A stretch of 64,000 nt of DNA, taken from Candidatus Thiodiazotropha sp. (ex Myrtea sp. 'scaly one' KF741663) (lineage in GTDB: Bacteria > Pseudomonadota > Gammaproteobacteria > Chromatiales > Chromatiaceae). Each line of letters starts with the position of its first letter. Within the stretch, counting starts at the first letter, position 1. Below the pieces are notes generated by a model. That model was not told where the DNA came from, searched no databases, and worked only from the letters and a program-made list of their open reading frames with translations. The stretch lies in the NCBI GenBank assembly GCA_025655555.1, contig JAHXIQ010000002.1:620001-684000 (forward strand). Direction: 5' to 3'. A program made the translations under genes and the position numbers. Of the stretch, positions 1 to 64,000 are shown one piece after another.

Positions 1-2
1 CA

Positions 3-221
3 GTTTCCACCATGCATGTGCACCTGGACCATGATGACTGCCTGGAAACCGTGGTGGTGAATGGACCGACCGCTCAGGTGAGGGCATTTGCCGAAGAGGT
101 CATCGCCCGTCCCGGTGTCAGGCATGGGCAGCTGCACCTGATCCCGGTGGAGGCGGAACATGCGACCCATGAGCATGGTCATGGCAAGCGCCGCCATCTC
201 CACCGGACGCCGCGTACCTGA
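3..221 (+). CDS. nikR: NikR nickel-responsive regulator, C-terminal part (5' end outside window)
   Basis: This is the tail of a nickel-responsive repressor; the open frame runs off the left edge of the window. The visible 'STMHVHLDHDDCLE' matches the C-terminal ACT-like metal-binding domain of NikR, whose high-affinity nickel site uses His residues and the Cys of the HxHxDH...C motif, all present here. 'PGVRHGQLHLIP' is the family's usual last strand. A His-rich extension (HATHEHGHGKRRHLH) follows the domain. The N-terminal ribbon-helix-helix DNA-binding part is not in the window. The next genes on the same strand are a nickel importer, which NikR would normally repress when nickel is plentiful. 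Product assignment is firm; its exact targets are inferred. Confidence 0.9.
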   Translation, partial: VSTMHVHLDHDDCLETVVVNGPTAQVRAFAEEVIARPGVRHGQLHLIPVEAEHATHEHGHGKRRHLHRTPRT

Positions 222-312
222 CAAAGACATCATTCTGTAGAGAATACGCGTTCAACCTTGCGCACCAACCCGTGGTTGCGGTGGTGTTGTATGGAGACTA
301 CACTGAGTAAAG

Positions 313-340
313 TTCATAAGTTTTTAAAAAACTTCATACG
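313..340 (+). promoter_or_regulatory. Possible operator ahead of the nickel importer operon
   Basis: Two near-identical octamers, TTCATAAG (313-320) and TTCATACG (333-340), lie 20 bp apart and flank an AT-rich imperfect palindrome (318-334). They sit 29 bp upstream of the nikM start, just after nikR ends. TCATAC is a half-site of the E. coli NikR operator, but the required opposite half GTATGA at 16 bp spacing is absent, so NikR binding is only a guess. Confidence 0.3.
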
Positions 341-368
341 TCAGTGAAAGATCCTCAGGCGAACACAG

Positions 369-980
369 ATGGCCCACATTCCTGATGGCGTGCTGACAGC
401 GCCGGTCCTGATTGGCGGGGCATTGACCACCGTAGCTGCCCTGACTGTTGCTCTGCGCCGACTCGACAGCGAGCGTATTCCCCAAGTCGCAGTACTATCT
501 GCAGCATTTTTTGTCTCTTCACTGGTGAGTATTCCTGTCGGGCCGGGAAGCGTTCATCTATTACTCAACGGTCTGATGGGAGCGATGCTGGGTTGGGCGG
601 CAGTGCCGGCCATTCTGGTTGCACTGGTGCTGCAGGCTATCTTCTTCGGCTATGGCGGTCTGGTGGTGCTTGGGGTGAATTGCATAAACATGGTGCTGCC
701 GGCACTGATTTGTGCAGCACTTTTTGGCAGGCGCTTACGGGATGTGGACTCTCAAAATGGATTTATTCTGGGATTTCTCGCCGGTGGCTTGGGGGTTCTG
801 TTGACAGGGTTTATGGTGGCGTCATCCATTGCCTTCAGTAATCCGGACTATCTGCCGGCAGCCAAGGTGATGCTCTTTACCTATCTGCCATTGATGATTG
901 TGGAAGCGGTGGTCACGGGTGCAGCGATTGGTTTTGCACGACGTGTGGCACCTGAATTGTTGTTTTTGCCGGAGCGTTAG
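369..980 (+). CDS. nikM: Nickel (or cobalt) ECF transporter substrate-binding membrane subunit NikM/CbiM
   Basis: This is the integral-membrane, metal-selecting subunit of a group-I ECF transporter for Ni2+ or Co2+. It has 203 residues and about six hydrophobic segments. It opens with 'MAHIPDG', the family's N-terminal metal motif (usually MHIPDG). Removal of the initiator Met, expected before Ala, would leave His at mature position 2, where NikM/CbiM places its metal-binding His. 'GPGSVHLLLNGLMGAMLGW' carries the second conserved His. It is the first gene of a tightly coupled operon whose next start codon lies one base after this stop. The nikR fragment upstream, NikL downstream and a His-rich ATPase tail favour nickel over cobalt, but sequence alone does not prove the metal. 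Confidence 0.9.
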   Translation: MAHIPDGVLTAPVLIGGALTTVAALTVALRRLDSERIPQVAVLSAAFFVSSLVSIPVGPGSVHLLLNGLMGAMLGWAAVPAILVALVLQAIFFGYGGLVVLGVNCINMVLPALICAALFGRRLRDVDSQNGFILGFLAGGLGVLLTGFMVASSIAFSNPDYLPAAKVMLFTYLPLMIVEAVVTGAAIGFARRVAPELLFLPER

Positions 981-981
981 C

Positions 982-1587
982 GTGGATAAAAAACTGGTAT
1001 TTTTATTGATTGTCATCTTCCTCTCGTTCAGTCCGTCGTTGCCGGCGCATGGTTTAAATTTATTTATTGCTGTTGAGGGCGACACCATTCGTGGCAGGGT
1101 GCATTTCGGTGGTGGGCACGGGGCCTCGGATGCCATCATCACTATCAACGATAGTGAGGGCAATAAACTGGGTCGTCTGACGCCGGACAAAAACGGTGAG
1201 TTTTCCTATGTCGCAACCCAGCGAACGGATCATATGATTGTGGCAGACAGTCGTGAAGGGCACGTGATCAAGCGGTTGGTGAAGGCTGATTCACTCACCA
1301 AGAATCTGCCTCTCCCTGGTTCAATAGAGGCGCAACCTGCAGAAAGGGGAAGCGAGTCATCTACTTCAGGTCCGTTACCAAAGGATTCTGTGATGCCAGG
1401 TGAACAGGAGATTCATCTCATGGTGGAACAGGCCGTGGCGCACCAACTGCTTCCGCTGCGGGAGCAGATGTTGGCGCACGATGAACGTGTGCGGTTACGC
1501 GATATCCTGGGTGGTATCGGTTATATCATCGGGCTTGCGGGTTTGGGTCTCTGGTGGCGGGGACGTCGGCCTGTGAAGCAAGGATGA
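982..1587 (+). CDS. nikL: NikL-type additional component of the nickel ECF transporter
   Basis: This small periplasm-facing component replaces CbiN in many nickel ECF importers. I place the start at GTG 982, one base after the nikM stop; the frame is open further upstream but that part overlaps nikM and has no signal sequence. From this start the protein has an N-terminal hydrophobic signal/anchor (about residues 4-20), an immunoglobulin-like carboxypeptidase-regulatory-type domain (about 25-100), a Ser/Pro-rich linker, an amphipathic stretch and a C-terminal membrane helix ('GYIIGLAGLGLWW', about 180-193) ending in Arg/Lys. This layout matches NikL proteins. Its last codon overlaps the nikQ start by four bases (ATGA), indicating translational coupling. 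Confidence 0.75.
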   Translation: MDKKLVFLLIVIFLSFSPSLPAHGLNLFIAVEGDTIRGRVHFGGGHGASDAIITINDSEGNKLGRLTPDKNGEFSYVATQRTDHMIVADSREGHVIKRLVKADSLTKNLPLPGSIEAQPAERGSESSTSGPLPKDSVMPGEQEIHLMVEQAVAHQLLPLREQMLAHDERVRLRDILGGIGYIIGLAGLGLWWRGRRPVKQG

Positions 1588-2345
1588 GTATGGAGCTTCT
1601 TGTCGTATCGGGCAGACCAGGGAATTGGATCTCCCTGCGCGATCCCCGCCTTAGAATTCTCATCGCGCTTGGATTCGCGCTGACTATAGTTAGCCTCAGA
1701 CAGGTCCCGCTACTGTTGTTGGCATTATTTTTTTCCGTTGCACTTGTCCTTTCAACCGGCCTGTCCCCAAGTCGTATTTTCAGGCGCTTGCTGGTCCTGG
1801 AAGGCTTCATGCTTGTACTGTTGCTCCTGCTGCCATTCAGTGTACCGGGTGAGGCCTGGTTTCGACTGGGTCCGATGACAGCCACTTGGGAGGGATTTCA
1901 ACAGGCAATTGTTATCCTGCTGAGGGCGAATGCGATCGTACTCGCCTTGCTGGCCCTCGTAGGCACGTTGGAGCCCGTGGTGCTGGGACATGCACTGTCC
2001 CGTCTGGGGGTGCCTGACAAACTGGCGCATCTTTTTCTCTTCACCGTACGCTATCTTGGATTGCTACACGATGAATACCGGCGATTGCACAAAGCAATGC
2101 TCACCCGTGGCTTTGTGGCGAGAGGTAATCTTCACACTTGGCGTTCCCTGGGTTGGTTGGTGGGAATGCTGCTGGTGCGTAGCCTGGAACGCTCCCAGCG
2201 AATTGTCGCCGCGATGAAGTGTCGGGGCTTCAATGGCAGGTTTTATCTACTGGATGGCCAACACTGGCATTGGGCCGACAGTCTATATGCCCTGATAACA
2301 GTCACTGTTCTGTCTGTACTGCTGTTACTGGATAGGGTGACCTGA
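1584..2345 (+). CDS. nikQ: ECF transporter transmembrane coupling subunit NikQ/CbiQ
   Basis: This is the T-component that links the ATPase to the metal-binding subunit. The start is ATG 1584, overlapping the nikL stop; the frame extends 30 bases upstream but only as overlap. The 253-residue product has several N-terminal membrane helices and, in its C-terminal half, two cytoplasmic ATPase-coupling motifs of the CbiQ 'A-x-x-x-RG' type: 'AMLTRGF' and 'AMKCRGF'. These are diagnostic for EcfT/CbiQ proteins. The stop TGA shares its A with the ATG of the ATPase gene (TGATG), so translation is coupled. Nickel rather than cobalt is inferred from the neighbours. Confidence 0.9.
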   Translation: MSMELLVVSGRPGNWISLRDPRLRILIALGFALTIVSLRQVPLLLLALFFSVALVLSTGLSPSRIFRRLLVLEGFMLVLLLLLPFSVPGEAWFRLGPMTATWEGFQQAIVILLRANAIVLALLALVGTLEPVVLGHALSRLGVPDKLAHLFLFTVRYLGLLHDEYRRLHKAMLTRGFVARGNLHTWRSLGWLVGMLLVRSLERSQRIVAAMKCRGFNGRFYLLDGQHWHWADSLYALITVTVLSVLLLLDRVT

Positions 2346-3118
2346 TGGCGCCCCTCTTTTCTCTCGAGAAGGTCAGCTTCGGTTATCCAGCACATCCGGT
2401 ATTGCGCGAGGTTGGGTTCAATCTGCATCCAAGGGAGCGTGTGGCACTGGTGGGAGCCAACGGTGCGGGTAAATCCACGCTGCTGCACTTACTGGTCGGC
2501 CTCTGCCTGCCCAGTGATGGGACAGTTATCGCATTTGGGAAATCGCGCAAGACAGAGAAGTCGTTTCGCGAGGTTCGTCTGCGTACCGGCCTGCTATTTC
2601 AGGATCCGGATGATCAGTTGTTTAGTCCCACCGTGCTGGAAGACGTGGTCTTCGGACCACGGAATCAGGGCAAGTCCCAACAAGAGGCGCTGGAGATTGC
2701 CCATAAAACACTGCGTACTCTCGGTCTCGACGGTCTTGGTCATCGTGTCACGCATAAGCTCTCCGGTGGAGAGAAAAGACTGGTGTCGCTGGCTACCGTA
2801 TTAGCCATGCAACCGGATGTGTTACTGCTGGACGAACCTACCAACGGTCTGGATGAAAAGACTGAGCAACGGCTGATCGAACATCTCGAGAGCCTGACTC
2901 AAGCCATCGTCTTCGTCTCTCATGATCGTCGTTTTGTCGAGCGGTTGGCCACACGCGCAGTGGTTCTGCAGGACGGTACGCTGCAGGATGCCGTTCTGCA
3001 CAGCCACCCACACAGCCATACCCATTCCCACCTGCATATTCATGCTGTTGATGAGGTGAAGCACGGTCATCAGGCAAAAAATATTCCGCCAGAGCATGGT
3101 GATCATCAACACGATTGA
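2345..3118 (+). CDS. nikO: ECF transporter ATPase NikO/CbiO with His-rich tail
   Basis: This ABC ATPase powers the nickel/cobalt importer. Walker A 'GANGAGKST' is at residues 37-45, the signature 'LSGGEKR' near 139, and Walker B 'VLLLDEPT' near 159, followed by 'FVSHDRR' with the switch His. All catalytic motifs are intact. From about residue 219 the protein carries an extra tail with His at nearly every second position (HSHPHSHTHSHLHIH) and more His to the end; this is not part of the usual ATPase fold and probably binds or buffers metal. It is the last gene of the overlapping nikMLQO set. The tail and the nikR neighbour support nickel. Confidence 0.92.
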   Translation: MAPLFSLEKVSFGYPAHPVLREVGFNLHPRERVALVGANGAGKSTLLHLLVGLCLPSDGTVIAFGKSRKTEKSFREVRLRTGLLFQDPDDQLFSPTVLEDVVFGPRNQGKSQQEALEIAHKTLRTLGLDGLGHRVTHKLSGGEKRLVSLATVLAMQPDVLLLDEPTNGLDEKTEQRLIEHLESLTQAIVFVSHDRRFVERLATRAVVLQDGTLQDAVLHSHPHSHTHSHLHIHAVDEVKHGHQAKNIPPEHGDHQHD

Positions 3119-3202
3119 TTGTGTAACTTTTGCTACATAACCCGGCGGGTGTTGCGGTTAGTCTGTCTTCACTGATTCCTTAGTCATATTCAGGAGATCA
3201 AG

Positions 3203-3508
3203 ATGAAACCGATGAAATTCTTTATCGATACTCACAACAGTGCCAGCGATACCTTTCCAGCGGGACTGACGCCTGAGCAGTTCGAAAGCTTTTTCGCCGG
3301 CTATGAACAGGCCTGTTATGAAGAGGAGGTCGTCCCCCTGCGGGTGCATGTCGGCTATGGAGAGGGACGTGCATTCTGCTTCACCATGGCACCGGATGCC
3401 GAAGCGGTTAGACGCGCCCACGAGAAGGTTGGTCTGCCCTTCGAGACAATTACCGAAGTGACCACGGCCACACCGGGCGATACCTTCTTCAGACGTTCCG
3501 CCGCATAG
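3203..3508 (+). CDS. DUF4242-family small protein, probable nickel-binding
   Basis: The 101-residue protein matches the DUF4242 fold: an N-terminal strand 'MKFFIDTH', a helix after 'GLTPEQFESF', a central 'VHVGYGEGRAFCFTMAPDAEA', and a second helix 'VRRAHEKVGLPFETITEV'. The Streptomyces member SCO4226 of this family is reported as a nickel-binding protein with a ferredoxin-like fold, so its place directly behind a nickel importer is suggestive. The start at 3203 has a good ribosome site (CAGGAGATCAAG); a second ATG three codons on is also possible. It is separated from nikO by 84 bp and followed by a terminator, so it closes the nickel block. The role (storage, delivery or sensing) is inferred. 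Confidence 0.7.
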   Translation: MKPMKFFIDTHNSASDTFPAGLTPEQFESFFAGYEQACYEEEVVPLRVHVGYGEGRAFCFTMAPDAEAVRRAHEKVGLPFETITEVTTATPGDTFFRRSAA

Positions 3509-3527
3509 GTGCTTCCGGTTTTGGGGC

Positions 3528-3584
3528 CGGTATGGGGAGACGGTAGTCCGCTTGGCTACCTGCTCCCCATGCCGACTATTTTTT
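3528..3584 (+). terminator. Rho-independent terminator after the nickel block
   Basis: A long hairpin has arms CGGTATGGGGAG (3528-3539) and CTCCCCATGCCG (3563-3574), pairing with one G-T, plus an inner GGTAG/CTACC. It is followed by a run of six T (3579-3584). It lies 20 bp past the DUF4242 stop. Confidence 0.85.
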
Positions 3585-3619
3585 GGCTCAATAAGTCTAA
3601 GTAGGCTTGGTGGAAGCAG

Positions 3620-5047
3620 GTGGCAACAATGATTCTCGGAAGCATGAACCTGTTCGTGGTGGCCGCCATCACCCTGCTGGTGGGTGTGGCCGTCACCGTG
3701 GCGATGGTTCGCTACGACCTCGGTCCCAAAGGGCGGCTGGCGAGGGGTGGTCAATGGCTGCTTGCCACGGCGCTGGGTACAGGGGTTCTGGCTTTTGCCA
3801 TCAAGCTGGTGTTGATCGTTACGATCGCCAATTTACCCGAGATGATGATAGCGCCACTGATTGAAAAAGCGCCGATAGAGCGGCAGGTATCGGTCAGGGA
3901 TCCGCTTGATGGCTTGCTGGCATCATCTCGCTTCCGCTGGCAGCCCGTTTCAATGGAGACAGCGGGTTCCGATAAGTTGCCAGAAGAGGTATCGAATCCT
4001 GCTACCTATATCTGGCAGACACTGCCTGATCAGGCGCCGGCACCACCCGATAATCCCACCACACCGGCAAAGGTTGCCCTGGGGCGGATGCTCTTCTTCG
4101 ATGCCAATTTGTCGCATGACGGCACGCTCTCCTGTAGTTCTTGTCATGATGTCAACGGAGGTAGCGGTGATGATGGCAGTCCGGCCTCTGTGGGTATTGA
4201 GGGACAAATGGGCGGACGAAATGCCCCCACAGTCTGGAATGCGGCTTTTCAATCACGACTCTTCTGGGATGGCCGCGCCACCTCACTGGAAGAGCAGGCC
4301 AAGGGTCCACTGGTGAATCCGTTGGAGATGGGCATGCCGTCGCTGGCGTTGGTAGAGACCCGCGTTCGTCAGAATCCGGAATACCGTGAAGCATTCGACG
4401 GGGCATTCGGTGAAGGTCAGCCTATCACTATCGATCGCATTGCCCAGGCGATTGCTGCCTACGAGCGCACGCTGATTACAACCGACTCTCCTTACGATCG
4501 TTTTGTGCGGGGTGATCTCGATGCGCTGAGTCCATCACAACTGCGTGGTATGTCGCTGTTTCAGCGAGTGGGTTGCGTGCAGTGCCACTATGGGCCCAAT
4601 TTCAGCGGCGCCAGTCTGTTCGATGCGCGCACGCCTTTTCGTATCTTCCCTGTCTATCCCACACCCTATGAGACCCGCTACAGATTGACTGAGGATAGCG
4701 GTGCATCATCAGCGGGTAGTGGTCGCGGTAGCTGGCGCGTACCCTCATTGAGGAATGTGGCGCTGACCGGACCATGGTTGCACAACGGTTCAGTGACTGA
4801 TCTGACAGAAGTGGTCCGCATCATGTCGAGTGTGCAGTTGGGCTATACCGGCCACTATCTGGTCTGGTCCGACAGCCATAAGGTCATGACTGAGTTGAAG
4901 GGTCCCCTTTTGGATGATGAGAGTGTGAAGGATCTTGTGGCTTTTCTGCATGCGCTGAGTAGTGATGAGCTCGTCAAGCGTATAGCCCGTAAAGAAGAGA
5001 AGTCGTACCCGGAAAATGACCCAATGACTATCGGACTTAACCTGTAG
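3620..5047 (+). CDS. Membrane-anchored dihaem cytochrome c peroxidase (CcpA/MauG family)
   Basis: This is a periplasmic dihaem protein likely to reduce hydrogen peroxide with electrons from the c-type cytochrome pool. There are two haem-attachment motifs: CSSCH near residue 172 and CVQCH near 319. The text around them ('LGRMLFFDANLSHDGTLSC', 'RNAPTVWNAAF', 'LFWDGRA', 'VPSLRNVALTGPWLHNGS') is typical of bacterial di-haem peroxidases. Unlike classical soluble CcpA (about 320-350 residues after the signal), this 475-residue form begins with two hydrophobic segments (about 5-27 and 45-70) and a linker of about 60 residues, so it is probably tethered to the inner membrane. Start is GTG 3620 or ATG 3629. 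A Crp/Fnr regulator follows on the same strand. Confidence 0.85.
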   Translation: MATMILGSMNLFVVAAITLLVGVAVTVAMVRYDLGPKGRLARGGQWLLATALGTGVLAFAIKLVLIVTIANLPEMMIAPLIEKAPIERQVSVRDPLDGLLASSRFRWQPVSMETAGSDKLPEEVSNPATYIWQTLPDQAPAPPDNPTTPAKVALGRMLFFDANLSHDGTLSCSSCHDVNGGSGDDGSPASVGIEGQMGGRNAPTVWNAAFQSRLFWDGRATSLEEQAKGPLVNPLEMGMPSLALVETRVRQNPEYREAFDGAFGEGQPITIDRIAQAIAAYERTLITTDSPYDRFVRGDLDALSPSQLRGMSLFQRVGCVQCHYGPNFSGASLFDARTPFRIFPVYPTPYETRYRLTEDSGASSAGSGRGSWRVPSLRNVALTGPWLHNGSVTDLTEVVRIMSSVQLGYTGHYLVWSDSHKVMTELKGPLLDDESVKDLVAFLHALSSDELVKRIARKEEKSYPENDPMTIGLNL

Positions 5048-5145
5048 GTTGAGCCTCCTGCGTCGAGGAGATGATTGACCACATGGGCATGATAAGCTGT
5101 AACCCGCGTATAGCAGCAAAGACGCGAAGTGCACAGGAGTCCATC

Positions 5146-5805
5146 ATGACAAGGCCTGAAGCCCATAATCCCCTGTCAGACCTCTCGCCCGCAGGTAGAG
5201 CACTGCTTGAAGGCGGTGTGCAGCACATCAGATTCAACCGTCCCACGTCGGTGATCCATAAGGGCCAACAGGTTTCCGGTGCCTATCTGGTTACCGAGGG
5301 TCAGCTTCGTGTCTTTACCTATACGCCTCAGGGCAGTGAGGCGACACTCTATTTCATCCGGCCGGGGGAGACCTGTGTGCTGGCCCTCAACTGTCTGTTC
5401 AACGATCTGCGCTATCCCGCCTGGGTCGAGACGGATGCCGGTACCTGTGTGGAGATCGTCCCCGGCCCCCTCTATCGCCGGCTCTTCGAGAGCGAATCAA
5501 CGGTGCAGGATCTCACGGTCAAGACCCTCTCCACCCTGGTCTTTCGCCTGATGGACGAACTGGAACAGATCCATGCCTGCACCCTCGATCAGCGTCTGGC
5601 CAATTTTATCTTGAGCAATGTATCGGAGGCCGGTGATCTGCACATGACGCAACAGATGCTGGCGGATCATCTTGGTACAACCCGGGAAGTGGTCGCACGA
5701 CTGATGCAGGGGTTTGTGGCCGAAGGATTGGTCAAGACCCAACGTGGAAAGGTCACTGTGAGAGATGCTAAACGCCTTGCCGGTGTGGTCAAAACGGACA
5801 CCTAG
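5146..5805 (+). CDS. Crp/Fnr-family transcriptional regulator
   Basis: The 219-residue protein has an N-terminal cyclic-nucleotide-binding-type beta-barrel ('VIHKGQQVSGAYLVTEGQLRV', 'GEATLYFIRPGE'-like core) and a C-terminal winged helix-turn-helix ('MTQQMLADHLGTTREVVARLM'). It lacks the N-terminal Cys cluster of FNR, so it is not an obvious Fe-S oxygen sensor; scattered Cys in the sensor domain leave a redox or haem role open. The frame is open from 5071, but ATG 5146 has a strong ribosome site (CACAGGAG) and gives a family-like length. Its position 98 bp behind the peroxidase suggests it controls peroxide or respiratory stress genes, possibly that one. Confidence 0.85.
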   Translation: MTRPEAHNPLSDLSPAGRALLEGGVQHIRFNRPTSVIHKGQQVSGAYLVTEGQLRVFTYTPQGSEATLYFIRPGETCVLALNCLFNDLRYPAWVETDAGTCVEIVPGPLYRRLFESESTVQDLTVKTLSTLVFRLMDELEQIHACTLDQRLANFILSNVSEAGDLHMTQQMLADHLGTTREVVARLMQGFVAEGLVKTQRGKVTVRDAKRLAGVVKTDT

Positions 5806-5923
5806 GTATCCGATATATTGGCTTAACAGGTCCTAATAACTAGCGGCCTGTTGTTGTCAGGATAAAGATATCCCAAGCCAGACCGACATACTTAGAAGGA
5901 TTCTAAGTAGGTTTTTAGGCTGC

Positions 5924-7672
5924 ATGTCATCCCCCCCCACTCACGTTGCAGAGATCTGGCTGGAAAAGCTGTCGCGGCTTGTTAGCGGTGTGGCGTCTGC
6001 TGTGGTGGTTGAAATGCCTGTCACGCAGACGGCAGCGAAGCATGTAACTGCCTGGCCATCCGAGGAGGCGACCGGGGAGTCACTGATTGCCATGGCATCT
6101 CAGGCGGCGACAACGAGACGTCAGTTTGTCAGGGCCGCCGAACAGGGGGATGAGGGTCAGTTCGATCTGCTGGCTGTACCGTTGATCTCTGGAGAGCATG
6201 TCCTGGGCGGTGTGGCTATTCTGCTTACTCATCGGTCTGAGGCAAAACTGAATGCGGCCATGCAGGCGCTTCAGTGGGGAAAACAGTGGTTGGAGCTGTT
6301 GATAGAACGCGCACATGACAGCGGTTCCATATCCCCCGAATGGCTGGGTGATATGACAGGGAAGGAGATATCACCAGACGAACTCGTCAGGCATTTTGCC
6401 AGCCACTTTCAGTGTGATCGTGTCACCCTGGCCATGGGGGATCATCGAAGTCTGGATATTCTGGCAACACACCCCAAAGTTGAAATAAAACGTGAGACCG
6501 GCCTGGTTCGATCCTTCAAAGAGGCAATGTTCGAGGCGATGGATCAGGAGGGTGAGCTGCACTATCCCGCAATGCTGCAGACGGGTGATAAGACGCTGCG
6601 TTTCCATCAGGCACTGTCCGAGCGGATCGGATCCCCGACGCTGCTTACCCTACCCCTTGTGGTTGCCGGTAAAACGGTTGGTGCCCTGTTGCTGGAGCGT
6701 CACCAGGATCAACCGTTCACTGAACCGGAGCGGGAGACATGTTGCCGAATGGCCACCATGGCCGGCGTGATGATGCAGTATCGATATCAGGCTGAGAGGC
6801 CGCTACTTCAGTTGATGGGCGAGCGATTGCGAGAGCGTCTTGGTCTCTGGCTGGGTGCGAACAAGCTGTGGTTGAAAGTCTCGTTGTTGCTTGCGGCTGC
6901 AGTGATCGGTCTGCTCAGTTGGCTTGATGGGGAATACCGTATCGACGCCGAGGCCAGCCTCGAGGGCCGGGTGCAGCGCATGGTGATTGCGCCTTTCGAC
7001 GGTTACCTGAAACTGTCCCATGTCAAGGCGGGGGATAGGGTTGAGCAGGGTGCGGTGCTGTGTGAACTGGATGACCGTGACCTGCAGTTGGAACGGGTCA
7101 AATGGCAGACCCAGTTGGCCAAGCTGGAGAAAGAACAGCGGGAGGCGATGGCAGCCCATGAGCGGGCCAGGGTCGCTATCCTGCATGCCCAACGGCAGCA
7201 GGCTCAGGCGGAGCTCGATCTGGTGGAGAAGAAGCTGGAGCGAAGCATTATCGTTGCGCCTTTGAGCGGTATTGTGGTGAGTGGCGATCTCAGTCAATCC
7301 CTCGGTGCGCCACTGAAGCGGGGGGAGACGCTGTTCAAGGTTGCGCCACTCGACAGTTACCGGGTGATGCTACAGGTGGATGAGCTGGATATCGCAGACG
7401 TACAGCCTGGTCAAGGCGGTAGCCTGATCCTCACCGGTTACCCCCATCTTCGGCATGCCTTTGAAGTGAAGCGCATTCTGCCGCTCTCGACTGCAGAAGA
7501 GGGCAGGCACCTGTTCACGCTGGAGGCGGAGCTGGCCGAATCGGGGCAGAGCCTCCGGCCCGGCATGCAGGGTGTGGCAAAAATCGAGGCGGGTGAGAGA
7601 AGCCTGTTGTGGCTTTCAACCCATCGTTTGGTCGATTGGTTACGCCTGCAACTCTGGGGTTGGTGGGGCTGA
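5924..7672 (+). CDS. GAF-domain HlyD-type membrane fusion protein
   Basis: This is the first gene of the surface-protein operon. Residues 1-310 look like two tandem GAF domains ('FDLLAVPLISGEHVLGGVAIL'; 'TLLTLPLVVAGKTVGALLLE'), which would be cytoplasmic sensors. One membrane helix follows (about 316-334, 'VSLLLAAAVIGLLSW'), then a HlyD-like periplasmic part: lipoyl half ('MVIAPFDGYLKLSHVKAGDRV'), a coiled-coil hairpin rich in Glu, Gln and Arg, the second lipoyl half ('IVAPLSGIVVSGDLS') and a beta-barrel. GAF fused to HlyD is unusual; ordinary adaptors have a short cytoplasmic tail. It ends one base into the next gene (TGATG). I infer that it couples an internal signal to export or assembly of the giant downstream protein. 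The ligand is unknown. Confidence 0.8.
   Translation: MSSPPTHVAEIWLEKLSRLVSGVASAVVVEMPVTQTAAKHVTAWPSEEATGESLIAMASQAATTRRQFVRAAEQGDEGQFDLLAVPLISGEHVLGGVAILLTHRSEAKLNAAMQALQWGKQWLELLIERAHDSGSISPEWLGDMTGKEISPDELVRHFASHFQCDRVTLAMGDHRSLDILATHPKVEIKRETGLVRSFKEAMFEAMDQEGELHYPAMLQTGDKTLRFHQALSERIGSPTLLTLPLVVAGKTVGALLLERHQDQPFTEPERETCCRMATMAGVMMQYRYQAERPLLQLMGERLRERLGLWLGANKLWLKVSLLLAAAVIGLLSWLDGEYRIDAEASLEGRVQRMVIAPFDGYLKLSHVKAGDRVEQGAVLCELDDRDLQLERVKWQTQLAKLEKEQREAMAAHERARVAILHAQRQQAQAELDLVEKKLERSIIVAPLSGIVVSGDLSQSLGAPLKRGETLFKVAPLDSYRVMLQVDELDIADVQPGQGGSLILTGYPHLRHAFEVKRILPLSTAEEGRHLFTLEAELAESGQSLRPGMQGVAKIEAGERSLLWLSTHRLVDWLRLQLWGWWG
5931..5938 (+). repeat. Run of eight C in codons 3-5 of the operon's first gene
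   Basis: The coding sequence reads ATG TCA TCC CCC CCC ACT. A run of eight C this close to the start codon is prone to slippage; gain or loss of one base would abolish the GAF-HlyD protein. Eight is at the low end for known contingency loci. Confidence 0.6.
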
Positions 7673-9822
7673 TGGCGGTACCACAGGAGGCGTCTTGCCA
7701 GACTGACGCTATCTGGCAGCAGATTGCACAGGCCAGGCCTGCACTCAATCCACAAATCGTGATTCGCAGGCAGCGTTATGCAGATGAAATCTGGTATTTG
7801 CTGCAGGACCCGATCAGTGAGCGTCATTTTCGGCTCTCACCCGAGGCCTATCATCTGATTGACCGCTTCAATGGAGAACGCAGTCTGGAAGAGATCTGGC
7901 AAGCGGCGCAAAACCGATGGCAGGACCCGCCCTCGCAAAGTGATTTCATTCGGTTACTGATGCAGTTGCAGGGCGTGGGTGCCATACAAGAAGGAGCGGC
8001 CAGCGAGCCGCTCAAGCTGCTTGAGCGACGCAAAAAACCGCGTCAATGGTTGATGCAACTGCGTAATCCCCTGTCGTTAAGACTACCGTTGTGGGATCCG
8101 GACAAGCTGCTGGATCGATTGTTGCCCCTAGTGCAACCGATGATCGGTCGAACTGGCTTGGTGATCTGGCTGTTGCTGGTGCTCGGTGGTCTGTTGCAGG
8201 CAGGTGTCCACTGGCAGGAGATCTCCCTCAATATCACCAGTCAGTTACTCTCGGCGCAGAATCTCGCCCTGATGGGGCTTGCCTATCTCTTGATGAAGGC
8301 CCTGCATGAGCTGGCCCATGGCATCGCAGTAAAACACTGGGGCGGCGAAGTGCACCAGGTCGGCGTACTCTTCCTGGCGTTGATCCCCATGCCTTATGTC
8401 GATGCCTCTGCAGCCAGTGGTTTTGCCGAGAGGCGAGCGCGTATGGCCGTGGGAGCGGCGGGCATCATGGTCGAGCTTGCACTCGCCTGTATGGCCTTGT
8501 GGCTCTGGCTCGTCACGGAGCAGGGATTGGTCAGTGCCCTGGCCTACAATATGATGCTGATCGGGGGTGTCTCCACTTTGTTGGTAAACGGCAACCCACT
8601 GCTCAAATTCGACGGTTATTATGTGTTTTCCGATCTGCTCGATATCCCCAATCTCTCCACCCGCTCCAACCGCTATCTCGGTTATCTGGTGCAGTATTAC
8701 CTGTTTGGCCTGACAGACTCGGAATCACCAGCGAACAGCTCGTGGGAGAGAAGCTGGTTTCTCTCTTACGGTATTGCCGCATTCTGCTATCGCATCTTCA
8801 TTCTACTGACCATCGCGCTTTTCGTTGCAGAGCGCTATCCGGTGGTGGGTAAGTTACTGGCACTTTGGGCATTGATCGGGATGTTGGCGATACCCATGGT
8901 GAAACAATTTAAATTTCTATTGACCAGTAAAAGACTCGCCAATCGGCGTCCGAAGGCTATGCTGGTCACGGGTGTAATAGTCGCCAGCGTGTCGGTATTG
9001 CTTTTCCTGCTCCCGGCTCCCCACTCTACCCAGGCCCAGGGTGTCGTTATGCCACCGGAGGGTGCGGAGGTGAGGGCTGGAGCAGAGGGGCGTGTGGTGA
9101 GATTGCTGGTTTCCACGGATACCCCGGTTTCACCGAATCAGCCACTGATTGAACTGGCCGATCCATTCCAGCAGACGAAGGTGGAAAGCTTGCAGGGGCG
9201 TGTGAGGGAGCTGTATCTGGAGTACGAGGCCCTGAAAAGTGGACGCGAAAACGTGCAGGCGGAGATGTTGCAGGATGAGATCGCCCTGGTTGAAGCCGAT
9301 CTTGCCAGACAGAAGCTCAAAATTGAGGCATTGACGGTGCGTAGTCCGTCTGCCGGACGATTCTATCTGCAGCAACCCGATGATTTACCTGGTAGCTATC
9401 TGGATCAGGGGGCACTGATCGGTTATGTCATCGATCAGGAATTACCGCTGGTTCGGGTGGCAGTCTCACAACAGGATATCGGGTTGATACGTCAATCCAC
9501 ACTGGCAGTCGATGCCAGATATGCGGCACGACCAGGGGAAGCAATACCCGTGCGACTGGGGCAGGGTGTACCTGAGTCCCAGCAGTATCTGCCCAGTCCG
9601 GTATTGGGGGCGGCAGGTGGTGGACCCTTTCCGTTACACCCACTCGATGAGGATGGTACGAGGCCGTTGGAGCCTGTCTTCGAACTGCTTCTCTACCCGG
9701 AAATACCCCTTGAGCGTCTCGGAGAGCGTGTTGTGATCCGGTTCGATCATGGCGCCGAGCCGTTGGGATGGCAATGGTACCGAGCCCTACGGCAACTGTT
9801 TCTGATGCGCCTTAGCCTTTGA
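7672..9822 (+). CDS. PqqD-like / M50 zinc metalloprotease / HlyD-like fusion
   Basis: This polytopic membrane protein has about 716 residues from ATG 7672, which shares its A with the preceding stop. An N-terminal PqqD-like domain (about residues 25-115, 'HFRLSPEAYHLIDRFNGERS') is followed by an M50 site-2-protease core: zinc motif HELAHG at 212-217 and the third-ligand motif 'NGNPLLKFDGYY' with Asp near 314, on several membrane helices. The C-terminal third has a lipoyl/HlyD-like portion ('VVMPPEGAEVRAGAEGRVV', coiled coil, 'LTVRSPSAGRFYL'). PqqD domains elsewhere bind peptide leaders. An intact protease next to a protein with a conserved N-terminal motif suggests recognition or processing of that motif, but no substrate is proven. 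Confidence 0.85.
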   Translation: MAVPQEASCQTDAIWQQIAQARPALNPQIVIRRQRYADEIWYLLQDPISERHFRLSPEAYHLIDRFNGERSLEEIWQAAQNRWQDPPSQSDFIRLLMQLQGVGAIQEGAASEPLKLLERRKKPRQWLMQLRNPLSLRLPLWDPDKLLDRLLPLVQPMIGRTGLVIWLLLVLGGLLQAGVHWQEISLNITSQLLSAQNLALMGLAYLLMKALHELAHGIAVKHWGGEVHQVGVLFLALIPMPYVDASAASGFAERRARMAVGAAGIMVELALACMALWLWLVTEQGLVSALAYNMMLIGGVSTLLVNGNPLLKFDGYYVFSDLLDIPNLSTRSNRYLGYLVQYYLFGLTDSESPANSSWERSWFLSYGIAAFCYRIFILLTIALFVAERYPVVGKLLALWALIGMLAIPMVKQFKFLLTSKRLANRRPKAMLVTGVIVASVSVLLFLLPAPHSTQAQGVVMPPEGAEVRAGAEGRVVRLLVSTDTPVSPNQPLIELADPFQQTKVESLQGRVRELYLEYEALKSGRENVQAEMLQDEIALVEADLARQKLKIEALTVRSPSAGRFYLQQPDDLPGSYLDQGALIGYVIDQELPLVRVAVSQQDIGLIRQSTLAVDARYAARPGEAIPVRLGQGVPESQQYLPSPVLGAAGGGPFPLHPLDEDGTRPLEPVFELLLYPEIPLERLGERVVIRFDHGAEPLGWQWYRALRQLFLMRLSL

Positions 9823-10065
9823 GGCTTCCCCCGAACGTGCAAGAACGTAGCAAATCTTTGATCAAGGATTAGGAATCCATGTCATGAAGTGCCTGTTTTG
9901 TGTGGGGTTTCTCATCGGGTTTGGTAAAGAAATCCCTGGTTTTGACGCTAGCTTTTATGTAATTGGTTGGATTTAGGAAAGGGATTCTTGTGCTGCGGCA
10001 ACATCCACGTGATGTTTGCTGTTAGTCGCCTATTTCCCTTTGCCTGGGTTGCGATGCTTTGAAAA

Positions 10066-11259
10066 ATGAATAGAGATAAAACGACCACCTTGAGATTTTT
10101 TGTGTTTGCCTGGCTATTCGCAGGCACTCTTTTTTCGTCTGTCGGTGCAGAACTCGATGGCGTGATCGAGCCGTCCATGAGTGTGGCGCTGAGCTCGCGC
10201 ATTGACGGTATCCTCGAGTCGGTGGATGTGGATGTGGGTGATGTCGTCACCAAGAGGCAGGTGTTGGCACAGTTAGAGTCACAGGTCGAGCAGGCGGCGC
10301 TCGCCTATGCCAGTGCCAGAGCCTCCATCTCCAGTGAAGTGCAACTGCAGCAAACCAGCCTTGCCTATGGTCGGCGCCAGTTGAAGCGCATCCAGGAACT
10401 CCACAATAAGAGTCTGGCCTCGTTCCAGGATCTGGATGAGATTGAGACGGAGACCAAGCTGACCCGTTATCGTCTGTCCCAGGCCAAGGAGAACAGATAC
10501 CTGGCGGAACTCGATCTTGCCCAGGCTCAGGCCGTCAAGGATCGCCACTCTATTCGCAGCCCCATCGACGGTATCGTGGTGGAGCGGTTTCTCAATCCGG
10601 GTGAATCTGTGGAAGATCAACCCATCGTTAAGATCGCGCAGATCAATCCGCTTCGCATTGAAGTGGTAGCACCGGTCACCCTGTTGGGTACGATCAAGAC
10701 CGGCCAGTTGGCCACGGTGACGCCAGAATCACCGGTGGGTGGTGAGTACCAGGCTGAAGTGAAAATCGTCGACCCGATACTCGATGCCGCCAGCGGGACA
10801 TTTCGTATCCGTCTGGAGATCCCCAATGATGATTACAAACTGACCAGCGGATTGCGCTGCCGGGTTCGTTTTCTTGAAAAAATGGCGAGTAGGAAACCCG
10901 CGCCCGTAGCGGTGAAAAAAGAACCGACGGTTGTCTCCCGGCAACTGAAGAGAGAAGTCAGCCAGGTCATTCCGGCACAAAAAGTCGACCAATCCGAAAG
11001 CGCAAAGACTGTTTCCAGTAAAAAGAAACAGGCTGAGCGTTACCTGCTGGTCACCAACGAATCATTGCTGCCTTTGAGAAAAGCAATACGTCAGGCCTCG
11101 GTATTCAACAAAAAAGGGGTGGAAGATACCTGGGTTATCGCCAAGGGTTCACTGAAAGGACATATATCCCTCGGTTATTTCAGCAGTCGTAGAAAAGTCG
11201 ATCGTTATCAACAACAGCTCACGGACTTGGGGATCGACACCAGGATCGTTGAGCGATGA
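10066..11259 (+). CDS. Periplasmic HlyD/RND-type adaptor with C-terminal SPOR-like domain
   Basis: The 397-residue protein begins with a signal peptide (about 8-27, ending 'SSVGA'). A membrane-fusion-protein core follows: lipoyl ('LSSRIDGILESVDVDVGDVV'), alpha hairpin (about 75-150), second lipoyl half ('IRSPIDGIVVERFLNPGE') and beta-barrel. After a Lys/Val/Pro-rich linker (about 280-325), the last 70 residues ('ISLGYFSSRRKVDRYQQQL') resemble a SPOR domain, the fold that binds denuded peptidoglycan. That would fix the adaptor to the cell wall, a combination not expected in an ordinary efflux adaptor. Its stop overlaps the giant-protein start by four bases (ATGA). A gap of 243 bp with no gene separates it from the M50 gene. 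Confidence 0.78.
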   Translation: MNRDKTTTLRFFVFAWLFAGTLFSSVGAELDGVIEPSMSVALSSRIDGILESVDVDVGDVVTKRQVLAQLESQVEQAALAYASARASISSEVQLQQTSLAYGRRQLKRIQELHNKSLASFQDLDEIETETKLTRYRLSQAKENRYLAELDLAQAQAVKDRHSIRSPIDGIVVERFLNPGESVEDQPIVKIAQINPLRIEVVAPVTLLGTIKTGQLATVTPESPVGGEYQAEVKIVDPILDAASGTFRIRLEIPNDDYKLTSGLRCRVRFLEKMASRKPAPVAVKKEPTVVSRQLKREVSQVIPAQKVDQSESAKTVSSKKKQAERYLLVTNESLLPLRKAIRQASVFNKKGVEDTWVIAKGSLKGHISLGYFSSRRKVDRYQQQLTDLGIDTRIVER

Positions 11260-14200
11260 GTCGTGATCGACCTAAAAAGCCCAATGCACTGATTTTTGAA
11301 GAGCTGGAACCCCGGCTCCTACTCTCCGCCGATATTGCGGGTGTCGCCATTGATCCTATGCCGGATGATTCTGGCGATCCGGTGGATGAAGACGACCTGC
11401 TATCGCTTGGGCAGTCGCTGCTGAATGAACCCATACCCGTTGATTCACAAGAGGCTGACACAGGCCGCAATGAGTTGGTCATTATCGACCCGTTAACCCC
11501 CGACTATCAAAGCCTGGTGGATGATCTCATCGATCGCGAGGGGAGTGACATCAATTTTGAGATCATTCTGCTCGACAGTGCCGACAACGGCATTGAGCAG
11601 ATGGGTCATATTCTTGATCAATACCGGGATCTGGATGCGCTGCATCTCATCAGTCACGGCGGTGAAGGGGAGGTTCGTCTCGCAGGTACAACCCTCGACT
11701 TGTCTGCGCTCAACGACTCATTGGAACAGATCGGTGGATGGAGTAACGCCTTTGCAGCCGAAGGGGATTTATTGATCTACGGCTGTAACCTGGCATCCAC
11801 GGCGGATGGTGAGTTGTTCATCGACAAGCTGGCCCAATTGACCGGTGTGGACGTGGCCGCCTCCGATGATCTCACCGGTTCCGTATCGCAGGGCGGAGAC
11901 TGGGATCTGGAGTACCAGGTCGGTACCCTGGAGACCAGTATTGCCTTTTCCGGACAGCTGCAGAGCAGTTGGAGCGGTACGCTCGACATCACCACCGGCC
12001 TGGTGGGTTATTACGATTTTGAAGAGGGCAGTGGTGCCGCCGCCATCGATAGCAGTGCGACGGGTAACAACGGTACGTTGATCGGCTCCCCGGTCTATAC
12101 CACCGGACAAGTCGGCAGTTATGCGTTGAGTTTCAACGGTGATTTCGATCGGGTGGAAGCACCGGATAGTTTGGCCACGAACTTCGGTAACGGCGACTTT
12201 GCAGTGGGCTTCTGGTTCAACTCAACCTATTCGGGTGGTACAGCCCGACTGGTCGGCGATATGGATGGCGGCGACGGCTATGTTTTCTATACCACGGGGG
12301 TTGGTGATGTCACCTTCGGCGTGATATCGGGAATAGATTCTGTCACGTTAGCCTCAGGCGGACTGTTCGACGGTAACTGGCACCATGTTGTGGGTATGGT
12401 AAACGGTGCAGATTGGTCCCTGTATGTTGATGGCACTCTCGTTGACTCAATAAACAACGGGTTTGTCGGCAATATCGATAACAGTAATACCCTGCGTATC
12501 GGTGCCTCGAGTGCCAGTCATAATGAATACGATGGCTTGATCGACGATGTCAGAATCTACGATCGCGCCCTCACGACAACGGATATCAATGAGCTTATTG
12601 CGCTAGCCGAAGATCCGCCGAGCATCACTGGTGCCAGCCTGACCCTGTCCGAAGGCCAGACGGTAACCCTGGACGGCGCCAATTTCAGCATCTCAGACCC
12701 CGACAGTTCGAGTTTTACCTACTCTTTGAGCGGTGTGGCCGGGGGTTACTTCCAGTTGAGTACCAATCCCGGTGTATCGATCACCAGCTTCACCAGCGCC
12801 AACCTGACGGGAGGGGTGGTGCAGTTTGTGGACAACGATGATGAGATCGCGCCGGCGTTCAGCGTCACGGTCAATGACGGTACCAGTGATTCCAACACCC
12901 GGGTAGCCACCATCAGCTACACACCTGTGAATGACGCACCCGATGTGATTAACCTCGACGGTGACGTCCTCAACTATACAGAAGGCGATGGCGTCGTTCT
13001 GATTGAGCAGGGCGGTGACGTCGTTATTAGTGATCCCGATTCAAGTAACTTTGCAGGTGGTTCGCTCACCGTGGAAGTTGATAGTGGCTTACAGGCGGCT
13101 GAGGACAAATTTTCCATCGTCAATCAGGGGGCGGGTGCCGGACAAATCGGCTTGAATGTTAGTGATGTGACATATAGTGGTGTTGTGATCGGGAGCGTGA
13201 GCGGGGGAACGGGCATAGACCCATTGACTGTCACGCTAAATTCGAATGCAACATCAGCTGCCGTAACGGCATTGATTCGAAACATCAGTTATGAAAACAG
13301 CAATATCGATAATCCCACGGGTGGTTCACGCAGTGTCGTGGTCGATGTTACTGATGGCGATGGCGATGGCGATGGCGATGGCGATGGCGGTGCCAGTGTC
13401 ACTCAGAATCTGACCCTGAATGTTACTTCAGTCAACGATGCGCCGGTTGTCGATTTAAATGGCTCCGATGGTGCGGGTGCGGACTTTGCAGTGACCTTCA
13501 CGGAAGACGGTGGGGCTGTCAATGTCGTTGACGCGGATGCGACAATCAGTGATGCAGATAGTGCATTTTATGAAAATCTGAGTATCAACCTGACGAATTT
13601 CCCGGATGGCGGCAACGAACAGATTGTGATCGCCGGATATACCTTCAACTACGGTACCGCTGATACCGCAACGCGCACTGTCGGCAGCGCCAGTTTTGTC
13701 ATCGATTTCGATGGTTCCGGTTTTAATGTCACGCCGGATGGATTCGGTTGGATGCCGGAAGTCGATCTGCAGAACCTGTTGCGAGGCGTTACTTATGAAA
13801 ACACCTCCCAGGATCCAACCGCAGGTGATCGTACGATCAATGTTTTTGCGCAGGACAGTTCGCTCCTGGTTGGTCCCATTGCGACTTCGACGATCACCGT
13901 CAATCCGCAGAATGATTCACCCACGGCGACAAACAACACCAATTCCGTTTTGGAAAACGGTTTTGTTTCGGGAAATGTCATCACGGATGACTCCGGATCC
14001 GGGATTGACAGCGATCCGGAGGGAGATGGTCTGCAGGTAACCCAGGTTGAAGGGGGAGCCTACACACCCGGATTTCCGGTAACCCTGGCTTCGGGCGCGC
14101 AAGTCACTTTTCAATCCAACGGCAGCTATACCTACAATACCAACGGTCAGTTTGATGGACTGGGTGCCGGTAGCAGTGTGGATGACAGTTTTACCTACCA

Positions 14201-17200
14201 GATCAGTGATGGCAATGGGGGTTTCGATACCGCTACGGTTACCGTTACGATCAACGGCAGTAATGATGCTCCATCAATCACGAGTGCCGGCCTCACCTTG
14301 GATGAAGGCGAGATTGTCACCCTCAGTGACGCCAACTTTGCGTTCACCGATGCAGACGATACAGCCTTTACCTACACGGTAAGCGGTATCAGTGGCGGTT
14401 ACTTCCAGCTGAGTAGTGCGCCTGGCACACCTATTACCACGTTTACCAGCGCGAACCTGACGGGTGGTCTGGTGCAGTTCGTGGACAACGGTGATGAGAC
14501 CGCACCAGTGTTCAGCGTCACGGTCAATGACGGGGATTCAGATTCCAACACCCTGGCGGCAACCATCAACTATACACCGGTCAACGATCCGCTGATGCTT
14601 GTGACCAATTCGCCGCTGTCGGTGCCTGAGGAAGGTACGCGCACGATAACGAATAGCTATCTTGCTGTGTCTGATGTGGACAATTCGGCTGCACAGTTGA
14701 CCTATACGCTGACCAGCTTGCCATCGAGCGGTAGTTTGCGTTTGAGTGGCTCGACGCTGAGCCTCAGCGATACATTTACACAGGATGATATTGACAACAA
14801 TCGTCTGACTTTCGGCTTTTCCGATGATGCATCGGCGACCAGCTTCGCGTTTACCGCCAGTGACGGTACCGACATAATCGGCCCGATCATTTTCTCGGTG
14901 AATGGTCAACCGGTCAATGATGCGCCGGTCAACCTGGTCCCAGCATCTTGCAGCGTGAATGAAAATATCACATTGAATTTCACAGGCGCGGATCAGATTC
15001 AGATCAGCGATATCGATCATATCGGCGGCACCATGCAGGTGCAGCTCAATATAGGCGCAGGTGGCCTGCTGACTCTGGGCGACACCTCTGGCCTGACTTT
15101 CTCCGCCGGCGATGGCACCGATGATGCCAACATGGTTTTCACCGGTACCCTGGCCGATATCAATACCGCCCTTTTAACACTAAGCTTCACACCTACCTCT
15201 GACTTCAACGGTGATGTCAATTTCACCATCATCACTAATGACCAAGGCAATAGCGGTACCGACCCGGGGTTGACCGGCGATGCCGCAAGCGAACAGGACA
15301 GCGATACCTTCACGATTACCGTCAACGCGATTAATGATGCGCCAGTACTCGACAGCGCTTTACTCACACTGAGTGAAGGCCAGACCGTGACCCTGTCCGC
15401 TGTCAACTTCGGCATCACCGATCCGGACGACACCGCTTTTACTTATACACTGAGCGGTATCTCAGGTGGTTACTTCCAGTTGAGCACCAACCCCGGTGTT
15501 TCGATTGCCAGTTTCAGCAGTGCTGAGCTATTGGCCAATGAGGTCCAGTTCGTCGACAACGGCGATGAGGCTGCACCCAGCTTTAGCATCACTGTCAATG
15601 ACGGCGATGCCGACTCCAGCACCCTGGCGGCAACGGTGATTTACACCTCAGCCAATGACGTGCCGGTACTCAACAGCGCCGATATGACCGTCACCGAAGG
15701 ACAGACCGTCACCCTGACCGGCGCCAACTTCGGCATCACCGATCCGGACGACACCGCCTTTACTTATACCCTGAGCGGAGTGACCGGGGGTTACTTCCAG
15801 TTGAGTACCAACCCCGGTGTTTCGGTCACCAGCTTCAGCAGCGCTGAGCTCAGCGGAAGTCTGGTTCAGTTCGTGGACAACGGTGATGAGACTGCTCCGG
15901 CGTTCAGTATCACGGTCAATGATGGCGATGCCGACTCCAACACCCTGGCGGCAACGGTGATTTACACCTCAGCCAATGATGTGCCGGTACTCAACAGCGC
16001 CGATATGACCGTCACCGAAGGACAGACCGTCACCCTGACCGCCGCCAACTTCGGTATCACCGATCCGGATGACACGGATTTTTCTTATACCCTGAGCGGA
16101 GTGGTCGGGGGTTACTTTCAGTTGAGCACCAACCCCGGTGTATCGATCACCAGTTTCACCAGCACCCAGCTCACGGCCAATGAGGTCCAGTTCGTCGACA
16201 ACGGCGATGAGGTCGCACCAGTATTCAGCATCACAGTCAATGACGGTACCAACGATTCCAATACCCTGGCGGCAATTGTAAACTTCACAACAATTGATGA
16301 GGCGCCAATAGCGAATAATGATAGTGTCAACGTTGATGAAGGAGGCAGTGTTTTAATAAATGTCGTCAGTAATGATGCTGATCCAGAGAGCGCATTGGAT
16401 TTGGCCAGTATTGTTGTTGTAGGGCATCCTACGAATGGCACATTAGTCAATAATGGTGATGGTGCATTTGTATATACCCATAACGGCTCAGAGACACTAT
16501 CGGATTTATTCGCTTATACAATCAAAGATGATTCAGGTGCTACTTCAAATGTTGCTGTTGTCGACTTGACTATTAATCCAGTTAACGATGTGCCTGTCAT
16601 TACCAGTCATGCCGGCAGCCAGACAGTTACGTCATTTATTGACGAGAATCTCAATGTGGTGACTGGCGTTAGTGCATATGATGCAGAGGGAGATGGCTTG
16701 ACATTTTCAATCAGTGGCGGCGATGATTTTGGCCTTTTTGCAATTGATCATTTAACGGGTTTGTTGAGTTTTTCCAGTACACCAAATGCAGAATCTCCAC
16801 TAGATTCTGGCCGGAACAATAGTTATTCCGTGGAGGTTATGGTCTCTGATGGGAATGGTGGAACGGCAATCCAGGCATTTGATATTACCGTCAGAGATGT
16901 GGATGAATTTGATGTAGGCTTGATTATGGATATGCAGTCAGATCCTGATCAAGTAACGACAATCCATGCAACAGGTTCAGCGGTGGGTGTGACTGTGTGG
17001 GCGTCTGATCCAGATATATCGAATAATGATATTGTTTATTCATTGATCGATGATGGTGGTGGTCACTTTGTTATCAATTCCACAACTGGTGCGATTTCAT
17101 TGTCACAGCCGTTTGTTGATACCGAAAGATATCAGTCAGAGGTGATTGTACGTGCTACCAGTAGCGACGGCTCTATTTCGCAACGTAGCTTTCTGATTGA

Positions 17201-17948
17201 GGTCCTGCCGGTAGTTGAGCCAGTTGTGGAACCGTCTCCACCCACTCTGGACGAGATTATCGTTGATCTGCTGCCGGATGATGATTCCGCGCAGATTGCT
17301 ACTGACACACCTGGCTGGTCATCAGTGTCTGATTCAACTGATTTGTCAGGATCTGGCGAATTGGATGAAGAATCAGCGGCAGATGATATAACCGAAGAAT
17401 CTGTAGTAGTCATGCCCATAGAGACATATGAGCAGACAATGAGTTTTGCTGATCGATTGAGTCGGCCTTTGGTCGGCGTCTTTGATCATTCAAACAATCA
17501 TTCAATCGCCTTTCGTTATTTCGATTTGACGCCAGAAACGTTAGATATCGATGCCCTACCCAGACTGAATACGTTATCTGTCGATAATAGTCTTGCAGTG
17601 CCAAAAACTGTTTGGGCCATGCTCGATGCTATGAGTTTAGAGATTTCGCAACACCAGGCTGAGGTGGATGAGAATTCGGAGATGGTCTTTAAGGGAGTGA
17701 CTGTGGGCACAGTCGGCCTGACTGCCGGTTATGTTGCATGGTTGTTGCGGGCGGGCCTCCTGTCGGCAAGTTTGCTGTCATTTTCTCCCCTGTGGCGTCA
17801 GGTGGATCCTCTTCCTGTATTATCTGCAAGTGCAAAAAAGCGAACTGACAATGAGAGCGAATCTCCCGTTGAAGATGCCCAGGAAAAAAGGATATCCAAG
17901 CTGTTTGAAGCTAAAAGAAAATCTCATCAGGACCGGTATGCAGGATAA
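11256..17948 (+). CDS. Giant LEPR-XLL / DUF4347 / LamG / cadherin-like surface protein
   Basis: The protein has 2230 residues. The N-terminus has no hydrophobic signal peptide but carries the LEPR-XLL motif 'LEPRLLLSAD' (17-26). A DUF4347 domain follows (about 70-240, 'LHLISHGGEGEVRLAG', 'LLIYGCNLASTADG'), then a LamG/concanavalin-like domain (about 248-445, 'GNWHHVVGMVNGADWSLYVDG'). From about 455 to 1950 there are repeated cadherin-like/CSPG-type modules ending 'VNDAP' or similar. An acidic low-complexity stretch, a hydrophobic segment (about 2148-2176) and a basic tail close the protein. The Asp/Asn-rich repeats are typical of calcium-stabilised adhesins. The layout implies a large envelope or surface domain with a C-terminal anchor, exported by an unconventional route probably encoded just upstream. 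Domain calls are by eye. Confidence 0.82.
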   Translation: MSRDRPKKPNALIFEELEPRLLLSADIAGVAIDPMPDDSGDPVDEDDLLSLGQSLLNEPIPVDSQEADTGRNELVIIDPLTPDYQSLVDDLIDREGSDINFEIILLDSADNGIEQMGHILDQYRDLDALHLISHGGEGEVRLAGTTLDLSALNDSLEQIGGWSNAFAAEGDLLIYGCNLASTADGELFIDKLAQLTGVDVAASDDLTGSVSQGGDWDLEYQVGTLETSIAFSGQLQSSWSGTLDITTGLVGYYDFEEGSGAAAIDSSATGNNGTLIGSPVYTTGQVGSYALSFNGDFDRVEAPDSLATNFGNGDFAVGFWFNSTYSGGTARLVGDMDGGDGYVFYTTGVGDVTFGVISGIDSVTLASGGLFDGNWHHVVGMVNGADWSLYVDGTLVDSINNGFVGNIDNSNTLRIGASSASHNEYDGLIDDVRIYDRALTTTDINELIALAEDPPSITGASLTLSEGQTVTLDGANFSISDPDSSSFTYSLSGVAGGYFQLSTNPGVSITSFTSANLTGGVVQFVDNDDEIAPAFSVTVNDGTSDSNTRVATISYTPVNDAPDVINLDGDVLNYTEGDGVVLIEQGGDVVISDPDSSNFAGGSLTVEVDSGLQAAEDKFSIVNQGAGAGQIGLNVSDVTYSGVVIGSVSGGTGIDPLTVTLNSNATSAAVTALIRNISYENSNIDNPTGGSRSVVVDVTDGDGDGDGDGDGGASVTQNLTLNVTSVNDAPVVDLNGSDGAGADFAVTFTEDGGAVNVVDADATISDADSAFYENLSINLTNFPDGGNEQIVIAGYTFNYGTADTATRTVGSASFVIDFDGSGFNVTPDGFGWMPEVDLQNLLRGVTYENTSQDPTAGDRTINVFAQDSSLLVGPIATSTITVNPQNDSPTATNNTNSVLENGFVSGNVITDDSGSGIDSDPEGDGLQVTQVEGGAYTPGFPVTLASGAQVTFQSNGSYTYNTNGQFDGLGAGSSVDDSFTYQISDGNGGFDTATVTVTINGSNDAPSITSAGLTLDEGEIVTLSDANFAFTDADDTAFTYTVSGISGGYFQLSSAPGTPITTFTSANLTGGLVQFVDNGDETAPVFSVTVNDGDSDSNTLAATINYTPVNDPLMLVTNSPLSVPEEGTRTITNSYLAVSDVDNSAAQLTYTLTSLPSSGSLRLSGSTLSLSDTFTQDDIDNNRLTFGFSDDASATSFAFTASDGTDIIGPIIFSVNGQPVNDAPVNLVPASCSVNENITLNFTGADQIQISDIDHIGGTMQVQLNIGAGGLLTLGDTSGLTFSAGDGTDDANMVFTGTLADINTALLTLSFTPTSDFNGDVNFTIITNDQGNSGTDPGLTGDAASEQDSDTFTITVNAINDAPVLDSALLTLSEGQTVTLSAVNFGITDPDDTAFTYTLSGISGGYFQLSTNPGVSIASFSSAELLANEVQFVDNGDEAAPSFSITVNDGDADSSTLAATVIYTSANDVPVLNSADMTVTEGQTVTLTGANFGITDPDDTAFTYTLSGVTGGYFQLSTNPGVSVTSFSSAELSGSLVQFVDNGDETAPAFSITVNDGDADSNTLAATVIYTSANDVPVLNSADMTVTEGQTVTLTAANFGITDPDDTDFSYTLSGVVGGYFQLSTNPGVSITSFTSTQLTANEVQFVDNGDEVAPVFSITVNDGTNDSNTLAAIVNFTTIDEAPIANNDSVNVDEGGSVLINVVSNDADPESALDLASIVVVGHPTNGTLVNNGDGAFVYTHNGSETLSDLFAYTIKDDSGATSNVAVVDLTINPVNDVPVITSHAGSQTVTSFIDENLNVVTGVSAYDAEGDGLTFSISGGDDFGLFAIDHLTGLLSFSSTPNAESPLDSGRNNSYSVEVMVSDGNGGTAIQAFDITVRDVDEFDVGLIMDMQSDPDQVTTIHATGSAVGVTVWASDPDISNNDIVYSLIDDGGGHFVINSTTGAISLSQPFVDTERYQSEVIVRATSSDGSISQRSFLIEVLPVVEPVVEPSPPTLDEIIVDLLPDDDSAQIATDTPGWSSVSDSTDLSGSGELDEESAADDITEESVVVMPIETYEQTMSFADRLSRPLVGVFDHSNNHSIAFRYFDLTPETLDIDALPRLNTLSVDNSLAVPKTVWAMLDAMSLEISQHQAEVDENSEMVFKGVTVGTVGLTAGYVAWLLRAGLLSASLLSFSPLWRQVDPLPVLSASAKKRTDNESESPVEDAQEKRISKLFEAKRKSHQDRYAG
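13353..13388 (+). repeat. Six tandem GATGGC units inside the giant protein gene
   Basis: Six perfect copies of GATGGC encode (Asp-Gly)6 followed by another Gly at about residue 700. The hexamer length keeps the frame whatever the copy number, so expansion or contraction would alter only linker length. Confidence 0.9.
15345..16307 (+). repeat. Three tandem 321-bp repeats (107-residue cadherin-like modules)
   Basis: Copies begin with GTACTC at 15345, 15666 and 15987, an exact 321-bp period. Copies two and three are nearly identical over long stretches at DNA level, while more distant copies of the same module (about 12630-12940 and 14275-14590) are more diverged. This points to recent in-frame duplication or ongoing homogenisation. 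Confidence 0.85.
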
Positions 17949-17960
17949 GGAAATCTCAGA

Positions 17961-20900
17961 ATGCAAATGAGTCCGACAATAAAAATCACGTTAGGTCTTG
18001 TGCTTCTCACGCTGAGTATACTGCTGCTTGGCCGGTTGGTTGGGTTTGTGCCCGATGAGAGCAAATCCGAGCTCGATGCAAGAAAGAAGTTTTGTGAATC
18101 ACTGGCGATACAAATTTCGTCTGTAGCTGCAAATAATGATATTGAGAGCCTGCGGCAAACACTGGAAAGCATTGTTGAACGAAACGATGACGTACTTTCC
18201 AGTGCGCTCAAGGGCAGAGGTGGTCTGTCGTTGGTTGTGGGAGATCATGAAAAGTATTGGGTCGACTTGCCATTGGATAAGTCTACTTCAACTCATGTTC
18301 TAGTACCAATTTTCGCTAATGAGACCCAATGGGGAATGCTGGAGGTTGCATTCAAGGAAATTGATGCTGGTCAGGGGTTTAGTTTTGGCACGCTTGGTGG
18401 ACTCTTACTTTTCGTTGCTCTGCTTGGATTTGTTCTTTATCTGATATTTATTAAACGTACTTTACGGGAACTGGATCCAAAGGCAGTCATACCAGAGCGG
18501 GTACGCTCGGCATTCAATGCACTTTCCGAGGGTTTGATTATCCTGGATGAGAAGCATCAGATCATTCTTGCCAACGAATCGTTCTCTGAAAAGACCAGCT
18601 TGGATGCTGACTCACTGATAGGCTTGCGTGCAGATGAGTTGAGTTGGAAAAAACGCGAGCGCGGTGCAACCGTTGATCTCTATCCCTGGCAAATCAGCAT
18701 GCAGAATAACCAGCGCAAGACCGGTGTTCCCATGCGCCTCCAACTGAAGAACAAGAGTGAACGTACTTTTTCAGTAAATACTGCCCCGATCTTCGATGGC
18801 AAAGGCAATCCAAGAGGCGTATTGGCTACCTTCGACGATATGACGGACTTGGAGAAAAAGCATAGGGAGCTTCAGTCAACACTGGAAAAGCTAAAAACAT
18901 CGGAAAAGGCGTTGCGCGACAAAACTGTCGAGCTGGAGTTACTTGCGAGTCGGGATCCGCTGACCGGTTGCTTTAACCGCCGCGCCTTTTTCCAAAAATA
19001 TGATCTGCTGTATGACGAGGCTGTACGGGGTGAGTATGGGCTTGTTTTTATGATGGTGGACATTGATCGTTTTAAATCAATCAATGATCAATACGGCCAT
19101 GCCAATGGCGATAAAGTGATCAAGTTTGTTGCGGAAACGCTGGTATCAAAATCGAGACCTGAGGACATCGTCGGTCGATATGGTGGTGAGGAGTTTTCCC
19201 TGATCATGCCCCACACGGATATTGAGCAGGCGATGGTGATGGCCGAACGGCTGCGTATGGAGGTTCAGCAAAAGGGTCATGAGCTGTTCACAAACAGCAG
19301 AACAGTGACGGTCAGTATCGGTGTTGCCGAGTTGTCTGAATATTTGGATGAACCGATGTTGCTCATCAATAATGCGGATGATGCCTTGTATAAGGCGAAG
19401 GAGCAGGGACGGAACAGGGTAGTCAACTGGTTACCTGAGATGGGGGACGATCAAAGGACTTCTGCGAAAGGGGAGAGTAGTGCTACAACAAAAGAAGAAG
19501 TACTGGCAGATAGCCTGACTGCAGAGAAATCGCTAAAAAATGAGATACATCGTTTGGAAGACACGGTGGTGGAGCTTGAGTCTCAACTGGAATACAGTCG
19601 GGAAGAGATCAAGCGACGTGAAGGCAAGGATGAGCTGACGGGTTTACCCAATACGATTATTTTCAAGGACAGAATTTTGCAAGTGTTGGCTAGATGTAAA
19701 CGATACAACCGTTCAGCGGCTGTGATATCACTCGATATCGATGATTTTCATACGATCAATGAGGCATTTGGTTATACGGTTGGCGATAAGCTGTTGCGGG
19801 TAGTCTCGTCGCGCTTGGTCGATACGCTACGTATGACGGATACTGTCGCTATTATGGATGAGCAGGAGGAGAGTGAGTCCTCTACTATCTCAAGGGTGAA
19901 TAATGACGAATTTGCCCTGATTCTTACCGATGTTGATGATATTGAAGGTGTGGCCTGGGCTATCCGGAGGATATTGAAAGCGCTAAAAAGCGACATCGAA
20001 ATTGATGGCCAGGAGTTGTTCGTATCATACAGCGTGGGTGTCTCCCTCTACCCACTTGATGATGATCAGCCCGGCGGGTTGTTGCAAAAAGCCAGTGCCG
20101 CCCGACATGCAGCCAAACGGGCGGAGGGTAGGGATAACATCCGTTTCTTCTCAAAGGATATTAATCGTAGTGCCTATCGAAAAGTCTGGTTGGAGAACGA
20201 ACTGCACAAAGCCATTGTACGTTCTCAGATCGAATTGGCTTACCAACCGATTATTGACATGAAATCCGGTCGTATCGTTAAGATGGAGGCACTGGCAAGA
20301 TGGAATCATCCAAAAGTTGGGCAGATTCCACCCAGTGAGTTCATACCGGTTGCGGAACATACCGGACTGATACACAAACTGGGTTCCAAGGTTTTACGGA
20401 AGGCATGTCGAGATCTTAAAAAATGGCATGATGCCGGTTATGATGACCTGCAAGTTGCAGTCAATCTATCGGCGGTTCAGTTTCGCCAGGAAGACCTTGT
20501 CGAGAAGATCATACATGCTTGTTCAAAAGTCGGGATTGATCCCTCGTATCTAAATCTTGAGATAACAGAGAGTTCGCTGGTTGAAAAATTCGAGGTGGTA
20601 CTCCGTGTGATGAAGCAGATGAGTCAGGCCGGTATCAGTTTTACCCTGGATGATTTTGGCAAGGGGTTTTCTTCTCTTAGCTATCTGAGTCACCTGCCGA
20701 TCAACTGTATTAAGATTGACCAGTCCTTTATCGTCGAAACCCTGCCAAATGAGCAGGACCAAGCAATTCTGAACGGTATTGTGGCGCTGGCGAAAAGCCT
20801 GCAACTGCAAGTGGTGGCTGAAGGCGTGGAGACAGAAGCACAAAAAGCAATTTTGACCAGTCTTGGTTGTCACGAAGGCCAGGGGAAGCTCTTTTCAGAG

Positions 20901-20972
20901 CCTCTGACCAGACAGGAAGCGAGCAAAATGCTTCAATCTTTTAATCGAGATCCTGGTGAGAGTGAAATGTAG
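17961..20972 (+). CDS. Membrane PAS–GGDEF–GGDEF–EAL c-di-GMP enzyme
   Basis: The 1003-residue protein has a helix at about 7-29, a periplasmic segment, a second helix near 143-165 and a PAS domain (about 180-300). A first GGDEF domain follows with an intact 'GGEEF' near 408 and an I-site RPED five residues before it. A second GGDEF-like domain is degenerate ('NNDEF' near 647). The C-terminal EAL domain keeps 'EALAR', 'VNLSA', 'EITESS', 'DDFGKGFSSL' and 'EGVETE', so both synthesis and hydrolysis of c-di-GMP look possible. It starts 12 bp after the giant surface protein, so it is probably co-transcribed. By analogy with c-di-GMP-controlled adhesins it may set surface retention or release; that is inference. 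Confidence 0.9.
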   Translation: MQMSPTIKITLGLVLLTLSILLLGRLVGFVPDESKSELDARKKFCESLAIQISSVAANNDIESLRQTLESIVERNDDVLSSALKGRGGLSLVVGDHEKYWVDLPLDKSTSTHVLVPIFANETQWGMLEVAFKEIDAGQGFSFGTLGGLLLFVALLGFVLYLIFIKRTLRELDPKAVIPERVRSAFNALSEGLIILDEKHQIILANESFSEKTSLDADSLIGLRADELSWKKRERGATVDLYPWQISMQNNQRKTGVPMRLQLKNKSERTFSVNTAPIFDGKGNPRGVLATFDDMTDLEKKHRELQSTLEKLKTSEKALRDKTVELELLASRDPLTGCFNRRAFFQKYDLLYDEAVRGEYGLVFMMVDIDRFKSINDQYGHANGDKVIKFVAETLVSKSRPEDIVGRYGGEEFSLIMPHTDIEQAMVMAERLRMEVQQKGHELFTNSRTVTVSIGVAELSEYLDEPMLLINNADDALYKAKEQGRNRVVNWLPEMGDDQRTSAKGESSATTKEEVLADSLTAEKSLKNEIHRLEDTVVELESQLEYSREEIKRREGKDELTGLPNTIIFKDRILQVLARCKRYNRSAAVISLDIDDFHTINEAFGYTVGDKLLRVVSSRLVDTLRMTDTVAIMDEQEESESSTISRVNNDEFALILTDVDDIEGVAWAIRRILKALKSDIEIDGQELFVSYSVGVSLYPLDDDQPGGLLQKASAARHAAKRAEGRDNIRFFSKDINRSAYRKVWLENELHKAIVRSQIELAYQPIIDMKSGRIVKMEALARWNHPKVGQIPPSEFIPVAEHTGLIHKLGSKVLRKACRDLKKWHDAGYDDLQVAVNLSAVQFRQEDLVEKIIHACSKVGIDPSYLNLEITESSLVEKFEVVLRVMKQMSQAGISFTLDDFGKGFSSLSYLSHLPINCIKIDQSFIVETLPNEQDQAILNGIVALAKSLQLQVVAEGVETEAQKAILTSLGCHEGQGKLFSEPLTRQEASKMLQSFNRDPGESEM

Positions 20973-20984
20973 TCATCGAAATAT

Positions 20985-21003
20985 TTGCCATTCTAGATGG
21001 CAA
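20985..21003. other. Short inverted repeat between convergent genes
   Basis: TTGCCAT (20985-20991) and ATGGCAA (20997-21003) flank TCTAG between the ends of two convergent genes. It could act as a bidirectional terminator but has no T-run, so the call is weak. Confidence 0.3.
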
Positions 21004-21485
21004 GTATCGATACACCCCAAGCAAAAATGGCAGCGCCATAAATAAGTCGGATAGCTGTGCTGTGGTTGATGAGCTGTCTGCTGGGCTTTCTACGTCCCCT
21101 GAAAACCCCCGTTTTTACACCCAGTTCAGCCTCGATACGTCTGCCACGGCTGATCAGGTCGTTGTAGAGCTCGGAGTTGCGTAGTTCATAAACCAGTAGT
21201 CCAAGCGTGACCACGAGCCCTACACCAGGTATGAGTTTGGCCTGCCAGGAGAGCTGTCTTGTAGATTCCCCCCCCGGGGAAGAGAAAAACCAGAATACCG
21301 ACGGTGACGAAAGGAACTAATCCCAAGAGTTTAAAGCGCACATCATGCAGAGCGCGCCAAGTGGTACAGACTTCTGCATAGAGTGTCTCCAGAAGTTGTC
21401 GCTGACCATCAGTCAACTCACCATCTACGGTTTCTGCAACAGCGGGTAGGTCGGAAAAATTGTAGTGCCGAAGATCCTGTTTCAT
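20993..21485 (-). pseudogene. Small membrane protein gene broken by a one-base frameshift in a G8 run
   Basis: Reading on the minus strand, one frame runs from ATG 21485 ('MKQDLRHYNFSDLP') through a membrane helix ('LLGLVPFVTVGILVFLF') to a run of eight G (complement of C at 21268-21275). After that the sense continues in another frame: 'LVVTLGLLVYELRNSELYND' to the stop at 20993. Removing a single G joins the two parts into one protein of about 163 residues with helices before and after the junction and a third near the C-terminus. It is therefore a slipped homopolymer: a true pseudogene, a phase-variable gene or a sequencing error. I do not recognise the family; it looks like a small three-helix membrane protein. 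Confidence 0.75.
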
Positions 21486-21620
21486 TTTTTTCTCCTTCTA
21501 AATCACGATTATTTTACCCACCTCATGAAATCATAGCGTAGCAGAGTGAGTGGTATCAGATGGTATGTGTCTGGCCCAGTGATGCGGGATAGGGATTGTG
21601 ACAATGCGATGCCTGTCTTT

Positions 21621-21916
21621 TAGGGCCTGTTAACACTAATTTGATCGTCACTGCCAAGACCATTTTTTTGTCTAGCAAGGCAGAAGGAGTGCGGTGTAGC
21701 CGGTCTACATAAGCGACTGATAACGCCGCTGGGCGAAAAAATGGCCTTGGCCCTCCGGGTTGCGCCTGAAAAAGCGCCACTCGGCGTTACTCGTCGCTCA
21801 TTTGGAATAACCAAACTACGCTCCTCGCGCCCCGAAGGAAGTGCCCTTGGGGTGTGCCTTGATTGGCACTTTTTCAGGTGCAACAGTGGCAATCAAATTA
21901 GTGTTAACAGGCCCTA
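21621..21916. mobile_element. Miniature inverted-repeat element, copy 1
   Basis: This is a non-coding element of 292 bp (21623-21914) bounded by TA on both sides, as expected for TA target duplication. The terminal inverted repeats are perfect over 25 bp counted from the TA and begin TAGGGCCTGTTAACACTAAT. The core contains a second, inner inverted repeat (CCTGAAAAAGCGCC... and ...GGCACTTTTTCAGG). Copy 2 at 42134-42456 shares the ends and much of the core in the opposite orientation. No transposase is encoded. TA target and short ends suggest mobilisation by an IS630/Tc1-type transposase encoded elsewhere. The 136 bp between the frameshifted gene and the element hold nothing recognisable. Confidence 0.85.
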
Positions 21917-22025
21917 GCTAAAGTGATCCTGTATCCCCAAGCTTAGGCAGCCTGTTAGGGGGGTGTCTTTGGCCGCATGAGAGGGTATGGTGTCGCCAGT
22001 ATTCAACTGTCTGGGTGGTTTTTTC

Positions 22026-23069
22026 ATGCTGCGTGTTTTTCTTCGGTGGAGTTTGCTGTTGCCTGCTGTTCTTTTTGTGACAGCCTGTGGCCGGAGCCCC
22101 GCTGACCATCAGCAGACCTTGCTGGTCTTCGGTACGCTACTGGATATTAAGGCCTACACGGACAAGCCGGAACAATTCAATAAGGCTGTGCAGAATCTGG
22201 ATGAGACCTTTCAGGCCATGCACCGGGAGTGGCATGCCTGGAAAGGTGAGGGAGAGTTGGTCAGGCTGAACCGGGCCTTCGCCGATGGACGGGAGATGAG
22301 CGTGTCTGAGTCGCTGGTTGAATTGCTTCGCCAGTCTCAAACCTATTCGCAAAAGAGCGACGGACTATTCAATCCGGCGATTGGCCGCCTGATTGGGCTC
22401 TGGGGTTTTCACAGTGACGAGCCTCCCGGCGGTCCACCACCAGATCCCAATGCAATTCAGGCGCTGTTGGAAGCTTCACCTTCAATGGATGATCTCCGCT
22501 TCGATGGGAATCTGCTGTCATCGGCGAACGAGACCGTGGAGATAGACCTGGGGGCGTTTGCCAAGGGTTATGCTTTGAATCTGGCCATAGAAAAGCTCAA
22601 GACCTTTGGTATCGGGCATGCCATCGTCAACGCGGGGGGGGATCTCTGCGTATCAGGCCGTCATGGTGATCGACCCTGGGCGATCGGTATCCGTCATCCT
22701 CTGGGGGAGGGTGTGATCGCCTCGGTGGATGTGTCTGATGGTGAGTGTGTGCTGACATCGGGCAATTACGAACGCTATCGGGAGTATGAGGGTATACGGT
22801 ATGCCCATATCCTCGATCCACGTACGGGATACCCGGTGGAGCATGTGGCTTCGGCGACGGTTATCAGCCCCGATGGTGGTCTTGCCGATGCGGCGGCAAC
22901 AGCTTTAAGTGTGGCTGGGCCTGATGGCTTGCGTCAGATCGCACATCAGATGGAGCTGAATCAAGTGATGTTGGTGAACGAAAAAGGTCGTGTCTACATC
23001 ACGCCTGAGATGAAGGCACGCATTGTCTTTCAACAGCCTGTGGATGAAGTGATCATCAGTCAGCCCTGA
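22026..23069 (+). CDS. apbE: FAD:protein FMN transferase (ApbE), lipoprotein
   Basis: ApbE attaches FMN covalently to target proteins such as subunits of Rnf and Na+-NQR complexes, in the periplasm. The start at ATG 22026 gives a lipoprotein signal with lipobox 'LFVTAC'. The body has the ApbE signature 'ETVEIDLGAFAKGYALNLA', 'VNAGGDLCVSG' and the FAD-site C-terminal motif 'HILDPRTGYPVEHVASATV', with 'ADAAATALSV' beyond it. Length (347 residues) is normal. The gene stands alone, 110 bp after the miniature element, with no Rnf or Nqr genes in the window to name its target. The frame is open to 21987 but that adds no sensible signal sequence. Confidence 0.93.
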   Translation: MLRVFLRWSLLLPAVLFVTACGRSPADHQQTLLVFGTLLDIKAYTDKPEQFNKAVQNLDETFQAMHREWHAWKGEGELVRLNRAFADGREMSVSESLVELLRQSQTYSQKSDGLFNPAIGRLIGLWGFHSDEPPGGPPPDPNAIQALLEASPSMDDLRFDGNLLSSANETVEIDLGAFAKGYALNLAIEKLKTFGIGHAIVNAGGDLCVSGRHGDRPWAIGIRHPLGEGVIASVDVSDGECVLTSGNYERYREYEGIRYAHILDPRTGYPVEHVASATVISPDGGLADAAATALSVAGPDGLRQIAHQMELNQVMLVNEKGRVYITPEMKARIVFQQPVDEVIISQP

Positions 23070-23148
23070 AGGCATGGCTCAACCACGCTTCGGCATGCTT
23101 TGATACTTATGTCGTCCTTCCCTGGACGGACACGATAGGGTGACCTCG

Positions 23149-24312
23149 TTATTGCTGCAGATCTGCCAGCAGGGTGAAGATGTCCAACAGCAGTGCCTGA
23201 GCAATCTCATCATATTCGCCGAAGCTACCGCTTGCGCAGAGTGTGATGACCGTATCCTTGCCTTCGAGATAGAGCATTTCTGTTTGATAGCCTGGATCTT
23301 TTCCACTATGGGAGTAGATCAGTTCGCCGCTCTGTTCGATGGTCCGGATATTGATGCCGAGTCCATAAGTGGAGGGAGGCGTGCCGAGACCTGAGGCCTC
23401 TAGCATCTCTTGTCGCAGCTGATCGTTTAGCACAAGATCGCTCTGCATCAGGCCGAGAATGAATTTTGCCAAGTCCTGTGCATTGGTCTGAATGCCGCCG
23501 TCCGCCAGGCCGAAGTGGCTGTACCAGGGATGGGCATCAAAACGCTCACCTCCATCATTGAAGTAACCATGCACCAGGCCGGGCAGCCCATTGGCTTCAT
23601 CACCGTGGACCGTATAGGCCAGATTGAGCGGTTCGATCACACGATGACGGATGGCCAGTTGCACCGGCTCACCGGTCACGGCCTCGACAATCAGAGCAGC
23701 CAGTATGTAGTTTGAATTGGAGTAACTGTAGTTCGTACCGGGTTCGAAGTGCAGGGGTTTGTCCAAAAAGAAGGGCAGTGCATCCGCCTGTGTCCAGTGC
23801 CGGTCTGGACCGGATATAAGAAAGAACTCGTTGTCCCATTCATCTCCATCATTCTGAAAGTCGTAGATTCCTGTAGTGTGATTGAGGAGCATGCGAACGG
23901 TCATTTGATTGCTGGACGGGATTCGGTCAGTGATCGAACTGGCTAGCCAGGCTGCGATCGGGTCATCAAGATCTAGTCGTCCTTCTCCTGCCATTTGTAT
24001 CACGGTGGCGGCGAGAAAGGTTTTGCCGGTGCTGGCGACATAGAACCGGTCACTCATCCCGACCGGTTCACCGGAGTCGAGATCCTTCACACCGGCTACG
24101 CCCGTAAAATCGATATTGCGCCCCAGTATTCTGACAGACACGGCTGGCAGGCCCCTCTCCACAGCCTCATCCAGGACGGCCTGAAACTGTTCCTCCGGTG
24201 TGGCATTCGAGACGTTAGTTGAGTTGCAACCCGTCAGTAGAGCCAGTGTAAGACCGGATGTTAATAGAATTTGACCAAGGGGCTTTGTCAAAGATATTAG
24301 ATGCTGAAACAT
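23149..24312 (-). CDS. Serine hydrolase, beta-lactamase/class C penicillin-binding-protein family, lipoprotein
   Basis: The 387-residue lipoprotein has lipobox 'LLTGC' and a class C beta-lactamase/DD-peptidase fold. The catalytic motifs are all visible: SxxK as 'STGK' in 'YVASTGKTF', the Tyr motif 'YSYSNSNY' (Y-x-N), and the KTG-equivalent as 'HSGKDPG' (H-x-G), typical of esterase or D-aminopeptidase-like members rather than true beta-lactamases. ATG 24312 has a good ribosome site (GGGAGAATCACA), so I prefer it over the upstream ATG at 24336. It lies downstream of, and on the same strand as, the membrane AraC regulator, with 153 bp between. Substrate (peptidoglycan peptide or ester) cannot be told from sequence. 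Confidence 0.85.
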   Translation of the reverse strand: MFQHLISLTKPLGQILLTSGLTLALLTGCNSTNVSNATPEEQFQAVLDEAVERGLPAVSVRILGRNIDFTGVAGVKDLDSGEPVGMSDRFYVASTGKTFLAATVIQMAGEGRLDLDDPIAAWLASSITDRIPSSNQMTVRMLLNHTTGIYDFQNDGDEWDNEFFLISGPDRHWTQADALPFFLDKPLHFEPGTNYSYSNSNYILAALIVEAVTGEPVQLAIRHRVIEPLNLAYTVHGDEANGLPGLVHGYFNDGGERFDAHPWYSHFGLADGGIQTNAQDLAKFILGLMQSDLVLNDQLRQEMLEASGLGTPPSTYGLGINIRTIEQSGELIYSHSGKDPGYQTEMLYLEGKDTVITLCASGSFGEYDEIAQALLLDIFTLLADLQQ

Positions 24313-24465
24313 TGTGATTCTCCCATGTGAATCCATGTAAAAAGTTTTAAGGGACAGCCTGGGCTGCTGGGAGAATTCTGACGTTGTCTGGCGGGATTTT
24401 CGTCCTGCCCTATAAGGCTGGACTTTTTTTTACTGACTCAATATCAATGGGTTAGGAATTACTGC

Positions 24466-25683
24466 TCAGTTTTTTACTGCACTGTTTCGAAACTGAGTGG
24501 GAGTCTGGCCGGTATGACGCTTAAATGCGGTGTAGAAAGCGGACTTTGAGTTAAACCCTGCATCCAATGCAATCGCGAGAATGTTGCCTTTTTCCTCGGA
24601 TTCCCTTGCCAGTACCTGTTTGGCCTCAATGACACGATAACTGTTGATGAAGTCAAAAAAGCGTTGCCCGGACTGTTCATTGATCACCTGCGAGAGATAG
24701 TTGGAGGAGATACTGAGCTGATCGGCCAGTTGGGAAAGACTCAGCTTACTGTCGAGGTGGGGCTTCGTCTGTGTCATGTGTGTCTGCAGGTCCTTGAACA
24801 GCATTGTGCTTGTCTCACGGTCTAATGCGGATCGCTGGTACTTCTTGTTCTCTGGATCGGGACTTGGCGCTGTTGTGAGTTCACTTGCCGGTTGAACTTG
24901 TGCTTTCAGATTGGGGGCTCTGAGTTTGCTATGGGTAAAAATCGCGGGCTGTCGTAATCCCATATACCCCATGACATAGATGAGAAAGACAATCATGAGA
25001 TAGTGCACACTGATGATTTCATCATCCATCTCAAACAGGACTATGACGAAAATCTCCACAATATAGAGGAGATAGAGTATGGCCAGGGCGATCAGGAGAT
25101 TTCTTAACCAAACGAGGCTGATACGCTCCAGGAAGGAGAACTGATCCTGGATGATGCGGCGATGGCGAAGCAGTTTTCTGATCGATAAGACCAGATAGGT
25201 CCCCATCAGAAGGATGGAGGCGATATCGACAATAAAGACCGAAACTTCTGCCCAGAGTACGGCTGTGTCTTGAGTCTCTCCTGTCGGATAGACAAGCGAC
25301 AATAGTTGTTGGTCATGCAACTTGATAAGCGGTGACAGCAGCAAAAAGCCAATAATGAAAGGGACAAAGTGCAGCCAATGTCGAGCAGTGAAATGAAATC
25401 CCGTTCTGTCGGTCAGTGACCTGACATAGAGGTAGGCCAGGGGGCCGAACAGGAAGTCGATATCGAGATCGATAATGTAAAGCTTCAGATATCGCGTGAT
25501 ATAACGGGACTGATCGAGAAACTCCATGCCGAGGTCGATTGAGAAGACCAGTGTCAGCAGTGCTAACAGCCGATGGCTGATGAGGTTGCCGCCCTTGGCA
25601 TGGAGCAGGGCTAAGGTAAGAAAGAGGCCATGGGCCGCACCCAGCAGCAGAACAACGGCATAGAGGTCAATAGCGGGTTCCAC
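24466..25683 (-). CDS. Membrane-bound AraC-family transcriptional regulator
   Basis: The 405-residue protein has seven or so hydrophobic helices in residues 5-260 and a linker. The C-terminal AraC DNA-binding domain (about 305-400) shows both helix-turn-helix units: 'LSLSQLADQLSISSNYLSQV' and 'GNILAIALDAGFNSKSAFYT', then 'FKRHTGQTPTQFR'. AraC regulators with an integral membrane sensor are common in marine proteobacteria and probably respond to an envelope or membrane signal. The serine hydrolase gene immediately downstream on the same strand is a plausible target, but no operator was identified. There is 100 bp between this start and the end of bioA. Confidence 0.88.
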   Translation of the reverse strand: MEPAIDLYAVVLLLGAAHGLFLTLALLHAKGGNLISHRLLALLTLVFSIDLGMEFLDQSRYITRYLKLYIIDLDIDFLFGPLAYLYVRSLTDRTGFHFTARHWLHFVPFIIGFLLLSPLIKLHDQQLLSLVYPTGETQDTAVLWAEVSVFIVDIASILLMGTYLVLSIRKLLRHRRIIQDQFSFLERISLVWLRNLLIALAILYLLYIVEIFVIVLFEMDDEIISVHYLMIVFLIYVMGYMGLRQPAIFTHSKLRAPNLKAQVQPASELTTAPSPDPENKKYQRSALDRETSTMLFKDLQTHMTQTKPHLDSKLSLSQLADQLSISSNYLSQVINEQSGQRFFDFINSYRVIEAKQVLARESEEKGNILAIALDAGFNSKSAFYTAFKRHTGQTPTQFRNSAVKN

Positions 25684-25783
25684 GGTCTAGGTTTATCCAT
25701 CTGTCCCGGTCTTCGGGTTAATAGTATCAGAGAGCAAAGAACCGGAGACAGCAGGGACATTTCACGGCTTGCGGCGGTTCAAG

Positions 25784-27073
25784 CTACATCGGGCACTTCT
25801 CAACCACGTCGACAACGGCCTTGGTCAGGGTCTCAAGATCCGCCTGAGAGATAATGAAAGGCGGCATCAAGTACACCAGCTTGCCAAAAGGGCGTACCCA
25901 GACACCCGCCTCGACAAAGCAGGGCTGAATAGACTTCATATCCACCGGCTTTTTCATCTCGACCACACCAATGGCGCCCAGTACCCGGACCTCTTCCACC
26001 TGCGGTAGCTCCCGACAAGGGGCCAGTCCGTTTTTCAGGCCCGCCTCGATGGTCGTGATGCGGTCTTGCCAGGGGGAATCCAACAGCAAATCCAGGCTGG
26101 CCAGTGCCGCACTGCAAGCCAGGGGATTGGCCATAAAGGTGGGGCCGTGCATAAAGAGCCCCGGATCACCCTCACTGATGGTCTTGCTGATCTCTTCCGT
26201 AGTCAGGGTGGCTGCCAGGCTCATGTAGCCGCCAGTAAGTGACTTGCCGACACACATGATGTCGGGCGTCACATCCGCATGCTCGCAGGCAAAGAGCTTG
26301 CCGGTGCGGCCAAAGCCGGTAGCGATTTCGTCAAGTATCAGCAGGACACCGTACTGGTCACAGAGACGGCGAACCTCCTGCAGGTATTCCAGGGAGTAGA
26401 AACGCATACCGCCTGCACCCTGCACGATGGGTTCGAGGACGACGGCAGCGATCTGCTCATGATGTAACCGAAGCTGCTCTTCCATGGATTTGGCACCATC
26501 CCGGTTGCAGGGATGGCCATAGAAACAGGTCGGGGCATCGGCAAAAAACTGCGGGATCAGGGCATCAGTGAACAGGCTGTGCATGCCGGTTTCAGGGTCA
26601 CACACCGACATGGCGCCGAAGGTGTCGCCATGGTAACCCTTGCGGATGGTGAGAAAACGCTGCTTGGAGGCGATCCCCTTGTCGTGCCAATACTGAATCG
26701 CCATTTTCATGGCGACTTCCACGGAGACCGAGCCGGAATCGGAGAAGAAGACAGACTGCAAGGTGGCGGGGGTGATCTCCACCAGCTTCCTGGCAAGCTT
26801 GGCAGCCGGTGGGTGGGTCAGGCCACCGAACATGACATGGGCCATCTCGTCCAGTTGTGCTTTGATGGCCCGGTTCATCTGCGGATGGTTGTAGCCATGG
26901 ATGGCGCACCACCAGGAAGACATGCCATCGATCAATTCGCGCCCATCCGCCAGACGCAGCCGGACTCCTTCAGCGCCAACCACGGGATAGACCGGCAGAT
27001 CAGCCCCGATGGCACTGTAGGGGTGCCAAACATGCTGTTTATCGAAGTCTATCCAGTTGCTCTTATCGCTCAT
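25784..27073 (-). CDS. bioA: Adenosylmethionine–8-amino-7-oxononanoate aminotransferase (BioA)
   Basis: This PLP enzyme of biotin synthesis converts 8-amino-7-oxononanoate to 7,8-diaminopelargonate with S-adenosylmethionine as amino donor. The 429 residues include the BioA-typical N-terminus 'DKQHVWHPYSA', 'DGMSSWWCAIHGYNHP', the aminotransferase core 'LILDEIATGFGRTGKLFA' and the Schiff-base Lys in 'VGKSLTGGYM'. 'HGPTFMANPLACSAALASL' is also a BioA hallmark. No other bio gene is adjacent, so the pathway is dispersed. It is divergent from the CDGSH gene with about 160 bp between starts; I saw no convincing BirA operator there. Confidence 0.95.
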   Translation of the reverse strand: MSDKSNWIDFDKQHVWHPYSAIGADLPVYPVVGAEGVRLRLADGRELIDGMSSWWCAIHGYNHPQMNRAIKAQLDEMAHVMFGGLTHPPAAKLARKLVEITPATLQSVFFSDSGSVSVEVAMKMAIQYWHDKGIASKQRFLTIRKGYHGDTFGAMSVCDPETGMHSLFTDALIPQFFADAPTCFYGHPCNRDGAKSMEEQLRLHHEQIAAVVLEPIVQGAGGMRFYSLEYLQEVRRLCDQYGVLLILDEIATGFGRTGKLFACEHADVTPDIMCVGKSLTGGYMSLAATLTTEEISKTISEGDPGLFMHGPTFMANPLACSAALASLDLLLDSPWQDRITTIEAGLKNGLAPCRELPQVEEVRVLGAIGVVEMKKPVDMKSIQPCFVEAGVWVRPFGKLVYLMPPFIISQADLETLTKAVVDVVEKCPM

Positions 27074-27231
27074 CTAATCACCAGTGAAATTTCCGGGAGG
27101 CTGAGATTAGCAGATATTACCCGATCATGTTGTTGTGTTTTTTTTACACAGATTATGTGTTACCAATTGAGTCTCATACTGATAATAACGACCGTTTGAC
27201 CGCGCTGCGGCCAAACATTGAGGAGAAAAAG

Positions 27232-27477
27232 ATGGAAAAGCCTGTAGTAGCCGCCAAACAACCCATTGGTGTAGATCTTGTTGCGGGGAAGGAGTATTGG
27301 TGGTGCGCCTGTGGCCGTTCAGCTACTCAGCCCTTCTGTGACGGTTCCCACCGGGGTTCAGGTATTGAGCCGCTAGGGTTCAAGGCTGAGAAAAGCGGTG
27401 AACAGTGGCTGTGTCGTTGCAAAAGAACCCAAACACCACCTTTCTGCGACGGTAGCCATAAGCAGGTGAAGGACTGA
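27232..27477 (+). CDS. Double CDGSH iron-sulphur protein
   Basis: This is an 81-residue protein with two CDGSH motifs: 'CACGRSATQPFCDGSH' and 'CRCKRTQTPPFCDGSH', each fitting C-x-C-x2-(S/T)-x3-P-x-C-D-G-x-H. Each would hold a redox-active, three-Cys one-His [2Fe-2S] cluster of the mitoNEET kind, so the molecule carries two clusters in one chain (the Miner2-like arrangement). ATG 27232 follows a strong ribosome site (GAGGAGAAAAAG); the open frame from 27127 is spurious upstream. Its stop TGA abuts the stop of the convergent GGDEF gene with no base between. Role in electron or Fe-S transfer is inferred from the family. Confidence 0.92.
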   Translation: MEKPVVAAKQPIGVDLVAGKEYWWCACGRSATQPFCDGSHRGSGIEPLGFKAEKSGEQWLCRCKRTQTPPFCDGSHKQVKD

Positions 27478-28608
27478 TCAGTCGCCGATCTTGATTTGCC
27501 GGGTAGCGGGTTCGCTTCTATTCTGGACCAGGGACTCGATTCGGTTGCGGCCTCTGGCTTTGGCCTGATACAAGGCTTGATCGGCTGAAGCAAGTAAGTG
27601 CTCGCCAACCTCCTTGTGACGTGATTTGCCCAACATTGGCAGCGTCTCGCTGACCCCGATGGAGACTGTTACATCAAGCTGGTTACCGTCATTGAGTTGA
27701 ATGGGGTTGCTGGCCACCTCGAGTCTGATTCGTTCCGCCAGCAGCATCGCTTCGCTGAGCCCGGTCTGGGGTAGCAGCAGGGCGAACTCCTCACCGCCGT
27801 ACCGGGTTGCTACATCGCTGGCGCGTAGCTGCGAGCGGATGCGGTTGGCGAGCTCCCTCAGGGCGGTATCACCGGCCTGGTGTCCATGGTTGTCGTTGAT
27901 CTGCTTGAAGTGATCCGCATCGATGAAGAGGCAGCTCATGGGCTGGTTGTAACGACTGGCGCGGGCCAGCTCCTCGTCCAGACGACGGTCCAGGTAGCGG
28001 CGGTTGTGCAGCTCTGTCAGGGGGTCGGTCAGACCGCTGATCAGGAGGCGTTCCCGGTTGATGGTGTTTTCCAGGCAGACACCGCAGATTTTCCCCAGTC
28101 TGGCAAGAAAATCGGTGGCAAGATCCCGGGAGAAGCGGCTCTCGTCCCGGCTGCCCAGGTTGATGCTGCCCACCAGCCGGTTGCGGCAAAAGATAGGCAG
28201 AATCGCCATGCTGCGCAGACCTGCAGTGTCGTCGAAGAGATTGTCAAAGTCTGGCGTCAGGAAGGGTCCGAGCCAGGGGCTGTTAAGCCTGCTGAAGCGG
28301 GGATTAATCGTATAAATATCGTCGACAAAGCGCAGAAAGGCATAGGCAGAATCGGGGTATCCGCTGTTGTTCAGGAGTAGTCGTATTTCATGGTCCGGGT
28401 CATCCAGTAGCACCTGGATGCTATCGACGCGGAATGAGACCAGCATCCCTTCTGTCATGACATGGAGCAGTTCCGCCAGGGTATCGGCGCTCATTAACTC
28501 CAATTCCCTGGTGTGGAATCGCTCCAGCGTTACTTGGCTGCGCTGTGCTTCCTTACGGAGGTCCCGCAGCTGTCGAAATAGCCTTCGGTTCTCTTGTTCC
28601 AGATCCAT
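27478..28608 (-). CDS. DUF484/GAF–GGDEF diguanylate cyclase
   Basis: The 376-residue, apparently cytoplasmic protein has a short N-terminal coiled coil (1-40). A DUF484/GAF-like domain follows (about 40-190, 'GLRSMAILPIFCRNRLVGSI', 'FLARLGKICGVCLENTINRE'), and then a complete GGDEF domain: 'DPLTELHNRRYLDRRL', 'DADHFKQINDNHGHQAGD' and the active loop 'RYGGEEF'. An I-site RASD lies five residues before GGEEF, so product inhibition is expected. It has no EAL partner. It adds a second c-di-GMP source to the one in the surface-protein operon. Confidence 0.92.
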   Translation of the reverse strand: MDLEQENRRLFRQLRDLRKEAQRSQVTLERFHTRELELMSADTLAELLHVMTEGMLVSFRVDSIQVLLDDPDHEIRLLLNNSGYPDSAYAFLRFVDDIYTINPRFSRLNSPWLGPFLTPDFDNLFDDTAGLRSMAILPIFCRNRLVGSINLGSRDESRFSRDLATDFLARLGKICGVCLENTINRERLLISGLTDPLTELHNRRYLDRRLDEELARASRYNQPMSCLFIDADHFKQINDNHGHQAGDTALRELANRIRSQLRASDVATRYGGEEFALLLPQTGLSEAMLLAERIRLEVASNPIQLNDGNQLDVTVSIGVSETLPMLGKSRHKEVGEHLLASADQALYQAKARGRNRIESLVQNRSEPATRQIKIGD

Positions 28609-28658
28609 TGCTTTATTTAACCGTGTGATGACCTGCTATCGGCCTGCCTGGCTGGTTC

Positions 28659-28688
28659 TTGAGTTGATCTCTGAATCATCCGTATAAT
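28659..28688 (+). promoter_or_regulatory. Candidate sigma-70 promoter for the DUF4124 gene
   Basis: TTGAGT (28659-28664) and a perfect TATAAT (28683-28688) are 18 bp apart, 31 bp upstream of the start codon. Confidence 0.55.
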
Positions 28689-28719
28689 CCTCGCATCAAC
28701 CTAAAAAGGAGTTTGGGTG

Positions 28720-29148
28720 ATGATTCACATAACCAACCTTACCTGCCGTACAGCATCCCTCTTGCTAATACTCTTCATGATTCTCTCTGGCTATCGCCAA
28801 GTTATGGCTGAAGGCGTCCAGCTTTATCGATGTGTTATCGATGGCGCCACGGAATTTCGCCAGACTGCCTGTGCTGAAGGCGACGAATCCAGAATCAGAG
28901 TGACTGATCATAGCAGGGGGATGACCCCTTCGGTACCTGGGCTACGTCTCAAAAAGGTGTCAGAAAAAACTGACAATAAGGCGAAGAAAAAGAATAAACG
29001 TGCCATCGATGAGCGTTGCTGGAAAAAGCGGCGGCAGCTTGAAAAGGTGGAACGCAGGCTCAGGGCCGGGTACAAGCCTTCCCAGTATGAGCGGCTGCAT
29101 CAACGGCAAGAGACCTATGAGTCCTATATCCGGAAATTCTGTCGATAG
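28720..29148 (+). CDS. Small secreted DUF4124-type protein
   Basis: The product of 142 residues starts at ATG 28720 (GTG 28717 is just ahead) behind a good ribosome site (AAAAGGAG). It has a signal peptide ('ASLLLILFMILSG', cleavage near Ala-Glu at about residue 32). The DUF4124-like segment 'VQLYRCVIDGATEFRQTACAEG' is a short beta unit with two Cys that probably form a disulphide. The second half is strongly basic and helical with two further Cys. DUF4124 proteins are common in gammaproteobacteria with no established function. Confidence 0.75.
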   Translation: MIHITNLTCRTASLLLILFMILSGYRQVMAEGVQLYRCVIDGATEFRQTACAEGDESRIRVTDHSRGMTPSVPGLRLKKVSEKTDNKAKKKNKRAIDERCWKKRRQLEKVERRLRAGYKPSQYERLHQRQETYESYIRKFCR

Positions 29149-29160
29149 GATTAAGCGGCC

Positions 29161-30189
29161 TTAAAAACCGCTGTTGACTCGCCATCGCTGATAGCTCGGT
29201 TCGGTCTGATAGCCGCGACTGGTGATGTAGTTAATCACTTTTCGCAGGCGGTAGAAGCGCACCACGGAGTCTACCCGGATAATCTCTTTGCCTTGTTCGT
29301 CGAAGAATAGCAATGAGGGGGTATAGAACAGTCCCAGATCCTTTGCCCACTGGCTGGCGCTGGTTCTTTCACCGCTGGGGGTAATGATCGGTGTGTCGCT
29401 ACGGATGTCGAGTTGCACATTGTCGAACCCCTGTACCAGCTTGTGGATGGCCGGATCGCGCAATGGTTGCCCATGCAGTACATCACAGGCATGGCAGTTA
29501 CCTTGTTCGAAATAGACCACCAACGGCCGCTGCCCCGGGAACCGGCTGCGGTCCAGATTGTGTGGTGGAGGAATGAAGAAATCCTCTTCATTCAGATCCC
29601 CCGGCTCGAACGCGGTACCCGACTCCCCGCGTGCCAAATAGTCGGGAAAAGATTCCTGCTGGTAGTGATCGTCCGCCACATACTCCAGTGCCGCCCGGAA
29701 CTGATAGGGTGGGTAGTAACCGCGTAATCGCAGTGCTTCTTGACCGGCCTTGTCGTAAAAAATGAGTGATGGCGTGAAGTTGGTTTTCTCCTGTACGGAG
29801 AACTCTCTCTGCGAGAGCGTTGTGCCTTTCAGAGTCGTCAATTCCTCGGTACTCCAGATATCGATGGGAATGATATCGAAATGGCGACGGGTATAGGTGG
29901 TGATGTCGCTGAGTCCGAAGTTTGTTTCCAGTAGCATCTTGCAGTAGGCGCAGCGTTTCTGACCAAAATAGACGATGATCCCCTGCTTCTCCTCGTCCAG
30001 CGCCTCTTGCAGGTCTTCCGGGAGATCGAGAAAGCTTTTCTTGAACCAGTCGGGGTATTGCAGCAGCTCCTCCAGCGGAAAGTCATCGAATGCGAAGACA
30101 TCCTCTTCCGATTCGATGGCATGGGAGGGGGAAGCTGCCAGCAAAATAGCACAGAGGGCCATGCAGCCCTTGGTCAGCAAGTTGGTCAT
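29161..30189 (-). CDS. Secreted protein with two thioredoxin-fold domains
   Basis: From ATG 30189 the protein has 342 residues with a clear signal peptide ('GCMALCAILLAASPSHA'), a better start than 30261, which lacks one. The first thioredoxin-like domain contains 'YFGQKRCAYCKMLL' with redox pair CAYC and cis-Pro segment 'FTPSLIFYD'. The second contains 'YFEQGNCHACDVLH' with CHAC and 'YTPSLLFFD'. Both domains resemble SoxW/DsbD-gamma-type periplasmic thioredoxins. Two active sites in one chain suggest thiol-disulphide relay or protein-disulphide reduction. It ends 12 bp from the convergent DUF4124 gene. It may be read together with cysQ upstream (184 bp gap), but I see no promoter evidence either way. 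Confidence 0.82.
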   Translation of the reverse strand: MTNLLTKGCMALCAILLAASPSHAIESEEDVFAFDDFPLEELLQYPDWFKKSFLDLPEDLQEALDEEKQGIIVYFGQKRCAYCKMLLETNFGLSDITTYTRRHFDIIPIDIWSTEELTTLKGTTLSQREFSVQEKTNFTPSLIFYDKAGQEALRLRGYYPPYQFRAALEYVADDHYQQESFPDYLARGESGTAFEPGDLNEEDFFIPPPHNLDRSRFPGQRPLVVYFEQGNCHACDVLHGQPLRDPAIHKLVQGFDNVQLDIRSDTPIITPSGERTSASQWAKDLGLFYTPSLLFFDEQGKEIIRVDSVVRFYRLRKVINYITSRGYQTEPSYQRWRVNSGF

Positions 30190-30373
30190 CGTCGATGGCT
30201 CACCTTGGTAAAGGGTTTGAGCCCGGAGCAGTATCCAGTCCTTTAGATTTCCCCTCCGCACTTGTCAGGGTTGGACCGGTTGTTTTACTTGTTTATTCTG
30301 GCAAGCATAGCTGACTCGAGCGAAAAGCTGAACATGCGGAGAAAAGCAACGATCAAATTCGTCTTAGCAACTG

Positions 30374-31168
30374 TTAGGCGAGGTAGTCTGACCAGGCTAC
30401 TGAGTGATCGCCAAACACGAAGAACTGCGGATTCAGCAATGAGTCCTTGGTGTTGTATCTGAGCGGTTGCAGATCGAGGGTGGTCACCTTGCCGCCTGCC
30501 GCTTCGACAACCGCTTGCGCTGCCGCAGTATCCCATTCGGATGTGGGGCCGAGCCGGGGGTAGAGATCCGCTTCGCCCTCCGCCACCAGGCAGAGCTTGA
30601 GTGAGCTGCCCATACTGACCAACTCGTGCTCGCCAAGATTATCCAGGAAGCGAATCAATGAATCGCCGGCATGAGAACGGCTGCCGGCCACCACGGTCGG
30701 CTGCCTACGTTGGTTGACGACCTGGATCTCTCCCGCCGCTTGCCGGCCCTCCTGTTTCCAGGCGCCCTGACCGCTAATGCCGTAATAGAGCTTGTCCAAT
30801 ACTGGGGCATAGACCACGCCGAGAGTGGGTTCATGGTTCTCGATAAGCGCGATGTTGACGGTAAATTCCCCGTTACGCTTGACGAACTCACGGGTGCCGT
30901 CCAGGGGATCGATCAGCCAGTAGCGTTGCCACTGTTGGCGGGTATCGAAAGGGATTTTGGCGGACTCCTCCGAGAGGACAGGAATCTCGGGTGTGAGTCG
31001 TTCCAGGGTTGAGACAATGAGTTTGTGCGCCGCCAGGTCTGCTGTCGTTAGGGGAGAGTTATCCTGCTTCCGCTCCACTTCAAATTCCGTGTTATAGATC
31101 TTGAGGATCTCGTCTCCTGCTTCACGAGCCAGCTGTAGAAGATCATCGATAGGAAGGGGTGAACTCAT
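30374..31168 (-). CDS. cysQ: 3'(2'),5'-bisphosphate nucleotidase CysQ
   Basis: CysQ hydrolyses 3'-phosphoadenosine 5'-phosphate (PAP), the by-product of sulphate assimilation, to AMP and phosphate. The 264 residues carry the Li+-sensitive phosphatase signature 'WLIDPLDGTREFVKR' and the second metal-site motif 'SEWDTAAAQAVVEAAGG', plus 'LSEESAKI' with the metal-binding Glu. Its start overlaps the nudE stop by four bases, a pairing found widely in gammaproteobacteria. Confidence 0.95.
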   Translation of the reverse strand: MSSPLPIDDLLQLAREAGDEILKIYNTEFEVERKQDNSPLTTADLAAHKLIVSTLERLTPEIPVLSEESAKIPFDTRQQWQRYWLIDPLDGTREFVKRNGEFTVNIALIENHEPTLGVVYAPVLDKLYYGISGQGAWKQEGRQAAGEIQVVNQRRQPTVVAGSRSHAGDSLIRFLDNLGEHELVSMGSSLKLCLVAEGEADLYPRLGPTSEWDTAAAQAVVEAAGGKVTTLDLQPLRYNTKDSLLNPQFFVFGDHSVAWSDYLA

Positions 31169-31707
31169 TGTAGGAAATCCCGGGTCATGTAGAGGGCAGC
31201 AATTGAGCGTGCTTCCGTCAGATCGGGTTGCGCCATCAGTGCCTGCCAGTCAGAAAGGCGCCAGGGGACCACTTCAATCGGTTCCGGTTCATCCCCCGGT
31301 TGTTTGTCGGGAAACAGATCACGCGCCAGCACGATATGGGTATGGTGTTGGATGTAGGCCGGCGCAATGGTGAGCGTATTGATAATCTGCAGATCGCGGG
31401 CGCCGTAACCGACCTCCTCGCGCAGTTCCCGGTCTGCGGCCTGTAAGGGATCATCATCCTCAGGCTCCATGCGCCCTTTGGGCAGACCGAGCTGGTAATC
31501 GTGGCTGCCGGCGGCATACTCACGCACCAGCAAGACGGTGTCGTCATCCAGCATCGGTACTACCAGCACAGACCCTTGCTTGCCGCCTAACAAGCGCTCG
31601 TAGGTGCGATGCTCACCGTTGGAAAACTCGAGCTGTAGCGACTCGACATGGAAGATGCGTGAGCACGAGACCGTGTCTCGCGCGAGAACCTTGGGTAGTT
31701 GTGACAT
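31165..31707 (-). CDS. nudE: ADP compounds hydrolase NudE (Nudix)
   Basis: NudE cleaves ADP-ribose, Ap3A, NADH and related ADP compounds. The 180-residue protein has the NudE context 'YQLGLPKGRMEPE' and a Nudix helix ending 'RELREEVGYG'. The Nudix box appears one residue longer than the G-x5-E-x7-REUxEExGU pattern, with Asp near the usual first Glu, which may affect metal geometry; the REL-EE core is intact. It sits between a secreted protein of unknown function (3 bp upstream) and cysQ (overlapping by four), so the three are probably one operon. Confidence 0.92.
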   Translation of the reverse strand: MSQLPKVLARDTVSCSRIFHVESLQLEFSNGEHRTYERLLGGKQGSVLVVPMLDDDTVLLVREYAAGSHDYQLGLPKGRMEPEDDDPLQAADRELREEVGYGARDLQIINTLTIAPAYIQHHTHIVLARDLFPDKQPGDEPEPIEVVPWRLSDWQALMAQPDLTEARSIAALYMTRDFLQ

Positions 31708-31710
31708 GGA

Positions 31711-32373
31711 TCAGCGGTTGTCCTGCTTAGTGAATTCAAACTCGGTGAACAGCCTGCCCTGGAACCAGGCATCCCAGCGGATCTTACCCTGCTTCGGCTC
31801 ATGCTTCAGCCGCTTTGCAGACTCAGGCCGGGCGCTGTGGAAGATGAGTGCGTCAGGGGGATAGTCGATAGCAACCGTTAAACGCATCGGGTAGTAGCCA
31901 TCGAGAAAGCGCCGCATATAGGGTCCGTTGCGTAGGATATATGTATCCTTCTCAAGGATATGCAGCGCCCGGCTCTCTGCCCGCAAGCAGAGTTCGGCAT
32001 CTGCCTGGATATCCCGGATCTCAACCCCGGAATCGACCACTTGGCTGCTGCCGATGTTGCGCGATGAGACTATATGGATATTGCGGATTCGCTGCGGATG
32101 ATAGACGATCTCCAATAGGGAGACTGGGTCCAGGTTGCGATGGCACTGTTCAAGCATCACCCAGCCGTCAAGCAGGCTGTCGGATGTGATGCGAATACGG
32201 TTTTCGTGATGGTGCGTTGCGCCTGTCGGGGGTGTGGAGAGAAACTCCAATTGACCGTCGTTGACCGTATCGATCCGGTCAAAGGGGTCATCCTCCGGAA
32301 ACGCATCCGATGCCATGCCCGAGGTGGTTGTGGACAAAACCAAGCTGAAAATGAATAAACCGATGAAGTGCAT
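31711..32373 (-). CDS. Secreted protein of unknown function
   Basis: The 220-residue protein starts with a signal peptide ('FIGLFIFSLVLSTTTSGMA'). The mature part is hydrophilic with two Cys and conserved-looking stretches such as 'DGWVMLEQCHRNLDPVSLLE' and 'VAIDYPPDALIFHSARPES'. I do not recognise a family. Its stop is 3 bp from the nudE start, so it leads the nudE–cysQ operon. Its start codon is only 10 bp from the divergent yrfG start, so each gene's promoter must lie inside the other's coding region unless one is read from further upstream. Confidence 0.7.
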   Translation of the reverse strand: MHFIGLFIFSLVLSTTTSGMASDAFPEDDPFDRIDTVNDGQLEFLSTPPTGATHHHENRIRITSDSLLDGWVMLEQCHRNLDPVSLLEIVYHPQRIRNIHIVSSRNIGSSQVVDSGVEIRDIQADAELCLRAESRALHILEKDTYILRNGPYMRRFLDGYYPMRLTVAIDYPPDALIFHSARPESAKRLKHEPKQGKIRWDAWFQGRLFTEFEFTKQDNR

Positions 32374-32383
32374 AGGCTAAATT

Positions 32384-33052
32384 ATGATTGACTGGAACCA
32401 AATCGATACCGTATTGCTGGACATGGACGGCACTCTGCTGGACCTCCACTTTGACAACCATTTCTGGCTGGAGTTTGTCCCGCAGCAGTTTGCCGATGCT
32501 CAGGGTATCACCCTGGAGGCTGCCAAGCAGGATCTCTACGCCCGCTATCAAAGCCGCCTCGGTACCTTGGAATGGTACTGCATCGATCACTGGAGCCGGG
32601 AGCTGGAACTCGATATTGCCCTGTTGAAAGCGGAGATCGATCACCTGATCGCCGTGCATCCTCATGTTATCGATTTTCTGGATCAACTGATGTGTGCGGG
32701 TAAGAAACGTATTCTGGTCACAAACGCCCACCAGAAGACCCTGGCGCTGAAGATGGAGAAGACCCGGCTGGCCGGCTTCTTCGATCAGGTCATCTCATCC
32801 CATCAGCTCGGGTTGCCGAAAGAAGATCCCGCCTTCTGGCCGCGTCTGCACAACCTCTACCCATTCGATAAGGCGCGCACCTTGTTCGTGGACGACAGTC
32901 AGTCCGTGTTGGACTCGGCGAGGGAGTACGGTATCCGCTGGCTGCTGGCGGTGTTGCAGCCCGACTCCAAGGGTCCGGCGCGTGAAGCGGGAGAGTATCG
33001 GGCGATCAATGATTTTTCGGAGATCACCAGCGGCTTGCGCTGTACCATCTAG
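32384..33052 (+). CDS. yrfG: GMP/IMP nucleotidase YrfG (HAD family)
   Basis: This HAD-superfamily phosphatase of 222 residues has motif I 'LLDMDGTLLDL', motif II Thr in 'ILVTNAHQKTL' and motif III/IV 'LPKEDPAFW' and 'LFVDDSQSVLDSA'. 'DNHFWLEFVPQQFA' after motif I is a YrfG hallmark. The enzyme dephosphorylates purine nucleoside monophosphates. In E. coli yrfG also lies close to nudE, so this is conserved neighbourhood. Confidence 0.9.
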   Translation: MIDWNQIDTVLLDMDGTLLDLHFDNHFWLEFVPQQFADAQGITLEAAKQDLYARYQSRLGTLEWYCIDHWSRELELDIALLKAEIDHLIAVHPHVIDFLDQLMCAGKKRILVTNAHQKTLALKMEKTRLAGFFDQVISSHQLGLPKEDPAFWPRLHNLYPFDKARTLFVDDSQSVLDSAREYGIRWLLAVLQPDSKGPAREAGEYRAINDFSEITSGLRCTI

Positions 33053-33455
33053 CCAAGGATTCTCACTTAGAGGATCTATCCGGTGTGGCAGGGCCGCACC
33101 CTATCCAGTCTTCCCGTTGAAAGCATCCCCGGCATTCTGTTTGTCGGGCTGTATGCAATGAAGGTCCAAGGGCATCAACTGGCAACAATGCCACCAATCA
33201 TCAATAGAAAACAGAACCCCAGAACTGCCTGTGTAGGAAAAGGACTACAGACAACAGTAAATCAATATGGCATCTTTGGTATGAAAGGAGAATTAAGTCT
33301 CATCAAATCATAAACATGGATCGCCAAGTTATGAATTCTACGGAAACACGAGGCAATACTTGCTTGCGAAAAGAAATGAGAACATTTGGCGGCATAACAC
33401 AATATCTGGAGCCGGCTGCATAACACGATAATAAGAGCCAGCAATATAATCACCT
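33053..33455. other. Gap between yrfG and the cassette array, no gene supported
   Basis: The 400 bp has one weak GTG frame (33083-33313) with no signal, domain or ribosome site. Base composition turns AT-rich from about 33180. GCATAAC at 33392-33398 and 33419-33425 upstream of the first cassette junction could be a remnant of an earlier attC site, but the folding is unconvincing. Confidence 0.5.
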
Positions 33456-33473
33456 GTTAGCCAGGAATAATAG

Positions 33474-34064
33474 ATGGACCGAGAAGAAGAAAAGGAAATC
33501 GTCGAACTCATGAGAGCTGCTAGAGAGCGCGCTCGTGGTTATGCGGACTATTTCGGTTGGGCGACAGACCGTGATTTGGAAGAGGTCGGGGTAGTCCAAT
33601 CACTCGCGGAGTCTATGGATTCCGCAGGTGAACTGTTCTTTTCCTCAATCAAAGGCCGAGGCAGGCCGAACGACCCACCGGATTGCGAAGCACTTTCGTC
33701 GGAAGGCGAACGAATAGCCATTGAGGTCATAGAGCTCGTGGATGGTGCTGCTATTCGTGCGTTTAAGAACGGTCAGGTTTACGAATGGGCAGAATGGAAC
33801 AAAGAAACATTCCAATCAGGCTTAGCTACCGCCATACAAAGGAAGGATGGTCGCTACCCGAAACTTAAAGAGCCACCTTACCCCGGCGGGTATGTTGTTG
33901 TAGTCCATACTGATGAGCCAACCCTCAACCACACGCAGGTAGCTGAATACTTGGAAGGCTATCGGTTTGGGAAGCCTGAGTACGTAACGCGAGCTTTCCT
34001 GATACTTGGGTACGAGCCACGAACGCAAAACTGCCCGTACTTCGAGATTCACTTCAATGGCTAA
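33474..34064 (+). CDS. Cassette 1: hypothetical protein, possibly nuclease-like
   Basis: The 196-residue protein starts 12 bp inside the cassette; its stop TAA lies within the inverse core of attC1, as is common in cassettes. 'NDPPDCEALSSEGERIAIEV' with following 'IELVD' resembles a P-D...(I/V)E-V-x-E-L pattern seen in uncharacterised proteins thought to have a restriction-endonuclease-like fold. The catalytic Lys of a standard PD-(D/E)xK site is not evident, so activity is uncertain. The N-terminus is an acidic/basic helix; the C-terminal half has 'GGYVVVVHTDEPTLN' strands. Function unknown. Confidence 0.65.
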   Translation: MDREEEKEIVELMRAARERARGYADYFGWATDRDLEEVGVVQSLAESMDSAGELFFSSIKGRGRPNDPPDCEALSSEGERIAIEVIELVDGAAIRAFKNGQVYEWAEWNKETFQSGLATAIQRKDGRYPKLKEPPYPGGYVVVVHTDEPTLNHTQVAEYLEGYRFGKPEYVTRAFLILGYEPRTQNCPYFEIHFNG

Positions 34065-34190
34065 CAAGGTGCTCAACTCACTCGCTCCGCTCGTTGGGAC
34101 GTCTGGCACTTCGCGGCGATTTGCGCATGGCTTCGCCATGTTTGCGCAAATGCCGCTGCGCGCCAGCCGCCCGTTAGTACGGCGTTAGCT
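34059..34190 (+). other. attC site of cassette 1
   Basis: Runs from inverse core GGCTAAC (34059) to core GTTAGCT (34184-34190), 132 bp. The interior forms a long hairpin around TTTGCGCATGGC / GCCATGTTTGCGCAAA (about 34120-34150). Confidence 0.82.
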
Positions 34191-34205
34191 CAATAAATAT
34201 CCGCT

Positions 34206-35546
34206 ATGGAAGAAAATGAAAACCTCTTAAAACGCTTGTTAAGATCCTTTGATAAGCAAGAAGGATTAGATGATTTGCTTATGATGGCAGAGCATTGGAA
34301 TGGCTTTAAAAGAGAAAATGCTGTTCGTCGGTTAGGAATGCTCGGTAGCCCCGTCGCAATACCTAAGTTAATAGTCAGGGTAAATGACTGGGTTCCTCAA
34401 GTACGAGAGGCAGCAAGGAGTGCGTTGCTCAAGTTGATGATCCCCAAGAATGCGAAAGCATTTGCAGAGAGTCTTCCTGATCTATTTCATTTAAAAACTT
34501 GTGGCAGAGACAATCACACACGATTTATAGATAATGTACTAGAGTATTTGTTAAAAGTTGAAAATTCAGAATCCATAAGGGAAGTTGCATTTTCATTAGA
34601 ACCAAAAGTAGCAAGGATAGCTGTCCGGTTATGCTTTGATCATTCGTTATTAGACAGAGACGAATTAGTTAACAAATGCCTTTCCCATCCAGATGTACTA
34701 GTTAGAAATATTGCAGCAGGCCATCTACGTGAGGTTTCTGGTGAAACCCTTTCTGTCCTGCTTAAACTCGCGATTAAAGACCCGTTTATGCCAATAAGGC
34801 GTGAAGCGTTTCAAATTTATTTAAAAAACAGTCCTGAACAAGGGGAGGTTATTGCAAATACATTTCTGTTTGACAGGCATATATCTATTCGTGAATTAGC
34901 CATCACCCATCTATTAAGGAAGGGGTGCGATGTCAGAAGCATCTACTCTTTTGAGGTCACTAGTGGTTCTCAAAGTATCTCGCGCAAGAAATTTTCGATT
35001 CTTGGTTTAGCCTATTTAGGTGCTAAACAAGAAATACCATCTATATCGCAACATCTGGACAATAAGTCACCTGGCATAAGAAAGTCAGCAATCCAAGCAT
35101 TAGAAAAACTCATGGGAGATGAGTCTAAATCATTATTGGTGGTCGCCCTTGATGATCCTTCCCCTAGTGTAGCTAAGGAGGCATCTAGACTGATTGCAAA
35201 ACTGAAGTTGAAATTTGGCTCGCATGAAATAGAAGAAGCTATAAATATACATGGAAATCCCCATACTTTAGCATTAACTACCAGAGCAATGAAAACATCA
35301 AATAAATGGGAGAGGCTTATATTCTTGTTAAGGGTTTTAGGTATAACCACAGACGATAACTCGTCAAATAAGGGCATGATACAGTCAGAATTAGTGAAAT
35401 GGGATACTGACTTCAATCGAAGCAGCAGTCAACCGTCGGCATTACAAATTCAAATGATTAATCGCGAGTATGCGAATTGCTCATATCTTCTCAACGAGAG
35501 GCGAAGGCGATCAATTGAGTTTACTTTGAGTGGGATTAGCAGATGA
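34206..35546 (+). CDS. Cassette 2: HEAT-repeat protein
   Basis: The 446-residue protein consists almost wholly of paired helices of HEAT/PBS-lyase type. Examples are 'GSPVAIPKLIVRVNDWVPQV', 'HPDVLVRNIAAGHLREVSGE', 'DPFMPIRREAFQIYLKNSPE', 'NKSPGIRKSAIQALEKLMGD' and 'DPSPSVAKEASRLIAKLKLK'. Such scaffolds bind proteins or nucleic acids. There is no catalytic domain or signal peptide, so it is probably cytoplasmic. It is unusually long for a cassette gene and AT-rich. Function unknown; a defence or regulatory role would be speculation. Confidence 0.75.
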   Translation: MEENENLLKRLLRSFDKQEGLDDLLMMAEHWNGFKRENAVRRLGMLGSPVAIPKLIVRVNDWVPQVREAARSALLKLMIPKNAKAFAESLPDLFHLKTCGRDNHTRFIDNVLEYLLKVENSESIREVAFSLEPKVARIAVRLCFDHSLLDRDELVNKCLSHPDVLVRNIAAGHLREVSGETLSVLLKLAIKDPFMPIRREAFQIYLKNSPEQGEVIANTFLFDRHISIRELAITHLLRKGCDVRSIYSFEVTSGSQSISRKKFSILGLAYLGAKQEIPSISQHLDNKSPGIRKSAIQALEKLMGDESKSLLVVALDDPSPSVAKEASRLIAKLKLKFGSHEIEEAINIHGNPHTLALTTRAMKTSNKWERLIFLLRVLGITTDDNSSNKGMIQSELVKWDTDFNRSSSQPSALQIQMINREYANCSYLLNERRRRSIEFTLSGISR

Positions 35547-35561
35547 TGTGGCAAGAAAATG

Positions 35562-35623
35562 AGCTAACAAAAGCTTCCAGTCGACGCGCCAAAGGCGCGC
35601 GCGGCTGAAGCTAGACGTTAGAA
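35562..35623 (+). other. attC site of cassette 2
   Basis: 62 bp from inverse core AGCTAAC (35562) to core GTTAGAA (35617-35623), with interior pairing GCGCGCC-type repeats. AGCTAAC is the exact complement of the cassette's own 5' core GTTAGCT. Confidence 0.85.
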
Positions 35624-35630
35624 GGAAAAA

Positions 35631-36155
35631 ATGAATAAAGAGGAAATTGTAGCAGTTGCAGTTCGCTTATTTGCTATCGCACTGGGTATATATGGTTTAA
35701 ACAATCTGCCTGGTATGGTCATGTATTTCGACCAAGATGATATGAGGGAGGCGGCATATATATACGCAGGATTGTCAGCTTTAATCGTTATAGTAGCCAT
35801 TCTGCTCTGGAAGTTCCCACTAACTGTCGCAAAAAAATTAATGCCAAAAACTGGCGCTGACGCAGAGGTTGTCAGCTGGAGCTATGAGGGAGTATTAACC
35901 TGTGGTTTCATTATCATGGGATTTTATTTTCTCTACTATGTTATTTCCGATTCCATCTATTGGTTTTATATGTGGAAATCCTCGGTAAAGATTTTTGGGG
36001 ACGTGCGCACAGAGTTAAATGCAGATCAGCTTGCTAGTATTTATGCCACAGTAGCGGAGTTTATTATTTCAGTAGTGCTTATTGTTGGATCAAGGGGGTT
36101 GGCGAGCATACTATTGAAGTTGCGCTACGCAGCCTTAAATTCTTCTAACAAATAA
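35631..36155 (+). CDS. Cassette 3: four-helix membrane protein
   Basis: The 174-residue protein starts 8 bp inside the cassette, behind a purine-rich stretch (GAAGGAAAAA). Hydrophobic segments lie at about 7-28, 40-60, 82-106 and 135-160. No known motif was seen. Small polytopic proteins of this type are frequent cassette cargo. The stop TAA lies within the attC site. Function unknown. Confidence 0.7.
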   Translation: MNKEEIVAVAVRLFAIALGIYGLNNLPGMVMYFDQDDMREAAYIYAGLSALIVIVAILLWKFPLTVAKKLMPKTGADAEVVSWSYEGVLTCGFIIMGFYFLYYVISDSIYWFYMWKSSVKIFGDVRTELNADQLASIYATVAEFIISVVLIVGSRGLASILLKLRYAALNSSNK

Positions 36156-36199
36156 CTTAAACGGACGTAAAAAACACACCGTCTAGTAAAACGTTATGT
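36143..36199 (+). other. attC site of cassette 3
   Basis: 57 bp from TTCTAAC (36143) to GTTATGT (36193). It overlaps the last codons of cassette 3. TTCTAAC is the exact complement of this cassette's 5' core GTTAGAA. Interior arms are short (ACGG/CCGT). Confidence 0.75.
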
Positions 36200-36227
36200 C
36201 ATGTATTTTGAGGCGTAGGGAGAACAA

Positions 36228-36614
36228 ATGTCCTGGATATCACTTCTTTTATTGGTAAAGATTGTAGTTACACTCGTTTTAGTGGCGATTCCATTCTTAT
36301 TTGTATCAAAGGAAAAGCTTGAAATTATTGTAAACATAAAAGCTAACTCACCACAGTTTTTTCGGCTATACGGCGTAGCTATTATTGCATTACTTGTTGG
36401 TTATTCTTTTGGCATTCCATTAGCTGAAAGTGGTGTATTCCCATGGGGTGTGGTGAGTATGGGTGTAGTATCTAATGGAGGTGCTGCATTTATTCTGGTT
36501 TCAGCTGGGTTAAACTCCAAGAATAGAGTCTTAGCTTTGTTTTTTTTATTCATTACATTAGGGCTTGTCTTGTCTACATTATTTTCACAATTTGCCGTTC
36601 AAAAAGCATGGTAG
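36228..36614 (+). CDS. Cassette 4: small membrane protein
   Basis: The 128-residue protein is nearly all hydrophobic, with four segments (about 4-25, 42-62, 70-92, 100-122) and few charges. There is a plausible ribosome site (TAGGGAGAACAA) ahead of ATG 36228. No family recognised. Confidence 0.65.
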   Translation: MSWISLLLLVKIVVTLVLVAIPFLFVSKEKLEIIVNIKANSPQFFRLYGVAIIALLVGYSFGIPLAESGVFPWGVVSMGVVSNGGAAFILVSAGLNSKNRVLALFFLFITLGLVLSTLFSQFAVQKAW

Positions 36615-36621
36615 CTGCAAG

Positions 36622-36684
36622 GCATAACAAGTCGCTCGTGAGTGACGCTTGCTTTGCAAGCGCCCCGCAGCTACAACGTTAGGT
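36622..36684 (+). other. attC site of cassette 4
   Basis: 63 bp from GCATAAC (36622) to GTTAGGT (36678-36684). The interior includes CTTGCTTTGCAAG, a small hairpin. GCATAAC differs by one base from the exact complement of the cassette's own 5' core GTTATGT. Confidence 0.8.
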
Positions 36685-36715
36685 TTTCAAGATATTCCTG
36701 TTTGATAAGTGAATT

Positions 36716-37273
36716 ATGAAGTACAAAATAGCTGAGTTATCTGACATTGCAGGTGTCTTGGATTTACATTACAGATACCAAGTTGATTCGATTCCAGAAG
36801 AAGATAAAAAGGATGGATTTGTAACTACGATATTTACCAAAGAGCAATTAACCGATCTTGTCAATGAAGAAAAAGGGCTATTTATCGGTATTAAGGGTAA
36901 CGAAATCGTTGCATACGTTATGGCTGCTTCATGGCAGTTTTGGTCAATGTGGCCAATGTTTGCATACATGATAAAGGATTTGCCAAATTTACAGTATTTA
37001 GGTCAAACGTTGAGTGTCAATAATTCATATCAGTATGGTCCGGTATGTATAGATAAAAAAGTTAGAGGAACTGGTGTTCTTGAAGGGATCTTTGATTTTT
37101 CGAGAGAAGAAATGTCAAAACGCTATCCAATCTTGGTTACGTTTGTAAATAAAATAAACCTAAGGTCATATCACGCGCATACTAGAAAGCTAGGGCTAGA
37201 GGTTATACAAGAATTTGAGTTTAATAATAATAGTTACCATGAGCTTGTTTATGATACATCAAAGAAAATCTAA
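36716..37273 (+). CDS. Cassette 5: GNAT-family acetyltransferase
   Basis: The 185-residue protein has the layout of a GCN5-related N-acetyltransferase. There is an N-terminal strand-helix 'YKIAELSDIAGVLDLHYRYQ', a central strand 'GLFIGIKGNEIVAYVMAASW', and a coenzyme-A-binding turn 'PVCIDKKVRGTGVLEGIFDF' with the R-G-x-G pattern. The typical C-terminal 'NLRSYHAHTRKLGLEVIQEF' follows. Acetyltransferases are common in integron cassettes, including resistance determinants; the substrate here is unknown. The stop TAA lies within the inverse core of attC5. Confidence 0.8.
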   Translation: MKYKIAELSDIAGVLDLHYRYQVDSIPEEDKKDGFVTTIFTKEQLTDLVNEEKGLFIGIKGNEIVAYVMAASWQFWSMWPMFAYMIKDLPNLQYLGQTLSVNNSYQYGPVCIDKKVRGTGVLEGIFDFSREEMSKRYPILVTFVNKINLRSYHAHTRKLGLEVIQEFEFNNNSYHELVYDTSKKI

Positions 37274-37354
37274 CAAGGCAAATGCACTCGGACGGTAAAA
37301 AGCGCCGCTTCTTTGTCGCGCTTCTTTTTGCCGCCGGTAATTTCGGCGTATGCC
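37268..37354 (+). other. attC site of cassette 5, with a damaged core
   Basis: 87 bp from ATCTAAC (37268) to GTATGCC (37348-37354). The interior holds GCGCCGCTTCTTTGTCGCGCTTC-type arms and GGTAAAAAG / CTTTTTGCC pairing. The final core lacks one T compared with the GTTATGCC predicted from the next cassette's closing core GGCATAAC, so recombination here is probably lost. Confidence 0.8.
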
Positions 37355-37385
37355 TAAAAACAAGTGGGGTCAAGTAGGGTGCAGA

Positions 37386-38000
37386 ATGCTTAGTACAGAA
37401 TTTATTATTACGTCATTAATAGTTGTTCTAATGCCTGGCTCTGGTGTTATTTACACAATTTCAACGGGCCTGTTTATAGGCTGGCGTGCCAGCATATTTG
37501 CAGCCTTTGGGTGTACCGTCGGAATTGTTCCGCATATGCTTGCAAGCATTCTTGGTCTGGCTACCATTCTTCACATGAGTGCCATTGCATTCCAATTAAT
37601 AAAGTTTATTGGCGTTGCCTACTTACTTTATCTTGCATGGTCAATGTGGAAAGAAACTGGCGCTTTGAAAATTGAAGGTAAAAAAAGTAATAAGGGTGCA
37701 TGGGAGATTGGTATCAAAGGATTCCTGATAAATATCTTGAATCCAAAGTTATCCTTGTTTTTTCTGGCATTCTTACCCCAGTTCGTACCGCCAGAAACGG
37801 AATCACCAATCGTTAATATGCTTCTTCTTAGTGGCATATTTATGGGCATGACGCTATTTGTATTTATAGTGTATGGATTATTTGCAAATAGTGTTAGATT
37901 TTATGTCGCTCATTCTCCAAATATTGTAAAAATGGCACAACGTACTTTTGCAGTGGTTTTTGCAATGCTCGGTGCAAAATTAGCAATGGCAGAGCGGTAA
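37386..38000 (+). CDS. Cassette 6: LysE/RhtB-family exporter
   Basis: This is a 204-residue membrane protein with five to six helices. It shows the LysE/RhtB signature near the N-terminus ('VLMPGSGVIYTISTGLFIGW'), the mid-protein 'FIGVAYLLYLAW' and 'FLINILNPKLSLFFLAFLPQ'. Members export amino acids or homoserine lactones. The frame opens at ATG 37350, but that codon lies inside the attC5 core and adds a hydrophilic leader; ATG 37386 starts directly with the family's first helix. It is the last cassette of the array. Confidence 0.85.
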   Translation: MLSTEFIITSLIVVLMPGSGVIYTISTGLFIGWRASIFAAFGCTVGIVPHMLASILGLATILHMSAIAFQLIKFIGVAYLLYLAWSMWKETGALKIEGKKSNKGAWEIGIKGFLINILNPKLSLFFLAFLPQFVPPETESPIVNMLLLSGIFMGMTLFVFIVYGLFANSVRFYVAHSPNIVKMAQRTFAVVFAMLGAKLAMAER

Positions 38001-38011
38001 TGGGAAGTAAT

Positions 38012-38056
38012 GGCATAACATAGAATAATTGGGGTCAGTGTGTAATTACGTTTTAA
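38012..38056 (+). other. Degenerate attC of cassette 6 (end of array)
   Basis: The inverse core GGCATAAC (38012-38019) is clear, but the distal core reads GTTTTAA (38050-38056), not the GTTRRRY consensus. Arms AATAATT and AATTA can pair. It probably marks the decayed right end of the array. Confidence 0.5.
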
Positions 38057-38106
38057 ACAATAATAAGGTGCAGTCCTGGCCTCTAAAAATCTTTGGGCTG
38101 CCTTAA

Positions 38107-38937
38107 TTACTTCTCAGTAAGCTTTTTTAGCATTCCCTCCATGCGAATCAACCGCTGCTCCATCTCCTGAGTGCGGGTTTCAATGCGATGCACTTCACCT
38201 GCTTCTCCCTCGCCCGTATCACGTGAGAATTGCTCATGCTCCCGCTGCAGAGTCTCCAGCACGATGCCGATCATCATGTTGAGAAAGACAAAGGCGACGA
38301 TGAAGATAAACGAGAGGTAGAAGGACCAGCTTAGGGGGTGTACGGCCATGGTCTCGTACATCACGTCGGTCCAGTCTTCGAAGGTGGCGATGCGGAACAG
38401 GGTCAACATGGAGATAGTGATATTGCCCCAGAGCTCCCGGTTGATCTCATGGAAAAACATACTGCCCATGGCGGCATAGATATAGAAGATGATGAACATC
38501 AACAGGGAGACATAGCCCATACGTGGAATGGCGGTGACGAAGGCGTTCATCAGTATCCGCAGTTCGGGAATGATAGATACCAGGCGCAATACGCGGAAGA
38601 TCCTGAGCAGACGTCCCAGCAGAGCGGCCTCGCTGTCGTCCACGGGGATCATGCTGGCGGTGACGATGAGGAAGTCGAAGATGTTCCAGCCTTTGCTGAA
38701 GAAGCGCTTCAGATTTTTCTCGGCAATCATACGGATGATGATTTCGGCGAGGAAGAACAGGGTGATGCCCACATCCAGGAGTCGCAACACCTGTGCGACA
38801 CTGGCTGGTATGGGATAGGTTTTGGCGCCGATCATGAGAGCGGAGACGACGATCACCAAAATGACGAAGGTCTCGAATAGCTTGTTGGAGCGAAGCTGTT
38901 CAAAGCGGTCGCGTAAATTAACGGTGGAAAGAGTCAT
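38107..38937 (-). CDS. One-domain voltage-gated cation (sodium-type) channel
   Basis: The 276-residue protein has the six-helix layout of bacterial NaChBac-type channels, which assemble as tetramers. S1 is about 20-38 ('FETFVILVIVVSALMIG'). S4 carries Arg at every third position ('LLGRLLRIFRVLRLVSIIPE', about 107-126). A pore loop 'LFRIATFEDWTDVM' is followed by S6 ('FIFIVAFVFLNMMIGIVLE') and a C-terminal coiled coil ('QEMEQRLIRMEGMLKKL'). The filter reads TFEDW where NaChBac has TLESW, so selectivity may differ. Such channels often serve Na+-driven motility or pH homeostasis in marine bacteria. It is convergent with the cassette array. Confidence 0.9.
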   Translation of the reverse strand: MTLSTVNLRDRFEQLRSNKLFETFVILVIVVSALMIGAKTYPIPASVAQVLRLLDVGITLFFLAEIIIRMIAEKNLKRFFSKGWNIFDFLIVTASMIPVDDSEAALLGRLLRIFRVLRLVSIIPELRILMNAFVTAIPRMGYVSLLMFIIFYIYAAMGSMFFHEINRELWGNITISMLTLFRIATFEDWTDVMYETMAVHPLSWSFYLSFIFIVAFVFLNMMIGIVLETLQREHEQFSRDTGEGEAGEVHRIETRTQEMEQRLIRMEGMLKKLTEK

Positions 38938-39096
38938 GGCGTGGTAACGGGTAAAGTGTCGGAAGACGAGGCGCGCATTATATAAACCAAGTATGAAAAA
39001 TCAGTACACAAAAGTTGTGCGCTTTAGTTGCGTGATGGCTGCGATAGTTCCCGAGGGGACTTGGCGTCTGATCAGAGGAAGAGAAACGGGCCTGAA

Positions 39097-39459
39097 CTAA
39101 CGCCCCCAGGTCTTGAAGCGCTTTTTGCAGTAGGTCAGCAGCTCCTTGTAATTGCGGAAGTAGAGATCGAATCCATTTTCAGCAGGGGCGTCGAGTTCAC
39201 ACCAGTCGTTGTCGTAGTCGCGGCAGATCTGCGGTCTGGTGTCATAAATACCGCAGGCACCACCAGGACCGAGATGTTCACAGCGGCCGTTTAGCAACAG
39301 GAACCAACCGTCTTCATCTTTGTAGATTTCAACGCCTTCGTGGGAGACCTGCCAGAGCAGGTGTTCGAAGTCGGACTTGGATCGCGGCGCCTCACCGATC
39401 GCTTCGGTGGTGTAGGTACAGCATTTTGAATTTGTGCAACGGCCGCACTTATCGTCCAT
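39097..39459 (-). CDS. YkgJ-family cysteine-cluster protein
   Basis: The 120-residue protein carries the UPF0153/YkgJ arrangement of Cys: 'CGRCTNSKCC' near the N-terminus, then 'CEHLGPGGACGIYDTRPQIC' and 'WCELD' further on. These probably bind zinc or an Fe-S cluster; no enzymatic role is established for the family. It starts two bases after the stop of the upstream helicase gene on the same strand, so the two form an operon. Confidence 0.85.
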   Translation of the reverse strand: MDDKCGRCTNSKCCTYTTEAIGEAPRSKSDFEHLLWQVSHEGVEIYKDEDGWFLLLNGRCEHLGPGGACGIYDTRPQICRDYDNDWCELDAPAENGFDLYFRNYKELLTYCKKRFKTWGR

Positions 39460-39461
39460 GC

Positions 39462-40820
39462 CTACTCCGTGCCGCTACTCTGGGGGGGCTTGGGGCCGCG
39501 ATGTCTGTGCCGCTTTTTCGCATGCTCCCCGTCTTTCGGCTTGTGTCCCTTGTGGTGATGTCCTCTGCCGTGCGCCTTTCGTCCGTCTTTACCCCGGTGG
39601 GGTTGACGTGAGCCCTTTTCGGGATAGACCCGGCTTTTCGGATCAACCTCAGCCAGTAACGCCGGATCGACGGTCTGGGTGGGGATGGGGTGTCCAACAT
39701 AGACTTCGATGTCGGGCAGGGAGAAGGCATAGGTTTCGCAAGCGAAGCTGATGGCGTCACCACTGGCCCCGGCACGGGCGGTACGCCCGATGCGGTGGAC
39801 GTAATCCTCCGCGTCCTCCGGCAAATCGTAGTTGATGACATGGGTCACATCGGGGATATGCAGACCGCGGGCCGCCACATCAGTGGCCACCAGTACGTGG
39901 AGTTCACCCTCCTGGAAACGCTTCAGCAGGCTCAGGCGCTTCTTCTGCGGCACATCGCCAGAGAGCACGGCGGCATCGATACCGTTGCCCTGCAGAAAGC
40001 CCCAGACCTTGTCCGCCACCCGCTTGGTGTTGATGAAGACGATGCTGCGGGCATCGGTCAGTCCTTTGATCAGACCGATCAACAACGGGATCTTCTCCTC
40101 GTTGGCGGTCATGTAGCAGGTTTCTGTGATCTGCTCTGCGGTGACCTGCTCGGGTGCCACCTCGATACTGTGGGGGTTGTTCATGTGCTCGTAAGCCAGC
40201 TCCTTCACCCGGTAGGAGAGAGTGGCGGAAAAGAGCATACCCAAGCGTTGGGTAGGTGGAGGGCAACGCCGCATCATGAAGCGGATGTCCTTGATGAAGC
40301 CGAGGTCGAACATACGATCCGCCTCGTCGAGCACCAGGACCTGTATCGCATTCAGGTCATAGACACGTTGTTTGAGGTAGTCGATCAGACGGCCTGGAGT
40401 GCCGATCAGGATGTCGACGCCCTCTTCGAGCTGTTTACGTTGTTGGTCGTATCCGGTGCCGCCGTAGACGGCTGCGGTGGTGAATTCGGTGTGCTTGGTG
40501 AGTGCCTGTGCATCGTTGTAGATCTGCACCGCCAGTTCGCGGGTCGGGGCAAGGATCAGGGTCCGGGGCTGGTTGGGCCTGCGCCTCTCATCAGCCGGAT
40601 GTTGCAGCAGGTAGTTCAGGGTGGCGATCAGGAAAGCGGCCGTCTTGCCGGTGCCGGTTTGTGCCTGACCTGCCAGGTCCTCCCCGGTGAGCGCGATCGG
40701 CAGCGTCTCCGCCTGGATGGGTGTGCAGTATTCGAAGCCGGCTTCGCGGATGCCCTGGAGGACGGACTCGGGAAGATCGAAGCTATCGAAGCGTGTGTCT
40801 GTGAGGTGTTTATCTGTCAT
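39462..40820 (-). CDS. rhlB: ATP-dependent RNA helicase, RhlB-like DEAD-box
   Basis: The start at ATG 40820 gives 452 residues beginning '[20 protein letters not shown]', the usual RhlB N-terminus; the frame is open to 40985 but that stretch is not conserved-looking. Motifs seen: Q motif region '[11 protein letters not shown]', Walker A '[11 protein letters not shown]', 'PTRELAVQI', 'GTPGRL', 'DEAD', 'SAT', '[20 protein letters not shown]' and '[10 protein letters not shown]'. The C-terminal 70 residues are very basic and His-rich and should bind RNA. RhlB works with RNase E in the degradosome. No clear ribosome site precedes the start; the 250 bp to rlmH holds no gene. Confidence 0.88.
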
Positions 40821-41069
40821 GGCGGGCAAGGATACAGGATATTGGAGCCCAGGACGATTGATGGGGATTTTGAGTTTTGAATTCGTGGTGTTCGCTACGC
40901 TCAGAGTTGTTATTACTCCCTTACCCTGTCCCTCTCCCGGGGAAGAGCCAAGGGGATAATAGTATGAAGGTACAACGTGCCGCACATTTAATATTCAAAA
41001 TTTACATCCCATACGCCCCTCACCTCCCAAGCCCCCCACAAGTCTTCAATATCCCGTACAATCTCCCGC

Positions 41070-41543
41070 ATGGATATCTATCTGATCTCAGTGGGAAACC
41101 GTATGCCGCGCTGGGTGGTGGAAGGCTACGAGGAGTATGCCAAACGCCTCCCCAGCGAGTGTGCCCTGCACCTGCTGGAGATCGCGCCGGGTCATCGGGG
41201 GAAAAATGCCGATACGGTACGCACGCTGCGGGACGAGGGGCAAAGGATGCTAAAGGCTGTCCCCAAGGGATGCCGGTTGATTGCATTGGATGTGACAGGG
41301 AAGGCCTGGAATACTGAACAACTCTCCGGCAAGCTGGGGCAGTGGATGGCAGATGGCCGGGATCTGGCGCTGCTAGTGGGTGGGCCGGAGGGTCTCGCAC
41401 CGGAGTGCCTCACGGCAGCCGAACTGCGTTGGTCACTTTCACCACTGACATTGCCGCACCCCCTGGTGAGGGTGTTTCTGTCTGAACAGCTCTATCGGGC
41501 CTGGAGTCTGATGAGAAATCACCCCTACCACCGGGCGGGTTGA
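41070..41543 (+). CDS. rlmH: 23S rRNA pseudouridine-1915 N3-methyltransferase RlmH
   Basis: This SPOUT methyltransferase of 157 residues modifies pseudouridine 1915 in helix 69 of 23S rRNA. '[28 protein letters not shown]' is typical, as are the knot motif '[12 protein letters not shown]' and the C-terminal '[23 protein letters not shown]'. The C-terminus 'NHPYHRAG' matches the family's essential end. It overlaps maf by one base (TGATG). In many gammaproteobacteria rlmH is near maf or rsfS; rsfS is not seen here. Confidence 0.95.
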
Positions 41544-42136
41544 TGGAGCCACTGGTCTACCTGGCATCCCGTTCTCCGCGGCGACGTGAGCTACTGTTAC
41601 AGATTGGCGTGCCGCACAAGTTGCTCGACATCGAAGTAAATGAAACGCCTCGGGATGGGGAATCTCCATCCGACTATGTGGAACGGGTGTCACAGGATAA
41701 GGCGGTTGCAGGGTTGAATACCCGAAAAGCGGGTGAATACTTGCCGGTACTGGCCGCTGATACCTGTGTGGTGATCGATGGCCGCATGCTGGGAAAACCC
41801 CGTGACCGTGATGAAGGTATCTGGATGCTGCAGCAGCTTTCTGGCCGGACCCATGAAGTTTATACCGCTGTGGCACTGGATAATGGTCAGTTGGAGACCC
41901 GGCTCAGCCTCAGTCAGGTGAGTTTTCGACCCATAACACCGGTAGAGATAGTGCAATACTGGGAGAGAGGAGAACCGGCGGATAAGGCGGGTGGCTATGC
42001 CATCCAGGGTCTTGCCGCGATGTTCATCAATGACTTAAGAGGCAGTTACTCCGGCGTGATGGGGCTGCCTTTGTTCGAGACCGCCGAACTCCTTAGCCGG
42101 GCAGGGATCGAACTACTTAGTGTTAATAAGATCTAG
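41543..42136 (+). CDS. maf: Maf/YhdE-type nucleoside triphosphate pyrophosphatase
   Basis: This house-cleaning pyrophosphatase of 197 residues acts on non-canonical or excess dTTP/UTP. The N-terminal '[16 protein letters not shown]' and the catalytic Asp in '[18 protein letters not shown]' are intact; '[20 protein letters not shown]' is the usual C-terminal signature. The stop TAG spans the left end of the second miniature element: TA is the target and G the element's first base. Joining the flanks without the element would also read TAG, so the protein end was preserved. In E. coli the order maf–rng–yhdP is the same. Confidence 0.94.
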
Positions 42137-42456
42137 GGCCTGTTAACACTAATCCAATGCGCCCTGTTGAGCCTGAAAAAGCACCAATCAAGGCGCACCC
42201 CAAGGGCACTTCCTGCGGGGCGCGAGGAGAGAAGTTTGGTTATTCCAAATGAGTGACGAGCAACGCCGAGTGGCGCTTTTTCAGGTTCAACCCGAAGGGC
42301 TGGGGCTGTTTTTGCACCCAGCGGCGTTATCATTCGCTCATGTAGCCGGGCTACACCACGCTCATTCTGTCTTGCTGGGCACAAAAACAGCTCCAGCAGG
42401 GCGTACCCCAAGGGCACTTCCTTCGGGGCGTATTGGATAAGTGTTAACAGGCCCTA
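42134..42456. mobile_element. Miniature inverted-repeat element, copy 2
   Basis: This is a 319-bp element (42136-42454) flanked by TA, with terminal inverted repeats matching at 24 of 25 positions and starting TAGGGCCTGTTAACACT. The ends equal those of copy 1, and the core (GCCTGAAAAAGC..., CCAAATGAGTGACGAGCAACGCC) matches copy 1 in the opposite orientation. A further segment with TGTTTTTGCACCCAGCGGCG and a TGTAGCC... stretch corresponds to copy 1's other half. It is inserted between maf and rng. Confidence 0.85.
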
Positions 42457-42496
42457 GTATTACAAACAATAATAAACTGAGAAATGCGAAGGAAGT

Positions 42497-43951
42497 ATGA
42501 GCGAAGAGATTCTAATTAACGTTACCCCACCAGAGACCCGTGTGGCCGTGATCGAGAACGGTGTGGTACAGGAGCTGATTGTCGAACGTGCCGGTAAGCG
42601 CGGTCTGGTAGGTAATATCTACAAGGGGAAAGTCTGCCGGGTTCTGCCCGGCATGCAGGCGGCCTTTGTGGATGTTGGACTTGAGCGGGCGGCCTTTCTG
42701 CATGTCTCCGATATCAGTACCACCGGGGATGAGCCAAAAACCGATAATATCTATGAACTGCTCCGCGAAGGCCAGCACGTCATCGTCCAGGTACTCAAGG
42801 ATCCGCTCGGTACCAAGGGCGCCCGACTGACCACCAATATCTCCATTCCTTCACGTCATCTCGTTTTCATGCCCTCACTGGGCAATATGGGTATCTCGCA
42901 GCGCATCGAAGCGGAAGATGAGCGTCAGCGTCTGCGGGAACTGCTCAATCAAGTGGCGGAGACTGGCGAAATCTCCGGTGGTTATATCGCACGTACAGCG
43001 GCGGAGGGGATTGAAGAGAGCTCACTGAAATCGGATATGCGCTTCCTCGCCCGCCTGTGGGCCTCCATCCAGGAGCGCAGCAAGCTGGCGCAGGGAATCG
43101 AGCTGATCCATGAGGACCTCTCACTACCCCTGCGCTCTCTGCGTGATCTGGTGGGGCCCGACGTGGAGCGGGTGCGCATCGATTCGAAAGAGACCCACCA
43201 GAAGTCCATTGAGTTCGCCCAGAAATTCATCCCTGACATCAAGCACCGGATCGAGTACTACCCGGGAGAGCGGCCCCTATTCGATCTCTATGGCGTCGAA
43301 GATGAGATCCAGAAGGCACTGGAGCGAAAAGTACAACTCAAATCCGGTGGGCACCTGGTGATCGATCAGACTGAGGCAATGACCACCATTGACGTCAATA
43401 CCGGTGCCTTTGTGGGACACCGTAATCTGGAAGAGACCATCTTCAAGACCAACCTGGAGGCGGCCCAGGCGATCTGCCGGCAGCTGCGGCTGCGCAACCT
43501 GGGTGGCATTATCATCATCGATTTCATCGATATGCTGGATCCGGAGCACCGCCGTCAGGTGCTGCGCGCCCTGGAGAAGTGCCTGGCCCATGATCATGCC
43601 CGCACCCACATCACCGAAGTCTCCTCCCTCGGGCTGGTGGAGATGACGCGCAAGCGAATCCGTGAGTCTCTGGAACATGTCCTCTGTGAACCCTGCCCCT
43701 GCTGTGCAGGCCGGGGTTCGATTAAAACGGCTGAGACCACCTGCTACGAGATCTTCCGGGAGATTCTGCGCGAGTCCCGCCAGTTCGATGTGGAATCACT
43801 GCTGGTACTCGCTTCACAGGAGGTTATCGATCGTCTGCTGGATGAAGAGTCGACCCATTTGGCGGAGTTGGAACAGTTCATCGGTCATCCCATAAAACTG
43901 CAAGCGGAGTTGCTCTATAGTCAGGAGCATTACGACGTGGTGCTGGTCTGA
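42497..43951 (+). CDS. rng: Ribonuclease G
   Basis: This endoribonuclease of the RNase E/G family matures 16S rRNA at the 5' end and decays some mRNAs. Its 484 residues are RNase G length, without the long RNase E tail. The S1 domain ('GLVGNIYKGKVCRVLPGMQAAFVDVG') comes first, then the DNase-I-like catalytic part with Mg2+-binding Asp in 'TTIDVNTGAF' and 'IIIIDFIDML'. The zinc-link cysteines are in 'CEPCPCCAGRG'. The miniature element separates it from maf, so its expression may now depend on a promoter within or after that element. yhdP follows 18 bp downstream. Confidence 0.95.
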   Translation: MSEEILINVTPPETRVAVIENGVVQELIVERAGKRGLVGNIYKGKVCRVLPGMQAAFVDVGLERAAFLHVSDISTTGDEPKTDNIYELLREGQHVIVQVLKDPLGTKGARLTTNISIPSRHLVFMPSLGNMGISQRIEAEDERQRLRELLNQVAETGEISGGYIARTAAEGIEESSLKSDMRFLARLWASIQERSKLAQGIELIHEDLSLPLRSLRDLVGPDVERVRIDSKETHQKSIEFAQKFIPDIKHRIEYYPGERPLFDLYGVEDEIQKALERKVQLKSGGHLVIDQTEAMTTIDVNTGAFVGHRNLEETIFKTNLEAAQAICRQLRLRNLGGIIIIDFIDMLDPEHRRQVLRALEKCLAHDHARTHITEVSSLGLVEMTRKRIRESLEHVLCEPCPCCAGRGSIKTAETTCYEIFREILRESRQFDVESLLVLASQEVIDRLLDEESTHLAELEQFIGHPIKLQAELLYSQEHYDVVLV

Positions 43952-43969
43952 TGCCCGTCTGAGCAAGCC

Positions 43970-46900
43970 ATGCTGAAAGTCGCCCGCTATCTCCACGGTA
44001 AATTCTGGCTGGTCATGGCATGGCTGGTGATCCTGCTGGCGATCGCATTGACCGTTGCAAGACTGACGCTGCCGCATATCGATCTTGGACCCTACAAGCA
44101 GGAGATCGAGCGGATCGTCGAGGTGGGTGCGGGCAAACCGCTCAGTATCGGTGACATGCAGGCGGAGTTGAGAGGCTTTCGTCTGGCACTGAAATTCACC
44201 GATGTATCTCTATATGGCCAAGATGAGAGCGAACCCCTATCCCATGCACGGGAGGTCTATGTCGACATTGAGCTGCTGAATTCGCTTCTCAGCGGTGAGC
44301 TCCGGTTGGGCCGGGCCATGGTTGTGGGTACGCGCCTGCAGGTTGAGCAACATGCCGATGGCTCCATCTCTCTGCAGGGGATCAAGTCTGACGGTGAGAC
44401 GGATTCTGGGACAGTCACTGAGGTACTGCTCGGACAACCTGAATTGCGACTGTTAGAGAGTGAGATTTTCCTCAAGGGGGCTCATCCAGACAGGCCGCCG
44501 TTAAGGCTATCCAGTGTTGCGGTTGATCTGCTGAATGACGGCAATCGACACCAGCTTTCGGTTAAAGCGAAAGTCGGTTGGCAGGACACAGAGACCCTTC
44601 GCTTTATCGCCGATCTGAAGGGGAGCGAAGAGAATCCCCTGACAATGGATGGACGCTTCTATCTAAAAGGGGAGAACCTTAAAGCCGGTGGTCGACTTAC
44701 CGAGTGGTTGCCGGCAGGCTATGCGGTGAATAGCGGTGAACTGCAGTTGGAGCTTTGGGGGCGATTGGCGCGTGGTCAGCTTCAGCGCCTGCACGGTACT
44801 TCAGAGTTAACCGATTTTCAGATAACCGGACCGGCCGTTGAAACACCTTTTCAGCTGGACCGTCTTGCCAGCGAAATCGATTGGCGTCAGGAGAAGCAGG
44901 GTTGGCAGGTCGATCTCGATAGCCTGGTGTTGGTGCGTGACGGCCAGCTCTGGCCACCGGGCCGTCTCAGCCTTGCCTGGCAAACGGACGATGAGTCGGG
45001 GCGTCTGCTGCGCATGGGGGCAGATTACCTCTCGCTCAAGGAACTCAATGATTTTCTCTCCATCATTGAACTTCCCAATGCCGAACTGGGTGATGCCCTG
45101 ACCGGTCTTTCCGCGGACGGTCATTTGACCCGTTTCGGTTTTACCTTGCTGCAGCCTGTAGAGGGAGATGCTCTCTGGCATGTGGGCGGTGTGGTTGCAC
45201 GGTACAAGAGCCGCCCCTGGCAAAGTGTGCCTGGGCTCTCCGGATTGCGGCTCAGTTTCGAGGGGAACCAGGTGGGTGGTTGGCTGCGACTAGACTCCTC
45301 TGATTTCAGTGTCAATTTCCCCAAGCTTTTCCGATCACCGATCAACGCCAAACGTTTGGCCGGAGATTTCACCTGGCGCTTCGATACCAAGAGCGGCCTG
45401 CATCTCAGTGCAGATCAACTGGAGATGATTAACGACGATGTTGAGACCCTTTCACGCATTGAGTTGCAGATACCTCTGAGTGGAACGGATCTGTTCGTCG
45501 ATATGCAATCCGATTTTTGGAACGGTGATGGTTCCCGCAAGAGCGACTATTTGCCGGTGGGTATCATGCCGGACTCGCTGGTGGAGTGGCTCGATCGCTC
45601 GGTGGTGAGTGGCCATGTCAATTCGGGTTCATTTCTACTTTACGGTCCGCTCAACAAGTTTCCCTTCAATCAGCATGAGGGCCGGTTCGAGGTCTGGTTT
45701 GGTGTCGAGGATCTGGTGCTCGATTATATGCCGGGTTGGCCCAGGGTCGAGCAGGGTATGGCGGAGGCCCACTTCGTCAACAACAGCTTTCAGGTCTCCC
45801 TGGATGACGGTCTGCTGCTTGGCAATCGGCTGCATAAGGCACAGGCTCGCATAAGAGAACTTAAGGGGGCGGCGCCTGTGGAGATAGAGGGGGAAATTAT
45901 CGGCCCCTTCGCAGACATGCTGAAACTGCTCAGCGAGACACCGTTGCAGGAACGCTTTGGTCCCTTCTTGGATGAGGTTGAAGTGGCTGGTGAGGCACGG
46001 ACACACATCAGTATGTCTATTCCACTGAAAGAGACCGATCAGTTCAAGGTTGATGGCACGTTAAAACTGGAAGATGCGACCATGGCCGTCAAGTTGGCCA
46101 GCCTCAAGGTGGAAGGTATTACCGGTGAACTCAGTTTCGACGAACATCAGGTAAGCGCTAAACAAATCAAGGCGCGAATGATGGATCAGGCGGTGACGGT
46201 GGATGTCTCACCCAGAGTCAAGAAAAAAGGTCGCTGGACACGCATATCCACCCGGCTGAATGTTTCTCTCGAGCAGTTGAGGCAACAGTATCCCGGGTGG
46301 TGGTTACCGCCGGGCCAGGGGGGTGCAGACAGTCATGTCTTCCTGGAGATTGCACATCATGAGAGCAAGGTGCCGGTGCGGCTCAAGGTCAATTCCAAAC
46401 TGCGTGGGCAGGCCGTAGACCTGCCTGCACCAATAGGAAAAAAGGCTGCCAATTCAAGAAAAATGGATCTTACTGTCGATTTTCGGCGTGATACAAACAC
46501 AGATTTGCGATTGTTCTACGGTAAAGAAGTCCATGCCCGAGTCAGGCTGCCCGGAGATCCTAGGGCAATACAGCAGGTGGCAATCGGCTTCTCCAGTGAG
46601 CCCAAGCTGCCTGAAGCCGGGAAAGGGTATCGCATAAGCGGACATTTAAAAGAGCTTAATGCAGACCCCTGGCTCGCATGGATCGCTGAAAATGCTGAAG
46701 GAGAGGGTGCCCCGACGCCTATCGATATTGATCTGAAATCAGATCATATGACGATTGCAGATATCGCATGTCCCGATGCCCATTTTACTGCCAGAAACTT
46801 TGCCGATGGCTATCGCATTAGTGTGGAGTCTGAAACGGTGAAGGGCATGGTTCAGGTGCCGGGGGATTGGCAGAAACTGCCTTTGCTCGGCCGTTTTGAC

Positions 46901-47854
46901 TACATTAAGTTGGATCTCGATAAGGTTGCAGCCACCATTAGCGGAACGGAATCCGAAGCAGGATCGGGGTCCTCGATTGATCTGGATCCCAGAGAGCTGC
47001 CCTCGATGGATCTCTCGGTGGATGCACTCTATGTCAATGAGCAGAGTTTAGGAAAATCCCATGTTGCCTGGCAAAAAGAGAAAGATGGCATCACCATTAC
47101 TGGCATCACGCTGGTAGGAGAGAAGTTCGATTTGTCAGGCCAAGGCTATTGGCGATTGACCGACAAGGGACATCTCACATCGCTCAACCTGAAATCACAT
47201 ATTGCCAGCCTGGGGGATCTGCAACGGGATTTAGGCATGGAAACAGGTATTAAAGAGGCGCCCACGGATCTCAAGGCGGAGCTCTACTGGCCCACGTCCC
47301 CACTCGACATGGGGGCAGAAGGACTCTATGGCAGTATCTGGTTGAAAGTGGGTAAGGGACAAGTGACCGATGTGGACCCCGGTGTTGGGCGTCTGATTGG
47401 GCTATTCAGCCTGAATGCATTGGGTAAACGCCTGGCCCTCGATTTCAGGGATTTCTTTTCAGAAGGACTTATGTTCGATGAGATTGAGGGGAACTTCACT
47501 GTCAGGGACGGAGATGCCGAAACCCATGATCTGACTGTGAAGACAACTTCTGCAAAAATCGAGTTTGCGGGGCAGACAGGTCTTGTGGATCGTACCTACG
47601 ATCAGCGTGTAGTGGTAACTCCGCATCTCAGCGCCACGCTGCCACTGGTCGGTGCGTTGGCAGTCAACCCTACAGTCGGTGTCGCATTAGCGGTGACACA
47701 GAAGCTGTTGGGTAAGCAATTCGACAAGATTGTCCAACGGACCTATGAGGTTACGGGCAGTTGGGATGATCCGCAATTCAAGCAGGTAGCCAAAAGACCC
47801 GTACCGAAAGAAGAAGAGAAAGACATGGGTGTCGACCTACCGGGCAGAGGGTGA
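43970..47854 (+). CDS. yhdP: YhdP-family AsmA-like envelope protein
   Basis: The 1294-residue protein has one N-terminal membrane helix (about 12-34, 'FWLVMAWLVILLAIALTVAR') and a very long periplasmic part rich in beta structure, the AsmA/TIGR02099 type. The C-terminal signature 'VGRLIGLFSLNALGKRLALDF' and 'TYDQRVVVTPHLSATLPLVG' are typical of YhdP. Such proteins form long grooved bridges thought to carry phospholipids between inner and outer membranes. The order rng–yhdP–nitrilase–tldD is the common gammaproteobacterial one. Confidence 0.92.
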   Translation: MLKVARYLHGKFWLVMAWLVILLAIALTVARLTLPHIDLGPYKQEIERIVEVGAGKPLSIGDMQAELRGFRLALKFTDVSLYGQDESEPLSHAREVYVDIELLNSLLSGELRLGRAMVVGTRLQVEQHADGSISLQGIKSDGETDSGTVTEVLLGQPELRLLESEIFLKGAHPDRPPLRLSSVAVDLLNDGNRHQLSVKAKVGWQDTETLRFIADLKGSEENPLTMDGRFYLKGENLKAGGRLTEWLPAGYAVNSGELQLELWGRLARGQLQRLHGTSELTDFQITGPAVETPFQLDRLASEIDWRQEKQGWQVDLDSLVLVRDGQLWPPGRLSLAWQTDDESGRLLRMGADYLSLKELNDFLSIIELPNAELGDALTGLSADGHLTRFGFTLLQPVEGDALWHVGGVVARYKSRPWQSVPGLSGLRLSFEGNQVGGWLRLDSSDFSVNFPKLFRSPINAKRLAGDFTWRFDTKSGLHLSADQLEMINDDVETLSRIELQIPLSGTDLFVDMQSDFWNGDGSRKSDYLPVGIMPDSLVEWLDRSVVSGHVNSGSFLLYGPLNKFPFNQHEGRFEVWFGVEDLVLDYMPGWPRVEQGMAEAHFVNNSFQVSLDDGLLLGNRLHKAQARIRELKGAAPVEIEGEIIGPFADMLKLLSETPLQERFGPFLDEVEVAGEARTHISMSIPLKETDQFKVDGTLKLEDATMAVKLASLKVEGITGELSFDEHQVSAKQIKARMMDQAVTVDVSPRVKKKGRWTRISTRLNVSLEQLRQQYPGWWLPPGQGGADSHVFLEIAHHESKVPVRLKVNSKLRGQAVDLPAPIGKKAANSRKMDLTVDFRRDTNTDLRLFYGKEVHARVRLPGDPRAIQQVAIGFSSEPKLPEAGKGYRISGHLKELNADPWLAWIAENAEGEGAPTPIDIDLKSDHMTIADIACPDAHFTARNFADGYRISVESETVKGMVQVPGDWQKLPLLGRFDYIKLDLDKVAATISGTESEAGSGSSIDLDPRELPSMDLSVDALYVNEQSLGKSHVAWQKEKDGITITGITLVGEKFDLSGQGYWRLTDKGHLTSLNLKSHIASLGDLQRDLGMETGIKEAPTDLKAELYWPTSPLDMGAEGLYGSIWLKVGKGQVTDVDPGVGRLIGLFSLNALGKRLALDFRDFFSEGLMFDEIEGNFTVRDGDAETHDLTVKTTSAKIEFAGQTGLVDRTYDQRVVVTPHLSATLPLVGALAVNPTVGVALAVTQKLLGKQFDKIVQRTYEVTGSWDDPQFKQVAKRPVPKEEEKDMGVDLPGRG

Positions 47855-48057
47855 TTGCTGGCGGGTCTAATTCATGCTTAAAGGGCCTCAAAATTCAGGG
47901 TTGATGTATACGTTTGAGGTGAGAGAGCTTTTCACACAACTAGCCTGGCTCCAAAGGCGGGTTCTTCGCTGGCGAGGCAATGTAAGTTGATGATATCCTC
48001 ATAAATCAGCAGTTTTTAACCAAAAACCCAGTGAACACAAATGGGAAAAGACCGGAA

Positions 48058-48879
48058 ATGAGCGATAAGAATACAAAAGTCGCAGCAATCCAAATGGCGA
48101 CCAGCCCCAACGTCAGCGCCAACCTGTTGGAAGCAGAGCGTCTGATCAGTGAAGCGGTTGACGGAGGTGCAGGATTAGTCGTACTACCGGAGAATTTCGC
48201 TTTCATGGGTGAGCAGGATCAAGAGATGCTTACCTTGCTTGAAGAGCCGGATGACGGTCCCCTACAGGGATTTCTGAGTCAGATGGCGAAGCGTTACGGT
48301 GTTTGGGTTGTCGGCGGGACTATCCCACTTCGCGCCTCCCAGGGCGGTAAAGTTCGTGCTGCGTGCCTGGTATTCGACGACCAGGGCAACCGGGTTACCC
48401 GGTATGACAAGATCCACCTATTCGATGTGCATTTGATGGAGACCGACGAGCGCTATGTGGAATCTAACACCATCGAGTCGGGTAATGAGACCGTGGTGAT
48501 CGATACGCCATTCGGCCGACTGGGTGTGGCGGTCTGTTACGATCTGCGATTCCCTGAGCTGTTCCGCAAGCTGCTGGAGAAGGGGGCGGAGATATTTGTC
48601 GTGCCTTCTGCTTTTACTGCCATGACGGGTAAGGCGCATTGGGAGACCCTGGTGCGCGCCAGAGCCATTGAAAATCTTGCTTTCGTGATTGCGGCAGCAC
48701 AGGGTGGCTATCACGTGAACGGTAGGGAGACCCACGGCCACAGTATGATTGTCGATCCCTGGGGTACAGTCCTTGCCCAAGTACCCAGAGGCACCGGATA
48801 TGTGAGTGTCGATTTGGACAGGGACTACCAGAAAACCATCCGCCGCACCTTTCCAACCATTGATCATCGGCGGTTATGA
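48058..48879 (+). CDS. Nitrilase-superfamily amidase (deaminated glutathione amidase type)
   Basis: This carbon-nitrogen hydrolase of about 273 residues has the catalytic triad in place: Glu in 'VVLPENFAFMG', Lys in 'RYDKIHLFDVH' and Cys in 'LGVAVCYDLRFPELFR'. 'ARAIENLAFVIAAAQGG' and 'HGHSMIVDPWG' follow. The pattern fits the Nit1/YbeM-like branch, which repairs deaminated glutathione, but omega-amidase cannot be excluded. I chose ATG 48058; GTG 48031 in the same frame adds nine polar residues. It lies between yhdP and tldD, as in many relatives. Confidence 0.88.
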   Translation: MSDKNTKVAAIQMATSPNVSANLLEAERLISEAVDGGAGLVVLPENFAFMGEQDQEMLTLLEEPDDGPLQGFLSQMAKRYGVWVVGGTIPLRASQGGKVRAACLVFDDQGNRVTRYDKIHLFDVHLMETDERYVESNTIESGNETVVIDTPFGRLGVAVCYDLRFPELFRKLLEKGAEIFVVPSAFTAMTGKAHWETLVRARAIENLAFVIAAAQGGYHVNGRETHGHSMIVDPWGTVLAQVPRGTGYVSVDLDRDYQKTIRRTFPTIDHRRL

Positions 48880-48947
48880 GACGCTGATCTAGCAGTATCA
48901 TAATCCTCACCCATCTAGCCATCAGCCGCTTGCCGGCTGCGGAAATC

Positions 48948-50390
48948 ATGTCTGATCTGATTCAAATTGCACAAGACACCATCTTGGCCCCTGTAGGGCT
49001 GATCGAAACCGACCTCGACCGTATGTTGGGTGAGCTCACCGGCAGTGCCATCGATGCCGCTGATATCTACTTCCAATCGAGCCGCCTGGAATCCTGGGTG
49101 CTCGAGGACGGTATCATCAAGGAGGGTTCCTATAACATTGAGCAGGGGGCCGGCATTCGAGCGATCAGCGGTGACAAGACAGGTTTCGCCTACTCCGACG
49201 AGTTACAGCTCCCCACGCTGCTCGAAGCGGCCAAGGCAGCTCGAGCGATCACACGGAGTGGCGCAGAACGTTCGGTACAGATCACCGGGTTACCTACCCC
49301 CAGGCAGCTGTATGCCCCAATCAACCCCCTGCCGAGTCTGACTGAAACGGACAAGGTGGATCTCTTGCGACGGGTGGATGCCGAAGCACGTAAGCAGGAC
49401 CCTCGGGTGAAGCAGGTCATTGTCAGTTTGGTTGGCGCACAGGATGTTGTTCTTGTTGCTGCCATCGATGGTACGTTGAATGCTGATGTGCGACCTCTGG
49501 TACGCCTCAATGTCCACGTGATTGCCGAGCAGAACGGCCGCCGGGAGCAAGGTAGTAGTGGTGGCGGCGCACGCAAGGCCTTTGATTTTTTCCTGCAGGA
49601 GGAGCGTGCTCTGGGTTATGCCCGAGAAGCGGTTCGCCAGGCGTTGGTGAACCTTGATGCGATAGAGGCCCCCGCAGGTACCATGCCTGTTGTGTTGGGA
49701 CCGGGTTGGCCCGGTGTGCTGCTGCACGAGGCAGTGGGTCATGGGCTCGAAGGAGACTTCAACCGTAAGGGCACCTCTGCCTTCAGCGGCCGTCTCGGTG
49801 AACAGGTTGCCTCCAGCTGTTGCACAGTGGTGGATGATGGCACGCTACCCGGACGACGGGGTTCCCTCAATGTGGATGATGAAGGGACTGAGTCACAATG
49901 TACCGTGCTGATCGAAAACGGTATTCTTAAAGGTTATATGCAGGACAAGCATAACGCCCGGCTGATGAAAGTTGACTCTACCGGTAACGGCCGACGCGAG
50001 TCCTATGCGCATCTCCCCATGCCTCGTATGACCAATACCTACATGCTGGCAGGTGAAACCGAACCGGATGAGATTATTGCAACAGTCGACAAGGGTCTTT
50101 ATGCGGTCAACTTCGGCGGAGGTCAGGTGGACATCACCTCTGGTCAGTTCGTCTTCTCCGCCAGTGAGGCCTATCTGATCGAAAACGGCAAGGTGACCCG
50201 ACCTGTGAAGGGCGCTACGTTGATCGGCAACGGTCCTGAGACCATGACCAAAGTCAGCATGGTCGGAAACGACCTGAAGCTCGATGCCGGTGTCGGCGTT
50301 TGTGGCAAGGAGGGCCAGAGCGTTCCCGTGGGTGTCGGCCAGCCAACCCTTAAAATCGATGAGTTGACCGTGGGAGGCACCGGCCAGTGA
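48948..50390 (+). CDS. tldD: Metalloprotease TldD
   Basis: TldD is the zinc-bearing half of the TldD/TldE protease, which degrades unfolded peptides and processes ribosomal peptides such as microcin B17. The 480 residues include the catalytic '[18 protein letters not shown]' with the HExxxH zinc site, and '[20 protein letters not shown]'. ATG 48948 gives the usual 'MSDL' N-terminus. Its stop overlaps or abuts the next gene, pmbA (tldE), so both partners are made from one transcript; in E. coli they are unlinked. Confidence 0.95.
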
Positions 50391-50395
50391 TCAAT

Positions 50396-51721
50396 ATGCA
50401 GCAACGCCAGGCGCAATTGGAGCAACTGGTCGATGATCTTCTATCTGAGGCTAAAAGACAGGGCGCTACAGCCGCAGAAGCCGGTGTCAGTAGCGATTCA
50501 GGACTCTCGCTGACCGTACGATTGGGAGCGACCGAGACGATTGAGCACACAAGGGATAACGGTCTTGGTGTGACTGTGTACTTTGGTCAGCGGAAAGGCT
50601 CTGCCAGTACCTCTGATTTCAGTCCGCAGGCGATCAGGGAAACTGTCGAAGCCGCCTGTAACTTCGCCCGTTATACCTCGGAGGATCCCTGCGCCGGACT
50701 GGCGGATGCCGGTCTGATGGCGACAGAACTGCCCAATCTCGATCTCTACCACCCCTGGGATCTGGCCGTGGATGAGGCAATTGAACTGGCCACGCGTTGT
50801 GAGACAGCGGCAAGGGATGAGGATGAGCGTATCTTTAACTCCGAAGGCGCGACCCTCATTTCCCACAGCGGCCTGCATGTCTATGGCAACACCCATGGTT
50901 TTATCGGTGGTTATCCCTCGTCCCGTCACAGCCTAAGTTGTGCAGTGGTGGGCAAGGAGGGAGACAGTATGCAAAGGGATTACTGGTATACCCTGTCACG
51001 TCTGAGCGGTGAGATGGAACTACCCGAACTGGTCGGTAAGGTGGCTGCGCAACGTACGGTGTCCCGGCTGGGTTCGCGCCGCGTTACGACTCAGCAAGCA
51101 CCGGTGATTTTTCAGGCTGATGTGGCTGTCGGTTTGCTGCGTAGCTTTATTGGTGCAATCCGTGGCTCGGCACTCTACCGCAAAGCGAGTTTTCTGCTTG
51201 ATTCACTCGACGATCAGATATTCCCCGGCTTTGTGAATATCCATGAGGAACCTCACCTGCTGAGAGGCCTGGCTAGCGCGGCCTACGATAACGAGGGTGT
51301 GGCGACAACTCAACGGGACTACATCAGTGACGGCATACTGCAGAGTTACGTACTCGACAGCTACGCAGCTCGCAAACTCGGCATGCAGACCACCGGCAAT
51401 GCCGGAGGGGTGAGGAACCTGCGAATCAATAGTGGGGCGCTCGATCTGCAAGGACTGTTGAAAAAAATGGATAGTGGGTTGCTGGTTACCGAATTGATGG
51501 GCCAGGGGCTCAATATGGTTACTGGAGACTACTCACGGGGTGCTGCCGGTTTCTGGGTGGAGAATGGCGAGATTCAATATCCGGTGGAAGAGATCACCAT
51601 CGCCGGCAATCTGCGGGAGATGTTCATGGGATTACAGGAAGTAGGTACCGATGTTGAGACCCGCAGTAGCGTACAGACCGGCTCCTGGCTGATCGATAGG
51701 ATGATGATTGCCGGCGGTTGA
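50396..51721 (+). CDS. pmbA: PmbA/TldE, partner subunit of the TldD protease
   Basis: The 441-residue protein of the U62 family is homologous to TldD but lacks the HExxxH site, as expected for the non-catalytic partner. Motifs 'GLGVTVYFGQRKGSASTSDF', 'FLLDSLDDQIFPGFVNIHEE', 'YVLDSYAARKLGMQTTGNAG' and 'GQGLNMVTGDYSRGAAGFWV' are typical. GTG 50387 overlaps the tldD stop; ATG 50396 just after it is an equally good start. A terminator follows 66 bp downstream. Confidence 0.93.
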   Translation: MQQRQAQLEQLVDDLLSEAKRQGATAAEAGVSSDSGLSLTVRLGATETIEHTRDNGLGVTVYFGQRKGSASTSDFSPQAIRETVEAACNFARYTSEDPCAGLADAGLMATELPNLDLYHPWDLAVDEAIELATRCETAARDEDERIFNSEGATLISHSGLHVYGNTHGFIGGYPSSRHSLSCAVVGKEGDSMQRDYWYTLSRLSGEMELPELVGKVAAQRTVSRLGSRRVTTQQAPVIFQADVAVGLLRSFIGAIRGSALYRKASFLLDSLDDQIFPGFVNIHEEPHLLRGLASAAYDNEGVATTQRDYISDGILQSYVLDSYAARKLGMQTTGNAGGVRNLRINSGALDLQGLLKKMDSGLLVTELMGQGLNMVTGDYSRGAAGFWVENGEIQYPVEEITIAGNLREMFMGLQEVGTDVETRSSVQTGSWLIDRMMIAGG

Positions 51722-51787
51722 TGGATCTGTCTGAAACGTATTTGAGCCGGTTTCTGTTGGCTCGATTTCCCATAGAGACATTGCGTA

Positions 51788-51819
51788 GGGGTGCGGTCTT
51801 GCCGCACCCTGCTTTTTTC
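51788..51819 (+). terminator. Rho-independent terminator after pmbA
   Basis: Stem GGGTGCGG (51789-51796) and CCGCACCC (51802-51809) with a 5-base loop, followed by TTTTTT (51813-51818). It lies between the convergent pmbA and pdxA genes. Confidence 0.88.
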
Positions 51820-51833
51820 TGAGCGATATTTTT

Positions 51834-52814
51834 TTAACGCCTCTCAGCCATCTCTGTTGCAACCTTGACAGCGTACAACATGCTGCCCAGATTGGCTTGG
51901 CCTGTGCCGGCAAGCGGTAGGGCGGTGCCGTGATCCACCGAGGTGCGGATGATCGGCAAGCCGAGCGTGACATTGACCGCCTGGCCAAAACCCAAATGTT
52001 TCAATACAGGCAGGCCCTGGTCGTGGTACATGGCCAGTGCCGCATCTGCCTGCTGCAGCTGTATGGGCGTAAACAGCGTATCTGCTGGCAGAGGCCCGAT
52101 CAGTTGCATACCCGATGCGTTCAACTCTGCCAGTACTGGTTGGATAATCTCAATTTCCTCTCTGCCCAGGTGTCCCTGCTCCCCCGCATGGGGATTGAGT
52201 CCGCAGACCAATATACGCGGCTGTTTGATGCCAAATCGCTGCTGCAGATCCTGGTGCAGAGTGGTTGCGACCTGGCGAAGTCGTTCCGCGGTAATGGCCT
52301 GACTGACCTCTGACAGGGGAAGGTGTGTGGTAACCAACGCAACTCTTAGACCTGGCGTTGCCAACATCATGACTGGATGGGCGTCACTGAGTTCCGCCAG
52401 ATATTCGGTGTGGCCGGTAAAGGGTAATCCGGCATCGTTCATCACCCCTTTGTGGACCGGACCGGTCACAAGGCCGTCATAAATGCCAGCAAGACAACCC
52501 TGGGTGGCGACCCTCAGTGTTTCCAGTACATAGGGTGCATTGTCAGGATCCAACGTGCCGCAACGTGCCTCCTTTCTGACCGTTACCGGGACAATTTTCA
52601 GTTGTCCGGGTTTGGCTGGGGATTGTGACGCTTGCGGGTCAACCGACAGAAGTTCCAGCGGCATACCCAGTTGCTCGGCTCGCTGCTGCAATAGGTCCGG
52701 GTCGGCGATAACAATCAGATCGGCTGAAGGCGTGGGCCTCTGGGCCAACATGACACAGAGATCGGGTCCGATTCCGGCAGGTTCGCCGGGGGTTAATGCG
52801 AGTCGGGTAATCAA
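51834..52814 (-). CDS. pdxA: 4-hydroxythreonine-4-phosphate dehydrogenase PdxA
   Basis: PdxA catalyses the NAD-dependent oxidation step in pyridoxal 5'-phosphate synthesis. The 326 residues contain '[13 protein letters not shown]', '[12 protein letters not shown]', '[15 protein letters not shown]', '[16 protein letters not shown]' and '[16 protein letters not shown]', with the metal-binding His residues present. Its start overlaps the surA stop by four bases. Transcription runs lptD–surA–pdxA, the classical order; the usual next genes (rsmA, apaG, apaH) are missing here, where pmbA is met instead. Confidence 0.96.
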
Positions 52815-54130
52815 GGGGTATCCAGTTCGTCCAGGTGAAGTTCTACATAAGCCTCATCGCGCAGACGGCGAAGCCAGAGGGCGATGGCCTCTTCCGATTT
52901 CTGCTTTTGTATGGCCTGCCGGGCCGTGTTTCTCAAGGCTTCTTCGGTGTTGTCATGCTGCCGTCGGTCCAAAGGTTGCACGATGTGCCAGCCGAACGGG
53001 CTTTGAAAGGGTTCGCTGATCTGACCGAGGGACTGGGCATTCATTTGCTCTTCGAACTGCGGGACAAGGTCCCCGGGGCTGGTCCAGCCCAGGTCGCCGC
53101 CCTTGATGGCGGAAGCCTTGTCGTCTGAGTGGGAGCGGGCCAGGGTTTCGAAGGGTTCACCACCCAATATGCGCTCTCTTAGTGTCTCCAGGCGTTGTCT
53201 GGCCTCGCGGTCTGAGACGATCTCGTTGGTATTGATCAGGATGTGGCGGGCCTTGGTCTGGTTGATGAGCATTTTATTGCCGCCCTTCACCTCGAGTAGC
53301 TTGACGATGTGGAAGCCGGAGGCGTTGCGGACCGGCTCACTGATCGTGCCCGGTTCCATTTCGTCCACCATTTTGGTGAACAGGCTCGGGATGCGTGAGG
53401 TTTCAATCCAGCCCAGGTCGCCGCCCTCCAGCGCCTGCCGGCCGTCGGAGACGCGCATGGCCATCTCAGAGAAATCTGTACCGTTCGACAGTTCATCGTA
53501 GACAGTGCTCGCCCGCTGTTTGGCTTGCTGTACGTCCTCGGGAGAGGCACCCTCAGGGGTGGCAATGAGGATATGCAACAGGTGAACTGCTGATCGCTGC
53601 CGCTGGGTGCCGATCTCCCGTGCCAGGAAGTTGTTCACATCCTGCTCTGTGATGACGATACGGTTGATGACCTCTTTCTGTTTGAGGCGGTTGATCAGAA
53701 TGTCCTCCCGCAGTTGGTCGCGGAAGAGGGTGAAGTTGATGCCGTCATTCTCCAATACCTGCCGCAGTTGCAGCAGGGTGATATTGTTGGTCTCCGCGAT
53801 ATTGGCGATCGCCTTGGTGATGGTGGCGTCATCCACGCTGAGTCCCAGTCGTTCGGCGGTCTGCAACTGCAGCCGTTTGGAGATCATGCGGTCGAGCACC
53901 TGTTCCCGCAGAATCTCAATGGGAGGGAGGTTGACCCCTTTCTGATTCAGTTGCGCCATCATCTCGCGTACGCGGCCGTCAAGCTCGCTTCTGGTAATGA
54001 CATCTTCATTGACCACGGCCACGATCTGATCAAGTGGCTGCACCGCCGCCTGGACCATATTGCCGGTCGCCAGCCACATCAGTAGTGTGACGCTGATGAT
54101 GGGTATCCATCTTTTTTCAGAGTATTTCAT
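52811..54130 (-). CDS. surA: Periplasmic chaperone SurA
   Basis: SurA escorts unfolded outer-membrane proteins, including LptD, across the periplasm. The 439-residue protein has a signal peptide ('[18 protein letters not shown]') and an N-terminal chaperone domain ('[20 protein letters not shown]'). Two parvulin-type peptidyl-prolyl isomerase domains follow ('[13 protein letters not shown] ... GGDLGWIE' and '[12 protein letters not shown] ... [10 protein letters not shown]'), then a short C-terminal helix. It overlaps lptD and pdxA by four bases each, so all three are translationally coupled. Confidence 0.95.
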
Positions 54131-56442
54131 TTTCCAGCCCGATAACCGTAAATGTTGTCCTCGAATGATTCGTCGACAGACGAGCCGAGTGCCCCCAGAC
54201 CTGTCAGTTCCAACTGCAACATGAAGCGAGTGTCCTCTTCCTGGTCTGCGATATCCTCATCGGCCACATAGCGCTGATAGAGGGCGCGTAGCTTCCAGCA
54301 GCAGCGGCCGCCGTATTCGAGGCCGAGTATTCTATTCACATTTCTTTCATAAAGGTAAGAGTATTTCCATTTTCCCGACAGGGTGAACTTGTGGTTGAAC
54401 GGCCAGTTGAAGGAGAGATCCAGGTCTTCGATGGTGTCCCGGTTGAAGTTGTAGTCCAGGTTGAGCAGGTGCTGCTTGGGGGTACGATAGTGGATGCCGA
54501 GGCGTCCCTTGTCGATATTCTTCTCTTCCAAATGGGGGTCTCTCCTGATCGTCAGCATACTGCTCCAATGGCTTCCGAAACGCGCCGAGACTTCGGCAAC
54601 TACGGAGGAGGAGGGATTATCTTCGATGGCGCCTGTCAATTGTACTTCACGATCCTGTCGGTAGTAGATCTGACCGATGCTGGCGCGTAATCGTTCCCGG
54701 CCGTTGTCTGCGTCCAGCCAACGAGTGGTGATACCGAGACTGAGTTGATTGGCGTCACCGAAACGGTCGCTGCCGCTAAAGCGGTTCTCCTTGAACAGGT
54801 TACTGAAGCTCAGATCAAGGTCGGCGGTATCGAAGTCGGGAATGTCGGACTGATCATCAAAAGGGGCATGGAGATAGTAGAGGCGCGGTTCCAGAGTCTG
54901 ATAGGCGGCATCTCCAAACCAGCTGGTCTCGCGCTCGAACACCAACCCACTGTCTAGACTGAAAGCGGGAACGAAATACGCCGGGTCAGGATCCGAAGGT
55001 GATCCCTCCTCATCAAGCCGATAGGTGGCGTAGTTGAGACTGAGCCGGGGAATAAGGTGCCCCCAACTACGCCTTAGCGGCAGGGACAGTGCTGGTCTGA
55101 GGATGAATCTCTCTCCGTCGATCAAGGTATCGTGACGAAAGTCTGTGTATTCTCCGGTCAAGTCGAAATCCAGGTTCCCATCCATGAATAGACTGCCGTA
55201 TCTGGCCAGTAACTGCGGTAACCTGCGGTAGGGATGGAGGCTGGGGCTGAGGCTCTCGTCGACCGTTTGAAATGACTGTAACCGGCCGGTGAGGCTTAGA
55301 TCCCCTTGTCGATACACTACCTCTCCGATGCGTTCCAGATGGCGCGTGCTGGTGATTGCCAGCCCGGTGCCGAAGTCGTCGAGGTAGTCGTTATCACTGA
55401 CAGCACTGGTGTCGATACGGGTCGTGAGACCGGGGGCCAGGCGGCTGGTATGTAAAAACTGAAAGGCACGGCGCTCACTGTCGTGCTCAATACTCTCTAC
55501 CTTGTCATCGGGCAGAATTTCACCGCTGACTATGGCCTGTTGGCGATTTCCCAGGTAGCGGAATTCACCACCCAACATCATGCCTCTTTCGCTCATCCAT
55601 CGGGGCGAAAGCGTGGCATCGTAGTTCGGAGCCAGATTGAAATAATAGGGTGTTTCCAGTTCGGTACCGAGCCGGTTTGAGGTGCCGATCGTCGGTATCA
55701 GGAAGCCGGTCATACGCCGGTCATCGACTGGAAAGGTGAAATAGGGGGCATAGAGGATAGGTACGGGGCCGAGGCGAAGTCGGGCGTGCTTGGCGCTTCC
55801 CCAGCCGGCGGCCATATCGATATTCAGTTTCGAGGCGCGAATACTCCAGCCCCTTTTGCCTGGTGGACAGGTGGTATAGGTCACCTGCTCATAGCGGGAG
55901 AGGTCGTCACTGAGCATCTCTGCTTTTTGAGCACTGCCCCGGGCGTTGCGCTCGGTGAGCCGGTATTGGGTGTCTGTCAGCCAGCCACTGCTATTGTCCA
56001 GTTCCAGGTGTCCCTCTTCTGCGGTCAATCGCAGCCCCGGTTGCTGGATGAAGAGATTGCCGAATAGATCGGCTGTACGGTTTGTCTGGTCATAGATGAC
56101 CCGGTCCGCTTCAGCATATCTGTCAGACTGCCAAAGTTGTACAGAGCCAAGCAGCAGTCCCAGGTTCTCTCCCTGATTGAACTGCATCTCGTCAGCCTCG
56201 ATCTGGGGTTTGTCTATCGATAAAGGCGGAGAAGGCGAGGTGAGATCGTGTGACGGTCCTGCCGGGTTACAGTAGTCCCAGTTCAAACCCTGGTCGATAC
56301 GCTGCAAATCTTCTGCCTGAACCGGGCTGATCGAAAAGAGAGCCATAGCGCACCAGAGACGTATCCGGAATAGGCTGGGATTAGGGTTGTCTGATGTTTT
56401 CAAGGGTGCTGCTCGGGAACCTATGCAAGTGTAGTGTCTCAT
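54127..56442 (-). CDS. lptD: LPS-assembly outer-membrane protein LptD
   Basis: LptD is the outer-membrane barrel that, with LptE, inserts lipopolysaccharide into the outer leaflet. The product has a signal sequence ('LFRIRLWCAMALFSISPVQA'), an N-terminal jellyroll of the OstA/LptA type ('IEADEMQFNQGENLGLLLGS', 'VIYDQTNRTADLFGNLFIQQ'), then a large beta-barrel with 'LLIPTIGTSNRLG'-like LptD core text ('ARLRLGPVPILYAPYFTFPV'). The start is uncertain. ATG 56442 lies inside the terminal repeat of an inserted miniature element; TTG 56403 downstream gives a signal peptide of better length; the frame stays open to 56676 through the element. Confidence 0.88.
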   Translation of the reverse strand: MRHYTCIGSRAAPLKTSDNPNPSLFRIRLWCAMALFSISPVQAEDLQRIDQGLNWDYCNPAGPSHDLTSPSPPLSIDKPQIEADEMQFNQGENLGLLLGSVQLWQSDRYAEADRVIYDQTNRTADLFGNLFIQQPGLRLTAEEGHLELDNSSGWLTDTQYRLTERNARGSAQKAEMLSDDLSRYEQVTYTTCPPGKRGWSIRASKLNIDMAAGWGSAKHARLRLGPVPILYAPYFTFPVDDRRMTGFLIPTIGTSNRLGTELETPYYFNLAPNYDATLSPRWMSERGMMLGGEFRYLGNRQQAIVSGEILPDDKVESIEHDSERRAFQFLHTSRLAPGLTTRIDTSAVSDNDYLDDFGTGLAITSTRHLERIGEVVYRQGDLSLTGRLQSFQTVDESLSPSLHPYRRLPQLLARYGSLFMDGNLDFDLTGEYTDFRHDTLIDGERFILRPALSLPLRRSWGHLIPRLSLNYATYRLDEEGSPSDPDPAYFVPAFSLDSGLVFERETSWFGDAAYQTLEPRLYYLHAPFDDQSDIPDFDTADLDLSFSNLFKENRFSGSDRFGDANQLSLGITTRWLDADNGRERLRASIGQIYYRQDREVQLTGAIEDNPSSSVVAEVSARFGSHWSSMLTIRRDPHLEEKNIDKGRLGIHYRTPKQHLLNLDYNFNRDTIEDLDLSFNWPFNHKFTLSGKWKYSYLYERNVNRILGLEYGGRCCWKLRALYQRYVADEDIADQEEDTRFMLQLELTGLGALGSSVDESFEDNIYGYRAGK

Positions 56443-56692
56443 ATTGATTACTGAAATCAGAGGCCCGCCCAGGCCGGGAGTCAAGGCGTAGTGCGTAGGC
56501 AATGGCAGGCCCTTGTCAAGCAGTACAACGCAGGATCCTGGCCTGAGCGGGCCTCCCTTCGGGCGCGGCGCTAAGCGGCCATCCGCGTTGTTGCGCTTCT
56601 TGCAAAGGACACGCCATTCCCTGCGGAGCGCGCCTAGCGCCTGGCCGCTTAGCGTCACGCTGATTTCAGCAATCAATATGAGACACTACACT
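56428..56692. mobile_element. Miniature inverted-repeat element upstream of lptD
   Basis: A 265-bp non-coding element has 33-bp terminal inverted repeats at 56428-56460 and 56660-56692 that differ at one position; both ends contain TGTAGTGTCTCATATTGATT. A second, perfect 13-bp inverted repeat lies inside (CGCTAAGCGGCCA at 56569, TGGCCGCTTAGCG at 56642), and the interior is GC-rich. It is unrelated in sequence to the two TA-flanked elements. It fills most of the lptD-to-RND intergenic region. No transposase is encoded and no clear target duplication is seen. Confidence 0.78.
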
Positions 56693-56779
56693 AGTCAGGA
56701 TTGACGAATCATCACGCGGGCAGGCACAAAATCGCATAGAATCTGCCTTTCTTCAAATACTAAGGAGCTTGTCTCTTTC

Positions 56780-57961
56780 GTGACTTCCACCACACGTCGA
56801 CTGTTTCTCACTCTGGGCATTCTGTTCGCGACCTTGCTGATTGTGGTGTTGCTCTTGGCGACGCGCCCGGAAGCGAAGACGGAAATGAAGTCTCCCACTA
56901 TCACCCGCGTCGAGGTAACGCAGGTTATGCAGGAGGATATTCAATCACGTGTCATGCTCACCGGTATTCTGCGTCCCAGGCAGTTGGCTTCATTACGTTT
57001 TGAGGTCTCTGGTGAGCTGATGCAGCGGGAGGTGGAGCCGGGGCAGGCTGTCAATTCAGGTGACCTGTTATTGCAGTTGGATGATGCCGACTATCAGGAT
57101 GCGGTCGTCGAGTCTGAGTCTCAATTAACCGAAACCCGTGCAGCCATCCAGCAGGATCAGGCGTTGTTGAAACTGGCGCGGGATAATCGTGATTTGGCGG
57201 AGCGGGAGTATCAGCGTCTGGAAAAACTGGGGAAAGGTTCGCTGGCTTCCGTTTCTACCCGAGAGGGATCGCGCCAACAATTGAATAGCCTGGAGAGCGA
57301 ATTGGCGCGACTTGCCTTCAGTGTTCAGAGCAACCGTGCCCGCTTGGCTCGCCAGGAGGCAGCCCTCAGTCGGGCGAGGCGTAATCTGGAGCGTACCCGT
57401 CTACTGGCGCCCTTCGAGGGTCGGGTCAATAAAGTTCTGGCAGACGTCGGTGACTATCTGCAGGGAAACAGTTTGGCGATCGAGCTGATCGATACCGCCA
57501 GCCTGGAACTCCGGCTGGAGGTGACGGGTGATGTTGCCGGAGCACTCACCCTGGGTCAGCAGATTGACGTGGATGTGGAGGGTCAAAAGGTGCCTGGTGA
57601 GTTGGTGGCGATGCAGTTCGATCCCAGCCCTCAGACCCATACCCATCCCGTCAGTATTCGTATTTCAGGTAAAGGGCTTTTGCCAGGTCAACTCGGACGG
57701 GTGGGGTTGCCGTTGCGCATTCGGGAAGACGCTCTTGTGGTGCCGGCTTCTGCTCTGCTGCGTGAAGAGGGTGGGCAGTATCTCTTTCTGGTACGTGACG
57801 GGCGCCTGTTGAGACAGCCGGTGATTGCCGGAATCCGTGAGGGTGACAGGCAGATCGTACGTCAGGGGGTTGAAGCAGGCGATCTGGTGGTCGATCGGGA
57901 TGTCGAGGTTCTCAGTGACGGACTCGAAGTGAAGATCGAGAATTCGGAGAAGATCCGTTGA
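56780..57961 (+). CDS. RND efflux periplasmic adaptor (membrane fusion protein)
   Basis: The 393-residue protein begins at GTG 56780 with AAGGAG 12 bp upstream. It has one N-terminal membrane helix (about 8-27, 'LFLTLGILFATLLIVVLLLA'), the lipoyl half 'LASLRFEVSGELMQREVEPG', a coiled-coil hairpin (about 105-205), the second lipoyl half 'TRLLAPFEGRVNKVLADVGD', and beta-barrel and membrane-proximal domains ('LVVPASALLREEGGQYLFLV'). It is paired with the pump gene that follows, whose start overlaps this stop. Substrate unknown. Confidence 0.9.
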   Translation: MTSTTRRLFLTLGILFATLLIVVLLLATRPEAKTEMKSPTITRVEVTQVMQEDIQSRVMLTGILRPRQLASLRFEVSGELMQREVEPGQAVNSGDLLLQLDDADYQDAVVESESQLTETRAAIQQDQALLKLARDNRDLAEREYQRLEKLGKGSLASVSTREGSRQQLNSLESELARLAFSVQSNRARLARQEAALSRARRNLERTRLLAPFEGRVNKVLADVGDYLQGNSLAIELIDTASLELRLEVTGDVAGALTLGQQIDVDVEGQKVPGELVAMQFDPSPQTHTHPVSIRISGKGLLPGQLGRVGLPLRIREDALVVPASALLREEGGQYLFLVRDGRLLRQPVIAGIREGDRQIVRQGVEAGDLVVDRDVEVLSDGLEVKIENSEKIR

Positions 57962-60900
57962 TCGATTTTTCCATCCGCAATCCGCTGGTGGTCAATCTGC
58001 TGCTGGTGATCATCCTGCTGGCTGGAGTGGTCTCCTGGTATGCGATGCCGCAGGAGATGTTCCCGGTGGTGGAGCAGGACAAGGTCAGCATCAAGACCAT
58101 CTTCGAAGGCGCTTCTCCTGAGGAGGTTGAGCGACAGGTGACGCTGCCTATCGAGCAGGAGCTGGATGGCCTGGCCGATATCGATGTGATCAGCTCTACC
58201 AGTAATGAAGGCGCCTCCAGTATCCTCATCGAGCTGAAGAGCGGTTCGGACGTAGACAACTTCATGCGCAAGGTGCGCACGGCACTGGATCAGGTGGATG
58301 ACCTGCCGGAAGAGGCCGAGGAGCCGGAGCTGGCCCGGCTGGAGACGCGCTTCCCCGTCATTTCCGTGAGCCTTTTCGGTGCAATCGCACGGGGTGAATT
58401 GTATGCCATTGCCGAGCAGGTCAAGGATGAGCTGATTCAACTGCCGGGTATTGCCTCGGTGGGGGTGGCGGGTGACCGGGAGTGGGAGATCTGGGTGGTG
58501 GTTGATCCCCAGGTACTGGCGGCACGCGATGTCTCTCTGAATCAGGTGGCGCGAGCTTTGCGGGACAATCTGCGTGATCTGCCCGGCGGCACGCTCAAGT
58601 CGAGCAGTGGTGACATCCGTTTGCGCGGTATGGGCGTGCCACCGGATCCCGAACGTATGTCGGCCATCGTCCTGCGCAGTAACGATCAGGGTGGGCAACT
58701 GCGTTTGGGTGATCTGGCGGATGTCCAGCTTCGCCTGGAAGAGGCGTTGACGTTGGGTCGTTTCAACGGCAAACCCTCAGTCAATCTGACCATCAACAAG
58801 ACCGGCAAGGCATCGACGATTCAAGTGGCGAAGTTGGTGCGGGAGTTTGTGGCCGATCACCAGCAGACCCTGCCCGTCGGCGTTCAGTTGGGGCTATTCA
58901 GTGATCTTTCCGTCTATGTGAAGAATCGCCTGGAGACAGTGAAGTCTTCCGGTATCGTTGGCCTTGCATTGGTGCTGCTGGCGCTCTATCTGATGCTTAA
59001 CTTCCGAGTTGCCTTCATCACAGCGCTGGGGATACCCGTCTCATTTCTGGTGGCGGTGATCACACTCAACCTGCTGGGTTACAGCATCAACATGGTCTCC
59101 ATGTTCGCGTTTCTTATTGCGCTGGGTCTTATCGTTGACGATGCGATCATCGTCAACGAGAACATCTACCGCCATTTGGAGATGGGGGAGAGTCCTGCCG
59201 GCGCAGCGGCCCGTGGCACTAAAGAGGTCTACTGGCCCGTGGTGGCGTCCACCACGACGACAATCGCTGCCTTCATGCCCATGTTTGCTATTGGAGGCAC
59301 CATGGGGGCTTTTATTTCGGTGATTCCGGTGGTGGTCAGTGCCTCCCTGGCGGGTTCTTTGCTGGAGGCATTCGGCGTGCTGCCTTCTCATGCCAAAGAG
59401 TTTCTACGAACTGCCAGGCAACGTAAGCAGGGGCGCATTGACTGGTCGGCGTTGAATCGCCGATATACTCATGTGTTGCGCAAATGTCTCGACTATCGTT
59501 ATCCGGTTGCCATGCTGAGTGTGGGCATATTGGTCATTACAGTAACGTTTGCCGCCACCCGTATTCCATTTCTGCTCTTTGGACACGTGGATGTGGGGCA
59601 GTTCTTCGTCAATGTGGAGGCGCCCAGTACGTACAGTATCGAGGATGCCTCCCGACTGGCGGACAAGCTGGAAGAGACTATCCTGGAGACGCTGGGTGAA
59701 GATGAATTGGATACGTTACTAACCAACGTGGGTGTGATGTTTATCGACTTTCACCGGGTCAAGATGGGTAGCCGATATATCCAGTTGATTGTGGATCTCA
59801 AGAAACAGAAACCCAAGGGTTTTATCGAACGATGGATTTCACCGCTGGTCAGTCTCCAGTTCAAATGGGAAGGGAGTCGCGAGCGAAGCTCCAATGCTGT
59901 GATTGATGATTTGCGGGAAAAGATGCAACAGATCCCCGGCATCCAGCGAATGTCGATTCTACGCCCGCAGGGTGGTCCGGCAGGCGCTGATGTGGAGATT
60001 GGCCTGTTGGGTGATTCCGTGGATCAGTTGAGTTCGCAGGCGGAGAAGATGCGATCATTCATAGCCCGAATTCCCGGTGTCTCAGATGCACGCCAGGATA
60101 TGGATGCCGGTAAGCTTGAATATCGCTATGAACTTAATGAACGAGGACGTCGGCTGGGGCTTACCCAAAACGAACTGGCGGACGCCGTTCGCACCGGATT
60201 TCTTGGCTTCAAATTGGCATATGTCAGCTGGCGTGATAAGCGTATTCCGGTACGGTTGATCTACAACGATGAACTGCGTCACGATGCCGGTGCGCTGGAA
60301 CGCCTGCCGATTACTTTAGATGACGGTCGTACCGTCTACTTGGGTGATGTGGCGGAGATCGATGAGGCGCGAGGCTACAACAGTGTCACGCGTCGTAATC
60401 TTGATCGTTTGGCGACTATCACCGCCGAGGTCGATGCCAAGATCGTTACACCCAATGAGGTTTTGGATCGGGTAAAGGAGGCATTTGCTGAACTGCCAAA
60501 AGGGCAGAGACTCATGTTCCTGGGTGAGAAGAAGAAGGCCGAAGAGTCGATGGCCGGGATGAAACGCGCGACTGTGATTGCGCTGGCGATTATCTTCTTT
60601 ATCCTGGCGGCGCTTTTCAAATCACTGTTGGATCCTTTGGTGGTGATGTTTGCCATTCCCTTTGGTGCCATCGGTGTGATATTTGGTCACGTGCTCTTCG
60701 GCTATCATTTACAGTTTCTCTCTCTGATTGGCTTTCTGGCGCTGACCGGTATCGTTGTCAATGACTCTCTTATCCTGATCGATTTCGCCAAACGTCTGCG
60801 ACGGGAGGGCTGGGAGAGAAAGGATGCTCTGGTAGAGGCGGGTCGTGTACGCATAAGGCCGATACTATTAACGACAGCCACCACCTTTCTCGGCATCTCG

Positions 60901-61098
60901 CCATTGATCTTCTTCGCCACAGGACAGACGGCATTCCTTTCGCCGATGGCGGTTAGCCTCGGATTCGGACTGTTGTTTGCCACTGTGCTGATTTTGTTGG
61001 CACTGCCCTGCTTCTACCTGATTGCTGATGATATGCGCCAGCAAGTCAGGTTTAAAAAGGCAGCTGTAGGTGATGTGGGTCTGCCGGGCACAGATTAG
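57958..61098 (+). CDS. RND-family inner-membrane efflux transporter (HAE1/AcrB-like)
   Basis: The proton-driven pump has 1046 residues and twelve expected membrane helices in two halves, each with a large periplasmic loop. The start is TTG 57958 overlapping the adaptor stop ('MIDFSIRNPLVVNLLLVI', the normal first helix). Helix 4 carries the proton-relay Asp pair in 'GLIVDDAIIVNENIYRH'; the second half has 'LTGIVVNDSLILIDFAKRLR'. 'DMDAGKLEYRYELNERGRRL' is a typical second-loop segment. No outer-membrane TolC partner is adjacent. The sequence is closer to the broad HAE1 group of uncharacterised multidrug or lipid exporters than to AcrB itself; substrate unknown. Confidence 0.9.
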   Translation: MIDFSIRNPLVVNLLLVIILLAGVVSWYAMPQEMFPVVEQDKVSIKTIFEGASPEEVERQVTLPIEQELDGLADIDVISSTSNEGASSILIELKSGSDVDNFMRKVRTALDQVDDLPEEAEEPELARLETRFPVISVSLFGAIARGELYAIAEQVKDELIQLPGIASVGVAGDREWEIWVVVDPQVLAARDVSLNQVARALRDNLRDLPGGTLKSSSGDIRLRGMGVPPDPERMSAIVLRSNDQGGQLRLGDLADVQLRLEEALTLGRFNGKPSVNLTINKTGKASTIQVAKLVREFVADHQQTLPVGVQLGLFSDLSVYVKNRLETVKSSGIVGLALVLLALYLMLNFRVAFITALGIPVSFLVAVITLNLLGYSINMVSMFAFLIALGLIVDDAIIVNENIYRHLEMGESPAGAAARGTKEVYWPVVASTTTTIAAFMPMFAIGGTMGAFISVIPVVVSASLAGSLLEAFGVLPSHAKEFLRTARQRKQGRIDWSALNRRYTHVLRKCLDYRYPVAMLSVGILVITVTFAATRIPFLLFGHVDVGQFFVNVEAPSTYSIEDASRLADKLEETILETLGEDELDTLLTNVGVMFIDFHRVKMGSRYIQLIVDLKKQKPKGFIERWISPLVSLQFKWEGSRERSSNAVIDDLREKMQQIPGIQRMSILRPQGGPAGADVEIGLLGDSVDQLSSQAEKMRSFIARIPGVSDARQDMDAGKLEYRYELNERGRRLGLTQNELADAVRTGFLGFKLAYVSWRDKRIPVRLIYNDELRHDAGALERLPITLDDGRTVYLGDVAEIDEARGYNSVTRRNLDRLATITAEVDAKIVTPNEVLDRVKEAFAELPKGQRLMFLGEKKKAEESMAGMKRATVIALAIIFFILAALFKSLLDPLVVMFAIPFGAIGVIFGHVLFGYHLQFLSLIGFLALTGIVVNDSLILIDFAKRLRREGWERKDALVEAGRVRIRPILLTTATTFLGISPLIFFATGQTAFLSPMAVSLGFGLLFATVLILLALPCFYLIADDMRQQVRFKKAAVGDVGLPGTD

Positions 61099-61388
61099 CG
61101 TAGCGAGATTTCGATGCTGGAAGTAAGGGAGGACTCTGTTGGGTGCTGTTCATTGTGTCGGATAGGCCTATGAAGAGATGACTGAATACAGTCATAGGCA
61201 GATATCGACATCCTTCTATTATTCATTCATTTCTATGGGCTGTCAGATACCATGCTTAATTTAGCCAGTCATTTTACTGGCGTGTCATGAAAGGTAAACT
61301 GCAGGCGCGATTGACTAATCGTCTCCTGTGTAAGTGCGGGAGAGACTCAAAACGAATGATATATATGGTTCCAAGTAGTATCTAAGAA

Positions 61389-62393
61389 ATGACACGTAGA
61401 ATTGAACAATTAATGGTGTGGCTTAAGCGCTTGCCAGGCTTGGATGAGTTTACCTTTGAGCCGGCATCGGGGGATGCCAGCTTCCGCCGATATTTCCGTA
61501 TCCAAACATCAACACGAAGTTATATTGCGATGGATGCGCCGCCTGAAAAGGAGGCAGTCACCCCTTTTATAGAGGTGTCTCAATCCTTTGAAGCCATTGG
61601 GCTCAACGTGCCTCACATTCATGCGCGTGATCTGGAGCAGGGCTTTCTCTTGCTTGGAGATCTGGGTCCTGATCTCTATCTTGATAAACTGTCGGCCGAC
61701 ACGGTTGATCGACTCTATGGTGATGCACTGGGTGCCCTGGTCACGATCCAGGCCTGTGGACCGACAAAAGAGCTGCCGGATTATAGTCGTGATCTGCTCA
61801 TGCAGGAGATGGCGCTGTTTCGTGAGTGGTTGGTCGGTCGTCAACTGGGGATTGATCTGACGCCCGATGAGGAGCGTATGCTAGACGATACGTTCAAAGC
61901 GCTGGCTGAAAATGCCCTGGAGCAACCCCAGGTGTGTGTTCATCGGGACTACCACTCCCGCAATCTGATGGTGACAGATCGCCACAATCCCGGCATCCTC
62001 GATTTCCAGGACGCTGTGGTGGGTCCGATCACCTATGATCTGGTCTCTTTGCTGCGTGACTGTTATATCAGTTGGCCTCAGGAACAGGTCGAAGATTGGG
62101 TAAAGGGTTACTTTGAGCTGGGGCTGCAGTCGGGTGTGTTGCAATCCGAGCATGAAGCGTCATTCCTGGGGTGGTTCGACCTTATGGGGGTGCAGCGCCA
62201 TCTCAAGGCCAGTGGGATCTTTGCCCGTCTAAACCAGCGGGATGGGAAGCCGGGTTATCTACAGGATATTCCGAGAACTCTCGGTTATATTCAGTCGGTA
62301 GCCGCAAGCTACCCGGTCCTACAGGGATTGGGGACACTGCTCAGAGAGAGGATTATTCCAGGTATCAAGGCCGACCCTCCATTTTCTGCATGA
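61389..62393 (+). CDS. amgK: N-acetylmuramate/N-acetylglucosamine kinase AmgK
   Basis: This aminoglycoside-phosphotransferase-fold sugar kinase of 334 residues phosphorylates MurNAc or GlcNAc at the anomeric position in the cell-wall recycling route found in pseudomonads. 'FEPASGDASFRRYFRI', 'FLLLGDLGPDLYLD', the catalytic loop 'CVHRDYHSRNLMV' and the metal-binding 'GILDFQDAVVGPITYDLVSL' are typical. In Pseudomonas amgK and murU lie next to lptD; here the RND pair intervenes and no murU follows. The 290 bp before it holds no gene. Confidence 0.88.
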   Translation: MTRRIEQLMVWLKRLPGLDEFTFEPASGDASFRRYFRIQTSTRSYIAMDAPPEKEAVTPFIEVSQSFEAIGLNVPHIHARDLEQGFLLLGDLGPDLYLDKLSADTVDRLYGDALGALVTIQACGPTKELPDYSRDLLMQEMALFREWLVGRQLGIDLTPDEERMLDDTFKALAENALEQPQVCVHRDYHSRNLMVTDRHNPGILDFQDAVVGPITYDLVSLLRDCYISWPQEQVEDWVKGYFELGLQSGVLQSEHEASFLGWFDLMGVQRHLKASGIFARLNQRDGKPGYLQDIPRTLGYIQSVAASYPVLQGLGTLLRERIIPGIKADPPFSA

Positions 62394-62796
62394 GTTTAAT
62401 CAGCTGCCTCTTTAATTATGCCGATGTATGCCGGTATCCAGTGCGAGCCAAACTGGTCCGTAGACTCTGCTATTTGCTCGTAGGATTTGAGCTTAATGTG
62501 GTCTCGGAAACAGTCTCTTTGATCGATAAGCTCAAGCGGGCCATGACCTCGCACGCATAACCCATTGTCTCTGTTCATGAAATATTTCTAATAGCCTTGG
62601 TGTGTTGTTTGTTATTTTATATGAATAAAATCACAACATTGATTGCATGGGCCAATCTATACGATATTTAAAAAGTCTAATTAACATTAGGTTATTAAGA
62701 TAAATGGCTGATTCTTGGTTCAAGGAACATGAATTACAATGTTTTGTTGTTTTTTTGATACATCAGTGCTCCCTGTGTCTTTTTTGCAAAAAAACC
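62394..62796. other. Gap between amgK and the porin promoter, no gene supported
   Basis: About 400 bp, AT-rich toward the right. Short frames here have no ribosome site or recognisable content. The right part probably carries regulatory sites for the porin gene, but I could name none. Confidence 0.5.
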
Positions 62797-62825
62797 TTGC
62801 TTTCAGTTTTTTCGTTGTCTATTAT
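62797..62825 (+). promoter_or_regulatory. Candidate sigma-70 promoter of the porin gene
   Basis: TTGCTT (62797-62802) and TATTAT (62820-62825) are separated by 17 bp, about 50 bp upstream of the start, leaving an AT-rich leader with the ribosome site TTGGAGCTC. Strong constitutive expression would fit a major porin. Confidence 0.65.
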
Positions 62826-62876
62826 TCGCAGCGTAGATAAAAAATTTTTCTCAACCACATCATTGGAGCTCACTCA

Positions 62877-63899
62877 ATGAAAAAAGTACTTTCTCTGGCA
62901 ATCGCCGCTGCTTTGGTCGCACCTGCTGCCGCCATGGCTGACGCTACCATTTTTGGTAAGGCTCACTTCATCGTCGAAAATGTGGACACCACTGCTTCTA
63001 CTGGTGCTACCAGTGTTGATGCATGGGGCGTGGACAGCATTCACTCTCGCATCGGTGTGAAAGGTAGTGAAGATCTGGGTAACGGCCTGAAGGCTCTGTA
63101 CCACTTTGAATTCAAAGTAAACCAGGATTCTGGCTCTGGCCTTGGCGATCGTAACCAGTTCATCGGCTTGTCCGGTGGTTTCGGTACCGCGTTGCTGGGT
63201 ACTCATGACACCCCGATGAAAATGTCCCAGGGCAAGTTCGACCAGTTCGGTGATCTGCCTAATGGTGATATCGCTAACGTTATGCCTGGCGATGACCGTG
63301 TTGATAATGTTATCGCGTACGTCTCTCCTGCCATGGGCGGCCTGACTTTCGTAGGTGCCTTGGTTTCAGGTGAAAGAGCTGATCTCGAGCTGGACGGCCT
63401 GGCCGACCACGTCTCTCTTGCTGGTCTGTACAGCAACGGTCCTATCTTCGCTTCCTTGGCCTACAACACCTATGATCTTGGTACAGCGGTTGATGCTGAT
63501 CCTTCTCTGTTGCGTGGTACCTTCATCTGGAACGGTGGTATGTGGCAAGCTGGTGTGATGTTTAACTCCCTGGATCTGGATCTGCCTGGTGTCGACGATC
63601 CTGATTCTATCGGTCTTAGCGGTAACGTTAAGGTTGGACCTGGTAAGATCAAGCTTCAGTACCTGATGGGCGATTCTCCACGCGCAGGTGTTGCTGATTT
63701 GGTTTCTGGTTTCACGCCAAACGTCGCAATCAACCTTCCTGTTAGCTCACCTGAGAACGAAGTTACTCAGATCAGCTTTGGTTACGAGCAGGCGCTGAGC
63801 AAGCGTACTACTTGGCATGCTGGTTACACCACGTATGAAGAAGACCAGTCTGGTAAAGAAGTGGATGCTCTGTTCGCAGGTCTGATCCACAACTTCTAA
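62877..63899 (+). CDS. General outer-membrane porin
   Basis: The 340-residue protein has a classic signal peptide ('MKKVLSLAIAAALVAPAAAM', cleavage before Ala-Asp-Ala-Thr). A 16-strand trimeric porin type follows: first strand 'ATIFGKAHFIVENVD', 'SRIGVKGSEDLGNGLKALYH', 'NQFIGLSGGFGTALLGTHDT' (with the constriction loop following), and the final strand ending in Phe ('ALFAGLIHNF'), the outer-membrane insertion signal. Codon usage is notably biased to a small set (GGT, CTG, GCT, AAC), consistent with high expression. It has its own promoter and terminator. Confidence 0.93.
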   Translation: MKKVLSLAIAAALVAPAAAMADATIFGKAHFIVENVDTTASTGATSVDAWGVDSIHSRIGVKGSEDLGNGLKALYHFEFKVNQDSGSGLGDRNQFIGLSGGFGTALLGTHDTPMKMSQGKFDQFGDLPNGDIANVMPGDDRVDNVIAYVSPAMGGLTFVGALVSGERADLELDGLADHVSLAGLYSNGPIFASLAYNTYDLGTAVDADPSLLRGTFIWNGGMWQAGVMFNSLDLDLPGVDDPDSIGLSGNVKVGPGKIKLQYLMGDSPRAGVADLVSGFTPNVAINLPVSSPENEVTQISFGYEQALSKRTTWHAGYTTYEEDQSGKEVDALFAGLIHNF

Positions 63900-63928
63900 T
63901 TGTCGCTAGACAATACGAAGCTTAAAAG

Positions 63929-63952
63929 CGGGGCCTTCGGGCCCCGTTTTTT
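63929..63952 (+). terminator. Rho-independent terminator of the porin gene
   Basis: Stem CGGGGCC (63929-63935) and GGCCCCG (63940-63946) closes a TTCG tetraloop, followed by six T (63947-63952), 29 bp after the stop. Confidence 0.93.
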
Positions 63953-64000
63953 ATTGTGTGAATATTTAGTTTCGATATTAGTCTTTTTGTATTGCTTCGC

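Follow-up and report, generated by a model that had tools for sequence, protein, structure and literature searches.

Sequence comparison suggests a new link: proteins with an N-terminal LEPR-XLL motif and proteins combining an M50 protease with an HlyD adaptor domain (M50-HlyD) go together, often as adjacent genes. LEPR-XLL is probably a cargo tag. The locus from which the comparison set out lies in a window of 64,000 nucleotides from Candidatus Thiodiazotropha. It is best explained, with a probability of about one half, as two modules, in which an M50/HlyD machine would handle a LEPR-XLL giant protein and a C-terminal anchor would be paired with a cyclase. The link would give a cargo to a secretion-like gene cluster that was described without one in 2015. 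Two loose ends would thereby be tied, a locus whose role was called unknown (PMC4452313) and an N-terminal motif of giant proteins, and both become testable together. The separable pairing of the C-terminal segment with a GGDEF enzyme also raises the question of how giant surface proteins might signal.

Organization of the locus

Five consecutive open reading frames on the + strand, to which all coordinates below refer, lie exactly where the initial annotation had placed them. Gene 1 (5924-7672) encodes a GAF domain, a membrane helix and an HlyD adaptor domain; both GAF and HlyD were matched in profile searches, confirming the reported fusion, and a counterpart of this gene adjoins M50-HlyD in most related loci. 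Gene 2 (7672-9822; 716 aa) encodes a PqqD-like domain, an M50 intramembrane metalloprotease and an HlyD adaptor domain. It starts with the ATG at 7672, within the junction TGATG at 7670-7674. After a gap of 243 bases (9823-10065) follows gene 3 (10066-11259), a periplasmic HlyD-type adaptor that, on comparison by eye, has a SPOR-like C-terminal tail (approximately 11038-11256). The giant protein gene (11256-17948; 2230 aa, pI 4.05) overlaps gene 3 in the ATGA at 11256-11259. Gene 5 (17961-20972) begins after a gap of 12 bases and encodes an N-terminal region with two membrane helices, a PAS domain, a GGDEF domain (GGEEF), a degenerate GGDEF domain and an EAL domain. The two overlapping junctions and the short gap before the EAL gene are thus all present as described. 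It can also be seen that no ABC exporter or TolC-type gene is found among the five genes, as had been noted; such genes are located only elsewhere in the genome.

In the gene 2 protein, the scores of M50 (26.2 bits) and HlyD_3 (21.5 bits) are just below the Pfam cut-offs of 27.2 and 22.2, and PqqD is weak, at 15.1 bits against a cut-off of 23.4. Among 30 aligned family members, these domains were matched (E<=0.05) in 29, 27 and 21 proteins, respectively. The PqqD-like domain (7759..7986, about residues 30-105) is predicted from the Pfam match below cut-off and from a structure model, in which this stretch has the order strand-strand-strand-helix-helix-helix. The zinc site HELAH (8305..8319, residues 212-216) and the further ligand D314 (8611-8613) supply the HExxH motif and the distal Asp zinc ligand of an M50 protease. 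H212, E213, H216 and D314 are invariant in 12 of 12 and in 30 of 30 aligned proteins, and cleavage is therefore possible. When the model (pLDDT 86) was used in a fold search, the best 50 matches were all adaptors of the HlyD type, MexA and MacA among them, with no fold match for the M50 and PqqD parts among these 50.

The initial annotation proposed that an HlyD scaffold is held to the cell wall by SPOR, which was not supported. No SPOR match was obtained for the window's gene 3 at E<=10 (Pfam), and similar tails were seen by eye in 5 of 10 gene-3 proteins compared; SPOR was matched in a Marinobacter counterpart (L121; 23.5 bits, cut-off 21). Judged by this comparison, SPOR is probably a tail that certain lineages carry, and it was therefore rejected as a core part of the scaffold.

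The giant protein consists of the LEPR-XLL motif, DUF4347, a LamG-like domain, cadherin-type repeats and a C-terminal hydrophobic segment. The motif (11289..11357, residues 12-34) scores 25.5 bits with NF012209, above the curated cut-off of 17, and no signal-peptide-like stretch was detected in the first 70 residues (best 19-residue hydropathy 0.91). The picture of a 2230-residue protein that carries LEPR-XLL at its N-terminus and no hydrophobic signal peptide was therefore correct. In DUF4347 (11475..11984), His134-Gly135 and Cys177 are invariant in 8 of 8 proteins. A caspase/legumain-like fold of this domain is a lead only, as the model has a pLDDT of 65 and a query-normalised TM of at most 0.38, with short-chain dehydrogenases interspersed with caspases in the ranking. 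LEPR-XLL reading frames of up to 19,427 aa were observed.

Association of LEPR-XLL with M50-HlyD

Among the matches listed for 299 sampled genomes, M50-HlyD is present in at least 41 of the 42 genomes with a clear LEPR-XLL protein (20 bits and 500 aa, a threshold at which no row was left out) and in at least 83 of the 299 overall. Kinship was handled through genus counts only; at this level, again among the matches listed, M50-HlyD accompanies LEPR-XLL in 24 of 24 genera and occurs in at least 42 of 154. These counts support the earlier suggestion of a link between the LEPR-XLL protein and the PqqD/M50/HlyD genes. LEPR-XLL proteins commonly found without M50/HlyD genes would, according to the initial annotation, have refuted it. 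This refutation failed in the main sample, where 1 of 42 genomes has no match listed; in a second phylum, that of G299, M50-HlyD was found in 3 of 5 clear LEPR genomes, and G394 and G447 encode LEPR-XLL proteins and have no M50 match (2 of 5 without), so that the sequences of this phylum agree weakly. Absence in the main sample means no M50 match among the matches listed, which reach down to about 129 bits. If the LEPR threshold is relaxed to 17 bits and 500 aa, no M50-HlyD is among the matches listed for 5 of 65 LEPR genomes.

The association count used LEPR rows of at least 17 bits, covering 75 of the 80 genomes over cut-off. Rows above the cut-off only with in-frame neighbours were left out (five genomes: G055, G090, G130, G187 and G298), and three frames of at least 500 aa are among the left-out rows (G130, G187 and G113:C318). 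The LEPR-XLL search was reported at E<=1, at which matches also appear in 7 of 14 control genomes, one of the 14 (Deinobacterium chartae) being above the LEPR-XLL cut-off. By construction, G000 belongs to the 299 and G299 to the 148.

Regarding proximity, the count of co-occurrence within 10 kb that had been proposed was run on M50-HlyD: among 94 LEPR frames that reach 500 aa, at least 45 are on the same contig as an M50 match listed, and at least 40 of those within 10 kb. Of 80 named loci, at least 15 have a LEPR-type N-terminus (12 LEPR, 1 LEAR and 2 LERR) adjoining the module, and the number may be higher, since the flank retrieved was too short for many giants; differently spelled motif matches in L035, L053, L061, L106, L108, L125 and L150 were treated as chance. 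Of 14 whole genomes drawn from these loci and probed, 13 have a LEPR-XLL match; five of the 14 were chosen with an adjacent giant already known, and all 9 others have a match.

Distribution of the SecA paralogue

In most relatives, a SecA ATPase paralogue of about 660 residues follows gene 2, at the site of the 243-base gap. The window genome has a single SecA, a 942-aa frame of canonical size. No second SecA was found there or in six other genomes tested, and each of these seven retains one canonical SecA. The idea that loci with and without SecA are separated by one change alone was rejected: 6 label changes are required to account for the SecA-less rows, and at least 3 are unavoidable given the strongly supported branches. 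The tree was a quick one with an arbitrary root, so that loss rather than gain of SecA is presumed; as few changes arose in 76 of 500 shuffles, and the SecA label is thus not clearly clustered. Among the related M50-HlyD loci, five that were tested (L053, L063, L065, L068 and L070) carry OEP (TolC-family) genes. A dedicated ATPase is missing from the window's branch, which counts against the explanation preferred here.

The C-terminal segment and its partner enzyme

A conserved hydrophobic segment of the giant that the initial annotation missed (LLRAG...PLWRxxDPLPVL; 17694..17822) is a putative membrane anchor, followed by a charged tail. It is borderline as a membrane helix, with a best 19-residue hydropathy of 1.33 and an Arg inside. 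Strong matches were found in 4 of 299 genomes. Exactly these 4 also encode the N-terminal region of the gene 5 enzyme, and in each of them the segment gene is just upstream of the GGDEF-EAL enzyme gene; two of the 4 had contributed sequences to the search alignments. In one pair, the protein with the segment is an unrelated adhesin. Gene 5 contains the PAS, GGDEF and EAL domains that had been annotated, with two GGDEF domains instead of one: the first has GGEEF, the second NNDEF, and the EAL motif is present. GGEEF is kept in 6 of 6 enzymes whose sequence covers the motif site. Membership of the enzyme in the M50/HlyD module was rejected on the basis of its pairing with the C-terminal segment, including on the unrelated adhesin. 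Because the enzyme tracks the giant's C-terminus and not the M50/HlyD genes, the claim that c-di-GMP controls export finds no support here.

A proposed two-module system and its alternatives

In the two-module explanation, an envelope-spanning export or processing machine would be formed by the inner-membrane PqqD-M50-HlyD protein, the GAF-HlyD protein and the periplasmic HlyD adaptor. A TolC-type channel whose gene lies elsewhere would presumably be docked, and transport would be directed outward. This machine would handle the giant through its LEPR-XLL N-terminus, a tag that the PqqD-like domain may recognise and M50 may cleave. The dedicated SecA paralogue of most relatives, which the window's branch is without, could power it. 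In the second module, the C-terminal hydrophobic segment would keep the giant, once exported, anchored in the inner membrane next to the partner enzyme, whose intact diguanylate cyclase motif may allow it to report the giant's outside state as c-di-GMP inside. A bolder form, offered tentatively, is that LEPR-XLL may be the leader of an unrecognised Gram-negative export route, where a PqqD-guided M50-HlyD protein replaces the ABC pump as inner-membrane gate and a second SecA is usual and dispensable in several lineages; in one branch, the exported giant would stay anchored through its C-terminus next to a diguanylate cyclase, so that contact outside would be converted into c-di-GMP.

Export of the giant by a type I ABC exporter encoded elsewhere, with the M50/HlyD complex only holding or trimming the LEPR-XLL end so as to retain or release the protein, is considered unlikely. 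Outside the locus, ABC_membrane is represented by 4 genes of the window genome and OEP was matched in 6 of its reading frames, and no ATPase is encoded among the five genes. One published LEPR-XLL giant is described with C-terminal RTX and serralysin domains (PMC10868602); these RTX domains would fit export by a conventional type I system and argue against the two-module explanation. However, no RTX-type match was obtained for the window giant at E<=0.001 (Pfam, NCBIfam), SecA or OEP genes are found in related loci, and, according to the passages on their loci, ABC homologues could not be identified by Kamneva et al. (PMC4452313). An improbable alternative is that general Sec exports the giant with LEPR-XLL as an atypical signal, housekeeping SecA serving the branches without a second SecA and M50/HlyD acting afterwards. 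The paralogue of the relatives and the canonical SecA kept in all seven genomes without a second one are consistent with it, but the N-terminus has no hydrophobic core, and Sec alone explains neither the HlyD adaptors nor the LEPR/M50 association. That the genes are neighbours not working together is very improbable: although in G287 a protein with the same C-terminus is 565 kb from the M50 gene, gene starts overlap and the association extends over 24 genera and genomes of several phyla. Chance neighbourhood was rejected on the counts by genome and by genus.

Comparison with known systems

Giant adhesins of the LapA/LapD type are controlled by c-di-GMP, and LapD-type receptors use degenerate GGDEF and EAL domains as receptor, with LapG as partner. 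The window resembles this type in having a surface-type giant beside a GGDEF-EAL membrane protein. The difference is that gene 5 has both GGEEF and EAL motifs, pairs with a C-terminal segment and scores 195.6 bits with the LapD model, far below the cut-off of 1020, unlike a LapD-type receptor. The best NCBIfam match of gene 2 is the daptide M50 protease NF041824, over the PqqD-like and M50 parts; however, its 173 bits are below the cut-off of 300, and gene 2 adds an HlyD domain and a giant neighbour. HlyD adaptor domains, and OEP genes in the five related loci, are shared with type I secretion and tripartite efflux (HlyD, MacA and MexA with TolC). In contrast to these systems, the five genes include no ABC, RND or MFS pump, so the ABC exporter, HlyD and TolC of one type I system are not assembled here, and the main membrane protein is an M50 protein.

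As for NF012209 proteins, no export route was found in the literature, including the passages that name the motif, whereas here the motif is tied to M50-HlyD. Beyond PMC4452313, no literature was found that connects HlyD and M50 with either LEPR-XLL or SecA; PMC5313232 cites that paper, and the relevant part of PMC13274458 concerns an ordinary type I system. The system is not undescribed, as the initial annotation had it, since the GAF-HlyD, PqqD-M50-HlyD and HlyD set was already described in 2015 by Kamneva, Poudel and Ward (PMC4452313), as GAF-HlyD, Peptidase_M50-HlyD and HlyD with a secondary SecA_DEAD. That paper names the GAF, M50, SecA and HlyD genes of Methylorubrum extorquens AM1, a laboratory strain with the SecA-bearing form, to which the genome of locus L097 is related. 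The role of that locus is there called "completely unknown" and a secretion-related function is proposed by the authors; "lepr" and "cadherin" are absent from the text. The window likewise has adjacent GAF-HlyD and M50-HlyD genes plus a further HlyD gene, but the 2015 locus is centred on the secondary SecA_DEAD, which the window is without, in the locus and in the genome, and the window adds the LEPR-XLL giant and the GGDEF-EAL enzyme. With only one SecA in its genome, the window locus is therefore a SecA-less relative of the 2015 locus and not a full member.

Five genes of the window

The five consecutive + strand ORFs proposed in the initial annotation were found at 5924-7672, 7672-9822, 10066-11259, 11256-17948 and 17961-20972, together with its junctions, the overlaps TGATG and ATGA and a 12-base gap. 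Gene 1 has GAF and HlyD domains, gene 2 combines an M50 domain with a HlyD domain and matches PqqD weakly, and gene 3 encodes a HlyD-type adaptor. Gene 4, the giant, encodes 2230 residues with the N-terminal motif LEPR-XLL, DUF4347, LamG-like and cadherin-type repeats, while gene 5 contains PAS, two GGDEF and one EAL domain. The genome containing the window comprises 3.98 Mb in 9 contigs. Upstream of the five genes, cobalt/nickel ECF transport-like genes (CbiM, CbiQ and CbiO) were recognized by eye at 369-3118. At 21623-21914, about 290 bases between perfect inverted 23-base ends (GGGCCTGTTAACACTAATTTGAT) resemble a small mobile element, and this end recurs a third time, with 3 mismatches, at 42136-42158.

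Residues H212, E213, H216 and D314 of gene 2 are invariant in all 30 aligned proteins, among which PqqD was matched in 21, M50 in 29 and HlyD_3 in 27 at E<=0.05. In the structure model (pLDDT 86), residues 30-101 follow the order strand-strand-strand-helix-helix-helix; the model also has a helical membrane part and a region that matches MexA and MacA in a fold search. In peptide maturation, domains of the PqqD type bind leader peptides. By analogy, LEPR-XLL can fairly be suggested to be a tag bound by the PqqD-like domain of gene 2.

In DUF4347, His134-Gly135 and Cys177 are invariant in 8/8 aligned sequences; in the model, the core predicted with confidence starts only at about residue 70. Fold matches of modest score include caspases and legumain, but also short-chain dehydrogenases, with 9qpe, a chain of a type VI effector complex, as the top match (E 9.1e-5). 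As a lead from these models, DUF4347 may be a cysteine-protease-like domain.

Association of LEPR-XLL with M50-HlyD

The main sample comprised 299 genomes of the window's phylum, of which 111 gave gene 2 matches at E<=0.001, many of them weak. Clear LEPR-XLL proteins (at least 20 bits, in frames of at least 500 aa) exist in 42 of the 299, and for 41 of these 42 an M50-HlyD match is listed as well (from about 129 bits upwards), against a background of 83/299 (Fisher p 5.5e-26, kinship ignored). The sole exception is G212, a genome of 86% completeness; with the window's own genome (G000) left out, the count is 40/41. At the looser threshold of 17 bits and 500 aa, 60/65 genomes agree. Counted by genus, M50-HlyD accompanies LEPR-XLL in 24/24 genera against a background of 42/154 (p 4.6e-17, kinship ignored), and in 35/36 at 17 bits. 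The central claim of the initial annotation, a link between the LEPR-XLL protein and the PqqD/M50/HlyD genes, is thereby strengthened. The check that it proposed was co-occurrence within 10 kb. Of 94 LEPR frames (at least 500 aa, 17 bits), 45 are on the same contig as one of the listed M50 matches, the distance being no more than 10 kb for 40 of the 45.

Whole-genome probing of 14 of the 80 named genomes gave an over-cut-off LEPR-XLL match in 13, five of the 14 having been chosen with an adjacent giant already known; all 9 chosen without such knowledge were positive. The remaining genome (locus L088) has a LEAR variant directly adjoining the GAF-HlyD / PqqD-M50-HlyD / HlyD module.

The association is weaker in a second phylum (148 genomes around G299) than in the main sample. 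M50-HlyD was detected there in 10 genomes at E<1e-15 and a clear LEPR-XLL protein in 5, of which 3 have both; since G299 was selected for having M50-HlyD, the count without it is 2/4. At 17 bits, 5/8 LEPR-XLL genomes have M50-HlyD. No M50 match was found in G394 and G447 of this sample, both with LEPR-XLL proteins.

The giant's C-terminus and the gene 5 enzyme

The most hydrophobic stretch of the giant lies near its C-terminal end (GYVAWLLRAGLLSASLLSF); after it come PLWRxxDPLPVL and then a charged tail, a pattern common to six proteins. With a best 19-residue hydropathy of 1.25 to 2.03 and Arg inside the segment, it is a borderline candidate for a membrane helix. Strong matches to this segment (at least 68 bits) occur in only 4 of the 299 genomes (G000, G186, G102 and G287), five weaker rows (17-20 bits, frame lengths 54-198 aa) being taken as noise. 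The N-terminal region of gene 5 (E<=1e-5) was matched in exactly the same four genomes, in each 17 to 44 bases downstream of the segment-bearing protein; the search alignments contained sequences from G000 and G186 but none from G102 or G287. GGEEF is conserved in all 6 enzymes whose sequence covers the motif, and no EAL match was found in the gene 5-type enzyme of L048.

The G102 giant begins with LEPRFMFDGA. The G287 partner (L227:7833-13004, enzyme 12926-15931) is, by eye, filamentous-haemagglutinin-like with a Sec-type start; no LEPR motif or M50 match was found in the 20 kb fetched around it, and the M50 gene of this genome is some 565 kb away, so the C-terminus/enzyme pair can occur apart from the putative export genes. 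The initial annotation had c-di-GMP controlling export, which finds no support in an enzyme that pairs with the giant's C-terminus. Its c-di-GMP may rather be an output from the giant's state.

Relatives of the locus and the presence of SecA

Neighbourhoods were compared for 40 loci from sampled genomes and for the best 80 of a longer list of named records. The closest M50 protein among these best 80, with 63%, belongs to Candidatus Thiodiazotropha endolucinida, whose locus has genes 1-4 in the window's order up to the contig end. In a more distant M50-HlyD locus type (L063, L065, L066, L068, L069, L070), HlyD genes are present and the giants of L065, L066 and L069 start with LEPR/LELR-x-x-FDGA; OEP (TolC-family channel) genes were found in five M50-HlyD loci tested, L063, L065, L068 and L070 of this type as well as L053. 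This gene content fits a putative trans-envelope conduit.

Long proteins encoded just upstream of GAF-HlyD (e.g. L033, L050, L077, L100, L110) often have a short terminal [ILVM]-[DNQKRE]-W motif (LIDW and RIQW are examples), found in the last 75 residues of 17/33 against a mean of 1.2/33 interior windows and 4/33 reversed ends. In two genomes, two-partner-secretion-like genes (by eye) and an autotransporter beta-domain protein follow the module at a short distance (L050:11020-20000 and L036:11332-17517).

In the majority of relatives' loci, a protein of about 660 residues follows gene 2, mostly directly. Three examined are SecA by Pfam, and the others match a profile built from ten of them. 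The tree set has 113 M50 rows: this SecA is in the locus in 92, divergent or broken in 5 and absent in 7, while in 9 the contig ends within the locus. The SecA-position proteins of L060, L099, L102 and L112 score low against the profile (90-228 bits) and that of L057 is split across three frames; all five are possibly altered or decaying SecA.

The window's genome has a single SecA of canonical size, as have those of L048, L071, L109, L121 and L141, and G102, whose M50 is of the more distant type; absence of a second SecA is less sure for L109 and L141, whose genomes are bins from metagenomes (2.1 and 2.8 Mb). Control genomes with a locus SecA (L085, L103, L122, L145) have two SecA proteins each; the second lies outside the locus in L096 and is divergent in L102. 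On a quick tree the SecA-less rows are not a single group, needing 6 changes, at least 3 of them forced by strongly supported branches, although some placements are unsure owing to long branches. A LEPR/DUF4347 giant lies directly 3' of gene 3 in 6/6 SecA-less Pseudomonadota loci, the window counted.

No export route for LEPR-XLL is given in the literature passages found to name the motif. The gene set with SecA was published as a type I secretion-related locus, whose broader role is called completely unknown in passages of that article (Kamneva and colleagues 2015, PMC4452313); 'lepr' and 'cadherin' are absent from its text. Compared to that locus, the window's system is, judged from gene content, a SecA-less variant, and its cargo can now be proposed.
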